NCBI GenBank assembly: GCA_039654915.1
Contig: CM077599.1
Span: 80,692,001-80,756,000 of the forward strand
Length of the DNA stretch: 64,000 bases
Source: Aquilaria yunnanensis
Lineage: Eukaryota; Streptophyta; Magnoliopsida; Malvales; Thymelaeaceae
Direction: 5' to 3'
The number at the start of each line of letters is the position of its first letter. The first letter of the stretch is position 1. A program made the translations under genes and the position numbers. This document shows, piece by piece, positions 1 to 64,000 of this stretch. The notes beneath the pieces are model-generated. The model was not told where the DNA came from. It did no database searches and was given only the letters and a program-made list of their open reading frames with translations.

Positions 1-3000
1 AAACTTAAAAAAGTATATAATTTTAAAAATATGGAACAATATTGGATGAAAAAAACAATAGATGATGTTAAATACAAAAAAAAAAAGATGAAAAACTAGA
101 AAAGAAGATTGGAGAGAGAAATAATAGAAAAGTAAAAAGTGAAAAAAATATGGTAAACAAAAAAAAATGGAACATTGAAAGAGACAAACTGAAAAGTGAG
201 AAAATAAAACTGGAAAATGAAAACAAAAAATAAAAAACCTAAAAAAAATGAAACATGAAAATTAGATAAAAGTGAAATATGAAAGGAAAGAGAAATAATA
301 CACAAATGGAAAAAATAAAAAGAGAAGAAAATAGAAAAATAAAAGTGAAGGAAACATGAAGAACAAAAAAGAAAAAGAAGACGAGGGAAACGGAAAAACA
401 AATGAAGAAGGGGGGCACGACTGCAAACCACCAAGCGGATGAGAATGACTCAGAGACAAAGGTAATTATAGGTTTGTACAAACTTGTAATTATAATATAT
501 TTAAAAGTATACCAATTGGTGGGTCTATTTTACTATTTCTTTCATTTTAGCTTATGGATACCTTATTACATGGAAGGATTCCTAATTTATGATGTTCCCA
601 GGTAAAAGTTGGGGATTGGATAAAAAGTTGGGAATACGTCGTTATGTGGGGTTAACTTCACGATATGTCTCCTTCCTAAATTTTTTTTTCTTCAGCAGAT
701 CACATAACTTCATTTTGTCTGGTAATATCCCTTAATTTATATTTTATATTCTATTTGGGTCATTTTTTGCATCCTATTTAAGTCATTTTCTTAAGTCGGA
801 TTATTAATTTTAATAAAATTTTAAACAAAAAAATGATAACTTCAGTTTCTAAAATTTATTTATACTGCTCCTAGCACCCTAGATTTTCTCTTATCCTACT
901 TCTAACACCCTAAAAGTTATAGATCCAACAAATCAATCACTTTTTTCCTCACACACCAACTCTCCTCACCTCATTCATGCACACAAAAACCTAGTAAGAT
1001 TCCGACACAAAAAAAAAACCAGGAAGGAAATAAAACCCAAATTAAAATAAAATGGAGGTGTCACCTCTTGCCACTACTCGATGCTTGCCAGGCACCTCCT
1101 ACAGCTTGATGCTTCCCAAGCGCCTTCCATCGCGATTCCCAAGCACCTTCTATCATGATTCCACGAATCAAAGATCCACAAGAACTTCCTCAGTGATCAC
1201 CAGCGACGAATCAAATGTTTGGAATGAATCCGATGCTTCATGCTGCACTCTAGCAGTTGTCATCCAAGTGTAGGTTATCGCAAGTAATAAAATCTTGGAA
1301 GTCCAAGTGTCGAATCACAGGGAAATGAATCAAGCTATACAAATTACAAAAGTAAAGAAAGATTTGACAAAAAGTGTGAACAATTTTATTTAAAAACTTA
1401 ATTTCAAGAAAATACCTAAGGTTAGGGAATCCAATTTTAGTATATCGATTATAATTAATTTTAGCCAATCTTGCCACTCAACTAAGATCCACATATAGAA
1501 GAGGTCCCAATTGGGGAATTTAATTAGCATTAACTTTCATTAATCTTATAATGGCAACATTTGTAAATGGGTTCAAGTATCTATCATGCTAGCCTTTATC
1601 CACAATAACTCAAGATTCCAATATAGCCGGCTTAGCCCACTTAATGAGGACAGTGGTTAAAACGATTTAGAAATTAAGTAAATACCGTTTACTTTGAAAT
1701 CTGTTTAAATCAATCATAACCTTTATACCAAAAATTTCACTCTTTCACCTTAGCAAAAGGATGATTAGTTAAACATGATAAAAGTAAACAACATATTGAA
1801 AGATAAAATAAACATAGATTGAAAATCAAAGGAAGAACAAGAAGAAGATCAAGAAGAAAATACTTGGACAAAGCTTCGGTATTAAAAAATAATAATAAAA
1901 CTAAAGAAGAAAAACTAAAGATGATGCAAGAAAATGAAAATGGCCTAAGAAAATGGCATCCATTTATCCTCCCCCCAAGGTGCCTATTTATAGAGTTTTG
2001 CGATGGGTGAAATGGTAAAATAGAATAGTAAAATGTAGGTAAATACAAATTAACAAAGGCAGGTTGCAACTTATTTTAATTTTTTGACCACCGTACACAT
2101 TGAATCAGCTCTTCCTCAAAGCACAAAACCTGTAGATCTCTTCCTTATCTTCGAAACGATAGCTTGCTCATTCAAATCGGATATCTATAGCTTAAGTTAT
2201 GATTTTTCTATTAAAACTGCTCTTCAGCACATAAAAGACGAATTGTCTCATCTATAATTAGATTTCGACAATGAAAATGATCAAACTAGCTCTCAAAATG
2301 AATATAGATCGAAGATCTATTTGTTGGCTTCCGGATGAATTTGGAATCAATCAATATTGACATCTACAGGTCCAGATATGATTTTTCTCGTGAATGGTCG
2401 CCAAGTGATTATTTTACCAACATAAAAAAATAATTATTTAATAAATATATTTTAATATTAATGAATAGTAAACTGTGTATGTACAGTAAATACGCGTACG
2501 AACAATGAAATAAGTATATGAATAGTAAACTAGTGAATAGTGACTATGAATAGTAAATCAGTGAATAGTAACCCGGTGGGAAAAGAGCTTCAAATTAAAG
2601 AAATTAATCACACTCAAAGTGTATAATGATAATTTAAATCCTTAACAACAATACACTTATGAGTACTCATCACTTCGATTGAATCGGATGCTTAGAGCGA
2701 GACCGGCAATGATTTCCTCCCCTCCGTCGTCTGAATTCCAATCTCCACCATCTGTTCGATTTCCTCCCCTCCGTCGTCTGTTTGATTTCCCCTTTCTGAT
2801 TCTCTCTTCCTCCTCATCTCTTCAATTTCCTCCCCTTACTGTCTGTTCAATTTCCAATTTTTATTCCAATCTCTTTCACTGATTTCACCTTCCCTCCATT
2901 TTAAGTTGTATTTTTTAATAGGTATTGGAAGGATTTTTTTTTTCTTTGGGAAGGGGAATAGTAGAACTTTGAAATTTTGTTTGGGGCAAAACTATTGTGA

Positions 3001-3878
3001 AGGTCGGAGAGGGAGATTGAAATAGAAATTGTATATGAGTGATACGAAAAAGGTGGTTGGAGTATTAGATCTAAAATTTTAGGGAGTTAACAATAGAAAT
3101 TAGAAAATCTAAGAATTAAATTGAGCATTTTCTGCTAAAATCTTGTTAAAATTAATTGAGAAAGTGATGATAAGGACTTAGGGAGGACACACTAAAAGAG
3201 TTAAATGACCTCGCAACAACAAAATGAAGTTATATGACACGGTTAAGATAAAAAAATAAGAAAGAGGACCCACAGTGGACTTTATCCTCTTTATATGCTC
3301 AAAAAGCTATATTTATTTACATAGTTGGCAAATATAATCATGCCCAATTAAGAATATTTTTATGTACCATAAAAGTTATCCGTAAACACTAGTAAATAAA
3401 AAGATTATACTTCTTCAGCCCAAAAAAAAAATAACAAATAATCTTTTTTCCACTTTCCTAAAAAGGATGAGTTATTTCCCATCCTGGAAAGTTTTTAATA
3501 TCTATTTTATCTCACTATCCTCATTTAAATTCTCGCAACACAAAACCTAAAAACTATACAAAATAAAAAAAATCTTTTTTTTTCTAATCCTCATTTAAAT
3601 TCTGACTGCATAAAACCCCAAAGGTAGATTTTTTTTTCCCCTTATTTTAGCTTCAAGAGTAAAAAGGTAAAGAATGACATATATTATACTTATTTTAATT
3701 TTTGTGTCCAAAGAAACACATCATTTAAAATGGGACGGATGGAGTATATATTAGGTTTTCATGAAGAAAAACTACAATTTAAACTCTATATAAATAGAAT
3801 AAAATTTTATTTAACATTTTAAACTTATCATATAATTTAAATTAAAATTTTAAAGATTGATATCACATATAGTATTAA
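1..3878. other. AT-rich intergenic DNA with no supported gene
   Basis: No open frame here looks like a conserved protein. Bases 1-420 have a strongly purine-rich + strand (A and AAG/AAAG runs), so the minus-strand frames read as low-complexity Phe/Leu/Ser and are not credible genes. Bases about 1230-2670 look like one repeat-derived unit that ends in several copies of GAATAGTAA or GAATAGTGA (about 2460-2575). Its class is not recognised. Bases 2700-2880 are pyrimidine-rich with TCCTCCCCTCCGTC-type repeats. The remainder is simple AT-rich sequence. Confidence 0.6.
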
Positions 3879-5405
3879 GGGAAATTAGGCAAATTTACCT
3901 CTCATGTTTGCTCGAGTGAGCAATTTTGCCATTAACAATATTTTTTGTAAAATTTCAAATAAATCACTAATATTCTCAGTCGGACCCGATTCACCCACTA
4001 ATGTCTTTTTCAGGATAAATAAACTATTAACATTTTTGTTTGGCCCAATCTAGCCACTTCCATTCAGATTGGCTGAAATATTAGCTGACATGGGTTGAAT
4101 GACTCCACATCAAATATGGTGCGAAGTAAAAACCCTAATTTCTTCCTCAATTCTTTTAGTAAGCGGGATGAAGAGAGAGAGAGAGAAGAGGTTGACACCT
4201 GCCAAGAGGCTGATTTGAGAGTGAGAAGCTCTTCATTTCATCGAGCAAGGATAAGCTTCACCAGTCGATAGCTTTCCCAGAGTTTCCAATTTATTGGATG
4301 AACCAAAATTCCAACTTTTCCGATCTGCAACTGAGCCTTTATCTTCTCAATTTTTATCACTGATTTCGATTCCCTCGAACCTTATGATTTATTTTGATTC
4401 ACAATGGACTTGAGTTTCGTTGAGTCAAACAGAATAGATTTTTTCAAATTTGAATCAAAACCCTAAACCATCGACGACCTCTCGACACCAAGAACCTATA
4501 ATCCACTTCCAAAACCAGTGCAACCAGATGTTTTGAAATCGGATTAAAACCAAAACATGTCTCTTAAACCCGAAAGTTAAAAATTTCTCCCCAGAGCAAA
4601 ACAGGGTGGATTTAGTTCGCGAGCACCACAAGCATGAACTTGGAAATACGAATTCTCATCAACTCGAGGAAGTGAATTTTGAGAAGGAAGATGTCAGTCA
4701 TTTCAGTGAAAAGCATGAAAGTGTGGGGGTTAATCAGGTTGTCGTCTATTGTTGTTTGCTGCATTATATATGTTTCTGAATATCTGCAGAATGACTCATA
4801 GCCATGTGAACAAGTTTTTTGTATGATGGTTTCCTCAAGGTTTTTTTTCTTTTTTTTGTGGTGGATATCCAATTTCTTTTGTAAGCAAATGTTTGGTTTT
4901 TTTTTTTTTTTCTGTAGTATATGCTTAGCAAGTTCCTTGATATGAAAATGGAGAATTTTTAGGAGTAGAAATTTGAACTTGCCTAACACCATGTTACTGC
5001 TAAACTTTTAAACTTTTTCTTGCAAAACACCTAACCAGCCCAGAAACTAAGGTTAAAAACGGAAGAGGCTGAGGGTGTCGTCACATCAGCCCCTATCAAT
5101 GGAATATTCCATAATACTAATAGTATATTCACCATACTTAACACTTAATTAATGGCCCATGCAGACCATTTTTAAAATATCGGTGATTTAGTTGGCTAGA
5201 GGAAACAATATTAGTGGGTGAATCGGGCCGGGCTAGCAATATTAGCTAGAGGTTTGTTTGTGATTTTTGCATTTTTTTTGTATAATTTTGTAACTAATAT
5301 TATATTTTGAGAGCAAATTCACCATCTACCATCAAAATTTGCATCATGACTTGTGGCTATTTTGCTCTTATTTTGCGGCCTCAATGGTAAATTTGTTCTT
5401 ATATT
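3879..5405. mobile_element. Mutator-like foldback element, possibly carrying a captured gene piece
   Basis: The left end (from GGGAAATTAGGC) and the right end (to about 5405) are long, imperfect inverted repeats of roughly 200 bp. The clearest matched block is GATTCACCCACTAAT near 3988 and its reverse complement near 5214. The outer parts also match (CAAATTTACC on the left, GGTAAATTTG on the right). Long terminal inverted repeats without a transposase are typical of non-autonomous MULEs. I found no clean TSD, so the borders are approximate. The interior (4613-4735) holds an open, non-repetitive, exon-like stretch on the + strand that ends in CAG followed by GT. This could make it a Pack-MULE. 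Confidence 0.5.
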
Positions 5406-6741
5406 TTAACATTAGTAACAAAATTGTTCTAGCTCATATCAAAACATCAATGTCAAATTTATAAAAAAAAATTAGCAAAATCCCTAGTACTACACAAAAG
5501 AGCAAGGGCTGAAAGTATGTTCACAATCTTTGTGGTAAATATGTAAATAACATCTACGTTGATATCTTGAAAATGTTTGCAAGGGTATTTGGATGTCAAT
5601 ATATCTCCAATAATTAAAGATAATCAATCACTATATAATATATCCCAAGCACTTTCTTAGCGGGCATATCATTGCACCAATAAATACGTATTTTTTTGTC
5701 GTATATTCTCTTCATATATATCCCTTCATATGTCATTATATGAAACTTTACATACAAACATGTGTAATTAGGCAAGTTGTCAAAAACTATTCGACAACAA
5801 TTTCTAATGTTATGTTGCATGTTTTCAGGTATTCCCTCTACATTGGCTATCTCAGGATCAAACATTAATAAGAGTATGATGGTTTCGTATAGTATAAGAG
5901 ATCAGGGAATATCTATTTGTATAAAACCCAAAAAAATTGCCGAATGATCAATATTGACATTATAGAGATAAGTAGGGTACGTAGTCAAAATCCATATCGC
6001 CAGAATGGTTTCGGAGGAAGCCCCATGTTTTAATAGTGTGGCGCCCAACAATCAGGCACGACCAATTTTACGTTGTTGCCAAACTGAGTCATTTATTTGT
6101 ACAGACAAGACAATGTGACTGACCCACTGTTTTGGACAGAACTCATGTCAGGCTTCTCGTCTTTTTTTTTAAAAATTTTTTTTTTTAATCCAACTTGAAA
6201 CTCCCAGCTCATCTCAATTTCTTGTCCTTTTTCTGAGCAAATATTATAATCCAACTTGAAACTTAAACCTCGGCCAGTGATATAATCATCTCTTTGACAA
6301 GAGAGGTGGATATGGAAAGACTTATCCACAATTTGAGGACCCGCCACCAAGAAGCCGACTCCTCATCAACTCGCTTTTTCTTTTCTTTTCACTCAATTAG
6401 CTGGTTAAATTAATCAAACGTTTTCTAAAAGCTGTTTAGAGATCTCTTTAATTAATCACAGTTAAGCTATTCCAAAGCACCAAGGGTTGCTGAAATAAGA
6501 CGAAATTGGCCATTAAGATAAGCCGATTTTGCATTTTTTTTTTAATTATCGGTTGCCATTCGGTTTCTCTGAGACGACTGTGGGCAAAAGATATAGAGAA
6601 ATTTAGGTAAAAATACAATTTGTGCCCCTTATAGCTATATTATCAAATTATCATCAAAAAAATTATGTTTATTGAAAAAAAATACTATTCAATTTTCATT
6701 AAAACTCATTCTAAAATGAATTAATACAAAAGTTTTAAAGA
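5406..6741. other. Intergenic DNA, no gene seen
   Basis: This stretch has several short open frames on both strands but no recognisable domain, and their composition matches the AT-rich background. The minus frames at 5614-5865 and 6093-6350 are the longest. I see no motif in either and treat them as chance. Confidence 0.5.
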
Positions 6742-7082
6742 CAATTCATTTTAACTTAAATTAACTTAATTCAAAATAAATTATTTTTATTTTATAATTT
6801 TTTTTACGTAGAACCAATTTTATTTCAAACCCAATATTATGTAGGTGGAATAATTCATTCAAGAATTTTTTTTTATAATGTATAAATTTTTTTATGAATT
6901 TTTTTAATGATTAAAAAATTAAAAAACCATAAAAATTTAATAGTATCATAAAAATTTTACAATCAATGGATTATTACACCTAAATAATATTGGCTATCAT
7001 ATGAAATTGGTTCCAAGCTAAAAAAATATAAAAATAAAAATAAGTCATTTTAGATTAAGTTAATTTAAGTTAAAATGAATTG
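6742..7082. mobile_element. Foldback MITE, copy 1
   Basis: About 130 bp at the left (beginning CAATTCATTTTAACTTAAAT) recurs inverted at the right end, with about 80 bp of loop between. The arms share TTAACTTAAATTAACTTAA, an AACCAATTT block and an AATATTAT...TAGGTG block. A related copy lies at about 10434-10752, which supports a dispersed family. No coding capacity is present. I could not assign a superfamily from a TSD. Confidence 0.65.
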
Positions 7083-8033
7083 GCTCTTGTTTTTTTTTCC
7101 CTGCTTTTCTGCACAAACCAGAAATTTGAATTTTTTTGAGTTAATGCATTTTAGAGTGAGGTTTAATGCAGACTAAACACAGGTTTGCAAAGTTGATATC
7201 AACAATTAGGAGACATGCTAGAAAAAGCACTCACTTACAGTAGACAAATACGTTTTCGAAACCAAAGTAGTAAGGTGTATTTTAATTCAACCAAAATTTG
7301 GGAAATTTTCTACAATTTACCCATAAAAGTTACATAAAACATATTTTTGGAGATTATTAATAACTGATTATTTGCTTAACTTATATATCAGTTGAAGTCG
7401 TACACTTTTTTTCTTTTTGTAACCAGAAGATAAAGTCGTACACTTTAGGAAGCCAAAAAATCACTTTTAAAACTTTTTTCAAAAGATAGTCTTTTATTAG
7501 TTCTTTTTTAAGCTAGGTAAGAAAAGGACAATACAAATTCATTAAATTGAAAGAAAGAATATGATTTAAGAGATTATTATATACTCTCTCTCTCTCTCTC
7601 CATTCGAAATGATTAATCATATTCATTTTTTCTAAAAAATGGTTCAACCGTCTCATTTTTAGAAAGTTTTTAACTTCTTATTTATCTCACTATTCTCATT
7701 TAAACTACCGCTTCAAAAAACTTACAAACAAATATTTTCATTTTTTTAATCTTCACTCTCGCTATAGGAAACTCAAAAATAAAGTTTTTTTTTATTTTTC
7801 ATTTAAAAAACATGAAAAATGCATAACATAAATTACATACACTTTAAAGCTCTTACTCAGCCAAGTAATTTAGCCTTTACAGGATGGAGGGAGTAGTAAA
7901 TAGAGTATTAAATTTTGAATGCTATAGGTTGTACGGAAGAAAAAAGTAAAATTGAGTTATCTTTCGGAGACAATAATCGACTATAAACCTACTTGCCAGC
8001 CGGATAATCTCTCTGGTTGAAATGAAAATAATT

Positions 8034-8513
8034 GGATAAATTGTAATATTGGTCCCAAACCTAGTATTGTTGTAAATCGGTCCCAAATCCTTATAATTCA
8101 TTACAAATTAGTTTCTAATCTTAGGCAGATAGAGAAATTTAGTTTACAGAAAAGAAAAAATTGATAATTTAAATGGTTCACTAGTTATTAGAAAAGAAAT
8201 GACATAGTTTGAGTTAGAGGAAGATAGTTATCAAACAGTTTAATATAATTTAAAAATTAATAACAGATAGTTAGTGAGAGATAATGAACTTAAACTGTTC
8301 GATAAACTTTCTATTAAAATAAAATTCAAACAGTATCATAATTTTTTAGAAGTTAATGGACTATTTAAATTATCAATTATTAATTTCTATAAATCATATT
8401 TCTATGTTAACTCTATCTTCTCTAGAACTACATTATTATGCAACGATAAAATAAAGGTTTAAGTTTCATTTACAACAAGAAGTAAAGATTGGAACCAAAA
8501 GAGTTTTTTACTC
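8034..8513. mobile_element. Non-autonomous Mutator-like element (MULE MITE)
   Basis: The element begins GGATAAATTG and is bounded by an exact 10-bp direct repeat GAAAATAATT at 8024-8033 and 8514-8523. Its arms are inverted copies of each other: a TTGATAATTTAAAT block and a TATC(A/G)AACAGTTTAA block appear in both, in opposite sense. A TSD of 9-10 bp together with long inverted arms fits the Mutator superfamily. There is no coding sequence; the open frame at 8274-8462 is part of an arm. Confidence 0.72.
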
Positions 8514-8523
8514 GAAAATAATT

Positions 8524-9849
8524 ATATGAAGGGACGGCTGGTACATGTTTAAAACCAGCATTCTTCAACCAACGGGCTAAAGTGGTTTAAGTATCAACTT
8601 GCATGTTTCCAATTTAATTAAGTGAAGATAATCGTGTAAAAGTAACAATCTTTTGGATATATTCCTAATCTTTAAAAATGTTTCAACTTGGTTACGTTCT
8701 TCAGATCTCTAGGTCCGTCAATTAGTTGCGGTTGTTTAAAAATGATAAAGAATTTCAGTGTCGATAACGTTGTTAGAAACATAAAATAGTTCAGGATTTT
8801 CATCGATGAGAAAAACAAAGAACACCGGAGTTTAGCCACATATGATTGTATTTAAGCTCAAGCGTCCGCGTCATCTAATCCAAGTGGCAATGAAGATGCT
8901 CGGTCTTGTCAATGGCCAGGGTTTAGTACCCTTTTCTCTCTGTCAATATCAAATAATGTTATTAAATATTAGTTCGGTTGTCTTTAAATTTTAAAGAAGT
9001 AGATATTTCTCTTATCTCTTGAAATCCAATACTTGTATATGCGATTCTTAATATTAAAAAAAAAAGTTGGAGGCAAATATAGAAAAAAAAACAGAGAGAA
9101 GAAGAGAAGTTGACAGATAATTAACAATTTGATATATTAAATATTTATTTTTGAATAAAATAAACTTGATGTATTGAGAAAAAAATTAAAAACTGATAAT
9201 TTAAATTATTTATTAACAATTAAAAATATTATATAGTTAAATTTAATTATTATCAGACAATTTAATATGGTTTTAAATTTTAATATAAAATAATTATTCT
9301 GAATCAAAGGATTGCACCCATTAAGGGGAACAAAACATTTTAAATAGGTCTATGAGCAAAAACAAGATAGTTTTAAAAGATTCAGGAATAGAACCGATCT
9401 AAAACTAAACAATAATTATATATTATAGAGTATGGATGAAGCTTAACTATCTATGATAAGAAGAAATTATTTTTTCCATTAACTTCAAAAAAAAATTTCA
9501 TTTATTAAATAGAGTAAAATCGAAGGTAAGAGATCTTTGATTACCAGGCACTTTCTTTATGAAAATGATTGGGCTCACTGAATCTGCTTAAGTTTTAATT
9601 ATATATCCATTGCAGTTACTTAACTTTATAAATATAACCCTTTATAAAAGTATATCTGCCAATTATTGTAGGCCTCACTCTCTCTATCACTTTCCATTTT
9701 TTTACGAAAAAATAACATTCACTAGCTATTGAGTATCATATGTTCAAAAAAACATTTTGAAACCAATGTAATTTTAGGTGCAAGTGAAATTATTCCTTTT
9801 AACGTTGTCAAACAAAGCTAAAAGAATGTTCAACAACAAAATTTATAAC
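8524..9849. other. Intergenic DNA, no gene seen
   Basis: This is AT-rich sequence with short poly-A and poly-T runs. I found no conserved coding sequence, RNA gene or delimitable element in it. Confidence 0.5.
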
Positions 9850-10264
9850 GGAAAACTTACAATAACCCATCTGATTTGATGTAGCCAACATTTTACCTCT
9901 TTTTATGTGTTTGAAAAACTAATATTTTATTTTCTAATTTTTTTATATTATCTAATAACAATATATCAAACTTTAGTTTAAATTATACTATAGTTATCAT
10001 CCAGCAATTTCAATCTCTTTAATATTTTTTACAGTTAATAGACATTTTAAATTATCAATTTTTCTTATCTAAAGACATTAGTGAAAATCAGTACTTTTAA
10101 ATGTCAATTAACTATGAAAAATATCAAAAACTTTGAAATTATTGAAACTTAGTTACTGGCTAGTTTAAATTTAAATTTTAAAAGTTATCATCAGACAGTG
10201 TACAAAAAGTGAAGGTAAACTGAAAATTTGTAAAAATAGAGAGGACAAACTCTGAATTTTTCCT
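9850..10264. mobile_element. Degenerate foldback element, probably MULE-derived
   Basis: Interior blocks at about 9975-10045 and 10110-10190 are inverted relatives of each other, for example ACAGTTAATAGAC against the reverse complement of GTCAATTAACTATG. The outer ends read GGAAAACTTAC on the left and GAATTTTTCC on the right. No convincing TSD remains, so the boundaries are estimates and the class is inferred by analogy with the better-preserved elements at 8034 and 21406. Confidence 0.4.
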
Positions 10265-10433
10265 AAACAAGCTAGAGCCAGAGCTAGAGGCCGCAAAAGT
10301 GGGGGGGAAATGTAGATTTATCCTACGCTAGCCGGAAAAAAACTATTGTTTCTTTAATATTTGGGTGCAAATCCCTTTCTCTTCCGATATATATTTAGTC
10401 TTAATCACGAGAGACTTTGTTTGCCACTAGATG

Positions 10434-10752
10434 TAGTTGGATTAAACTAAAATCATTTATTTTCATTTTTATGGTTTTTTTTGTCTGGACTCAGTTTCAT
10501 TTAGAAAAGTAATACTATATAGGTATAATAATTAACTAAATATCATTATTATAATGTAAGTAATTTTTTATGAAAATTGTACTTACTTCACCTAAAAAGA
10601 AAAAGTTAATAAAAATTTAGTAAATTAATAAAATGTCATTCCCCGTATTATTATACTTACATAATACCAACTTTTAAATAAAATCAGTTTCAAACAAAAA
10701 AAAAAGCTACCAAAATGTAAATAAGTCATTTTGAATCAATCAAACTTAGTAT
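10434..10752. mobile_element. Foldback MITE, copy 2
   Basis: The two arms are inverted relatives and share blocks with copy 1 at 6742-7082, including the AATGACTTATTT...ATTTT core and a GG(T/A)ATAATAA-type segment. It is more diverged than copy 1. The exact ends are uncertain, and no protein is encoded. Confidence 0.5.
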
Positions 10753-12221
10753 TAAATGAACTACACATTAATACGACATACATATTTTCCTATGGACCAC
10801 AGAAGAAACCATAGTTTTTTTTTTCTTTTGTACTATAATGCCACCCTCATTATGTTTTGGCAGAAAAAATGCCATTATATTAATAAACAAGAGCAAACTT
10901 GTCATTGGAATGCATCATAGTGGAATATTATATTAAATGAGAGAATATTCATTATCATGTTAGTGCCACATTAACGGCTAATACTTTGAGAACACAGAAG
11001 ATTGAAAAAATTTTAATTCTAGTCACTGAAGTTTTGCTCTCAGCCCCTCGCCAAGGCCGATGTAATCCCTATATCGGGCACCTTAAGTGCAGCATGACCT
11101 AAACATCAAACACACTGCAAGTCATGGTTGTGCAAAAGGCTTTTCCATTCTGGTTGCCTTGCTATAGAAGGACATGATTTTGTTGAGAGATATGAAAATT
11201 CATGGGGCTAAAATTAAAGGGTGATGAAAGCTTGAGACTAAAACTAGAATTTTGCCTCACTTTTTTTTTTTTTCTGGAAAATTGTATTTTTCAGCGCTGG
11301 TAATGGCAGCATCTATCAATGAAGAATAGCACATTTTGTCTTAAAAGTCAAAACATAATATAGGTGGGTTAACAGCACCAAAGAAAGAAAATAAGAGTGA
11401 CTCATTTGGTTTGGCAGGCAAACATCGGTGGCATGTTTGTCAATACTTGGAGTTTGGATGTCGTGCATTAAACAAAAACATAATTGGGGCTTGGATGTCG
11501 CTTTTCCTCGGACTTTATGAATACTTTTTAAACCCTTTGGGTCTTTCTAGCGTCGCTTTTTCCCTACCCCCTCATTTCCGTCCGCTTTGCTTTCCTGAGC
11601 AAATGTGTTGCTGTTAGCTAGTGGGCAAAACACACATATAAGGCCAAGTGAAGTTGACAATTTTGGAGCCAACAAGGTCAGGATCAGGTTCCTTATATGT
11701 GCTGAATTGGATTAACAACCACCCTCCTATACTAAACTCGTAATTAACATTAGCCACTATTAAAGTGATGGTATAAAATCTATAAATGACAGCGTGGTTT
11801 TAGAAAGATGATTTTATCTAGGTTGATTAAAGCAGGATTAGGTGTATGACTTATTAATGCAAATTTTGGTTTTGCAGTTAAAACTATTTCATATTTATAT
11901 CTCTTACCTTTTTCAAGGTTAATTAATCGTAATAGTATATATGATGGGTTTGATTTATATTACGATGCATGTCCCAGATGTATCACATAAGGAACTTGTT
12001 CAATTTATTGTGAAACCTCTCACAATGATGGACAATAACACTATGTCACCTAACTTTAACTATTGTTATGTTGGTCAGAGTCACAGTCACATGCACTTGA
12101 TTGACAATTGAAATTATATATAGACGACTCCTATCATTTGTTTAAATCACAAAATGTTCTTTCATCTATCAAAATTTTAAAATTGTACCCATTAGGCCAC
12201 GGAGTTCCTTAATTGAAAAAT
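10753..12221. other. Intergenic DNA, no gene seen
   Basis: The frame at 11411-11617 on the + strand is somewhat less AT-rich than its surroundings. It has no recognisable domain, and I do not call it a gene. Nothing else here stands out. Confidence 0.5.
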
Positions 12222-12770
12222 GGCTTAAATGCAAAACAGTAACCAAACTTTACTAATTCGATCACTTAAGTGCCTCAACTATCAACTGGCCAACTAAAGA
12301 CTTATACTTTTGAAATTGGCTCAAATTAGTTCAGAGGACATCAAGTAAAGTCACTGTGTGATGGACATCCAACTCTAAGTGGTGGTTGATTGTGAAGTTG
12401 CATATCAAAATAAAGGCTCACAAAATACATTCCCAAAAATCCCTAAATTCGCTAAAAACCCTAAAGTTAATAATCAGAGTTTCTTCACAAGCTTAATTCA
12501 AGCGTACTCAAGGAAATTATATATGCAATAGAGTAATTATTGAGATTGAAAAATTATCGGTCCAACTCTTGTGACCTTTCATATTCAGCAGAATTACACT
12601 TGCGGTCCAAAGTTACAGAATTTTTCAAGGCTTAAATACAAAATAGTGCCCCAAACTTTGCTAATTAGGTTACTTAAGGACCTCAACTATCAACCGTTTC
12701 AACTCAAGACTTATACTTTTGAAATTGAACTAATTTAATCCACAAACTCAGATGGAGTGTCATGTGGGTC
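12222..12770 (+). repeat. Pair of ~125-bp direct repeats (decayed element ends)
   Basis: The block beginning GGCTTAAATGCAAAACAGT at about 12222 recurs in the same orientation at about 12631 as GGCTTAAATACAAAATAGT. Matching continues through CCTCAACTATCAAC and GACTTATACTTTTGAAATTG. The wording resembles the ends of plant Mutator-like foldback elements. The two copies probably come from two insertions in the same orientation, or from a tandem duplication. Confidence 0.5.
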
Positions 12771-14653
12771 AGGTGAATGATAAATCCTTCACAGTTTAAT
12801 AGAGGTAACCTTGTTTTGCAATGACAATGATATCGAACTGAAGAATCTATCTCCACTGTTGTGTGTTTAAGTCACTATGGATAGTTAAATTAATAAAATC
12901 TACTCTGATGATTATATAAATATAAATAAAAGAATTACTCAATTGCTATAGAAGTTGTACATATATATTAATTAAATGTTAAATTAAAGTTACTATACAT
13001 CTACGGCAAAAAATGAGCGACAAATGAATAATAATAATAACTCAGACGAGAAAAATACTTAAAATGGTAAAATTCCAATCCATTAATGATGAAGCATAAT
13101 GCAAGACACATATGGTACAATTGTCCTCTAGATCTAACGGCTTTTGTGTTATGGAGATCCACCACTTCATTCAGCGGCTGTTGCATGAGGCTCCTTCCCT
13201 TAAAATATATATATAAAGGTTTCACTATTCATAAATGATGTATTCATCATTTTACCTTGAGTTCACTCACTTTGGATCCTTACTCATTTAAGTGTCATAG
13301 TATCTTTCGTATATCACACACTAGCCTGTTTTTCGGTGCTCATGGATCAAAGCCCATTTTGCTCATATCAAGGTTGAGGCCCAAGGTTGGAAGCATCATC
13401 AGACCCCTAAAGATATCATGTTTTACTCTTTTGGCCCTCAAACTTTCACGGTCACAATTAATCTTGCATATTCTTTGTATCCAAGTTCCTAAAATATTCA
13501 TCTTTATCCTATTAACCCCCAAATTTTATTTTGTCAGAATCGGGCTCCCAAACAACAGATTACCGCCACAAAAATACGGTCAGTCACCTAGTGATATACT
13601 ACTGCCGCGTGAGTTTTCAAATTTAAAATGACGTTTCATTGGATGGACTCATTGGCACAATTCTGAGAGTTTAATAGACGGGTGGTCATCAAAAGACGTT
13701 TGATGGGCTGATAGAAATATTTTTAAAAGTCTCATGGTTATCCTTGGGATTAGGGACCACGACGACAACTTGCGGGAACTTTTATTTATTTTATGGATGC
13801 TTAACTGGCATTAACTAAACTAAACACTGTGGGGGACTAAAACAGAAATGGGGTTAAGGAAGAATCATGTTCAGATGATCAAACGAATGGAAAGGGAACC
13901 TTGCGGTAAGATCCAAGACAAACGGGTATAAATAACTTGATATGGTTGTAGCCTCTGGAATTCTCAAACGCCATCGTTCTCAGGATAACAATATTTACTT
14001 TCTTTTTTTTTTTCTTTTTCTCGAACACAAATATTAGGTCTCGATTACTCTAAAGTTGAAGAGTCTGTGGAATTCTGTTCACAATTTTAATTATTAAAAT
14101 TCAGAGTAAAATATTTTTACCCCTTAAATTAGTTAAAATATCCTTACAAGGACTAAAATTTAAAGGAAAATCCATCTTTGACCCCCTTTTTAAAAAAATC
14201 TGAACCTGCCCCGATTCCGTTTAAGGAAAAAGTTTTTCCAAAACCTATTTATCTATTTATAAACACTCCTGAAAGCGAAGTGAATTTTGATCTTAAAAGT
14301 AACATTATCTAGCTAGCTGTGGTGGAAACACATCATAAGCCTACAAAGACAGGGTTCGCTTTCACTTCGTCGCTTTAATCCTACCTTGGGGTCATATCAT
14401 GTTGGCAAAAAAGTTGTTTTTTAATATTAAACCTCGCCCAATGTTCATAATTAGTCCACCCTTTCCTACCTCCCACTGATAGCACCTACCATTACCTACT
14501 GTGTTTGTAGGTTCTGCAATCCACACACCAGCGAATTTGTTCGCAATAACATTGGTGGCAGTTTCCAAACCTATTGATTGCAATAATTAATTTGTTTTCA
14601 AAATTCTTTTTATGTGAATGTAATATTCAAACAACTACAATAATTAATGCTAC
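12771..14653. other. Intergenic DNA, no gene seen
   Basis: The frame at 13257-13631 (+, 124 codons) has no recognisable domain and overlaps sequence with the character of element ends. I see no RNA gene. Ordinary repeat-derived plant intergenic DNA is the best description. Confidence 0.5.
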
Positions 14654-14661
14654 ACGTAGGA

Positions 14662-17600
14662 CGAGGTGGGACCTAAGCCTGATCACCGCGACCAGCCCGG
14701 CAGTCAACCCCGCTTTGCCCCGGCCAAACCCTCCCCATACCGTTCCGGTAAAAACCTGCTTGAGAGAGGAAGATTGTGCAAAATGACCCGACCCGGCCCA
14801 TATTAGAACCCAACTTGACCCGGGACCCAGACCGCCCTGCCCCGCAAACCACCCACGCCAGAGCCTGGCCAAAGACAAGCGGGTCCAGCTCGGGCTTGGT
14901 GCGCAACGGTCAAAAAACGAACAACCTACAAAAAAAATCAACAAAATGGGTTAATTATGATATAGGTTCTCTAACGGTTTTCTGCTACATTTTAGCCCCT
15001 AAAAATTCATTTTTACCCCTCTTAACAACTAATTTTGAGGACTTTTTGGTCCAAATATTTTTTGGCCCTCCCCTATAAATACCAATGCCATTTTTACTCT
15101 ATTCTCACACCACCACTCAATCTTTCTTCTTCCTCTGCTATATTCTCTCAAGCATTTGAGCTTTTTTTTTTAATCATTTCCAAATTTCTTACTAATCTCC
15201 CTTAATATCTTTATAATCTTCTTTTAATTTTACATTAATCACTACTATTAGTTCATGACTCATGGCCTCAAGAGGAAAGGGTAAGATGATAGAGAGTTCA
15301 TTTTCCCGCACCATTGGCCTCCAAGGCTTGTTCCGTCGCCATTATCAGCCTGCCGATAAAGACATATCAATTGAAGAGTTGCACGATAACGATGCCGGAA
15401 TTGATGTGGCGAATTACGATTTGGGACTCGACGATCAATTATCGGATTATGAAGTTAAAGAGTTGGATGTAATGGCGGTGGGAAATCCGTCAACACAACC
15501 AACACCGACAAGTCATGGACCCACCGTGGAGGAAACCCAAGGACAAGGTAAATCTTCAAGACTAACTGTTTGGGTTTGGGAGCATTATGAGCTCAAACAC
15601 GAAGGGGAGTTGAGGTACGGGAAATGCAAACATTGAAGTAAAAAATTGGTGAATAAAAAAAATTCCGGCACTGGAACGCTGAAGTGACATATTGAAAATT
15701 AACATCCTAACGTCGTCTCCAGTACTGGAACTAGTTCTAGAGAACAAATACAACTTGGGTCTACAACCAGCGCCGGTGGGCCACGTATTTTTCATTTTAA
15801 CCAACAATCTTGTAGAGAATATATGGTAAATTAAATGATGCTTACTGAAAAACCTTTTTCACAAGCTGAAGATGTGCATCTAGAATCTTGGAAAAAATCA
15901 CAATTAAATCCTGTATTTACAAAAGTGTCTACGAAAACTGCTAGAAAAGAAAACTTTAGATTATTTGAAGCCAGAAAGTCAAATTTGCAAGCATATTTTT
16001 TTGCTCTTGATCATTACACAGCATTCACTCCCAATATGTGGACATTACCTATAGGTCAATCATTTTATTACGTTGTTTCTTATTGGATTAATTCTGATTA
16101 GATTTTGCAAAAAAAAATTTTGTCATTTAGGGTCATTGAAACATATCATAGTGGTTATCACACATTCAATTGTATCTTAGAAACTTTATGTAATTATTTT
16201 TATGCTGATAAAGTCCTGTGTATTTCATTTGATAATGCTTCAAACAATGATGTTGCCACTCGCATTTTGAGTCAAACATTAAAACCACCTCTTAACAGTG
16301 CACTTTTTCACGTTAGATGCATGTGTCATATTTTGAAACTTTGTGTGTAAAAAGGTTTAGAAGTTCTCCGAAATGAAATTCTACTATTTGGAACTCATTG
16401 ACATATTTGAAATCAAGAAATGTTGTGTTTCGTGAATTTAAAAGCTTTTATTTGGAAAATAAAAAAGAGTTTTCTTGGAAACGGTTTAAATTGAATTGCC
16501 CAACCCGCTGGAACTCCACATATTTGTTGTTGCAAGATGCTTTCCCGTATGCAAATTTTTTTATGCATTTCATGAACTTAAAAATGGGTTGTGAATTTCT
16601 TACGACTGAAGTTTGGAAAAAATGTTTCAAACCGGTGAATTGCTTAAGTTTTTTTACGAGACTATTAAATTTTTCTCTGGTGTTTACTACCCAACCATTC
16701 ATCAAGTTTTGCTTCATTTAATAAACATTACATATGTTTTACATCAATTTAAAGATGATGAGTTGTTAAAACCAATTATCGAAGCCATGTGGGCTAAGTG
16801 GCTTCAATATTTCAAAAACATTCTACTTATCTTTTTAGTTACTTCTTTACTTGACCCATAAGTCAAATTAAGGGACACAACAACATTGCTTGAAAGAATT
16901 TTTCATACTTATTTAGAAATGTCTCACAAATACTTGCATTCTTTATACAAGTTATATTCTGAATGACATTCGGATAAAGTAAGATTCGAATCTTCTTAAA
17001 CTAAGCTTCCAAGAAGATCAATCTCATCAAAATTCAACCCGGCGCTCCAAATGCTCAAATGATCCCGACCGACAACATCGGGATTACTGAGATCATTCGA
17101 GTCAAGCGACGTTGACATATTAGAGTGGTGGAAATAAAAGATATCAAGGTTTTCGATCTTGTTGATAATCACATAAGAGATTCTTGTCATTCTAGTCTCC
17201 ACATTTTATCTGAAGCAGCGTTAAGTGCATGAAAACGGGTAATATCGGAGAAACAATTAATATTGACACTCGATGCGGTAGAAGTATGCGTGTGCAATGG
17301 AGATTGGGACCTCGCAGCACTCCAGCAGTAAAATCAAAAAAGTTCATATGACGATGTAATATTTGATATCGAAACTTTTTTTTTTTAAATCATACATGTA
17401 ATTTGTATTTGATCTGATTATACTGTTAAGCACAGATCATAGGTTTCTATTTTTCATCATTTTTGGAACGTTTTGTCATTTCAAAACGTAAAGCCCATTC
17501 CGATTATTTGTAAGTGTCATTTGACTTTTTAACTTAATAAAACTTACACCGGATGTGGTGTTTTTTCTTAAAAATATTTATTACATATAAAATTAATTAT

Positions 17601-17763
17601 GTTTCTAATTTTTTTGGTTAAAAAAAAAAACATCAAACCCGCCCCGCCCTACCCCGGACCCGCCCTGGGACAGACTCAAGACAGCCCCGCTTAGGAACAT
17701 GCCATTCTCGATCCTCCTTGACCCAGGGCGGCCCCGGGTTAGGTTGGCCCGCCTCCCACCTCT
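14662..17763 (+). mobile_element. hAT-superfamily DNA transposon with decayed transposase
   Basis: The ends are a 10-bp terminal inverted repeat, CGAGGTGGGA at 14662-14671 and TCCCACCTCT at 17754-17763, with one mismatch. They are flanked by an 8-bp duplication with one mismatch, ACGTAGGA at 14654-14661 and AGGTAGGA at 17764-17771. An 8-bp TSD, an AGAGGTGGG-type end and GC-rich (CCCGGCCC) subterminal DNA are characteristic of plant hAT elements. The enclosed transposase remnant (15262-17330) agrees. The element sits in AT-rich DNA, so its GC-rich ends stand out. Confidence 0.85.
15262..17330 (+). pseudogene. hAT transposase pseudogene (BED zinc finger, RICESLEEPER-like)
   Basis: The frame opens at ATG 15262. 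Near 15570-15635 it reads a BED-type zinc-finger start (WEHYE...YGKCKH) and then meets a TGA at 15634. Further pieces in shifted or interrupted frames cover the transposase core. At 15835-16101 there is FRLFEARKS and a RNase H-like segment, at 16105-16350 SFDNASNNDVATRIL, and near 16495 CPTRWNSTYLLLQDA, a hallmark of plant hAT transposases. At about 17105 the C-terminal dimerisation motif DVDILEWWK is visible. Several in-frame stops and frameshifts make it non-functional. It lies inside the TIR/TSD-delimited element 14662-17763. Confidence 0.85.
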
Positions 17764-17771
17764 AGGTAGGA

Positions 17772-18220
17772 GGAGTTTGCATCTACCTGGTTTAAAGGAA
17801 AATAGTTTCCTTATAGGTAGGCCATAAGGGTTACTAACTATTTGGTTTTAACCCAAAAAAATTGAAAAATTATATTCTTTTAATTTTTTTATTATATTTA
17901 TTCTGTTATCGGTTCAATTTCGGTTTAACAAAAAATGTTATATCAGCTTTTGGTTTGGTTTTTAGTTTTATGTGTGAAAAGTTCAATTACCGAAATAACC
18001 AATTTTTTTATAAGCTTATAGGCCTTTATTGTACATGAGCACATTGTGTCCCCAAATTCAAAAGCTTAAACAATAAAGCCGCCCGCCCCAATTCTCATAA
18101 GCTTAGTAGGCATTTTTATGCAGCTCAAGCAAAGAATAAGCAAAATGTTAAACGATAATAAAGGTCAAGCCGTCGATCTAGAGCAGTTGTTCCCTTTCTT
18201 CTTCGTCTGTGAACCCAACA
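17772..18220. other. Spacer between two hAT-derived regions
   Basis: This is AT-rich sequence with no gene. It may contain the left end of the second hAT copy, but no terminal repeat could be identified. Confidence 0.4.
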
Positions 18221-20405
18221 TGGAAGTGGAAAATGTAAGTCAATTTGTGAATCAAAGAATGAAGATGGAATCTATGGCCCTAGCTTGAACAATGGGTTTC
18301 AACTCTGATTGAAACTCACTATTCAATCAATTGAAATTTGCCTCGGTACAATAATTTGTTCAATCCATGATAGTAAATAGTATGATGAAACTAATAAAAT
18401 ACAAGATAAAGCAGCTGGACTTTTATAACCAAGTTACAATTTGCATTTTGTATATATTTTGTTCAAGTACACAACTGTAAAATTGATTCATAAAAAGGGT
18501 TGGCTAAAAAGCCTTTTGAAATGAATTTGGATGTGTTCGTTAATGGTTTGTTGGCATCAGTCTTGCTATCATTATTAGTAGTTTAAATGTTAAAACATAA
18601 ACACTTTGTTGAGTTAATGGTATTTACAAGTACTGTCGACTACATGGTGCCTACAGTAATATGATCTATTCAGAGCTATTGATTTTGGCTTTGTATATGT
18701 AGAGTTTGCATTTTAACATTCAATTATCTTTATTATTTTTTAGGGAAGAAAGGTGTGGAAGAAATTTAAACCTTGTTTAATTCTCAATAGCAATTGAATT
18801 GAATTGTATTAAAATTGCATTTTGTGTAGCTGCAGCAAAAAGGCTCGGCTATTTGTGTGACAAGCTTTAGCCTTCAATAGGTCATTTGTATGTGTATGCT
18901 TTATGTATGTTCGTCCTATTTATTAATTTGTTATTCATTGCTTATCAAGGATGGTACTGGTGATGTTTCATCTCAGCCCCATGTAATGAATGACAAAATG
19001 CTGCCTCCCTAACCACAAGCAAAAGCAGCAACAACCTCTGCAGCAACAGAAGCCTTTGCATCAAGTTCTAAACCTGGAAAGTGCAATAGTGGCAACCAAA
19101 ATATAGCTTCACTTTGAGAATGTAATAAATGGAAAAGGAGAACATAAAGCTAAATGTAAGTACTGTAAGAGGTTGTTAGCAAATCATATCAAGGATAATA
19201 GCACTGGTTCCCTTAGATCTCATTACAACTCTTGTCTTACACATATTGCATTAAAATCCAAGCTAAGTAAATTGGTTTGGACGCTGGTAATAAAGAAGGG
19301 GATTGGGGACTAGGATGTTGGAAGTTTGATCAGGAACCAATAAAGAAAAGGTTAACTTTTATGATTATTATCAATGAATTGCCTTTCAAGTTTGTGAAAA
19401 ATGAAGGATTTAGGCACCTTATGTTTGTTTCTTGTCTTAGATTTCATGTGCCCTCACGACATACAATTGTTAGAGATTGCTTTAAATAGTATTCAATTGA
19501 AAGAAAAAAATTGAAATAATATTTTAAGAATACACACTAATGGGTTTGTCTCACCACAGATACATGTACTTCTTTGCAAAAGTTAACTACATATGTCTTA
19601 CTGCACATTTCATATATGAAAATTGAAAATTGTATAAGAAGATTTTGAACTTTTTTCCAATTATTGGTCATAGATGTAAGATCATTTATAGGATAGTAGA
19701 GTTTTGCCTTTTTGATTGGGATATTGATAAGGTATTCACAATTACAGTTGACAATACTAGTTCGAATAATGTAGCACTTGACTTCTTGAAAAGAAAAATC
19801 AGAAATTGAGGAATGGTATTGTTGGTTGTAAGTACTTGCATATGAGATGTACTATACATATTATCAATCTTGTTATTGTTTATGCATTAAAAGAGACACA
19901 TAATTTTGTGGCTCGTGTTAAAGTTGCGGTTAAATTTGTGAAGCAATCTTCAGCAAGATATGCTAATTTAAAAAAAAACGTATTGAGAGAGGAAAATTGA
20001 GAGCAAGACTTTGTTATGCTTAAATGCTAGCACTAGGTGAAATTTCATGTATTTGATGTTAAATACTGCCCAAAAATTTGAGAGAGCTTTTGAAATATAC
20101 ACTACTAATGATCCTTAATTTGAACTTAAATTAATGAAATTGACTGGTGGAATACTTAAATCTAATGATTGGGAGAATGTGAGAAAATTGGTTACTTTTC
20201 TTGAGAACTTTTACTGTCTCACCTATAGAATTTCAAGTTCATTATATGTTACCTCTAATACTTTTTTTTAATGAGATTTTTGAAGTTGATGGTCTTTTGC
20301 AATAGTAGGGAAATAGTGATGACTTGGAATTTGCCTTTATGGCTAAGATGATGAAAAAAAATGAAATATTTTGGGGTAATGTTAAGAAGATGAATATGTT
20401 GATGT
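18221..20405 (+). pseudogene. Second hAT transposase pseudogene (BED zinc finger type)
   Basis: A short first exon, ATG at 18221 then a GTAAGT donor at about 18236, seems to join an exon at about 18950 that reads DGTGDVSSQ. Around 19130-19250 the pattern AKCKYCKRLLA...GSLRSHYNSCL, with stops nearby, is a BED zinc finger. Downstream fragments at 19277-19489, 19560-19800 and 19806-20000 match the hAT core (for example FTITVDNTSSNN and LHMRCTIHIINL), followed by STRWNFMYLML near 20035. The C-terminal dimerisation motif is absent, so the copy is truncated. Many stops and frameshifts are present. It differs in sequence from the neighbouring 15262 copy. Confidence 0.75.
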
Positions 20406-21396
20406 ATGGGTAAAATTCAAATTTGATCCCCTAGCTTTAAAGGTCATCCTAAAGTACTCTCTTAACTTGTATGTCATCTAACTTGTATGTCCTAACTTAA
20501 TTTGTATGTCTTATTTTGGTCCCCTCTATTGGTTCAGGTATTATTTCTGATGAAAATTGCCTCTATGGCACTCAAACACCACGTGACATCCTTTTTCAGA
20601 GTTATATAATAATTAATGAAACATTTTAAAATATTTTAGAATACTTGAACTAAGTGATGGACATGCATAAACTTTTGTCATTTTGGACTTTAAAACCCAA
20701 TTTACCAAAAATGAACGTTGACTAAGACAACATAATGAATCTTCCTTCAATCGCGTGCTTTTGAGCACGAAAATCTTGGTTTAATTCTTACATTTGTAGT
20801 TTTTAAGATCAATTTTAAAATGGTTAGACAATTTAAATTAAGATTAATTTTTTTTCATTCTAATTAAATTTTAATATCTACAATTTAAATTAAAATGAAT
20901 TAACCGTCAAAGTTGTCCTAGAGTTTTCGTATGATCAAGATATCAGACAAGGGGGCTCAGAAGTCAGAACCCATAAATACTAGTGGGAGATCCTGATGAT
21001 AGAGTTGCACTCGTCAAAGCCCTAGTCCCATCGCACTCATCCTGCCAAAACGTCACAGTAAGATTTTGGGGCAATCTTTTTGTCCCACTGAATATTTTCA
21101 GCCACTTGCCTCCGCGGCTTTGCTCCAATAGTTAATAGTTAAAGTGGTTGAGATATGAAGGTTTAAGATTTGAATTTAACCTTCTTATTTTTTTTAAAAA
21201 AATATTATATAAAATTGATTTGATTATTTTTTAGATTTAAAAAATATAAATATTCCCCTCCTCTTATTTAGAATACTAATACATATTTCTTTATATACTT
21301 GTAAGTAGCGTTTTTAATACAAAAAAAAAAAAAAGCCACTCAAACAGTTCGTGTTACTAAAATAACTTTTGTTAAAGTAAATTAACTTTCAACTAA
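20406..21396. other. Intergenic DNA with a probable element end
   Basis: GGGTAAAATTCAAATTTG at about 20409 looks like the start of a plant foldback element, but no matching inverted end was found. The rest is AT-rich with no coding sequence. Confidence 0.4.
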
Positions 21397-21405
21397 AATA
21401 TGTTT

Positions 21406-21847
21406 GGGATAATTACAATTTATCCCCTGAGGTTTAGATAAAACTACATTTTGCCTATTTTTTTCAAAAATATACATTTTACCCCTACCTTTTTAATACA
21501 ATCCAACAACTTTTCAAATCTTAATTTGGACTAAACGTTACTCATCTTTAAGTAATTTCAATCCGTATGATATTTTTTATTGTTAATTAATATTCAAAAT
21601 ATATAATTTTCTATTTATAGAAAGAACATAAAGAAAAAAAATTGATAATTAAAAATATACATTAACTGTAAAAGAATATCATACTTATTAAAATTATTAA
21701 AAAATAATTATTGAAATATTTAAATTAAGACTTCAGAAATTTGTAGTTGGGCTGTATTAAAAAAATAGGGGCAAAGTGTATAGTTCTAAAATATGAGGGG
21801 CAAAGTGTAATTGCATTTAAACTTTAAGGACAAATTGTAATTAACTC
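21406..21847. mobile_element. Non-autonomous Mutator-like element with exact 9-bp TSD
   Basis: The left end begins GGGATAATTACAATTTATCC. The right end, reverse-complemented, begins GAGTTAATTACAATTTGTCC. The arms match for about 130 bp, including a TTTGCCCCT/TTTTACCCCT block. The direct repeat AATATGTTT at 21397-21405 and 21848-21856 is exact. A 9-bp TSD and long arms indicate a Mutator-like MITE. It carries no gene. Confidence 0.8.
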
Positions 21848-21991
21848 AATATGTTTAGAAATTTCTTGCAACAACTTATTATTTAGAGCAGATGAAGAGT
21901 TGCATACTTTCATCCTCTTAAACAATCATAACTCTTATGAAAATACATCTTTAAAAAGTCGCATTTCTTAAGAAAAAGACATCTTTTAAAA

Positions 21992-23574
21992 GGGAAAATG
22001 TCAAAAAAAGTCCTATAACTTTTACAACTTTTCTAAATCAGTCCTATATTTTCATGATTTTTTGTTTGAGTTCTATATCTTGAAAAATATGATCTCTGTT
22101 AGTCTTATAGTGGAAAACTTAATGAAAATCATACGTGGCGGATAACACACATTAAAAAAATAAAAAAATATCAAAATTAGTCATCTAACTTTTTAACTTT
22201 TCTAATTAAGTCACTGGGTTCCTATTTTCTCACAATTCACCCATGGATTTAAAAGAAATCTAGAATTGTGTAACTCTAATTGGAATGTGCAAGTTGGGTT
22301 ATTGCTTTTGTGCCTGAAATTTTCAAAAAAATTTTAAAATAAACCATTTATTATTCTTCTTCTTCTTCTCTCCCTTTTTTTCCTAAATAAATTATTATAT
22401 TTTTTATGTTTTAAGGCCGTTGATTGCCATTACATTAATGAAATATACCATGAGAATAAGGATATCACATCACTTGAGCCATTTAAAAACTAGCACTTTG
22501 CCTATGTAACAATCACTTGAAAAAATTCTTTTAGAACGTAATTAATTATTTCTGAGTTATCCAACTCAAAAATAAAATTTTAAAAAATTATATTTTTAAA
22601 AAATATTTTTTGAGCTTATTAACTTATAGAATTTCATTTGACATACAAGTCAAATGAAAAATTAAAAATATTAATTAATAATAGTGTATTAAATAACTCA
22701 TTACTTAATATTTCATGGTCAATTTTGTAATATTTAATTGTATATATATTTCATTGTACTTTATGGATTCCATTATAAGATGATATAATCTTTTTCATAT
22801 TAATTTTTGATGCTTTTATAGAAGTTTGGAAGAATAAAATACAAAATTTTACAAAATGAGCCATAACTATACTACAGAAAGGATATTTATCTCGGCAATA
22901 ACAATGTAATAATGATGATTTCACTGATGATAAAAAAATGGATTTATAAACTAATGAATACATAGATATATAGGAAGATTAATTAATTATAAAATTGTGC
23001 AACAATATAATCAAGCAATCGACATGTGAATCGGGATTGAGGTTATTCAGCTCCAGCTTTCTCACCAGAGCATGATCTAGCTATTGCTTAGTGAGAGGTT
23101 TTTATTTTGCTCCCTACTAGGAATTCTCCATTTCCAAAAGCTTTATATGTTTTTAATTTGTGGATCATGATTAGTGTTATCACTTAAAATTCTCTATTTT
23201 TTGATTAGAAAATATGAAATTTGTTCATTGTTCTTCACTCTCAGGGAGGAAAAGAGAAAATAAAATGTAGTAGGTTTGTGCTTGAAGGACAACGGCACAA
23301 AAATAGAATATTTATGGTTTTAGGGGTGAGTTGCAAAAAAATAAGAACCTAGCAACTTAATTATAAAAATTACAAAGTTAGATATCTAATTTTAATTTTT
23401 TCTCCTTTTTTTAATGTCTGTTTTTCGCTACATCAGATTTCCATCAAAATTTTCATCTATGGGACTAACAAAGATTACATTTTTTAATATATATGACTCA
23501 AATTGAAAGTCGTGCAGATATATGATCTACTTAGAAAAATTGTAAAAATTATAGGACTTTTTTTTACCTTCCCC
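21992..23574. mobile_element. Mutator-like element with ~300-bp inverted ends and exact 10-bp TSD
   Basis: The left arm (about 21992-22320) and right arm (about 23270-23574) are inverted copies of each other. Shared blocks include AAAGTCCTATAA, TGTTAGTC(T/C)(T/C)ATAG and a TGACTTAATTA...-type segment. The direct repeat TCTTTTAAAA flanks it exactly at 21982-21991 and 23575-23584. The interior is AT-rich with no transposase, so this is a non-autonomous MULE. The frame at 22751-22963 (-) lies in the interior and has no recognisable domain. Confidence 0.8.
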
Positions 23575-23584
23575 TCTTTTAAAA

Positions 23585-24651
23585 AGTTAAAAGTTTTAAG
23601 AAATGACATATATAACTTTTAAACGAGTTATATGCTTTTAAGAGTCACAAAGCTTTCAAAAAATCTCAAAATGATAGAAGTAAGTAATTATGAAAGATAA
23701 ATTTATTGGATTTCACTGCAAAGCCCCAAAAGTTGGCCCAAGTGCCTCATTCCAAGTCCATTTATAAACTTGGCAAACAATGTAAGAGTTAGGATCTGCA
23801 GAGAGCATATGCTGCAGCTTGTCCGATGCTTCTGCAGGTTGGTCGGTTGTAGGGTTTCGTAAGTCAGCTCTGCAGCGTTTGTTTCGATGTCGCTGACTCA
23901 CTGCTCAGTTGTATTGTTTGTTTCAGTGACTTTCAGTTGCTAGATTATTGTACTCAAAATAGTACAAACAGAGATGTTTTTTGTTTTTTGGATCAGCAAC
24001 GGTATATTTTTATTAAAATAAAATATGACATGTTACAGGCCAAAGGCTATTTTAGTAGTGAAGAAAACCATCACCAAATGCTTGCGAGTTGGAGTCATTA
24101 AGGAGCTTCTTCTCCCTTAAACAACATCCAAAATTTGAGCTTATGAAGAATGAAGAAGCAGACTTTGTAATAGCTTCTTCTGAGGAGGGATCTGACCCAC
24201 CTCAACTCTAGAATAGCCAGAATCCAATATAGCTACCTGATATCATGGGTATTAGACGAAGAGGAAAAAAATAAAAAAACAGAACGATAAGAAAAATAGT
24301 CCAAATTAACAGCAAATTAGGGAGTTGGAGGAAAAAAAAAAAAAGACAACACGGCAAAGAAAATCACCGGAAAAAGACACCCATGAGTTATCTCCACAAT
24401 CTACCAAACAACTGGATCCATAACTATCTAGAAGTGTAGTCCCACACGAAGTCGGTAGGCGCATTGAAATATATTAAAGGAAAGAATCTGAACAAATCTG
24501 CTATTTGACCTTATCAATAGTTGTATATAGTATTATGTTTGATTATAGGCCTTAAATAAGGATGTGATTTGTAATAGATTGCTTATAACGGATATAAATT
24601 GGTTATGTGAATATTAAGAAAACATATTCTTCTCCACATTGTTTCTCTTTA
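23585..24651. other. Intergenic DNA, no certain gene
   Basis: The minus frame at 23713-23901 has a less AT-rich, protein-like composition but no motif I recognise. Minus-strand sequence around 24000-24240 could be the 3' part of an old retroelement or gene, but I cannot support a call. The left LTR of the copia remnant that follows probably lies at the right edge of this stretch. Confidence 0.35.
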
Positions 24652-24663
24652 TGGTATCAGAGC
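24652..24663 (+). promoter_or_regulatory. Primer-binding site of the Ty1/copia remnant
   Basis: TGGTATCAGAGC is the usual plant copia primer-binding site, complementary to the 3' end of initiator methionine tRNA. It marks the start of the internal region of the copia remnant whose gag and protease pieces appear from 26395. Confidence 0.8.
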
Positions 24664-24761
24664 GAAAGATCTAGGTATCATGTGAAGCATAGTATAACTA
24701 AAATATTAAAATACCATATCAGACAACAAAGATTAGAGGCTTGTGGAGTATGGCAAACCTC

Positions 24762-25764
24762 CAGTGATGGATCTAGAACATTTTTAAAGTGGGGTCAATA
24801 TATAAACCTAAATTACAATTAGTCCTAAAATTTAAATTGATTGAAAGTTAAACTTTAAACTATAATACAATTATTTAAAGAGAATATATCCCCTAAAACC
24901 ACACTGTTGTAAATTTCTAAGTATGAAAAAAAAAATATGACCATCTAAATAAAAAAAAATTTGAGTTAATTCCTAATTGTATACACAGAAATAAATATTA
25001 TTTTGATCAAAAAAATTAAAGTAAGTTATTAAATTTTATTTATTTTCAAAATAAAGTAATTTTGTAGATACTAAATATGTATGATTTTACATTTAAATTT
25101 AAATTGGATAAGTCTTTAAAATAATTTATAAACTTTAAAAATGAATTTCAAATAGAAATAATATTCTTACTTTTATAGTTAAAGCATTAAATATTTAGTT
25201 AATTTTTTAAACAAATTAAATGATGGTCTCCCATTTTTAAATGTGAACTGCCTATAATACTATTTCTATTTTTTTAGAATAAAATAATTCAAACATAGAA
25301 GGTTTATAATTTCACAATAAAAATAAGTAGAAAATGACTTATTTCTTTGATGACACTAATACTTCTACTAGTGTTTATAATTCAAACATAATTTGTCTGA
25401 AACTTCAAGCTTATCTTGATTTGTGAAGTTTAATGACTATAGACAAACTTGTAACTTATGGGATAACTAAACCAATTAAGTAAAGTATAAGAGTTAATGA
25501 TATATTTAAGCCATGATTTTAAGATAAGAAAGAAGAATCACAAAAAAAGTTTATAACGAGCAAATCAAGTTTATATTTCAACAATTTCTTGTAAAGGTAT
25601 TAATGTATTATTTTTTTCTTTGTGGATTTTTATTTGAAATAGTGGGCTCAAATAAAAAATTGAAGTAGAGTTCATACTTAATTTTATGCATTTTTTACTC
25701 ATATTTTTAAAAAATAAAAGTGGGGTCTATAGACATTAATATTTTCCATATAAATCTGCCCCTA
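24762..25764. mobile_element. Non-autonomous hAT-like element inserted in the copia remnant
   Basis: The left end CAGTGATGGATCTAGAA and the reverse complement of the right end, TAGGGGCAGATTTAT, are weakly similar and resemble CAGTGGCGGATC-type hAT ends. They are flanked by an 8-bp near-duplicate, CAAACCTC at 24754-24761 and CAAGCCTC at 25765-25772 (7 of 8). Short GTGGGGTC blocks occur near both ends in the same, not inverted, sense. There is no coding sequence. The location splits the copia leader from its gag region. Confidence 0.5.
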
Positions 25765-25817
25765 CAAGCCTCTGATTTCTTTACTTTAAACCTCCAAAGT
25801 CATGGAAAAATTCTAAT

Positions 25818-26363
25818 TGTAACACCCCCATATCCCATATGAGTGAATTGTAAGAAATCTTATGTAGATATATAGACTCTAGTTTCAGAACATAAGCACC
25901 TAGCGCTTATCATTTTCTAAAGGATAGTCTATGTAGTGTGGGCAAGTGTTCTATTGACCGGTTCTGGAATTGGGCCATTACAAATGGTATCAGAGCCGAC
26001 CTGGGATCACGATGGTGCGGTATAGTGGATGTGCACATGCATCGTCTACTAAGATTGATCCTAAATTTGAGATGCTACTTGGCCAATGGCTAAGTAGTCT
26101 AATTAGAGAGGTTACTTGGTACGGGGAACCAAGTGTTTCATTGACCCTAACAAGGACGTTGGGTACATAATGGGAGAGTTTGTAACACTCTCATATCCTA
26201 CATTGGTGAATTGTGGGAAGCCTTATGTAGATATTCTGCCTACATCACATGGGCTATCATTTGAAAAAGGATAAGTATTAGGTGCTTATGTTCTGGAGCT
26301 GGAGCCTATATATCCACATAAGGTTTCCCCCAATTCACCCATATGAGATATAGGGGTGTTACG
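25818..26363 (+). mobile_element. Miniature LTR element (TRIM-like) with one LTR copy inverted
   Basis: A 165-bp LTR (TGTAACACC...CATTACA, 25818-25982) is followed by a TGGTATCAGAGCC primer-binding site at 25985-25997 and a short internal region. A second LTR starts in direct orientation at 26181, after a purine tract. At about 26238 it switches into an inverted copy of the LTR that runs to 26363 and ends GGTGTTACG. An exact 5-bp duplication CTAAT (25813-25817, 26364-26368) encloses the whole unit. It encodes no protein. Confidence 0.7.
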
Positions 26364-26390
26364 CTAATTATCCATTATTTCTCCATCATT

Positions 26391-27700
26391 CAGATCAGCA
26401 TGGTGTAGATCTCATGTCACAACCTTTAGTAGAAGATAAGTACACAACATGGATCTTGTCTATAAGCATGGCTTTGGCCATCAAATATAAGAAAGGGTTC
26501 ATTGATGGATCTATCAAAAGGTCAACTAATAAGGTTGAAAAACAACAACAATGGGATTGCCGCAACATGCTAGTCAAGACATGGTTGTTGGGATCTATGT
26601 CAAAAGAAATTTTGGCAAGAGCTATTCATTGCAAAAATGCTAGAAGTATGTGGCTTGAATTACAAGAAAGACGTTTTCACACAAATACTTGTTTAGTCGT
26701 TCCACATAGAAAATGCAATCCATGACTGTGAACACGGGACTAGTTCCGTAACGCCATTCTTTACCAAACTCAAAGGTTTCTAAGATGAAAGATATACACT
26801 TTGTGAAATACCTCCTCGCAGCTATGAGGCAACCAAAAAGATCAAGGCCTACACAGAAAATGAGAAAACAATGAAATTTCTAATGAGACTCAAAGACAAC
26901 TATACTGCAATCTGAAATATGGTGGCAATGGATATTTTGAGTACTGCTACAAAAGAAATGCTACTGAATAAGGACAAGGGAGTTCAAAAGGGAATCATAT
27001 GGCTTCCATAAATGACAAAAGAGAGGCAACAACAACTAATTTCCCATTTATACAAGAGGATTGTCAACAACTCTTGAGTCTATTGAGCAAAACAAAAGCC
27101 ACAATAATTAACCAAGTTGGTAATGTTCCCAATCATGAACAACTCTCAAGTAGAGCATTTTCTTTATATTGAAATGGAAAAAAAAGCATGTGGATATTAG
27201 ATAGTGGTTCCATTGGTCACATATTTTGTACTCTTTTACTTCTCACATCATGAAAGCCTATTAACAACCGATTAGTTAAATTGCCGGATGGTACCTTGGC
27301 TTAAGCCACTCACATTGACAAAGTGATTTTCTCTCCCCATTTCATCCTTCATAATGTCCTATGTGTGCCATTCCTTTATTTGAATCTTATCTCCATTATT
27401 AAAATGACACTTGATTCATTTTATGTGACCATCTTTCTCAAAATTTTGTATCATATAGGACCTACATTTGGGGAAGATGATTGGGATCGGAAACAAGTGG
27501 CAGGGACTCTACTATCTCGACCAAAGATAGAAAGGAACATGCAACAGTGTTCACAGCCCGACTTAATGCCATTGGTATCAACGCCTTGGCCACGTCCTTT
27601 CCAAAAAAGTTTTCTCACCATTTTCTTTTTGTACAAATAAGGCGTGTGATGAAATTAAATGTTCTATTTATAGTTTTTCAACCAACCTGCTCAACCTACG
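26391..27700 (+). pseudogene. Ty1/copia gag-protease-preintegrase remnant
   Basis: The frame at 26414-26725 reads like the copia Gag N-terminal domain (LSISMALAIKYKKGFIDGSI, then CRNMLVKTWLLGSMSKEI and MWLELQERR). Near 27188 WILDSGSIGH is the aspartic-protease site region, and LPDGTLA and HNVLCVPFLYLNLISI follow. At about 27475-27600 GIGNKWQGLYYLD and WYQRLGH represent the GAG-preintegrase domain. Multiple stops and frameshifts break it, and integrase, RT and RNase H are missing, so it is a truncated fossil. It belongs with the primer-binding site at 24652. Confidence 0.8.
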
Positions 27701-28429
27701 GAACTATATGGACCGAACCGAATTGATTTAGTGGCTATGTGGGTTTATACAGGTAATGATGCGGTTTGGGTTTTAAAAATATAAAACTAATATGTATGTT
27801 GTTCAATTTGGGTTTCACTTTTAGAACCCAATTAACCTGAACTGAACCACAACCTTTACTAACTTTGGGAGAAAGTTAATCCCAACCCTTTTCCTACCCT
27901 AAGAAGATAAGCACAACTCTACACTAGCTAATGCCTTTGCTGAAACATGATTCTTGTTGGAGTTATTTTTTAAGTGCATAGCTATCACCACTGTAAACCA
28001 ATGTTCACAAGTATCATGATCTTATCGATGATCAATGATTTTTGAAAATAGAATGTAATATTGAGTGACACCATACAACTAACAATTAATCTAGTTAGTT
28101 AGAAATTTAGGCTAAGAGATCATGACACCATTCAAACCGTGAAAATCCAGCTTCTTACACCTATTTATAAGGCGTAGAAAAGACAAAGCATTTACAACAT
28201 CAATATTGAGTCCATGAACAACAAAATCCTTGGCTTGAAAGACTTTCTATTCCCGTGGTTTCTAAATGGGGCGCTAAATTAATATCTCCAAAAGTTATTT
28301 GCAATAAACGTGGGCAAGCAATAAATACATCTTTGGTGGTAGCCCTTTATGTGATTTGGTAGTTGTCTCATTTTGCGAGATGTGTACACTAAGTACGCCT
28401 AGTGTACCTAATTCAAAATGTCATATGAA
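27701..28429. other. Spacer downstream of the GDSL gene
   Basis: No coding sequence is seen. Bases adjoining 28429 should include the 3' UTR and polyadenylation signals of the minus-strand GDSL gene. I could not identify a specific signal with confidence. Confidence 0.5.
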
Positions 28430-30730
28430 TCATGATACGACTTTGTCTATGTATTTTTGGATGATTAACTTAATGAGAACCTTATAAGCATGCTCGGTGG
28501 GATGAAAACTGTCCCAAAACACATACTTTGAATCGTCGGCACATGTTGGAACAAGCCCATTACACAAGGCCGCTACTTCAATATATCCAGTCCCACAGCA
28601 TCCTTTTGTTGCCACTTCAAATCCTGAAAATGTATTTGAAAATTTCATGAGAGTGATATCGTTTACCGTCAGAGTTTGAAAAAACAAAACTATTTAAGAG
28701 TAATTTTTAACTTTTAATTTTAACAATTTAATCTGTATCATTAATGATTATTAAAAGCTGGCACACTAATCTTAAAAAACTCTATCCAAACGGACCCTAA
28801 TCTCATGTACATATAAATATGTTGTACGAACCATATTTTGGAGGGTCCCAAATGATGTCCAGAAGAGGATTGTACACATCGCCATATACAATTCTGCTAC
28901 TCGGGAGGCTTTTGGTGAGCAAATCCAGTCTCTTTGATAGTTTCTGATTGTACAAAGTTGCTGCGTGATTGTACTTGTCGACACAGCCTCTTCGAATGCC
29001 TCCAGCTATGGTTCTTTGAGATGGTAAACACCCAATTGGTGGCACACCCAACATCAAAATTCTTTTTACCCCAAGATCATACAACTCCTGCCAAGGCTCG
29101 TAATTAAATATATCGGTTTAAACATATGTAAACTTAAGTCTTGCGCCGCCAGCTTAAATGTCAAAGGTTCAACCCTTCCCCCCTCCCTCAATTTCACATA
29201 ATTGCATTTGATGCTAATTTGGTGCTCTTTCCGAACCCAAATAAGCTGACATTTCCCTTACTATAATGTAACTATATGCTTACTTCTAGTAACTAAATAA
29301 CAATATAAATTACAATAGTAAAATTTCGCGAAAAAATGGCAATAGATGATCAATTACCTTGGCAAAGTCAGCCGCAAAATTGACCACCAAACTGGTGTAA
29401 GTAGCAATGTCGTACATGTATTGTACGCCGGCACGGAAATAAGTGTTGGCAATGTCATTGGTGCCGGCGACCGCCACGAAGATGCTATTTTCTATGATGA
29501 ACTGTGTTCTGTTTTCCCCAACAAGGCCCTCCAACTTGCTTATGTACTCTTTGAAATATCCTAATTGTTCGGACATCGATCTAGCTTTCTTTTTTTTTTT
29601 TTTTTTTGTATTTGAAGGAAAAAATTACTTAGTAAGAAAACATTTACAAGGCAATTACTATATACATAAACAAATATGTTTTTTCTTGTACCGCTAATTT
29701 GGATGTGAGTGGATCATATCCAGCGCCACCAGAAGCAAAGGTCACGCCAGTTGGGAGATCATGCGGTTGCAAGCTTGGATCTAAATATGCCGGCAGAAGA
29801 TCTTTAATTCCCAGTTCTTCAGCTGACATGCACCAAAAAAATAAAGAACAAAAAAGGCCTTTTTTCAATTACTAGCTATTGAGGATAAGTATGAATCAAA
29901 GATTAATTAACCCTCCCTACAAGTTATGAACATTTACTGCTATTTATGGGCTTCAGCTACATAAATCCCGTCCTTTCATGACAAGCTCATCTGGAAATTA
30001 ACCCTAAAATTATAAGATCATATTATACTAAATCTTCTCAAATAAGTTTAAGAGTCTCCTTACTTTTCAAACAAACTGATATGTTTTTCTAATGTTACTT
30101 GTATCTGTGCCTTGACAGTTGTACATATGTTACGGTAATATAGATTATTACTCTAAATGTAAAAGTTTGTTCTTATAATGACGTGTTATGTACTTTTTAA
30201 AATGAGTTAGAAACAATTAGTATATAATTGAATATCCTAGATCTGCTTGTAAGACTTAAGTACAACTTCATTTGGAAATAGTGTCAACATTTAATTAGAT
30301 TTTGAGGTTAAAAAAACTATCATACAATAGCTTTTAGCGTAGAGATTTGAAAAACCTATCATAGTGTTTGATAATTTATTCCAACTTAACGCTAATTTTA
30401 GACGCTAGTCCCAAATGAAATCTATATAATTGAAAACTAAAAATCATTTTAAATATGACTATATACGCACAAACACACACATATAATACCTATTATGTCT
30501 CCCGGAACTCTTCCATTGGAAAATCTTCCGGTGGGAACTCCACCCGGCAAATCCTTCCCGTAAGGAGGGAAGTTACACTTAGCCTGTGTGATGAGACGGT
30601 TGTTGTTCCCGGCGTCGACGATAGAATCTCCGAATATAATCACGGCTGCAACTGTTTTGCCCTCCGGTAACTTCATTAGAGCTTTCGCTGTCAGGGAAGC
30701 CGAAAGGAGGAGGAAGAAGATGAGCAACAT
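28430..30730 (-). CDS. GDSL esterase/lipase (EXL-like), five exons
   Basis: This is a probable secreted serine esterase/lipase of the plant SGNH/GDSL family. Exons inferred from GT-AG junctions are 30730-30490, 29822-29692, 29588-29358, 29087-28832 and 28623-28430, and they join in frame to about 350 residues, the family norm. A signal peptide ([17 protein letters not shown]) starts the protein. Block [13 protein letters not shown] carries the catalytic Ser, ASGGAGYDP the oxyanion Gly, GTNDI the Asn, and [10 protein letters not shown] the Asp and His. I chose the ATG at 30730 over 30781 because it starts the signal peptide directly and a TATA box (30793-30800) lies only 12 bp before 30781. 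Exon 3 could begin a few codons later, because the acceptor follows a poly-A run. No disabling change was seen. The in vivo substrate is unknown. Confidence 0.9.
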
Positions 30731-30792
30731 TTGTTTCAGTTTGTTGAGTTCTCTTGATATAAACGTGGTTGTGTTTGGCATATGTGCGTGTG

Positions 30793-30800
30793 TATATATA
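30793..30800 (-). promoter_or_regulatory. TATA box of the GDSL gene
   Basis: TATATATA on the minus strand lies about 65 bp before the preferred ATG at 30730. This implies transcription starting near 30765 and a leader of about 35 nt. Only about 130 bp separate this TATA from the LTR of element A at 30932, so the original upstream promoter has been displaced or cut off. Confidence 0.6.
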
Positions 30801-31437
30801 AGCGCACAAGTTTTATGATAATTGTGGTTAGGATTTGAATACCCGACCCTACCCTATTCAATGGGTGGGTAGGATTTTTTTCCCATTACATAAATTTGGG
30901 GCGGATTTAAATTTTTTTTGTAATAGAATCCTGTTGACACCCAATTTCGTCCGGCTTTTTTTTTAAAAATTTTAAAAAAAACTAATTAAAAAAATTATTA
31001 TTATTATTATTATTATTGCTAAAAAATTTTAATTATGTTAATTAGTTTAAAATATATTTTTATTTTGAGAAGATTTGATTTAAAATAATATATGTGTGAA
31101 TATGTATGTGTTTGAAATAAAAATAAAATTTCAGAAAAAAATGACAAAAAAATTAAAAGTTTGAGGTAAAAATGACAAAATTGAGAAGTTTCGGACAAAA
31201 TTGACAAATTCTGAAAGTTTCAGGAGCTTTGGGTAATTTTTCGCGTCAATTTTGGGCCTAAACGGACGTTTCTAGCCCAAATTGACAGAAAACGTTAAAA
31301 TTGTCAAAATCAGAAGCTTCTGAGCTTATCCAGAGCTGGAGTAACGTAAAGGACTGAAACTGTCATTTTACCAATTTAAAAGATAAGTTTGATATTTTTT
31401 ATTAATTTATCCGTCCACATTTCAGCTAAGCTCCTTC

Positions 31438-31445
31438 TATAAATA
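31438..31445 (+). promoter_or_regulatory. TATA box in the LTR of element A
   Basis: TATAAATA lies about 500 bp into the LTR, and the same box occurs inverted in the LTR of element B at 49122-49129. It predicts transcription starting near 31470. U3 would then be only about 0.54 kb, and R plus U5 more than 3 kb, so all the repeated and structured LTR sequence would be in the RNA leader. Confidence 0.6.
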
Positions 31446-31635
31446 CCCACCCAAATTCAGTGCCGAACATATAGAAAATCAGAGAAAAAAGTTCAGAGCT
31501 CCGTTTTAAAAAAGATAAAATAGAAACCTTAGTCCTAGCCTCTCCTCCCTCTGCCAAAACAGTCCCAAAATTATTTTTTCTTACGTTTCGACTACCTTCT
31601 TCCTCCGTTTTCTCTTTCTTTCTTTTTCTGTCGCC

Positions 31636-31926
31636 GTCCTATCCCGCTGCCGTCGCCCTGCCGCCGCCGTCTCGCCGTCGCCGTCGCTCCTACACCGTCG
31701 CTGTCGCCGTCGCCGCCGTCGTTCCCGTTCCGCCGCCGCGCCCAGCAGTCCTGCCGTCTCGCGCCGCCGCACCCAGCCGTCCTGCCGCCGTCGCCCTGCT
31801 CCCTCGCCGCCGTCGTCCCGGCCGCCGTTACCCTCGCCGCCGTCGCCCCGCGCCCTCGTCGCCGTCGCCCGGCCGCCCTGCGCCCTCGCCGCCTCCGCCT
31901 GCCCAGCCCCGTCACCCCCCCTCCTC
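31636..31926. repeat. GC-rich CCG/GTC trinucleotide block in LTR A
   Basis: This stretch is built of CGCCGTCGCC-type units and is very GC-rich against an AT-rich surrounding. It gives open frames on several strands (Arg/Gly/Ala-rich), which I take as a composition effect, not genes. A diverged counterpart lies at 48640-48960 in LTR B. It falls just after the predicted transcription start. Confidence 0.7.
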
Positions 31927-32214
31927 CCTCGCGTCGCCTCTGATTCTTTCTCGAGATTCAATTTTAATTTTTAAGGGTAAAACGTCCTTTCAGTCCTTCA
32001 TCTTTTCAATTTCTTTCTATTAGGTCACTAACCTTTTTATTTTGTCTTTGCAGAAAATTAATTAACTAACTCATTTATTTTTTTTTACTTGTTTATTTAT
32101 TTGTTTATTATTGTTATTATTACTAACCTTTTTTTTTTTTTTGTTATTAGCAACTAACAACTAACTTGCTAATTTTTACTAACCTTTATTATTATTGTTG
32201 TTAATAATTAATTA

Positions 32215-32760
32215 AATTGTCTAACTTTTATTTTTGTTGTAATTAATTAACTTAATTAAACTTGGCTAACTTTTATTTATTGTTGTTAATTAATTAACTT
32301 AATTAAACTTGGCTAACTTTTATTTATTGTTGTTAATTAATTAACTTAATTAAACTTGGATAACTTTTATTATTGTTGTTAATTAATTAACTTAATTAAA
32401 CTTGGCTAACTTTTATTATTGTTGTTAATTAATTAACTTAATTAAACTTGGCTAACTTTTATTTTTGTTGTTAATTAATTAACTTAATTAAAATTGACTA
32501 ACTTTTATTTATTGTCGTTAATTAAATAACTTAATTAAACTTGGCTAACTTTTATTATTGTTGTTAATTAATTAACTTAATTAAACTTGGCTAACTTTTA
32601 TTATTGTTGTTAATTAATTAACTTAATTAAACTTGGCTAACTTTTATTATTGTTGTTAATTAATTAACTTAATTAAACTTGGCTAACTTTTATTTATTGT
32701 TGTTAATTAATTAACTTATTTAAACTTGGCTAACTTTTATTATTTTTGACTTAATTAACT
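32215..32760 (+). repeat. 47-bp tandem repeats in LTR A (about 11 copies)
   Basis: The unit contains TTAATTAATTAACTTAATTA, then AACTTGGCTAACTTTTATT and a short ATTGTTG spacer, with a period of about 47 bp. Copies differ by single bases and by TTATT length. The same array in LTR B (about 48065-48300) has only about five copies, so it is unstable in length. Confidence 0.85.
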
Positions 32761-33170
32761 TTTATTATTATTGTTAATAATTAATTTAATTAAATTTTGC
32801 TAACATTTATTATTTTTTTTTCAAGTGGATGGCCAAAAAGCCCCACTTTATTAATTTTTCTTTATATAATTTAATTTATTTAATTAACCTTTTACCCATA
32901 AATAAAAAAAACTAAAAGAAGATTCTTTTGTAATTAATTATTAAGGCTAATAAAAATTTAAAAGCCAATTATTTTTATTTTGGAATACATTTTTTATTAT
33001 TTATTTAAAGATAACAAAGTTAACTTTTTGTTAAAATTAATAAACAAACATGATTAAATCAATTCTTTTTAAATATTTTTTTAATAATGATATTTAAAAT
33101 AAAAATTCAAGAAAAATCCAATTAAAATTAATAACTAATTAAATAATTAAAATTTAACAAAAATTAAAAA

Positions 33171-34439
33171 TCCATGACCAAATGATCCGCCAGGATCCAT
33201 TGCTTGGAAATATTTTTAAATAAAGTATATAAATAAACTTTTCTTTATTAAAAATAAAATTTTGGGACTAATATATTAATTATTTATTAAAATAATAAAA
33301 TAATTTTATTTTAGTTTTCTTTATTAATAAAAAGAATAAAAAGAATAAAAATTTTGGGTTAATATTTTATTCAGTAATATTTTACTTATTTCTTTTAAAA
33401 TAATGAAAAGATATAACTTTTTGTTTCCTTTATAAAAATCTTAGACAAATGATTTCAAAAATAACAAAAAAATAAATAAAAAAAATAATTGAATTTCTCT
33501 TAAATATTTTAGACTTATTAATTAGATATATTTTCAGAGATATAAATTAAAATTAAAAAAAAAAAGAAGAAAACCTCCGCTTTATTTATTGTTATTTAAT
33601 TTTTCTTTATTTTATGGTTAAACTCGTTTCATTTAAAGAAATTAGCCATAAAAAATATATATATGTAAAATAAATCTGAACCATGTTGTTAAGTCAAAAA
33701 TATTTTTTTTTAATTCATGATATATTGGCTGGAAACTCTCTCGTGCCCGCTTTTGAGCTGCTTCACCTGGTGAAGAGGGTCTGGCTGAGTAACAACGCCC
33801 CGTACCATGATCAAAGATTTTTATTTTTTTAAACCCTTTGATTCCTTTAAATTAACTTCTTATTAAATAAAAATTAATTATTTTTTTTAATTCTTTTATA
33901 AATTGAGTAATTCTTTAAATAATAAATATCCTTCATTAAACAAGAAAAATCAGATAAGAAAAATAAAAGAAAGATAAAAGAAAAAAAAAAAGAAAAAAAA
34001 AGAAAAGAAAGAAAGAAAAGAATAAGAAAGAAGAAAAAAAAGAAATTAAAAGAAAATTAAAAAAGAAAAAAAAAAAGAAAGAAAGTAAAAAAAGAAGTAA
34101 AAATAAGAAAATAATTTTTTAGTTAGATTTAAAAATCATTCATGAACAAAAAAAATTACCATTTAAAAATTAATTCCATAATAATAAGAATTAAATAATT
34201 ATAATAAATTAAATCAATTTCCATATCCGGATGATCCGGCAGGATCTACGGTTTGGAAAATATCAAACTTTTTTTTAATAAATAAATTAAATAAAGAAAT
34301 AAAAATCCATATTTTTACAATATGGATAAAATTGTTTAAAATTTCACCAAATTCCGTGTCCAAATGACTCGGCAGAGTCCATGGTTCGGAATCAAAATCT
34401 TCCGTGTTCAAATGACTCGGCAGAGTCCATGGTTCGGAA
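33171..34439 (+). repeat. Four dispersed ~40-bp stem-loop repeats in LTR A
   Basis: The copies are at 33171-33208, 34219-34258, 34352-34391 and 34400-34439. Each has an outer stem TTCC(G/A)...(C/T)GGAA, a middle CC(A/G)...(T/C)GG pairing and an inner stem closed by a GGCA or GCCA loop. The inner stem is GACTC/GAGTC in two copies and GATCC/GGATC in the other two. Counterparts lie at about 46086, 46140, 46266 and 47689 in LTR B. Confidence 0.75.
33721..33820 (+). repeat. Conserved ~97-bp island in the LTR
   Basis: This non-AT-rich segment includes GTGCCCGCTTTTGAGCTGC and the near-palindrome TTCACCTGGTGAA. By eye it differs by one base from the inverted counterpart in LTR B (46662-46760), while flanking LTR sequence has many indels. 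Its function is unknown. A packaging, dimerisation or regulatory role is possible. Confidence 0.7.
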
Positions 34440-34707
34440 GTATCAAATTTTATCCAAATAAATTACCAAAATCCACATTTTCGACTAATTCAGTTAAAAT
34501 ATCTAAATTAACTGAAAAGTTTTAAAAGCAAAGTAAAACAAAATTAAAATCAACTAAGGTGCCAATTTTTGGGCGTTTTAACAAAGTTGTTTTAACGTAA
34601 CCGTACTCCCGAACCCCCGAACTCTCACAGACCATATTTTAGGTGACCAATCGACCTAGGTGAAACCGATTGGTGGCGACTCCAGAAAACCCGACGTTGC
34701 CACAGCT

Positions 34708-34725
34708 TGGCGACTCCGCTGGGGA
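34708..34725 (+). promoter_or_regulatory. Primer-binding site of element A
   Basis: TGGCGACTCCGCTGGGGA begins three bases after the LTR end. As I recall, Ogre/Tat elements use a TGGCGACTC-type site complementary to an arginine tRNA. The position directly after the LTR confirms that 30932-34704 is a 5' LTR in + orientation. Confidence 0.85.
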
Positions 34726-35323
34726 GATGACGTTAGTGAGTCGAACCTAAAGTTGATTTGTTTTGATTTACTTTGCTTATTATGTGGATTTTTATATGCT
34801 ATATTTACTTAGCAAAAATATGCATTATGCATTCACAATATGAAGCTCTATACCCGAGCTTCCTTAAATCAAACACGATTCTTTCTAAGCGGAATTGGTG
34901 TTGCTGTCCTTGTGAGGCCACGGTCTCCAAGCCTTCACCGGTTTCAAAGTAGCAAAGTAGTGTATTGCCTTCTGAGACGGTTAGTCTCTGCATGGGCCCA
35001 CGAAAAGCTACGACTCGAATTAATCCATTCCTTACATAAACCCTAGAGGGTAAGGAATCGGGCCGTCACTATGATTCAGTGACGGGATTCGGGAACTATC
35101 CCTTGCTTTTTTGATAAACCACCTTCTGCATGTAGAATTCCTTACTCTACCTTAGAACCAGCCATTAAGAATTTCCCATACCTCGGTTCCCATTTCCATA
35201 GGTTTTGTTTTATCTATATGTTTGATCCTATGTATTATTTTTTTACTAATTCTATTTTTCCTTATTTTTCCGGCATATACATTTCATCATTAAAGATAAG
35301 TATTTGGTGAAAGAACTATTATC
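34726..35323 (+). other. Untranslated leader of element A
   Basis: This is the stretch between the primer-binding site and ORF1. I see no gene in it. Short frames on both strands lack any motif. Confidence 0.6.
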
Positions 35324-37129
35324 ATGGATATTCTCGATTATCTTCCCACGGCTGTTACTGGATCATGGAATGACACGGTAATCGAAACTCAGCCTGAAGC
35401 TATGGAATATTCCGAAACGGCTCAAAAGCTTCACGGAGATGCTCTGACATCCCACTCTCACGTACAGCTTAAGGACCAGGTATCGGTCCGGATAAATCAG
35501 AACGATACCACGGAATTATTGCAAGTCTGGAATAGTTGGAACTCTGCTGATCGGGAAGCTTTTACGGCAAAATATGGTCACATCGCTTGCCTACTAAAAG
35601 TTACCATTGATGCATCACTTGTCCGGGCTCTAATACAATTTTGGGATCCATTTTATCGATGCTTTTCTTTCGACAAGATGGATCTGGTTCCAACCATTGA
35701 AGAATACAACAGCCTCTTGGGTTGGTCCTCCGACTATCCAATCGAGACGTATCAACACGACAGAAGAACGGAGCCTCATCGAGCCCTGGCAAAATTACTG
35801 GATATGCCAGCTTCCAGTCTTCAAACCAAGTTTGCAACAAAAGGATCTCGAAAATTTATCAGTTGGATCGACTTAAAACAATTAAGTCACGTTCTCCCTC
35901 AGAAAAATCAACGACGCAAGCTTTTCGCCTTGGCGATATATGGCCTGGTAGTCTTCCCAAGAATCGTCGGATTCATTGAAGGAGACATCATTACACTATT
36001 TGAGCAAATCTGCAATGCTCAAATAAATCCGACTTCAGTAATATTATGTGAAACCATCAGGGCATTAAACTTCTGTCGCCAAAGAGGGGGCAAATTCATG
36101 GGATGTTCGCATCTTCTCTATATTTGGATCAAAAGCCACCTTCCTTGTGATAAGCAACACTTCGGAAATCGCTTTTCAAAGGACTTCATCCCAATCGAAG
36201 CCTTTTTGAAAAGTGAAACCATTCATCACGACAGCAAGGAAGCATGGGTTGACTACTTCAGGAACATCACTGAATTACAAGTTGAATGGAGAGCCCCCTG
36301 GTCCATCTCCACTCGCGTTGTCTACCGTTGCGGTAATTGCCCGTGGGTTCCTCTCTTAGGTATATGGGGAGGAACAAGTTATGCCCCAGCTCAAGTACGA
36401 AAACAATTTGGGTCCATGCAATTTATACCCATGACGCATAATCTGAGTAAGTTGGAATTTTCACACGAAGATCCAAATTCAAATAAGCTCGCAATGGGTA
36501 TTTCAGTTGCGTGGAAAAGAATTTTCATATTGAAGTCGGGGCCTATTATTTCTCCCACTGCTTATTATGAATGGAGAAATAACCGGAAGGAAGGAATAAT
36601 TCTACCTGAAGAGGTCATCAGAAAATTGGCAAAAAGAGAGTTGGAGAAAGAACTAGAGGAAGAAAAGGAGAAGAACAAGAGGATGCTCCTTGACATGCAA
36701 CAGCTCGGTCACAAAACACAACTCCTCGAAGAGAAAGTTGAATACCAAAAACAAGTCATCTCCCAATTGGTTGATGAAACCGATCAAAAAGAGATGAGAG
36801 TCAGATACTGGGAAGATCAATACAGATTTTCTCAAGATCAATTGCAAACATTTTTGGTAGAAGTCAGAAAAGTCACAGAACAAGCCCAACTAATGGGCGA
36901 AGAAGCCAAGGAGTTAGAAGAACTGAGCTGTCCTACTCCATCAGTAAATGTTCAAAGAATGATGGAGTTCATATCTAAGGCCAGAAAGCAGTATTGTACT
37001 TTGGGTCGTTTCTTAAACAAACCTTTGCTGAATGTAATTGAGAAATTCTATTATAGTTCTTCTTTCACCAAGTATTTACAATATTCATGCATGCATCCAT
37101 CACATCAATCATACACACATAGAATCTAA
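35324..37129 (+). CDS. Retroelement ORF1, unknown function (Ogre-type upstream ORF)
   Basis: This 601-residue ORF lies between the primer-binding site and gag, where Ogre-type elements carry an extra ORF1. Residues about 65-400 form a globular domain with WDPFYRCFSF (near 106) and PTIEEYNSLLGW. I associate this with plant proteins annotated as DUF7745 or plant-mobile-domain-like, but from memory only. Residues about 425-540 are charged and heptad-like (KRELEKELEEEKEKNKR onward), a likely coiled coil. It is intact here, and its C-terminal part recurs in element B at 63699-64000. Its role in the element is unknown. Confidence 0.8.
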   Translation: MDILDYLPTAVTGSWNDTVIETQPEAMEYSETAQKLHGDALTSHSHVQLKDQVSVRINQNDTTELLQVWNSWNSADREAFTAKYGHIACLLKVTIDASLVRALIQFWDPFYRCFSFDKMDLVPTIEEYNSLLGWSSDYPIETYQHDRRTEPHRALAKLLDMPASSLQTKFATKGSRKFISWIDLKQLSHVLPQKNQRRKLFALAIYGLVVFPRIVGFIEGDIITLFEQICNAQINPTSVILCETIRALNFCRQRGGKFMGCSHLLYIWIKSHLPCDKQHFGNRFSKDFIPIEAFLKSETIHHDSKEAWVDYFRNITELQVEWRAPWSISTRVVYRCGNCPWVPLLGIWGGTSYAPAQVRKQFGSMQFIPMTHNLSKLEFSHEDPNSNKLAMGISVAWKRIFILKSGPIISPTAYYEWRNNRKEGIILPEEVIRKLAKRELEKELEEEKEKNKRMLLDMQQLGHKTQLLEEKVEYQKQVISQLVDETDQKEMRVRYWEDQYRFSQDQLQTFLVEVRKVTEQAQLMGEEAKELEELSCPTPSVNVQRMMEFISKARKQYCTLGRFLNKPLLNVIEKFYYSSSFTKYLQYSCMHPSHQSYTHRI

Positions 37130-37203
37130 TAAAATAAATATTCCTTTAAAAGGATAAAATTGGACCTCAACACCGATATTCAACTCGACTCCAAACAAGA
37201 TTA

Positions 37204-40200
37204 ATGGCAGAACAAGCCGAAGGACGTCTCATGGAGATGGAGTCCAAGATTAAAAGTATGTCAGAACAGATGAGACAATTGATGGAATTAATCAAAGGGA
37301 AAGCAACTCAAGTCCCCATCAAAGAAGTACAAGATCCCACTTATCCCCCGGGATTCACCCCGCAACGAGTCTCAGTCCAAGAAAACCTGTTTCAAGAATC
37401 AGGACCCTCTGCTAGTGTTCACCTGAAACAAGACACTGTACAGGAAGAGAAGAAGACGTTACCAAAAGAAGAAGCAGAATCTCAAAAACTCGAAACGATA
37501 GAAAAGAGACTGCGAGCCATTGAAGGAGGTACTATGTTCGGATCTCTCTCAGTGGATGATCTCTGCTTAGTGCCAGACGTCGAAATCCCTTCGGACTTTA
37601 AGGTGCCAGATTTCGTGAAATACGATGAAACGAGTGATCCCATCACTCACATCACTTTGTTTCTCAGAAGACTACAACCACTTACCAAAGATGAGAAGGT
37701 GTGGATCGCACTTTTTCAGGAAAGTCTCACAAAATCAGCATTACAGTGGTATCTAAGCCAAGGTCCAAGAAACATAAAAACTTGGAATGACCTTGCTCAG
37801 GCCTTCATCGGCAACTATAAACATGTTATGGACTTAGCTCCGGATCGCCAAACTCTCCAAAACATGGAGAAGAAAAAAACAGAAACTTTTAAGGAATACG
37901 CCCAACGATGGAGGGACTTAGCTGCACAAGTACAGCCACCCATGACAGAAAGAGAAATGGTCACTTTGTTTGTCCAGACACTGAAATACCCATATTATGA
38001 CAAACTTATTGGCAATGCGGCAACTAACTTCTCCGACGTAGTCATGTCTGGAGAAAGGATCGAGCATGGTATCAGGATCGGGAAGATTACTGAGTCCTTT
38101 AGTGATCCTATGAAAAGAGGAGGACCATCCAGAAGAAAAGATGAAGAAATACAACAAATCGGATGAGGAAGAGGGATTCCCCTCGTGGGTACCGTGGCTA
38201 CCGGACCTCGCCTATCCTATTCTGCCAACAGGCCCAATTATTATCCTACCAATAGGCCCAATGATTATCCTCCAAATAGGCCCAGTGATTATCTTCCCAA
38301 TAGACCCAACAATTATCCTCTCAACAGGCCTAATCAGTTACGGCCACATGTTCCGACTCCTCCAATGCCTGCACCAAGACCAAGAGAAATTTTCGCACCG
38401 ATTCCCATGACTTATACTGAGTTGTATCCAAAACTCATCCAGAGCCAACTCATTCGCCCAATTCCCACAAGGCCATTCGAACCCCCATATCCAACATGGT
38501 ATGACCCTAAACTAAATTGCCCATATCATGATGGTGCCGTGGGCCACGGACTCGAAAATTGCATAGCATTGAAGCGTATAGTCCAACAATTAATTGAGTC
38601 AAAGTGGTTGGACTTTTCCGATGAACCAAACGTCACTCATAATCCATTGCCTCCTCATCAAGCCAAACCAGTCAATATGATGGAAGAATACTGGCCGATG
38701 AAGAAAACAGTCAATGATATCATAACCCCTCTTAAGCATGTATATTCATGCCTTGTGAAAGAAGGGATTATCATAGGAAAGTCTTCTGGAAATAAAGAAG
38801 TCGAGCATGAGGAGTGGTGCAACTTTCATAACAGTAAGAGTCATTCTATCCAAGAATACCCAGAATTCCGTAAAAGTCTACAAAGTCTCATGGACTCCTC
38901 CCAAATCATCATTTTTATGTCAGATGAAGAGGATGACGTGAATGTGATAATTAAAGAACAAGAAGTCAATATCATGCCAAGACCACTAGTCATTCCAATC
39001 TCAAAATCTGCTCTCAAGCCTTTAAGAATTCAAGTTCCAAAGCCATTCCCGTACAAATCAGACAAAACTGTTCCATGGAACTATGGCTATACTTCTAACA
39101 TCACATCAACTCCGTTAGAAGTTGGGGGCATGACTAGAAGCGGTCGGTGTTATTCTCCCTAGCAAATGAACAAGCTCCAACAATAGAAGAATGTTACGGA
39201 TCCAGCAAATGGACCTATTAACACATCTAAAGAGCAAGAGATACCTCGAGCAGTAACAGATGAACAAGCTACTGAGTTTCTCAAACTCATAAAGCAAAGT
39301 GAATACAGCATCGTGGAGCAGTTGAACCGTCTGCCAGCAAAGATCTCCATACTTTCATTGCTCTTAAGTTCTGATGCCCATCGAGAAGCTCTTCTCAAAG
39401 TCCTGAATAAGGCTTATGTTGAACAAGATATCTCCGTGAACAACTTTGACCACCTTGTCAACAACATCACGGCACAAAATCTCATCACATTCACTGACGA
39501 TGAGATACCAGCAAAAGGAAGGGGTCACTCTAAGGCTTTACATATTTCGATTAAATACAAAGATCGGATTATGGCTAGAGTTCTGATCGACAATGGATCA
39601 GCTCTAAATGTAATGCCATTAGAAACTTTACATAAGATCGGTTTAGACCCATCACACCTCAACAACAGTCATATTGTTGTTCGAGCATTTGACGGAACAA
39701 AGAGAGATGTGGTTGGAGAAATAGAGCTACCAATTGGGATTGGTCCCTGTCTTTTCCATATCACATTCCAAGTCATGGACATTTCTCCATCTTATACTTG
39801 TCTGCTGGGAAGACCATGAATCCATATGGCTGGAGCAATTCCTTCCTCATTACATCAAAAAATGAAATTCATCATTGAAGGAAAGATAATCACAGTCTTT
39901 GCTGAAGAAGACATTCTGCTATCTAGACCTGCGGATGCTCAATATGTTGAGGTCAATGAAAATATACCTGATTGCTCCTTCAGGTCTTTTGAGATTGTCA
40001 ATGCTGCTTATGTCAGTGAATATGGAGAAGAACCCGTTCCTAACATCTCTAAAACAAGTCGCATGGTCGCCAAACTCATGATAAAAGGAGGATACTCACC
40101 GGGGTTAGGTTTGGGACAAGATTTACAAGGAATCCCAGAGCCATTGAAAATATCCACAAATGAAGGGAAATACGGCCTAGGCTTCACACCGACAAGACAT

Positions 40201-40515
40201 GATAAAATGAAGGCAATAGCTGAAAAGAGAGAAAAGAGGATTGCACGATTAACAAGGCATCCTCTCCAGGAAAGAAATCTGGATATCCCTGAAATCACCG
40301 AAACGTTCGTGAGTGGTGGTCTCATTCCGCAAAATGACAATGAAGGCAAGCTGACTATCAACATCAACAAGTCTTTTGAAAGTCTTTCTATTCAGGCAAT
40401 CATCAGCGATTCACCTGAAGAGGAAGAGCTCGTTCAACCTTGTGGCCCACGGGATGTGCTGAACAATTGGGAGGCGATAGAACTGCCTGTTATAATTGAA
40501 AGCTTTCCAAAGTAA
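37204..40515 (+). pseudogene. Gag-protease of element A, broken by four nonsense codons
   Basis: It is colinear with the intact 1104-residue Gag-Pro of element B. The order is a coiled N-terminus, the Retrotrans_gag domain (about 37640-38090), five 8-residue proline repeats of RPNDYPPN type (about 38220-38345), two CHHC zinc knuckles, an aspartic protease with VLIDNGSALNVMP (near 39590), and a G-patch (GGYSPGLGLGQ, about 40090). All pieces keep one frame, but TGA at 38164, TAG at 39160 and 39184 and TGA at 39817 stop translation. The second knuckle has also lost its last Cys (Tyr in A, Cys in B). Element A is therefore not autonomous. Confidence 0.9.
38220..38345 (+). repeat. 24-bp tandem repeats in gag
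   Basis: About five copies of a 24-bp unit encode repeats of the type RPN(D/N)YPPN between the capsid domain and the zinc knuckles. Element B has the same number at about 62495-62605, so the repeat is a stable part of this Gag. It may be a flexible or RNA-binding linker. Confidence 0.75.
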
Positions 40516-40705
40516 TCTAATAGTAAAAACCTCCTAAAGAAAGGTTCAATCAATAGGGTGTAGTCTTTGTTTAAGTGAACCTTTTAGTTATTGCTTTTTA
40601 TTCCAATAAAGTTGTGATTTATGCACATTGTAAATAAAGTACCAGTTTGCATCCATCTCATTCGTGCCATTTTTTTTCTCTTTCTTTTCTCTCTGGATAA
40701 TGCAG
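40512..40705 (+). other. Putative intron between protease and pol in element A
   Basis: A GT donor lies two bases into the last sense codon of gag-pro (after CCAAA), and the acceptor TGCAG follows a pyrimidine-rich tract at about 40667-40692. Removing 194 nt fuses the G-patch end to pol in frame (codons CCA AA|A CCC AAA), bypassing the TAA at 40513. The same arrangement is kept in element B (60130-60313). Introns at this position are known from Ogre elements. Confidence 0.75.
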
Positions 40706-40736
40706 ACCCAAAACTCTCTTTGATGACAATGAAAGA

Positions 40737-43700
40737 ATGAACTTTGATAATCCTGTAAACACTACCGACTCGGATGACGAAGATCTTCAAGTATCTCCTG
40801 AGCTATTAAAAATGATTGAGCGAGATGAAAAAGAAAGAGCAACAAGTCAAGAACCAACTGAGGTATTCAACCTGGGAGATAGTCAGGATGTAAAAGAAGT
40901 CAAGATTGGCACTTTATTCCCTCCTGAAGAAAAAGAAGAATTAGTCCATTTATTGAAAGAATATGTGGATGTATTCGCCTGGTCATACCAAGATATGCCC
41001 GGCTTAAGCTCAGACATAGTACTACACAAAATACCCTTGAAGCCTGGGGCGAAGCCTGTCAGACAGAAGTTACGAAGATTAAAGCCGGAGTTAATCTTAA
41101 GAGTAAAAGACGAGATTCGAAAGCTGTGGGATGCAGGATTCCTTGGGGTCGCTGAATATACAGAATGGGTGGTTAACATTGTCCCAGTCGAAAAGAAAGA
41201 AAGTGGGAAACTAAGAGTTTGTCAGGACTACCGGCCTTTGAACGAAGCCAGTCCTAAAGATAACTTCCCACTTCCTCATATTGATACACTGGTGGATAAT
41301 ACCGCAGGAAACTCCTACTTTTCCTTCATGGATGGTTTTTCTGGATACAATCAAATCAAACTTGATCCAGATGACATGATAAAAACTGCTTTTATAACCC
41401 TTTGGGGTACCTTCTACTATAAGGTGATGCCTTTCGGGTTAAAGAATGCTGGTGCTACATATCAAAGAGCCATGGTCACGTTGTTCCATGACATGATGCA
41501 TAAAGAAATTGCAGTATATGTGGACGACATGATCGCCAAAACTTTCACTGCTGGGGGGCATCTAAAAGTGCTAAGAAAACTATTCGATAGACTTCACAAA
41601 TATCAATTGAAGTTGAATCCTGCCAAATGTACTTTTGGAGCCTCTTCAGGAAAGTTATTGGGTTTCATGGTCAGCAAGGACGGGATTCGAGTTGACCCGA
41701 GTAAAGTTAAAGCGATACAAGAAATGCAACCCCCGAAGACTCCAAAACAAGTAAGAAGTTTTCTGGGTAGAATCAACTTCATAGCAAGGTTCATATCACA
41801 ATTGACGTCCAAGTGTGAACCGCTTTTCAAATCACTAAAGAAGAACAATCCGATTGAGTGGAATAACGAATGCCAAGAAGCGTTCGAGAAAATCAAACGA
41901 TATCTATCAAATCCACCAGTCTTGATACCACCTCGATCTGGAGAACCGTTGATTCTATATTTATCCATACAGGATTCTTCATTAGGATCCGTATTGGGTC
42001 AACGTGATGAGACAAGCAAGAAAGAGCATGCAATTTACTATTTGAGCAAAAAGCTTACCACATACGAAGCTAAATACTCAATAGTAGAAAAGTCCTGTTG
42101 TGCCCTTGCATGGGTAGCACATCGACTACGACACTACATGCTCAACAACACAACATTGCTGGTCTCCAAGACTGATCCCATTAAGTACATTTTCGAGAAA
42201 CCCGCTTTATCAGGCAGGATTGCAAAATGGCAAATGTTGTTATCTGAATACGACATACAGTATGTCACCCAAAAGGCCGTAAAAGGAAGTGTGATCGCTG
42301 AATATCTGGCTGATAGAGCATTGGAGGATTGTGAGCCCATGAGAATGGACTTTCCTGATGGAGATATAATGACAAAAGAACAGGAAGTCGATGAAGAAAA
42401 TGAAACATGGAAAATGGCATTCGATGGAGCATCTAATGCTTTGGGACAAGGGATCGGAGCTATACTCATCTCTCCAAGCGGAGAGCAGTTTCCCCTCACA
42501 GCAAAAATTACATTTCCTTGTACCAACAATATAGTAGAGTATGAAGCATGTGCTATGGGACTCCAAATGGCATTGGATTTGAAAGTGCGAGATCTCCAAG
42601 TCTATGGGGATTCCGCATTAGTCATATATCAAATCAATGGAGAATGGGAGACAAGAGATTCAAAATTAATCCCTTACCAAAAGCTTATAATAGACATGAC
42701 TCGAAGATTTAACAGTATAAGTTTCCATCATCTTCCAAGGGAAGATAATCAAATCCCAGACGCTTTAGCTACTTTGGCTGCTATGTACAAGATAAGTGAC
42801 CCTGAGCATACTCCTGTGTTCGAGATGAAAATAATATATTCTCCAGCTTATTGCATGAGCATCGAAGAAGAATTGGATGGAAAGCCTTGGTATCATGATA
42901 TCAAGAAATACCTCCAAGAACGAACATATCCACTAGAAGCATCAGAAAATGACAAGAAATTTCTACGAAGATTGTCAATGGGTTTTCTTTTAAACCTAGA
43001 CATACTCTACAAGAAAACCCCAGACTCGATGCTACTTCGCTGTGTAGATACTCATGAAGCACGAAAGATCATGGAAGAAGTTCATTCTGGAATATGTGGA
43101 GCACACACTAGTGGTCATACCATGGCAAGACAAATAATGAGGGCTGGCTACTATTGGCTCACATTGGAAAGTGATTGTATTAATCACGTGAGAAAATGTC
43201 ACAAATGTCAAATATATGCCAACAAGATCCATGCTCCACCCACCCCTCTTAATGTAACAGCAATACCTTGGCCTTTTGCCATGTGGGGAATTGACGTCAT
43301 TGGAGCCATTACCCCTAAAGCTTCCAATGGTCACAAATTCATCCTAGTGGCAATTGACTACTTCACTAAATGGGTAGAAGCTATGTCATATGCAAGTGTG
43401 ACTCAAAAGGTGGTATGGCGGTTCATTAAGAAAGAAATCATTTGTCGCTATGGGCCGCCGGAATGTATCATCTCAGACAATGCCACGAACCTGAACAATG
43501 CAATGATGCAGACTTTGTGCCGGCAGTTCAAAATCAAACATCTCAATTCGGCACCTTATCGACCAATGATGAATGGTGCAGTAGAAGCGGCCAATAAAAA
43601 TATCAAGAGAATTGTTGAAAAGATGATCGTCACTTACAAGGACTGGCATGAGATGTTACCTTTTGCACTACATGCTTATAGAACTTCTACCCGTACTTCT

Positions 43701-44135
43701 ACTGGAGCAACACCTTTTTCTCTGGTATACGGTATGGAGGCTGTATTGCCCATCGAAGTTGAAATTCCTTCATTAAGGGTACTAATGGATACTCAATTAA
43801 GAGAAGCAGAATGGGTCAAAGCTAGATACGAGCAATTAAATCTAATTGATGAAAGAAGAATGATAGCCCTCTGCCATGGGCAACTTTATCAAAGAAGGAT
43901 GATTCGTTCTTACAACAAAAAGGTTCGCCCACGACAATTTCACGAGGGTGACATAGTGCTCAAGAAAATTTTACCCATGCAACATGATTCAAGAGGAAAA
44001 TGGACACCAAATTATGACGGGCCATATGTCGTGAAGAAAGCATTTTCAGAAGGGACACTAATTCTGACAGAAATGGATGGACGAGAATTACCGAAGCCAG
44101 TAAATTCGGATGCAGTAAAGAAATACTTTGCATAA
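40737..44135 (+). CDS. Pol of element A: RT, two RNase H domains, integrase
   Basis: This 1132-residue ORF is intact. REVKIG-type and DVFAWSYQDMPGL segments lead into RT (about residues 110-350, with YVDD at 261-264). A Ty3-type RNase H (LYLSIQDSSLGSVLGQ) follows, then a second, archaeal-type RNase H (MAFDGASNALG near 560, NNIVEYEA, YGDSALVIYQI). Integrase has the HHCC finger (about 782-825) and Asp, Asp, Glu in GIDVIG, SDNATN and GAVEAAN. I see no chromodomain. The double RNase H is diagnostic of the Tat lineage. The true start is probably upstream by splicing to gag-pro, so the ATG at 40737 may be internal. Upstream gag-pro is broken, so the protein is likely made, if at all, only by an irregular route. 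Confidence 0.92.
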   Translation: MNFDNPVNTTDSDDEDLQVSPELLKMIERDEKERATSQEPTEVFNLGDSQDVKEVKIGTLFPPEEKEELVHLLKEYVDVFAWSYQDMPGLSSDIVLHKIPLKPGAKPVRQKLRRLKPELILRVKDEIRKLWDAGFLGVAEYTEWVVNIVPVEKKESGKLRVCQDYRPLNEASPKDNFPLPHIDTLVDNTAGNSYFSFMDGFSGYNQIKLDPDDMIKTAFITLWGTFYYKVMPFGLKNAGATYQRAMVTLFHDMMHKEIAVYVDDMIAKTFTAGGHLKVLRKLFDRLHKYQLKLNPAKCTFGASSGKLLGFMVSKDGIRVDPSKVKAIQEMQPPKTPKQVRSFLGRINFIARFISQLTSKCEPLFKSLKKNNPIEWNNECQEAFEKIKRYLSNPPVLIPPRSGEPLILYLSIQDSSLGSVLGQRDETSKKEHAIYYLSKKLTTYEAKYSIVEKSCCALAWVAHRLRHYMLNNTTLLVSKTDPIKYIFEKPALSGRIAKWQMLLSEYDIQYVTQKAVKGSVIAEYLADRALEDCEPMRMDFPDGDIMTKEQEVDEENETWKMAFDGASNALGQGIGAILISPSGEQFPLTAKITFPCTNNIVEYEACAMGLQMALDLKVRDLQVYGDSALVIYQINGEWETRDSKLIPYQKLIIDMTRRFNSISFHHLPREDNQIPDALATLAAMYKISDPEHTPVFEMKIIYSPAYCMSIEEELDGKPWYHDIKKYLQERTYPLEASENDKKFLRRLSMGFLLNLDILYKKTPDSMLLRCVDTHEARKIMEEVHSGICGAHTSGHTMARQIMRAGYYWLTLESDCINHVRKCHKCQIYANKIHAPPTPLNVTAIPWPFAMWGIDVIGAITPKASNGHKFILVAIDYFTKWVEAMSYASVTQKVVWRFIKKEIICRYGPPECIISDNATNLNNAMMQTLCRQFKIKHLNSAPYRPMMNGAVEAANKNIKRIVEKMIVTYKDWHEMLPFALHAYRTSTRTSTGATPFSLVYGMEAVLPIEVEIPSLRVLMDTQLREAEWVKARYEQLNLIDERRMIALCHGQLYQRRMIRSYNKKVRPRQFHEGDIVLKKILPMQHDSRGKWTPNYDGPYVVKKAFSEGTLILTEMDGRELPKPVNSDAVKKYFA

Positions 44136-45498
44136 TGAAGAAATTTTCAAACAGAAGGGGAGAAGTGGATACAGGGTTACCAAAGTTTATTTGATCAAAG
44201 TTGTCAAAGAGAGCTTTCTTCTCTTACACTTTCATTATCTATCTGTACCCAAGATTTTCATATTACCCATAAATAAAAAGCCAATTTTCTTTAACTTACC
44301 TTAGATTCTCACGTTCAAAATGCTAAAGTCGCTTCTATCCAGTTCTTTTCCTTCAAATCTCACATTCCTACTAGCCTTAAGTGTGCAATAAATTATGACT
44401 TTTGAAGGAAGAATAGTAATAATTAAAACTTAGAAAAAACAAAGACCGTAGATTACTTTGATAAGCTTTATGAATTAAAACAGGTAAGATTGAGGTCCTG
44501 CTTTGCGAGCGGCACAGAACATAGGCTAACAAAGAAGAAGGAGTAACAAATCTTTGGGAGATAGCCTTGGTGGTAGCTTGAATGATTGCTTCAGAAGTCT
44601 TAACACGTCCATGTCAGCAAGAAAGAATCATACTCACGAATATCTCAACAGGGACAATTATCCATAGAGGCATAAAGTACGAGGCGGACATTAAGGAAAT
44701 TGAAGCCAAAATTTAAGAACAAATCAAGGAAAGAAGATTTTTGAAAAGAGTTAGGCTTTTGAGACAATGGACAATAGCTGGAAAGCGAGACAATGAACAA
44801 CAGCTGGAAAGCGAGACAATGAACAACAGCTGGAAAGCGAAACAATGGACAACAGTTGGAAAGCATAAAGAGATTCAACGATAGAAGGCAATTACAAAGA
44901 GGATCCAGTAAAGCAAAGATATAAAAAAATAAATCCATCAGTTACACATGCTCTGCATTCATGCATTTCACATCATGCATGCATGGCATACAGAACAAGG
45001 ATCAAATGGGAAGCGTATCCACCGCACAGTCACAGCAGTATAAGCTGACGTCTCAGTGACATCCGTTTTTACCAATCTACCGCTGGATGCACAGCTGATA
45101 TAGTGGACCCAGCCCCATCAGCAATTCAAGGATAAAGTAGACAATATTGTCAAAATCCTGGTAATCAATTCAATAATCGAGGCTACACCGGGATGGACAG
45201 AATTGACGCCAGCTTAGCGGTATCCAAGATAAGAAATAGCTATGGTCAAAGATAAGCGCGGATATCGAGAAATATTGTCGTCGAAAGCAGACAATGGATT
45301 CAATAATCAAGGACTGGATCAATGTCATGCCTGATGAGATATCAAAGATAAGAAATATCTATGATACTAAAATAAAGTAGGATCCACTTTTCCGGTTAAA
45401 CGGCGGATACGGTACTCCGTGACTCTCAAGTCGGTTCTCTCAGTTGCCCATAATAACTGATTCCTTCACCCCTTCTTTCTTTTACTTCCTCCTATAAA
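44136..45498 (+). other. Post-pol spacer of element A
   Basis: This region contains a purine tract (AGAAGGGGAGAAG) just after the pol stop and a 26-bp direct repeat at 44763-44868. No gene is seen. It is matched by 55407-56699 in element B on the other strand. Confidence 0.6.
44763..44868 (+). repeat. 26-bp tandem repeat, four copies, specific to element A
   Basis: The unit GACAATGAACAACAGCTGGA with AAGCGA following occurs four times with few changes. The corresponding site in element B (about 56047-56076) has one copy. It is a recent local expansion. Confidence 0.8.
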
Positions 45499-45819
45499 AT
45501 GGATCCTACTTTTTCCGCCTTGCGAAAGTATTTCCCTTCTCTCCCAATGAACATCCTAAAAAAGATCTACCAAGTTCGCTGTGAACGATTAAGAGCTCTG
45601 ATGCATAAAGGAATCCCTGAAGATGTGCGGTGGTTAATTGAAGCTAAGGTTCGTCTGGCAGGTGAAATCCCAGAGGCATTTGTGTCTTACATGCCTGGTC
45701 TTGGCAAAAGTTCTTATGCCAGAAAAAGAAGAGCGAAAAGATTACAAGTCTGCCATAAATGTGGTAGATGGACTTGTAAGACTAGGTGTCGTTCTTTAGG
45801 AATGATCTCCAATAATCGA
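45499..45819 (+). pseudogene. Zinc-finger cargo ORF of element A, truncated by element B
   Basis: The first 107 codons match the 182-residue cargo ORFs of element B. They include a helical N-terminus (SALRKYFPSLPMNILKK), the basic motif GKSSYARKRRAKR and a CX2CX4CX3C finger (CHKCGRWTCKTRC). The reading frame then runs into the LTR of element B at 45820, so the C-terminal half is missing here and should continue beyond the other end of B. Confidence 0.8.
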
Positions 45820-48800
45820 TGTGGCAACGTCGGGTTTTCTGGAGTCGCCACCAATCAGTTTACTTAGGTCGATTGGTCACCTAAAATATGGTCTGCGAGA
45901 GTTCGGGGGTTCGGGAGTACGGTTACGTTGAAACAACTTTGTTAAAATGCCCAAAAATTGGCACCTTAGTTGATTTTAATTTTGTTTTACTTTGCTTTTA
46001 AAAAAATTTCAGTTAATTTAGATATTTTAACTGAATTAGTCGAAAATGTGGATTTTTGGTAATTAAGTTGGATAAAATTTGATACTTCCGAACCATGGAC
46101 TCTGCCGAGTCATTTGGACACGGAAGATTTTTGATTCCGAACCATGGACTCTGCCGAGTCATTTGGACACGGAATTTGGTGAAATTTTAAACAATTTTAT
46201 CCATATTGTAAAAATATGGATTTTTATCTTTTTATTTAATTTATTTATTTTAAAAAAATTGATATTTTCCAAACCGTAGATCCTGCCGGATCATCCGGAT
46301 ATGGAAATTGATTTACTTAATCGTAATTATTTAATTCCTGAAATTAATTTTTTAAAAGGTAATGATTTTTAATACTAACTAAAAATTTGTCTTTATATTT
46401 TTACTTCTTTTTTTCTCTTTCTTTTTTTTTCTTTTTTTTTTTTTTATCTTTTATCTTATTTTTCTTATCTTCTTTTTTTTTTATTTCTTTTTTTTATTTC
46501 TTTTTTTATCTTTCTTTTATTTCTTTTTTTTATCTTTCTTTTATTTTTATCTGATTTTTTTCTTAATTTATAAAAGAATTCAAAAGCAATTAATTTTTTT
46601 ATTTAATAAGAAGTTAATTTAAAGGAATCAAAGAGTTTAAAAAAAATAAAATAAAAAAAAATCTTTGATCATGGTACGGGGCGTTGTTACTCAGCCAGAC
46701 CCTCTTCACCAGGTGAAGCAGCTCAAAAGCGGGCACGAGACAGTTTCCAGCCAATATACCATGAACTAATTTTTTATAAAAATAATTATTTAATACCAGG
46801 ATTTTATTTATTTACCAAAGAAAACAAAAGAGTTGAAAATAAAATCTTAATTCTCATGTATTTGATTTTTTATTTAAAAGATTAACCAAAATTAATTATT
46901 CAATAAAATAATAAAGAAAAGATTTATATAAAGAAAGTCTTGATATTTATACATATTTATTTTTTTAAGCTTATTTTTTTTTATTTGATAAAAGATGAAC
47001 CAAGAAAGTAATTATTTAATCAAGGTTTTGTTTATTTAATGAAGAAAACTAAAGATTTATATGTATATTTTAAAAATAAAAGTGAAGCCTTAATATTTTA
47101 TTTAATAAAAGGTGAATCAAAAAGTAAACAAAACTTTATTTATTTAATGATGAAACCAGAAATTTATATATATATTTCAAAAATAAAATAAAAATCTTAA
47201 TATTTGTTTGTTTTATTTTTGATAAAAAAATTAAGCAAAAATGATTATTTAATAAGGAAAATAAAGGTAAAGTTTTGATATTTATATAATTTATTTTGAA
47301 AAAAGATTAAAGAAATCAAAGATTTATATGTATAAAAAGTTTTTGATATTTATATGATTTTTTTTATGTTCTTTTTGTTTGCTAAAAGATTTTTATTATT
47401 ACCTTTATTTGAAATCATTTGAATAAAATTTTATTTAATAAAGGAAACAAAAACAAAAAAAAAATGTTATATCTTTTTTTTTATTATTTTGAAAGGAATA
47501 AGTAAAATATTAGCCCAAGAAAATTTTTACTCCTTTATTCTTTTTATTAATAAAGAAACCAAAAAAATTATATTTTATTATTTTGCTGGATAAAGAGATA
47601 AATAAAAAATATTAGTCCAAAGTTTTTTTTATTTTTTTAATAATAAAGGAAAATTTATTTATATACTTTATTTAAAAAATATTTTCCAAGCCATGGATCC
47701 TGGCGGATCATTTGGACATGGAATTTAATTTCTTTTTTATATTTCATTATTAATTATTAATTAGAAAAAAAAACATCACTTTTAAAGATGTATTTAAAAA
47801 AATAATTTGTATTTATTTATTTATTTATTTCATTATGTTTGTTTATTAAAAGGAATAAAAACTTTGTTTCAAAATAAAAAAAAATAATTTTTATTAGCCT
47901 TTAGGAAATTATTCACATAAAATTCCTTTTTTTAATCTTTTAGTTAAAAAAAAATAATAATAAAGTGGGGCTTTTTGGCCATCCACTTTAATAACACAAT
48001 AATAAAAGTTAGCACAATTAATATAGTTAGTTGTTAATAACAATAAAAAAAGTTAGTAAAGTTAGATTAACAATTAACAACAATAATAAAAATTAGCCAA
48101 GTTTAATTAAGTCAATTAATTAACAACAATAATAAAAGTTAGCCAAGTTTAATTAAGTTGATTAATTAACAACAATAAATAAAAGTTAGCCAAGTTTAAT
48201 TAAGTTAATTAATTAACAACAATAATAAAAAGTTAGCCAAGTTTAATTAAGTTAATTAATTAACAACAATAAATAAAATTTAGCCAAGTTTAATTAAAGT
48301 TAGATGTTAATAACAAAAAATAAAAGTTAGCAAGTTAGTTGTTAGTAACAATAAAAATAAAAGTTAGTTATGTTAACAATTAATAATAATAATAATAATA
48401 ATAACAATAAAAGTTAGATGGTTAGTAAGTTAGATGGATTAGTTGTTAATAACAACAATAAAAAAGAAGGTTAGTAATAATAACAATAATAAACAAATGA
48501 ATAAATAAATAAATAATTAAAAGAGTTAATTAGTTTTCTGCAAAGACAAAAGAAAAAGGTTAGTGATCAAAGTGAAACAGATTGAAAAGTTAATGAACTA
48601 AATAGGGATTTTACCCTAAAAATTGGATTTTGAACTCTCAGGAAGACGGACGCGTCGGGCGCAAAAGGGGGGGTGGGCTGGCTGTGCACAGAGGAGGAAG
48701 AGGAAGGGCTGGGGGCTGCAGGCGCGGTGGCGACGGCGGCGCTAGCGCGGCGGCTGGAGCGGCGACCGGCAGGGCGGCGGACGGCGAGCACGGCGGGGGC

Positions 48801-49655
48801 GGAGGGAGAGAAAAAGAAGGAGAGAAAAGGAAGGGACGGCGGCGGGCAGGGCGGCGGACGACGACGTGGGGCACGGCGGCGGCGGTGAGGCAGCACGGCG
48901 ACGGGACGGCGGCAGGCGGCGACGGCGTGGGGCACGGCGTCGGCGGCGTGGGGGTGAGGAGAGAGAGAGAGAGAGACGGAATCAGAAGAGAAAAATTTTG
49001 GCTTTCTGGGGAAGAAGTGAAGAGGGCTAGGGGCTAAGGGCTGTAATTTTATTTTTTTTTAAAACAGAGCTCTAAGTTTTTTTGCTATTTTTTTCTGTAT
49101 TCAGCACAAAATTTGGGGGGCTATTTATAGAGGAAGTTTAGCTGAACTGTTGATGGATAAATTAATAAAAAATTTCAAACTTATCTCTTAAATTGGTAAA
49201 ATGACAGTTTTAGTCCTTTACGTCTCTCAGCCTCTGGATAAGTTCCTGAAGCTTCTGATTTTGACAATTTTGTCATTTTCTGTCAATTTGAGCCAAAAAC
49301 GTCGGCAGGCTCAAAATTTTATGTGACAAACTGCCAAATGCTCCTGGAACTTTCAGAATTTGTCAATTTTGCCTGAAACTTCTTAATTTTGTCATTTTTA
49401 CCTCAAACTTTTAAATTTTGTCATTTTTATGGAGTTTTCTTTTTTTTCTTTCAAACATACACATATACACACATATATCAAATCTTCACAAAACAAAACA
49501 AAAAAAAAAAAAATATATATATATTTTAAACTAATTAAAAAAAATTTAGTAATAATAATAACAATAATAATAATAATACATTTTTTTATTTAATTTTTTT
49601 ATTGAATTTTTTTTTTAAATTTATTTTAATGGCCGGACGAAATTGGGTGTCAACA
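45820..49655 (-). repeat. 3' LTR of element B
   Basis: This is the reverse complement of the LTR at 30932-34704 and has the same features: TG and CA ends, TATA box at 49122-49129, GC-rich block at 48640-48960, 47-bp repeats at about 48065-48300, conserved island at 46662-46760 and stem-loop repeats. The purine tract at 49656-49668 on the internal side shows that this is a 3' LTR of an element whose body lies to the right. It joins element A in the middle of the cargo ORF. The bases ATCGA (45815-45819) are the expected TSD copy. Confidence 0.88.
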
Positions 49656-49668
49656 GCTGCCCCCCTTT
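49656..49668 (-). promoter_or_regulatory. Polypurine tract of element B
   Basis: AAAGGGGGGCAGC on the minus strand directly abuts the TGTTGACACC end of the LTR. This is the position where plus-strand DNA synthesis is primed, and it fixes the orientation and 3' end of element B. Confidence 0.8.
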
Positions 49669-49759
49669 GCATGCTTCATGGGACATGATGTATGCAAAGT
49701 TAGTTACCAAATTTCGTCCAGCTTAGCTAGGCATTGAAAACCTTCTCGCCGCCTAAACT

Positions 49760-51385
49760 CTGAGGTTTAAGGAAAGGTCCTTAGAACATCTAACGATAGG
49801 AAAGGTTCTATCGTTGTAAGATGGACTGAATGATTGATTGTTTGTTTGAGGTTTAAGGAAAGGTCCTTAGAACCTCTAACGATAGGAAATGTTCTATCGT
49901 TGTAAGATGGACTGAATGACTGATTGTTTGTTTGAGGTTAAGGAAAGGTCCTTAGAACCTCTAACGATAGGAAAGGTTCTATCGTTGTAAGATGGACTGA
50001 ATGATTGATTGTTTGTTTGAGGTTTAAGGAAAGGTCCTTAGAACCTCTAACGATAGGAAAGGTTCTATCGTCGTAAGATGGACTGAATGATTGATTGTTT
50101 GTTTGAGGTTTAAGGAAAGGTCCTTAGAACCTCTAACGATAGGAAAGGTTCTATCGTTGTAAGATGGACTGAATGATTGATTGTTTGTTTGAGGTTAAGG
50201 AAAGGTCCTTAGAACCTCTAACGATAGGAAAAGTTCTATCGTTGTAAGATGGACTGAATGATTGATTGTTTTTTTTTTAGGTTTAAGGAAAGGTCCTTAG
50301 AACCTCTAACGATAGGAAAGGTTCTATCGTTGTAAGATGGACTGAATGATTGATTGTTTGTTTGAGGTTTAAGGAAAGGTCCTTAGAACCTCTAACGATA
50401 GGAAAGGTTCTATCGTTGTAAGATGGACTGAATGATTGATTGTTTGTTTGAGGTTAAGGAAAGGTCCTTAGAACCTCTAACGATAGGAAAGGTTCTATCG
50501 TCGTAAGATGGACTGAATGATTGATTGTTTGTTTGAGGTTTAAGGAAAGGTCCTTAGAACCTTTAACGATAGGAAAGGTTCTATCGTTGTAAGATGGACT
50601 GAATGATTGATTGTTTGTTTGAGGTTAAGGAAAGGTCCTTAGAACCTCTAACGATAGGAAAGGTTCTATCATTGTAAGATGGACTGAATGATTGATTGTT
50701 TTTTTTTTTAGGTTTAAGGAAAGGTCCTTAGAACCTCTAACGATAGGAAAGGTTCTATCGTTGTAAGATGGACTGAATGATTGATTGTTTGTTTGAGGTT
50801 TAAGGAAAGGTCCTTAGAACCTCTAACGATAGGAAAGGTTCTATCGTTGTAAGATGGACTGAATGATTGATTGTTTGTTTGAGGTTAAGGAAAGGTCCTT
50901 AGAACCTCTAACGATAGGAAAGGTTCTATCGTTGTAAGATGGACTGAATGATTGATTGTTTGTTTGAGGTTTAAGGAAAGGTCCTTAGAACCTCTAACGA
51001 TAGGAAAGGTTCTATCGTTGTAAGATGGACTGAATGATTGATTGTTTGTTTGAGGTTAAGGAAAGGTCCTTAGAACCTCTAACGATAGGAAAGGTTCTAT
51101 CGTTGTAAGATGGACTGAATGATTGATTGTTTGTTTGAGGTTTAAGGAAAGGTCCTTAGAACCTCTAACGATAGGAAAGGTTCTATCGTTGTAAGATGGA
51201 CTGAATGATTGATTGTTTGTTTGAGGTTTAAGGAAAGGTCCTTAGAACCTCTAACGATAGGAAAGGTTCTATCGTTGTAAGATGGACTAATGATTGATTG
51301 TTTGTTTGAGGTTTAAGGAAAGGTCCTTAGAACCTCTAACGAGAGGAAAGGTTCTATCGTTGCAAGATGGACAGAATGATTGATT
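49760..51385 (-). repeat. 86-bp tandem array of paired hairpins, about 19 copies
   Basis: About 19 units of 85-87 bp run between the LOG-like ORF and the 3' LTR of element B. Each unit contains AACGATAG-(8 nt)-CTATCGTT, a perfect 8-bp stem, and next to it a second stem of about 12 bp between GAGGTTTAAGGA and TCCTTAGAACCTC. Variants (GAGGTT with or without an extra T, and a T-run variant at about 50268 and 50700, five units apart) suggest higher-order duplication. Plant Tat-type elements are known to carry tandem repeats in the 3' untranslated region that can seed satellites. Confidence 0.92.
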
Positions 51386-51575
51386 GTTCTCGAGGCAAAG
51401 GTTCCATCCTTAAAACCTCGGATTGATTGATTGATTTCGAGGCAAAGGTTCCATCCTTAAAACCCCGATGATGAAAATTGATTGTTTTCAAGGCAAAGGT
51501 TCCATCCTTAAAACTCCAATGATTAAAATTGATTTTGAGGCTAAGGAGCTTTCCTTAGGACCTCGAGCGAAATTT
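51386..51575 (-). repeat. Diverged shorter hairpin repeats beside the 86-bp array
   Basis: Three units of about 50 bp share GGCAAAGGTTCCATCCTTAA flanked by GAGG and CCTC. A fourth at 51536-51563 (GAGGCTAAGGA...TCCTTAGGACCTC) also folds into a hairpin. They look like older or independently evolved relatives of the 86-bp unit. Confidence 0.65.
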
Positions 51576-52116
51576 ATATGAAAACAATTGAAATTGGAAT
51601 AATTTTCTTCGAAAGTATGAATTTTCATAATAGGTGAGTGCAAAAATTTACACTTCGATAAGATGAGTGAATCTTGATGATGACAATAACATTGACAAAT
51701 TATGTAAAGGGAACGGATGTTTGGAATCAATATTCAAGGTTCATCTAATATTTTCTTCAGTAAATATAGATTCCCTTGTGAGATATGTCATCCGAATAAG
51801 GTTAAAACTTAACTACCCCAAAATGTTATGCCTAGTAGATCTAATAGGATGCGTCTCAAGAGTAACAAAAATTACTCTTTACTCAACCATTCCAACCTAA
51901 AGGCATTGTCCTATGGTTCTAATATCAGCATGGACGAAACTATCTTATAAAAAAAGAAATTCCTTGAAAAGAAAAACTGAAACGCGAAAGAAAATGCTGA
52001 TAATAAAACTAAAGGACAAGAAAAACGGATCAGATCGCTTCTTTCTTCCACAATACTTCAACAGGGTGAGTAGAGGACCATTATGGGAGTGAACTGGTCG
52101 GGAAAGACTGTCGTGT

Positions 52117-52710
52117 CTAGTCTATCTGAATCATTGCTGGATCTGGTTCAGGAATAAAAGCTTGTATTTTATCTAGCAATTCTTCAGCAGTTGTTGCGGA
52201 TATTATGATTCGCCGTGCCACTCTTGATATGAAATTCTTCTACATAGCATAATCCATAAAAGCTATCAGACCTGTAAAGAAATTGTTAACATTTAAAAGC
52301 CCAATGGGTTTCTTATGCAAATTAAGTTGGGCCATGGAAGCAATTTGAAAGACTTCTCCCAACGTGCCAAAACCACCTGGTAGAGCGATAAAAGCATCAG
52401 CATTTAAAAGCATTTGTAACACACGCTCTTGCAAATTTTTAACCACTAATTCTTCTCCAATCGTGCCCCCAGAAACAAATTTCAAAGGTCCAGGGATGAT
52501 GCCCAAAACTTGACTTCCTCCTAAAGATGCTGCTGATGCTACACCTCCCATTAATCCGACACTACCTCCTCCATAAACTAAATGTATTTTTCGCTCAGCT
52601 AATACTCTACCCAAATGGTTGGCTGCCTTTAAATACTCTTCATCTTTTCCAGGAAAAGCCCCAGAAAATACACAAATACTTCGGAATTTACGAGTTGGGG
52701 TTTTCTCCAT
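52117..52710 (-). pseudogene. LOG-like cytokinin riboside 5'-monophosphate phosphoribohydrolase inside element B
   Basis: LOG enzymes release active cytokinin bases from their nucleotides. Starting at ATG 52710 (MEKTPTRKF), the frame shows CVFSGAFPG, VYGGGSVGLMGG, the nucleotide-binding LGIIPGPL region and the diagnostic LPGGFGTLGE, which fits the family motif PGGxGTxxE. A TAG at 52240-52242 interrupts it after 156 codons. The homologous C-terminus (AEELLDKIQAFIP) continues in frame to a TAG at 52117, about 197 codons in all, close to the usual 200-220. The ORF is in the same sense as the retroelement, between the zinc-finger ORFs and the hairpin array. I see no intron in it, which would fit capture of a processed transcript. 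The premature stop removes only the last fifth, so activity is doubtful but not excluded. Confidence 0.82.
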
Positions 52711-52740
52711 TCCTATCCTTATCCTTGTGAGAAAAGAGGA

Positions 52741-52800
52741 TATATTTATAGAGATGAAGAGATAAGGCAATAATTTTATTTTCAAGAGTGGATACATTAT
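52741..52800 (-). promoter_or_regulatory. TATA-containing module upstream of the LOG-like ORF
   Basis: The sequence TTCATCTCTATAAATATA matches the modules before the two downstream zinc-finger ORFs, and an AATAATGTATCC block lies about 40 bp further upstream. The TATA box (52741-52750) is only 31-40 bp before the ATG at 52710, so the leader would be very short. Function is inferred. Confidence 0.5.
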
Positions 52801-53240
52801 TGCCAGCTATACACAGTAGTCACGAGTATGACTCTGGTCAGGTATGGGTACACTATCGTTAAAAGAGGAGGAAAATTTTCAAAATAGCTGCTAGCATGTA
52901 CAGTAGTCACTACTGTAGCTTAAGTCAGGAATAGGTATGTGATTGTTGGAAGGGAAGGAAAATTTCAAAAGTGGCAGCTATATACAGTAGTCCGTGTCAG
53001 GAGTGGGTACATTATTGCCAAAGGGGAGGAAAATTTCAAAAGCGACAGCTAGCACGTACAGTAATCGTAACTATGGCTCATGTCAGGAGTGGATACATTA
53101 TCGCTGAAAGGGGAGGAAAATTTCAAAAGCGATAGCTAGTACGTACAGTAATCGTGACTTTGGTTCACGTCAGGAGTGGATACATTATTACCAAAAGGGG
53201 AGGAAAATTTCAAAAGCGACAGCTAGCACGTACGGTAATC
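52795..53240 (-). repeat. ~85-bp promoter-like repeats, about five copies
   Basis: Each unit contains GTCAGGAGTGGATACATTAT, GGGGAGGAAAATTTCAAAAG and GCTAGCACGTACAGTAATCG on the + strand. The TACATTATTGCC part is shared with the TATA module upstream of the ORFs, so this appears to be tandem amplification of promoter-proximal sequence ahead of the LOG-like ORF. Confidence 0.7.
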
Positions 53241-53297
53241 GTGACTTTGATCCTCGTCTTCCACTGGCTTTGCGTCCAGTAATGGCTTCAATGCTTT

Positions 53298-53846
53298 CTA
53301 TGAATCGGTGATTTGCATCTCATCTAGCTTTCTCACAAACTGGCAAACAGGGTCGTTTAGGGTCAGATTCCCAAGACTGTAACGATCTCGTTCTTTTTGG
53401 AAAATTATCCATAATCCAACAACCTCAAATTGCACTATTCCGCAAGAATGCGCTTCAAGAACCTCTCGAATATCTTCTAGAGATTCCTTACGCAAGCCAT
53501 TCTTAATGAATCTTATTCTATCATTACGATTTCTGGTGATCACTCCTGGAGCACGACATTTATTGCCGCAAATCTACCATCCACAATTATGACAAACGCC
53601 TAGCCTCTTTGCTCTTCTTTTTTTGGCATAAGCGCTTTTACCAAAGCCGGGCATACGGGGAAAGAACGCTTCGGGAACTTCACCAGCTGAACGAACCTTA
53701 GCTTCAATTAGCCACCGCACATTATCAGGAATGCCTTTGTGCATAAATACTCTGAATCGTTCACATCTAGCTTGATAAATCTTTTTAAGAACATTTATTG
53801 GGAAGGAAGGAAAATACTTTCGTAGGGCGGAAAGAGAAGACTCCAT
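53298..53846 (-). pseudogene. Zinc-finger cargo ORF, copy 3 (one nonsense codon)
   Basis: From ATG 53846 this encodes 182 codons colinear with copy 2. It has the basic GKSAYAKKRRAKR motif and the zinc finger, but TAG at 53574-53576 falls inside the finger. An in-frame ATG at 53861 would add five residues. A TATA box (53905-53912) in the shared module lies about 60 bp upstream. Confidence 0.8.
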
Positions 53847-53904
53847 TGATGAAGGAGGCAAAGAAAGAAATTAGTGATTGTAGGAAACGAAAATAACTAA
53901 CACA

Positions 53905-53970
53905 TATTTATAGTGATGAAAGGGATAATGCGTTAATTACACTTACAGAAGCAAGTACATTATTGTCAAA
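53905..53970 (-). promoter_or_regulatory. TATA-containing module upstream of cargo copy 3
   Basis: TTCATCACTATAAATATG is preceded by TTATCCC and, about 40 bp upstream, AATAATGTACTTGC. The same order of blocks occurs before copy 2 and the LOG-like ORF. Confidence 0.55.
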
Positions 53971-54062
53971 AGAAAAGACAAATGACAGCTTATATGTACA
54001 GCAATCATGACTGTGGCTCTCATCTTTCACTGATTTATATCTAGTAATGGCTTCAATGCCTT

Positions 54063-54611
54063 CTATGAGTCGAGGACTTGCTTCCTATCCAGTTTTCTTA
54101 CAAGCTGGCAGACAGGGTCGTTTACAGTCACATTCCCAAGACTGTAACGGTCTCGTTCTTTATGGTAAGTCCTCCACAATTTGACAATTTGACCTTGCAC
54201 TTTTCCACAAGAATGCGTTTCAAGAGTCTCTCGGATATCTTCCAGAGATTCCTTACGCAGGCCATTCTTAATGAATTTTCTTTTATCTTCACGATTTGTG
54301 GAGATGTATCCTAAAGAGCGACATTTAGTATTACAATTCCATCGCCCACATTTATAACACACGCCTAGTCTCTTTGCTCTTCGCCTTTTGGCATAACGGC
54401 TTTTACCTAAACCGGGCATGCGGGGCATAAATGCATCTGGAACTTCACCCGCCAGACGGACCTTAGCTTCAATTATCCACTGCACATTATCGGGAATGCC
54501 TTTGCGTGTAAAAACTCTGATTCTTTCACATCTAGCAAGGTAGATCTTTTTAAGGACTTTTATTGGAAGGGAAGGAAAGTATTTTCGCAGTGCAGAAAGA
54601 GTAGAATCCAT
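54063..54611 (-). CDS. Zinc-finger cargo ORF, copy 2 (intact, 182 residues)
   Basis: This small basic protein has no function established from sequence. Residues 1-60 are probably helical (SALRKYFPSLPIKVLKKIY). At about 68-85 GLGKSRYAKRRRAKR is a strongly basic stretch, followed by CYKCGRWNCNTKC, a CX2CX4CX3C finger. The order G-x-G-(K/R)-S-x-Y-A, Arg-rich run, Cys finger resembles the cysteine-rich nucleic-acid-binding proteins of carlavirus-like plant viruses (Pfam Viral_NABP, by memory). Some of these suppress RNA silencing. The C-terminal half (DKRKFIKNGLRKESLEDI onward) is of unknown type. It is the only one of the three copies without a stop and is preceded by a TATA box at 54692-54698, about 80 bp upstream. 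Confidence 0.8.
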   Translation of the reverse strand: MDSTLSALRKYFPSLPIKVLKKIYLARCERIRVFTRKGIPDNVQWIIEAKVRLAGEVPDAFMPRMPGLGKSRYAKRRRAKRLGVCYKCGRWNCNTKCRSLGYISTNREDKRKFIKNGLRKESLEDIRETLETHSCGKVQGQIVKLWRTYHKERDRYSLGNVTVNDPVCQLVRKLDRKQVLDS

Positions 54612-54691
54612 TGATGAGAAAAGAATTTGAGAGATGATGGAAAGGAATTAGTTATTGAAGGAAACTTAGATAACCGACTGGAAGAACATGC

Positions 54692-54745
54692 ATTTATAGC
54701 GATGAAATGGATAACGTGTCGATTACACTTACGGGAGCAAATACA
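54692..54745 (-). promoter_or_regulatory. TATA-containing module upstream of cargo copy 2
   Basis: TTCATCGCTATAAATGC is preceded by TTATCCA and, about 40 bp upstream, AATAATGTATTTGC. The TATA-to-ATG distance of about 80 bp suits a normal plant promoter with a leader of about 50 nt. Confidence 0.6.
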
Positions 54746-54857
54746 TTATTAAAAGAAAAATGGAAAATTTTAAATATGATAAATTGTATGTACAGTGATT
54801 GTGACTGTGACTCACATCTTCCACTGGTTTTACGTCCAGTAACGGGATTAATGGCTT

Positions 54858-55406
54858 CTATGAGTCGAGGATTTGCTTCCCATCCAGTTTTCTTACAAGC
54901 TGACAAATAGGGTCGTTTAACGTCAGATTCCCGGGACTGTATCGTTCTTGTTCTTCATGAAAAATGCTCCATAAATCGAGAAGTTCACGTTGCACGGATC
55001 CACAAGAATGCGTCTCAAGAGTCAATTGGATATCATCCAATGAGTCCTTACTCAGGCCATTCTTAATGAATCGTATTTTATCTTCTCAATTATCAGAGAT
55101 CATCCCTAAAGAACGACATTTAGTATTACAGGTCCAGCGTCCGCATTTATGACAGACGCCTAGTCTCCTCGCTCTTCGCTTTTTGGCATAAGAGCTTTTG
55201 CCTACACCAGGCATGTGAGACACAAATGCGTCTGGGATTTCACCTGCCAGACGAACCTTAGCTTCAATTAACCACCGCACATCTTCAGGGATTCCTTTAT
55301 GCATCAGAGCTCTTAATCATTCACAGCGAACTTGGTAGATCTTTTTGAGGATGTTCATTGGGAGAGAAGGAAAATATTTTCGCAAGGCAGAAAAAGTAGG
55401 ATCCAT
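54858..55406 (-). pseudogene. Zinc-finger cargo ORF, copy 1 (two nonsense codons)
   Basis: This is 182 codons from ATG 55406, the most similar to the single copy seen in element A. TGA at 55317-55319 and TGA at 55086-55088 interrupt it. The basic motif (GKSSYAKKRRARR) and finger (CHKCGRWTCNTKC) are kept. It lacks the TATA module found before copies 2, 3 and the LOG-like ORF. It is the first of the array, so it probably represents the ancestral position. Confidence 0.8.
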
Positions 55407-56699
55407 TTTCTAGGAGAAAGTAAAAGAAAGGAGGGAGGAAATGATCAGTTATTATGGGCAACTGAGAGAACCGACTTGAGAGTCACGGAGTACCGTATCC
55501 GCCGCTTAACCGGAAAAGTGAATCCTACTTTATTTTGATGTGATAGATATTCCATCCAGCTGACGTCGATTCAGTCCTTGATTATTGAATCCATTGTCCG
55601 CTTTTGACGAATTTTCAACGACAATATTTCTTGATGTCTGCCTTATCTTTGACGATAGCTATCACTCATCTTGGATGCTGCTAAGCTGGCATCAATTCTG
55701 TTCTTTTAGGTGTAGCCTCAATTGCCAGGCTTTTGACGATATTGTATGCTTTATCCTTGGATTCCTGATGGGGCTGGGTCCAGCGTATTAGCTATGCGTC
55801 CAATTAGTAAGAGCTGATGTCATTAAGATCTCAGCTTATACTGCTGCAATCATGCTGCGGACATGCTTTTCATTTGATCCCTGTTATGTAAAAGCCATGC
55901 ATGCATGATGTGAAATGCATGAATGCAAGGCATGTGTAACTGATGTTTTTTTTTTTTTTAATCTAGCTCTTCATGTCTTTGCTTTACTTTACTGGATCTT
56001 CTTTGTGATTTCCTTCTCGGACTATTATTGAATCTCTTTATGCTTTCCAGCTGTTGTCCATTGTCTCAAAAGCCCAACTCTGTTCAAAAATCCTCTTTCC
56101 TTGCCTTATTTTTGAATTTTGATCTCAATTTTCTTTAATGCCCGCCTCATATTTTATGCTTCTCTGGATAATTGTCCCTGTTGAAATATTCGTGAGCATG
56201 ATTCTTTCCTGCTGACATGGACATGTTAAGACTTCTGAAATGATCATTCAGGCTACCACCAAGGCTATCTCCCAAAGATTTGTTACTCCTTCTTCTTTGT
56301 TAGCCTATGTTCTGTGCTGCTCGCAAAGCAGGACCTCAATCTTACCTGTTTTAATTCATAAAGCTTATCAAAGTAATCTACGGTCTTTGTTTTTTTTCTA
56401 AGTTTTAATTATTACTATTCTTCCTTCAAAAGTCACAATTTATTGCACACTTAAGGCTAGTAGGAATGTGAGATTTGAAGGAAAAGAACTGGATAGAAGC
56501 GACTTTAGCATTTTGAACGTGAGAATCTAAGGTAAGTTAAAGAGAATTGGCTTTTATTTATGGGTAAAAGAATATGAAAATCTTGGGTACAGATAGATAA
56601 TGAAAGTGTAAGGGAAGAAAGCTCTCTTTGACAACTTTGATCAAATAAACTTTGGTAACCCTGTATCCACTTCTCCCCTTCTGTTCGAAAATTTCTTCA
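55407..56699 (-). other. Post-pol spacer of element B
   Basis: It is homologous to 44136-45498 of element A with one copy of the 26-bp unit. A purine tract sits just after the pol stop. No gene is seen. Confidence 0.6.
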
Positions 56700-59600
56700 T
56701 TATGCAAAGTATTTTTTTACTGCATCCGAATTTACTGGCTTCAGTAATTCTCGTCCATCCATTTCTGTCAGAATTAGTGCCCCTCCTGAAAATGCTTTCT
56801 TCACGACATATGGCCCGTCATAATTTGGTGTCCATTTTCCTCTTGAATCATGTTGCATGGGTAAAATTTTCTTGAGCACTATGTCACCTTCATGAAATTG
56901 TCGTGGGCGAACCTTTTTGTTGTAAGCACGAATCATCCTTCTTTGATAAAGTTGCCCATGGCAGAGGGCTATCATTCTTCTTTCATCAATTAGATTTAAT
57001 TGCTCGTATCTAGCTTTGACCCATTCTGCTTCTCCTAATTGAGTATCCATTAGTACCCTTAATGAAGGAATTTCAACTTCGATGGGCAATACAGCCTCCA
57101 TACCGTATACCAGAGAAAAAGGTGTTGCTCTAGTAGAAGTACGGGTAGAAGTTCTATAAGCATGCAGTGCAAAAGGTAACATCTCATGCCAGTCCTTGTA
57201 AGTGACGATCATCTTTTCAACAATTCTCTTGATATTTTTATTGGCCGCTTCTATTGCACCATTCATCATCGGTCGATAAGGTGCTGAATTGAGATGCTTG
57301 ATTTTGAATTGCCGGCATAAAGTCTGCATCATTGCATTATTCAGGTTCGTGGCATTGTCTGAGATGATACACTCTGGCGGTCCATAGCGACAAATGATTT
57401 CTTTCTTAATGAACCGGCATACCACCTTTTGAGTTACGCTTGCATAAGACACAGCTTCTACCCATTTAGTAAAGTAGTCAATTGCAACTAGGATGAATTT
57501 GTGACCATTGGAAGCTTTAGGGGTAATCGCTCCAATAACATCGATTCCCCACATGGCAAAAGGCCAAGGTATTGCTGTTACATTAAGAGGAACAGGTGGA
57601 GCTTGGATCTTGTTGGCATATATTTGGCATTTGTGACATTTTCTTACGTGATTGACGCAATCACTTTCCAATGTGAGCCAATAGTAACCAGCCCTCATTA
57701 TTTGTCTTGCCATGGTATGACCACTAGTGTGTGCTCCACATATTCCAGAATGAACTTCTTCCATGATCTTTCGTGCTTCATGAGTATCTACACAGCGAAG
57801 TAGCATCGAGTCTGGGGTTTTCTTGTAAAGTATGTCTAGGTTTAAAAGAAAACCCATTGACAATCTTTGTAGAAATTTCTTGTCATTTTCTGATACTTCT
57901 GGTGGATATACTCTTTCTTGGAGGTATTTCTTGATATCGTGATACCAAGGCTTTCCATCCAATTCTTCTTCGATGCTCATGCAATAAGCTGGAGAATCTA
58001 TTATTCTCATCTCGAACACAGGAGTATGCTCGGGGTCACTGATCTTGTACATAACAGCCAAAGTAGCTAAAGCATCCGGTATTTGATTATCTTCCCTTGG
58101 AAGATGATGGAAGCTTATACTGTTGAATTTTCGAGCCAAGTCTAGTATGAGCTTTTGGTAAGGGATCAATTTTGAATCCCTTGTCTCCCATTCTCTGTTG
58201 ATTTGATATATGACTAATGCGGAATCCTCATAAACTCGGAGATCTCGCACTTTCAATTCCAGTGCCATTTGGAGTCCCATAGCACATGCCTCATACTCTA
58301 CTATATTGTTGGTACAAGGAAATGTAATTTTTGCTGTAAGAGGGAATTGCTCTCCACTTGGAGAGATGAGTATGGCTCCAATCCCTTGTCCCAAAGCATT
58401 AGATGCTCCATCGAATGCCATTTTCCATGTTTCATCATCTTTAGAGACTTCTTGTTCTATTGTCATTATATCTCCATCAGGAAACTCCATTTTCATTGGC
58501 TCATAATCATCCAATGCTCTATCAGCCAGATATTCAGCAATCACACTCCCTTTTACAGCCTTTTGGGTGACATACTGTATGTCGTATTCAGACAACAGCA
58601 TTTGCCATTTTGCGATCCTGCCTGATAAAGCTGGTTTTTCAAAAATGTACTTAATGGGATCAGTCTTGGAGATTAGCAATGTGGTGTTGTTGAGCATGTA
58701 GTGTCGTAGTCGGTGTGCTACCCATGCAAGGGCACAACAGGACTTTTCTACTATTGAGTATTTCGCTTCATATGTGGTAAGCTTCTTGCTCAAATAGTAA
58801 ATTGCATGCTCTTTCTTGCCTGTCTCATCACGTTGACCCAATACGGATCCTAATGAAGAATCCTGTATGGATAAATATAGAATCAACGATTCTCCAGATC
58901 GGGGTGGTACCAAGACTGGTGGATTTGATAGATATTGCTTGATTTTCTCGAATGCTTCTTGGCATTCGTTATTCCACTCGATCGGATTGTTCTTCTTCAG
59001 TGATTTGAAAAGAGGTTCACACTTGGATGTCAATTGTGAAATGAACCTTGCTATGAAGTTGATTCTGCCCAGAAAACTTCTTACTTGTTTTGGAGTCTTC
59101 GGGGGTTGCATTTCTTGTATTGCTTTGACTTTACTCGGGTCAACTCGAATCCCATCCTTGCTGACCATGAAACCCAATAACTTTCCTGAAGAGGCTCCAA
59201 AAATACATTTGGCAGGATTCAACTTCAGTTGATATTTGCGAAGTCTATCGAATAGTTTTCTTAGCACTTTTAGATGCCCCTTAGCAGTGAAAGTTTTGGC
59301 GATCATGTCGTCTACATATACTTCAATTTCTTTATGCATCATGTCATGGAATAATGCAACCATGGCTCTTTGATATGTAGCACCAGCATTCTTTAACCCA
59401 AAAGGCATCACCTTGTAGTAGAAGGTACCCCAAAGGGTTATAAAGGCAGTTTTTATCATATCATCTGGATCAAGTTTGATTTGATTGTATCCAGAGAAGC
59501 CATCCATGAAGGAAAAATAGGAGTTTCCTGCGGTATTATCCACCAGCGTATCAATGTGAGGAAGTGGGAAGTTATCTTTAGGACTGGCTTCGTTCAATGG

Positions 59601-60098
59601 CCGGTAGTCCTGACAAACTCTTAGTTTCCCGCTTTCTTTCTTTTCGACTGGAACAATGTTAACCACCCATTCTGTATATTCAGCGACCCCAAGGAATCCT
59701 GCATCCCACAGCTTTCGAATCTCATCTTTTACTCTTAAGATTAGATCCGGCTTTAATCTTCGTAACTTTTGTTTGACAGGCTTCGCCCCAGGTTTCAAGG
59801 GTATTTTGTGTAGTACTATGTCTGAGCTTAAGCCAGGCATATCTTGGTATGACCAAGCAAACACATCCATATATTCTTTCAATAAGTGGACTAATTCTTC
59901 TTTTTCTTCAGGAGGGAATAGAGTGCCAATCTTGACTTCTTTTACATTCTGACTGTCTCCCAAGTTAAATGCCTCAGTTGGTTCTTGACTTGTTGCTCTT
60001 TCTTTTTCATCTCGCTCGATCATTTTTAATAGCTCAGGAGATATTTGAAGATCTTCGTCATCCGAGTCGGTAGTGTTTACAGGATTATCAAAGTTCAT
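56700..60098 (-). CDS. Pol of element B: RT, two RNase H domains, integrase
   Basis: This 1132-residue ORF is the same length as that of element A and differs from it at only scattered residues. RT keeps VYVDDM, the archaeal-type RNase H keeps AFDGAS, EYEA and DSALVI, and integrase keeps the HHCC finger and Asp-Asp-Glu residues (GIDVIG, SDNATN, GAIEAAN). With the intact gag-pro upstream and the conserved putative intron, this copy could encode a complete Gag-Pro-Pol. Confidence 0.93.
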   Translation of the reverse strand: MNFDNPVNTTDSDDEDLQISPELLKMIERDEKERATSQEPTEAFNLGDSQNVKEVKIGTLFPPEEKEELVHLLKEYMDVFAWSYQDMPGLSSDIVLHKIPLKPGAKPVKQKLRRLKPDLILRVKDEIRKLWDAGFLGVAEYTEWVVNIVPVEKKESGKLRVCQDYRPLNEASPKDNFPLPHIDTLVDNTAGNSYFSFMDGFSGYNQIKLDPDDMIKTAFITLWGTFYYKVMPFGLKNAGATYQRAMVALFHDMMHKEIEVYVDDMIAKTFTAKGHLKVLRKLFDRLRKYQLKLNPAKCIFGASSGKLLGFMVSKDGIRVDPSKVKAIQEMQPPKTPKQVRSFLGRINFIARFISQLTSKCEPLFKSLKKNNPIEWNNECQEAFEKIKQYLSNPPVLVPPRSGESLILYLSIQDSSLGSVLGQRDETGKKEHAIYYLSKKLTTYEAKYSIVEKSCCALAWVAHRLRHYMLNNTTLLISKTDPIKYIFEKPALSGRIAKWQMLLSEYDIQYVTQKAVKGSVIAEYLADRALDDYEPMKMEFPDGDIMTIEQEVSKDDETWKMAFDGASNALGQGIGAILISPSGEQFPLTAKITFPCTNNIVEYEACAMGLQMALELKVRDLRVYEDSALVIYQINREWETRDSKLIPYQKLILDLARKFNSISFHHLPREDNQIPDALATLAVMYKISDPEHTPVFEMRIIDSPAYCMSIEEELDGKPWYHDIKKYLQERVYPPEVSENDKKFLQRLSMGFLLNLDILYKKTPDSMLLRCVDTHEARKIMEEVHSGICGAHTSGHTMARQIMRAGYYWLTLESDCVNHVRKCHKCQIYANKIQAPPVPLNVTAIPWPFAMWGIDVIGAITPKASNGHKFILVAIDYFTKWVEAVSYASVTQKVVCRFIKKEIICRYGPPECIISDNATNLNNAMMQTLCRQFKIKHLNSAPYRPMMNGAIEAANKNIKRIVEKMIVTYKDWHEMLPFALHAYRTSTRTSTRATPFSLVYGMEAVLPIEVEIPSLRVLMDTQLGEAEWVKARYEQLNLIDERRMIALCHGQLYQRRMIRAYNKKVRPRQFHEGDIVLKKILPMQHDSRGKWTPNYDGPYVVKKAFSGGALILTEMDGRELLKPVNSDAVKKYFA

Positions 60099-60129
60099 TC
60101 TTTTATTGTCATCAAAGAGAGTTTCAGGT

Positions 60130-60313
60130 CTGCATTATTCAGAGGAAAAAAAAAATGGCAAGAATAAGATGGATGCAAACTGGTACTTTATTTATAGTGT
60201 GCATAAATCACAACTTTATTGGAATAAAAAGCAATAACTAAAAGGTTCACTTAAACAAAGACTACACCCTATTGATTGAACCTTTCTTTAGGAGGTTTTT
60301 ACTATTGGATTAC
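60130..60313 (-). other. Putative intron between protease and pol in element B
   Basis: The donor (CCAAA|GTAATCC style, G at 60313) and acceptor (TGCAG, ending at 60130) match those in element A. Removing 184 nt joins gag-pro and pol in frame. Conservation of both sites and phase in two copies supports real splicing. Confidence 0.75.
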
Positions 60314-63300
60314 TTTGGAAAGCTTTCGATTATAACAGGCAGTTCTATCGCCTCCCAATTGTTCAGCACATCCCGTGGGCCACAAGGTTGAATGAGCTCC
60401 TCATCTTCAGGTGAATCACTGATGATTGCTTGAATAGAAAGACTTTCAAAAGACTTGTTGATGTTGATGGTCAGCGCGCCTTCATTGTTATTTTTCGAAA
60501 TCAAACCACCACTCACGAACGTTTCGGTGATCTCTGGGACATCCAGATTTCTTTCCTGGAGAGGATGCCCTGTTAATCGTGCAATCCTCTTTTCTCTCTT
60601 TTCAGCTATTGCCTTCATTTTGTCATGTCTTGTCGGTGTGAAGCCTAGGCCGTATTTCCCTTCATTTGTGGTGATTTTCAATGGTTCTGTGATTCCTTGT
60701 AAATCTTGTCCCAGTCCTAACCCCGGTGAGTATCCTCCTTTTATCATGAGTTTGGCAACCATGCGACTTGTTTTAGAGATGCTAGGAATGGGTTCTTCTC
60801 CATATTCGCTGACATAAGCAGCATTGACAATTTCAAAAGACGTGAAGGAGCAATCAGGTATATTTTCATTGACTTCGACATATTGAGCATCCGCAGGTCT
60901 TGATAGCAGGATGTCTTCTTCAGCGAAGACCGTGATTATCTTTCCTTCAATAATGAATTTCATTTTCTGGTGTAATGAAGAAGGAATTGCTCCGGCCATA
61001 TGGATCCATGGTCTTCCCAGCAGGCAGGTATAAGATGGACAAATATCCATGACTTGGAATGTGATGTGGAAAAGACAGGGACCAATCCCTATTGGTAGCT
61101 CTATTTCTCCAACAACATCTCTCTTCGTTCCGTCAAATGCTCGAACAACAATATGACTGTTGTTGAGGTATGATGGGTCTAAACCAATCTTATGTAAGGT
61201 TTCGAGTGGCATTACATTTAGAGCTGACCCATTGTCGATAAGAACTCTGGCCATAATCCGATCTTTGTATTTGACCGAAATATGTAGGGCCTTAGAGTGA
61301 CCCCTTCCTTCTGCTGGTATCTCATCGTCAGTGAATGTGATGAGATTTTGTGCCGTGATGTTGTTGACGAGGTGGTCAAAATTGTTCACGGAGATATCTT
61401 GTTCAACATAAGCCTTATTCAGGACTTTGAGAAGAGCTTCTCGATGAGCATCAGAGCTTAGGAGTAATGAAAGTATGGAAATTTTTGCTGGCAGGCGGTT
61501 TAACTGCTCAACGATGCTGTATTCACTTTGCTTTATGAGTTTGAGAAACTCAGTAGCTTGCTCATCTGTTACTGCTCGAGGCGTCTCTTGCTCTTTAGAT
61601 GTATTTGTATCAAGAGATCCACTCGTCGTAACATTCTTATCTTGTTGGAGCTTGTTCATTTGCTCCGGAGAATAACACCGACCACTTCTAGTCATGCTTC
61701 CAACTTCTAACGGGGTTGATGTGATGTTAGAAGTGTAATCATAGCTCCATGGAACAGTTTTGTCCGATTTGTATGGGAATGGTTTTGGGACTTGAATTTT
61801 TAAAGGCTTAAGAGCAGGTTTTGAAATTGGTATGACCAGTGGTCTTGGCATAGCATTGAATTCTTGTTCTTTAATGATCACATTCACATCATCATCTTTA
61901 TCTGACATAAAAACGATGAGTTGGGAGGAGTCGATGAGACTTTGCAGTCTTTCACGAAATTCTGAGCATTTTTGGATAGAATGACTCTTACTGTCATGGA
62001 AGTTGCACCACTCTTCATTCTCGACTTCTCCATTTCCAAAAGAAGGCTTTCCCATGATAATCCCTTCTTTCACAAGGCATGAATATACATGCTTAAGAGG
62101 GGTTATGATATCGTTGACTGACTTCTTTGTCGGCCAGTGTTTTTCTATCATATTGACTGGTTTTGCTTGATGAGGCGGCAACGGATTGTGAGTGACGTTT
62201 GGCTCATCGGAAAAGTCCAACCACTTTGATTCGATTAATTGTTGGATTATACGTTTCAATGCTATGCAATTTTTCAGTCCGTGGCCCACGGTACCATCAT
62301 GATATGGGCAATTTATGTTAGGGTCATACCACCTTGGATACGGGGGTTCCAATGGCCTTGTAGGGATTGGGCGAATAAGTTGACTTTCGATGAGTTTTGG
62401 ATACAGCTCAGTGTAAGTCATGGGAATTGGTGCGAAGATTTCTCTTGGTCTTGGTGCAGGTACTGGAGGAGTTGGAACAGGTGGCCGTAACTGATTAGGT
62501 CTGTTGGGAGGATAATTGTTGGGTCTATTGGGAAGATAATCATTGGGCCTATTGGGAGGATAATCATTGGGCCTACTGGTAGGATAATAATTGGGCTTAT
62601 TGGCAGAATAGGATAGGCGAGGTCCGGTGGCCACAGTGCCCACGAAGGGAATCCCTCTTCCTCTTCCTATTTGTTGTATTTCTTCATCTTTTCTTCTGGA
62701 AGGTCCTCCTCTTTTCATAGGATCGCTAAAGGATTCAGTAATCTTCCCAGTCCTGATACCATGCTCGATCCTTTCTCCAGACATTACTACGTCGGAGAAG
62801 TTAGTTGCCGCATTGCCAATAAGTTTGTCATAATATGGGTATTTCAGTGTCTGGACAAACAAAGTGACCATTTCTCTTTCTGTCATGGGTGGCTGAACCT
62901 GTGCAGCTAAGTCCCTCCACCGCTGCGCATATTCCTTGAAAGTTTCTGGCTTTTTCTTCTCCATGTTTTGGAGAGTTTGGCGATCCGGAGCCAAGTCCAT
63001 AACGTGTTTATAGTTGCCGATGAAGGCCTGAGCAAGGTCATTCCAAGTTTTTATGTTCCTTGGACCTTGGCTTAGATACCACTGTAATGCTGATTTTGTG
63101 AGACTTTCCTGAAAAAGTGCGATCCACACCTTTTCATCTTTTGTGAGTGGTTGTAGTCTCCTTAGGAACAATGTGATGTGAGTGATGGGATCACTCGTTC
63201 CATCGTATTTCACGAAATCTGGCACCTTAAAATCTGAAGGGATTACGACGTCTGGCACTAAGCAGAGGTCATCCACCGAGAGAGATCCGAATATAGTGCC

Positions 63301-63624
63301 TCCTTCAATGGCTCGCAGTCGCTTTTCTATTGTTTCGAGTTTTTGAGATTCTGCTTCTTCTTTTGGTAATGTCTTCTTCTCTTCCTGTACAGTGTCTTGT
63401 TTCAGGTGAACACTAGCATACGGTCCTGATTCTTGAAACAGGTTTTCTTGGACTGAGACTCGTTGCGGGGTGAATCCCGGGGGATAAGTGGGATCTTGTA
63501 CTTCTTTGATGGGGACTTGAGTTGCTTTCCCTTTGATTAATTCCATCAATTGTCTCATCTGTTCTGACATACTTTCAATCTTGGACTCCATCTCCATGAG
63601 ACGTCCTTCGGCTTGTTCTGCCAT
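60310..63624 (-). CDS. Gag-protease with G-patch, element B (intact)
   Basis: This 1104-residue ORF is uninterrupted, unlike that of element A. It contains the gag capsid-like domain (about 145-300), RPN(D/N)YPPN repeats (about 340-385), two CHHC knuckles (CPYHDGTVGHGLKNC and CNFHDSKSHSIQKC), an aspartic protease with DNGS in VLIDNGSALNVMP (about 795), and a C-terminal G-patch (GGYSPGLGLGQD, about 955-1000). The use of DNGS in place of DTG or DSG appears in both copies. It is followed by the putative intron and pol. Confidence 0.93.
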   Translation of the reverse strand: MAEQAEGRLMEMESKIESMSEQMRQLMELIKGKATQVPIKEVQDPTYPPGFTPQRVSVQENLFQESGPYASVHLKQDTVQEEKKTLPKEEAESQKLETIEKRLRAIEGGTIFGSLSVDDLCLVPDVVIPSDFKVPDFVKYDGTSDPITHITLFLRRLQPLTKDEKVWIALFQESLTKSALQWYLSQGPRNIKTWNDLAQAFIGNYKHVMDLAPDRQTLQNMEKKKPETFKEYAQRWRDLAAQVQPPMTEREMVTLFVQTLKYPYYDKLIGNAATNFSDVVMSGERIEHGIRTGKITESFSDPMKRGGPSRRKDEEIQQIGRGRGIPFVGTVATGPRLSYSANKPNYYPTSRPNDYPPNRPNDYLPNRPNNYPPNRPNQLRPPVPTPPVPAPRPREIFAPIPMTYTELYPKLIESQLIRPIPTRPLEPPYPRWYDPNINCPYHDGTVGHGLKNCIALKRIIQQLIESKWLDFSDEPNVTHNPLPPHQAKPVNMIEKHWPTKKSVNDIITPLKHVYSCLVKEGIIMGKPSFGNGEVENEEWCNFHDSKSHSIQKCSEFRERLQSLIDSSQLIVFMSDKDDDVNVIIKEQEFNAMPRPLVIPISKPALKPLKIQVPKPFPYKSDKTVPWSYDYTSNITSTPLEVGSMTRSGRCYSPEQMNKLQQDKNVTTSGSLDTNTSKEQETPRAVTDEQATEFLKLIKQSEYSIVEQLNRLPAKISILSLLLSSDAHREALLKVLNKAYVEQDISVNNFDHLVNNITAQNLITFTDDEIPAEGRGHSKALHISVKYKDRIMARVLIDNGSALNVMPLETLHKIGLDPSYLNNSHIVVRAFDGTKRDVVGEIELPIGIGPCLFHITFQVMDICPSYTCLLGRPWIHMAGAIPSSLHQKMKFIIEGKIITVFAEEDILLSRPADAQYVEVNENIPDCSFTSFEIVNAAYVSEYGEEPIPSISKTSRMVAKLMIKGGYSPGLGLGQDLQGITEPLKITTNEGKYGLGFTPTRHDKMKAIAEKREKRIARLTGHPLQERNLDVPEITETFVSGGLISKNNNEGALTININKSFESLSIQAIISDSPEDEELIQPCGPRDVLNNWEAIELPVIIESFPK

Positions 63625-63698
63625 TAATCTTGTTTGGAGTCGAGTTGAATATCGGTGTTGAGGTCCAATTTTACCCTTTTAAAGGAATATTTATTTTA

Positions 63699-64000
63699 TT
63701 AGATTCTATGTGTGTATGATTGATGTGATGGATGCATGCATGAATATTGTAAATACTTGGTGAAAGAAGAACTATAATGGAATTTCTCAATTACATTCAG
63801 CAAAAGGTTTGTTTAAAAGAAACGACCCAAAGTACAATACTGCTTTCTGGCCTTAGATATGAACTCCATCATTCTTTGAACATTTACTGATGGAGTAGGA
63901 CAGCTCAGTTCTTCTAACTCCTTGGCTTCTTCGCCCATTAGTTGGGCTTGTTCTGTAACTTTTCTGACTTCTACCAAAAATGTTTGCAATTGATCTTGAG
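63699..64000 (-). CDS. ORF1 of element B, C-terminal part (cut by window end)
   Basis: The stop at 63699-63701 and upstream sequence match the C-terminal coiled-coil end of ORF1 in element A (AQLMGEEAKELEELSC region). No stop is visible in this part. The rest lies beyond the window. Confidence 0.8.

What the first reader, a model, noticed from the sequence alone, without database searches (positions are those of the whole stretch)
49656..56699. Ogre/Tat-type retrotransposon with a 7-kb multi-gene cargo region
Between pol and the 3' LTR, element B carries four extra ORFs in the sense direction (three tandem zinc-finger ORFs and a LOG-like enzyme), promoter-like repeats and a hairpin satellite. 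Tat-lineage elements are known to carry one or two extra ORFs here. A tandem family plus a cytokinin enzyme is not something I know of. It suggests an element that amplifies accessory genes much as some viruses do.
Basis: partly seen in the sequence, partly recalled or inferred. Interest (0 to 1): 0.92.

Follow-up and report, generated by a model that had tools for sequence, protein, structure and literature searches.

The report
Retrotransposon carrying virus-like gene cassette
A very abundant, recently active plant retrotransposon carries, behind its replication genes, three genes of a kind otherwise known from plant RNA viruses (where such proteins can block RNA silencing) plus a gene for an enzyme of the type that activates the plant hormone cytokinin, and selection appears to keep these extra genes working.

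Summary
Element B is a 24.1-kb Tat (Ty3/gypsy, Ogre-like) element nested, with a perfect 5-bp target duplication, in a second element A of the same family. Both carry the same cargo between pol and the 3' LTR: three tandem genes for a 182-aa zinc-finger protein, then a LOG gene. The zinc-finger proteins belong to the flexivirus nucleic-acid-binding protein family (Pfam Viral_NABP and Carla_C4, above curated cut-offs), whose viral members suppress RNA silencing or act as transcription factors. NABP2, NABP3 and LOG each follow a homologous TATA-bearing spacer. In B only NABP2 is uninterrupted, but 45 of 46 other cargo-anchored copies read in this 842-Mb genome show NABP1-NABP2-NABP3-LOG in order (the 46th stretch starts too late to show NABP1), and 4 of 4 pol-anchored copies have the NABP array. 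Most frames are intact; pN/pS is 0.14-0.31. Twelve gene models in Rhamnella, Citrus, Acer and Orobanche join NABP to LOG, so the pairing is widespread. LOG-type domains in Gypsy elements were reported before; my searches found no report of a viral-type NABP in a retrotransposon, or of the pair. Function (silencing suppression plus local cytokinin) is inferred, not shown.

The parts
60310..63624 (-). Element B gag ORF (1104 aa) with Retrotrans_gag and G-patch domains
56700..60098 (-). Element B pol ORF (1132 aa): RT, RNase H, second RNase H (RVT_3), integrase
55407..56699 (-). Spacer between pol and NABP1, shared by 19 of 20 copies fetched at length
54858..55406 (-). NABP1, broken by two internal stops in this copy
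54692..54699 (-). TATA motif before NABP2
   Evidence: sequence; motif in 46 of 46 other copies
54063..54611 (-). NABP2, intact, 182 aa, viral NABP family
53906..53913 (-). TATA motif before NABP3
   Evidence: sequence; motif in 46 of 46 other copies
53298..53846 (-). NABP3, broken by one internal stop in this copy
52813..53249 (-). Tandem repeats of about 87 bp, homologous to the spacers before NABP2 and NABP3, in front of LOG
52744..52751 (-). TATA motif before LOG
   Evidence: sequence; motif in 44 of 46 other copies
52118..52710 (-). LOG (cytokinin riboside monophosphate phosphoribohydrolase-like) frame, broken by an in-frame stop and a changed end in this copy; 209 aa in intact copies
51376..51557 (-). 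47-51-bp repeats next to the satellite
49761..51388 (-). 86-bp double-hairpin satellite, 19 copies
49657..49669 (-). Polypurine tract (by eye)
   Evidence: sequence
45820..49655 (-). Element B 3' LTR
45815..45819 (+). Target duplication ATCGA of B (partner beyond the window)
45499..45819 (+). 5' part of element A's NABP1, interrupted by B
40737..44135 (+). Element A pol
35324..37129 (+). Element A ORF1 (DUF7745; plant mobile domain just below cut-off)
30932..34704 (+). Element A 5' LTR

Best explanation
The region is the accessory-gene module of a high-copy, recently active Ogre-like Tat retrotransposon family: three tandem genes of the flexivirus nucleic-acid-binding protein (NABP/CRP) family and one LOG gene without introns. 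NABP2, NABP3 and LOG each stand behind a copy of one TATA-bearing spacer, so they are probably transcribed from internal promoters, apart from the genomic RNA. SHOWN: anatomy, nesting, family membership by profile, conserved order in the copies read, low pN/pS on all four genes, and NABP-LOG pairing in other eudicots. INFERRED: NABP (a basic stretch directly before a Cys4 finger) enters the nucleus, binds nucleic acid and weakens small-RNA silencing aimed at the element, or works as a transcription factor, as reported for one carlavirus relative. INFERRED: LOG raises active cytokinin in the expressing cell and so favours dividing, meristem-like cells from which new insertions reach the next generation. 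The module thus works like the accessory genes of a plant virus, in a genomic parasite. NABP units are gained and lost by recombination.
For: NABP2 passes the cut-offs of Viral_NABP (34.2 bits, cut-off 23) and Carla_C4 (25.2, cut-off 20.9); 41 of 44 relatives match each at E<=0.01. Order: 45 of 46 copies with NABP1-2-3-LOG; NABP array in 4 of 4 pol-anchored copies and in A and B. Intact: NABP1 37 of 45, NABP2 45 of 46, NABP3 44 of 46, LOG 18 of 20. pN/pS 0.14, 0.17, 0.31, 0.18; pol A-B 0.12. Homologous spacers with CTATAAAT in 46, 46 and 44 of 46 copies. 12 joined NABP-LOG gene models in 5 species. Viral relatives: silencing suppressors, one a transcription factor causing hyperplasia (PMC12172455, passages).
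Against: No expression, binding or enzyme data. Three of four cargo genes are broken in B, and NABP2 and NABP3 are broken in A, so neither window element carries a complete working set. A-B NABP2 has dN/dS 0.57. pN/pS used intact frames only, and 46 copies were chosen by NABP2 similarity; the pol-anchored sample is 4. TATA motifs are shared by descent, NABP1 has one in 1 of 46 copies only, and LOG's lies just 41-49 nt before its ATG. The structure model is poor (pLDDT 63) and no viral structure match is significant (best E 0.055). No viral relative was found in viral contigs.
Confidence: 0.55

Rival explanations
1. The NABPs serve the element's own RNA rather than fight the host: they are RNA chaperones or help packaging or nuclear export of a very long RNA; LOG acts on nucleotides or is kept for another reason.
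For: Family is nucleic-acid binding by name and profile; elements are very long (24.1 kb).
Against: Separate TATA-bearing spacers and pairing with LOG suggest action in the cell; viral relatives act as suppressors. None of this is decisive.
Confidence: 0.25
2. Passenger genes: captured sequences that are copied along without benefit.
For: Cargo is broken in the two window copies; gene capture by LTR elements is common (PMC7264820, parts 1 and 2 of 3).
Against: pN/pS 0.14-0.31, same order in 45 of 46 copies, same gene pair in distant plants.
Confidence: 0.06
3. The module arose in another lineage (Athila-like) and reached this Tat family by recombination between retrotransposons; a question of origin that can hold together with the best explanation.
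For: Two Rhamnella gene models join an integrase end to NABP (P0064, P0241); P0241's integrase end is only 28% identical to B's and looks Athila-like (recalled).
Against: No whole element of another species was read; the cassette is present in subfamilies of this genome whose 3' ends and LTRs differ by up to a quarter, so it is not a very recent gain.
Confidence: 0.3
4. An endogenous RNA-virus fragment inserted once into one element, or an assembly artefact.
For: A flexivirus replicase-like sequence is known in cucumber (PMC3136472, passages).
Against: Same cassette in 46 distinct copies besides the window, matches on all eight large contigs, and in other species.
Confidence: 0.01

Closest known systems
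Ogre/Tat LTR retrotransposons (OTA superclade; PMC6317226, passages)
   Same: Second RNase H between RNase H and integrase, ORF1 upstream of gag, giant size, extra sense ORFs
   Different: The known Ogre domain is the plant mobile domain; that survey counted extra ORFs of at least 250 codons, so NABP (182) and LOG (209) would fall below it
LOG-type (YgdH) domain in Gypsy elements of Citrus and Populus (PMC9289625, section 12; Steinbauerova et al. 2011 not held)
   Same: A LOG-family domain carried by Gypsy elements
   Different: No NABP, no tandem cassette and no internal promoters mentioned in the parts read; 'carlavirus' and 'nucleic acid binding' occur 0 times in that paper
Carlavirus/allexivirus cysteine-rich NABPs (RNA silencing suppressors)
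   Same: Pfam Viral_NABP and Carla_C4, basic stretch before a Cys finger
   Different: Here 182 aa, in tandem, in a DNA-resident retrotransposon; function untested
Orchid Gypsy elements with an m6A RNA demethylase ORF (PMC9289625)
   Same: Giant Tat elements with a captured RNA-related gene, thought to counter host control
   Different: One gene, cellular AlkB type; here a virus-type gene family plus a hormone enzyme
VANC anti-silencing proteins of Arabidopsis VANDAL transposons (PMC5735166, PMC10398659; listing and start of abstract only)
   Same: Transposon genes that counter silencing, the role proposed here
   Different: DNA transposons; unrelated proteins as far as known (recalled)
Maize Grande gene23 and Retand TRP28 extra ORFs (PMC7264820 parts 1-2 of 3; PMC11963269 passages)
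   Same: Accessory gene between pol and 3' LTR; Grande's has its own promoter
   Different: Antisense, and no relation to NABP or LOG mentioned in the parts read

Membership tests
Tat (Ogre-type) LTR retrotransposon | LTRs, gag and pol in Ty3/gypsy order with 5-bp target duplication | tested here: met
   ATCGA on both sides of B
Tat (Ogre-type) LTR retrotransposon | Additional RNase H between RNase H and integrase | tested here: met
   RVT_3 at 570-680 between RT_RNaseH (403-505) and rve (846-943); criterion from PMC6317226 passages
Tat (Ogre-type) LTR retrotransposon | Ogre rather than Retand: ORF1 with plant mobile domain upstream of gag, tRNA-Arg primer site, RT tree | tested here: inconclusive
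   A has a DUF7745 ORF1 upstream of gag, plant mobile domain at 34.1 bits against cut-off 34.9; primer site judged by eye (recalled); no RT tree made
Flexivirus NABP/CRP family | Profile match above curated cut-off | tested here: met
   NABP2: PF05515 34.2 bits (cut-off 23), PF01623 25.2 (20.9); 41 of 44 relatives at E<=0.01
Flexivirus NABP/CRP family | Basic stretch followed by a Cys finger | tested here: met
   K/R-rich stretch and C-x2-C-x4-C-x3-C in the alignment, four Cys columns at 90% or more
Flexivirus NABP/CRP family | Same fold as viral NABPs | tested here: inconclusive
   Model pLDDT 63; best viral match E 0.055 and low TM, though 26 of the 30 best ranks are flexivirus NABP or suppressor-type entries
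Flexivirus NABP/CRP family | RNA silencing suppression | not testable with these tools
   Needs a reporter assay
LOG cytokinin phosphoribohydrolases | Profile match and PGGxGTxxE motif | tested here: met
   PF03641 85.6 bits, cut-off 27; motif present in the window frame and in 109 of 120 listed relatives
LOG cytokinin phosphoribohydrolases | Release of active cytokinin from its riboside monophosphate | not testable with these tools
   Needs an enzyme assay

The most novel reading that the evidence does not exclude
Plant LTR retrotransposons across eudicots share a standing counter-defence and hormone module: an RNA-virus-type silencing suppressor, exchanged between flexiviruses and retrotransposons (the virus gene may even come from the retroelement), coupled to a cytokinin-activating enzyme. 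In many lineages that enzyme ends in a basic stretch plus LxLxL, the form of an EAR motif that recruits TOPLESS corepressors (meaning of the motif recalled). The element thereby disarms small-RNA silencing and holds its host cell in a dividing state.
Probability: 0.35. Interest if true: 0.95.

Novelty: new variant of a known kind. Interest (0 to 1): 0.86.

Why it matters
How giant plant retrotransposons reach very high copy numbers against RNA silencing is an open question. A selected gene pair, a virus-type nucleic-acid-binding protein and a cytokinin enzyme, apparently with its own promoters, gives a directly testable answer and a link between plant RNA viruses and retrotransposons. It would also explain a number of 'hypothetical', 'viral nucleic acid binding' and 'LOG' gene models in plant genomes as transposon genes, which bears on annotation and on counts of the LOG family.

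Tried and rejected
Rejected: one-off assembly or artefact (same cassette in 46 other copies); passenger genes (pN/pS); A and B as one inverted structure (nesting with ATCGA duplication shown instead). The C-terminal LxLxL tail first looked like a feature of this element's LOG; it is not, 18 of 18 intact LOGs of this family end otherwise. A first NABP1 pN/pS of 0.20 was wrong because in L040 the best NABP1 match was its NABP2; without L040 it is 0.14.

Led nowhere: viral-contig scans with NABP2 and with alignment A1 found no relative; solved structures showed no NABP relative (two chance-level rows, E 0.59 and 0.65); literature searches found nothing on NABP in retrotransposons (one search was for viral NABP function). 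Contig-length matches under 2 kb were not counted as linkage: two of the three (799 and 1018 bp) are too short for both genes. Searches of this genome for LOG and for a pol-NABP stretch did not complete.

Limits: copies L001-L050 were chosen by NABP2 similarity; only intact frames entered pN/pS; the pol-anchored sample is 4 of 131 scored matches. First-look counts 8948 (NABP2) and 23705 (pol) are unscored candidates. One search aligned 43 of the 113 NABP hits with NABP2. One search used 98 of 113 NABP and 79 of 120 LOG rows, the others (mainly chromosome-size contigs) left out, typed by hand. One search used 10 pairs; six joined models (P0078, P0106, P0240, P0257, P0276, P0297) and the 1386-bp contig pair were left out. 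Of the 12 joined models (10 scanned, P0078 and P0106), 6 pass a cut-off for both parts (P0236, P0240, P0285, P0297, P0295, P0243); P0256, P0078, P0106 and P0296 pass one for the LOG part only; P0257 and P0276 pass none. Their NABP part rests on alignment to NABPs.
Full report
What is there. The window is part of a plant genome of 842 Mb in 345 contigs (organism not named). It holds two Ty3/gypsy elements. Element A (+) starts with its 5' LTR at 30932-34704 and has an ORF1 (DUF7745), gag and pol. Element B (-) has open gag and pol frames (60310-63624, 56700-60098) and its 3' LTR at 45820-49655. Reading 19.8 kb beyond the window shows B's 5' LTR at 66129-69950 (98.5% identical to its 3' LTR), then the rest of A: end of NABP1, NABP2, NABP3, LOG and A's 3' LTR at 74757-78499 (97.8%). 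B is 24,131 bp and sits inside A's NABP1 gene with ATCGA on both sides; A's own flanks are AATCC and AACCC. LTR divergence (K2P) is 0.0087 for B and 0.0132 for A, in the order that nesting demands; with a rate of 1.3e-8 per site and year (recalled) about 0.3 and 0.5 million years. Both pol ORFs carry a second RNase H between RNase H and integrase, the mark of Ogre and Retand elements within Tat (PMC6317226, passages). No RT tree was made, so Ogre rather than Retand rests on ORF1 and is not settled.

The cargo. Between pol and 3' LTR of B lie, in sense, three tandem 183-codon frames and a LOG frame. The zinc-finger proteins match two Pfam families of plant-virus proteins, Viral_NABP and Carla_C4, above curated cut-offs; 41 of 44 aligned proteins (NABP2 and 43 of 113 hits) match each at E<=0.01. 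The shared core is a basic stretch and C-x2-C-x4-C-x3-C. A structure search of a poor model (pLDDT 63) against viral proteins gave no significant match (best E 0.055), yet of the 30 best ranks 26 are flexivirus NABP, silencing-suppressor or similar small proteins, one is citrus tristeza virus p23 and three are unnamed. LOG is clear by profile and by solved relatives; the intact 209-aa frames run through without introns.

State of the genes in this copy. NABP2 is open; NABP1 has two internal stops, NABP3 one, and LOG an in-frame stop and a changed end. In A, LOG is open over 209 aa, NABP2 and NABP3 are broken, and NABP1 is interrupted by B. Intact copies of each gene exist elsewhere in the genome.

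Copies across the genome. NABP2 gave 150 scored matches out of 8948 unscored first-look candidates; 50 (the window's included) are listed at 100% identity and 142 of 150 have no internal stop (these are the best-scoring, so biased). I read 50 loci, 46 distinct copies, none of them the window's. In 45 of 46 NABP1, NABP2, NABP3 and LOG stand in that order (in 26 only the start of LOG is inside the stretch); the L040 stretch starts too late to show NABP1. Of 20 copies fetched at length, 18 have one of each, L036 has two extra NABP units, and L040 has NABP2-3-2-3-LOG within the stretch. Intact frames: NABP1 37 of 45, NABP2 45 of 46, NABP3 44 of 46, LOG 18 of 20. 19 of the 20 share the pol-NABP1 spacer and 8 of 20 reach the 3' LTR within the stretch. 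To escape choice by cargo I took 4 of 131 scored integrase-end matches and read 2.4 kb downstream: 4 of 4 have the spacer and then a NABP array behind pol; in one (L053) the first unit is equally like NABP1 and NABP2 and is followed by a NABP3-like unit, as if two units had recombined.

Selection. Among intact copies pooled pN/pS is 0.14 (NABP1, 37 copies), 0.17 (NABP2, 45), 0.31 (NABP3, 44) and 0.18 (LOG, 18). Pairs share history, so these are not independent counts. Between A and B, the NABP1 part has dN/dS 0.15 (0.07-0.30) and pol 0.12 (0.08-0.17), LOG 0.18, but NABP2 0.57. The last value goes against my reading; it fits decay of A's broken NABP2 after insertion. Between paralogues within B dN/dS is 0.20-0.37.

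Promoters and repeats. The region upstream of LOG is homologous to the spacers before NABP2 and NABP3 (best BLAST E 6e-17 and 3e-14) and has multiplied into repeats of about 87 bp. CTATAAAT lies within 130 nt of the ATG in 46 of 46 (NABP2), 46 of 46 (NABP3) and 44 of 46 (LOG) copies, but in 1 of 46 for NABP1; 0.013 per 130 nt are expected from the window. The copies share descent, so these are not independent. The motif before LOG is only 41-49 nt from the ATG, which leaves little room for a leader. The 86-bp satellite (19 copies) folds as a double hairpin in 3 of 3 units; I did not find it in the stretch holding A's 3' end. Tandem repeats near the 3' LTR are known in Tat elements (recalled).

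Other plants. NABP has 113 relatives at E<=0.001, LOG 7968 of 8000 scored, the joined model P0078 251 (120 listed). Twelve gene models join NABP and LOG, NABP first: Rhamnella (P0078), Citrus x changshan-huyou (P0106, P0243, P0256, P0257, P0276), Acer yangbiense (P0296), Orobanche gracilis (P0236, P0240, P0285, P0297) and O. hederae (P0295); 6 of 12 pass curated cut-offs for both parts. I read them as gene-caller joins of neighbouring genes. Two Rhamnella models join an integrase end to NABP (P0064, P0241; P0241 tested). Three contig lengths of 2 kb or more coincide exactly between the NABP and LOG lists with the same source, against 0.04 expected. NABP and LOG distances correlate over 10 pairs (r 0.70, P 0.0002; without a near-duplicate r 0.63, P 0.0016), which shared species history could also give. 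Of 86 full-length LOG relatives 80 have LxLxL in the last 10 residues and 83 a basic stretch before it; shuffling gives 0.9%. In the two Arabidopsis LOG structures the match ends before that tail. The family in this window lacks it (18 of 18).

Mechanism. Shown: an ordered, multi-copy cassette under purifying selection, with putative internal promoters. Inferred: silencing suppression or transcriptional control by NABP, from viral relatives (sweet potato chlorotic fleck virus NaBP suppresses silencing; the chrysanthemum virus B protein is a weak suppressor and a transcription factor causing hyperplasia; PMC12172455, passages), and local cytokinin by LOG. Both would favour new insertions in dividing cells.

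Known work. A LOG-type (YgdH) domain in Gypsy elements of Citrus and Populus is in print, as are the plant mobile and G-patch domains (PMC9289625: outline, passages, section 12). A review of extra ORFs (PMC7264820, parts 1 and 2 of 3) notes a lack of similarity to viruses for the antisense ones. The passages seen of PMC11963269, PMC13317346 and PMC3136472 mention no NABP in retrotransposons. My searches listed no such report, but Steinbauerova et al. 2011 is not held and most subscription journals are missing, so this is no proof of absence.

Noticed in passing
32179-32761 and 47988-48336: 46-47-bp A+T-rich tandem repeats inside the LTRs of A and B, and G+C-rich GCC/GGC stretches in both LTRs (31649-31899; 48749-48953); the two LTRs differ by 14-28% between the elements.
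   Followed up: no
35324-37129: ORF1 upstream of gag in element A matches DUF7745 strongly and the plant mobile domain just below its cut-off.
   Followed up: no
44761-44864: Four copies of a 26-bp repeat in the pol-NABP1 spacer of element A.
   Followed up: no
database proteins of Reevesia pubescens: Several dozen LOG-like gene models of one plant, many ending in LxLxL, look like a transposon-borne LOG expansion.
   Followed up: partly
L036, L040, L053: NABP arrays with extra, repeated or hybrid units: the array gains and loses genes by recombination.
   Followed up: partly
1-30931: No ORF of 150 aa or more; A+T-rich flank with some inverted repeats.
   Followed up: no
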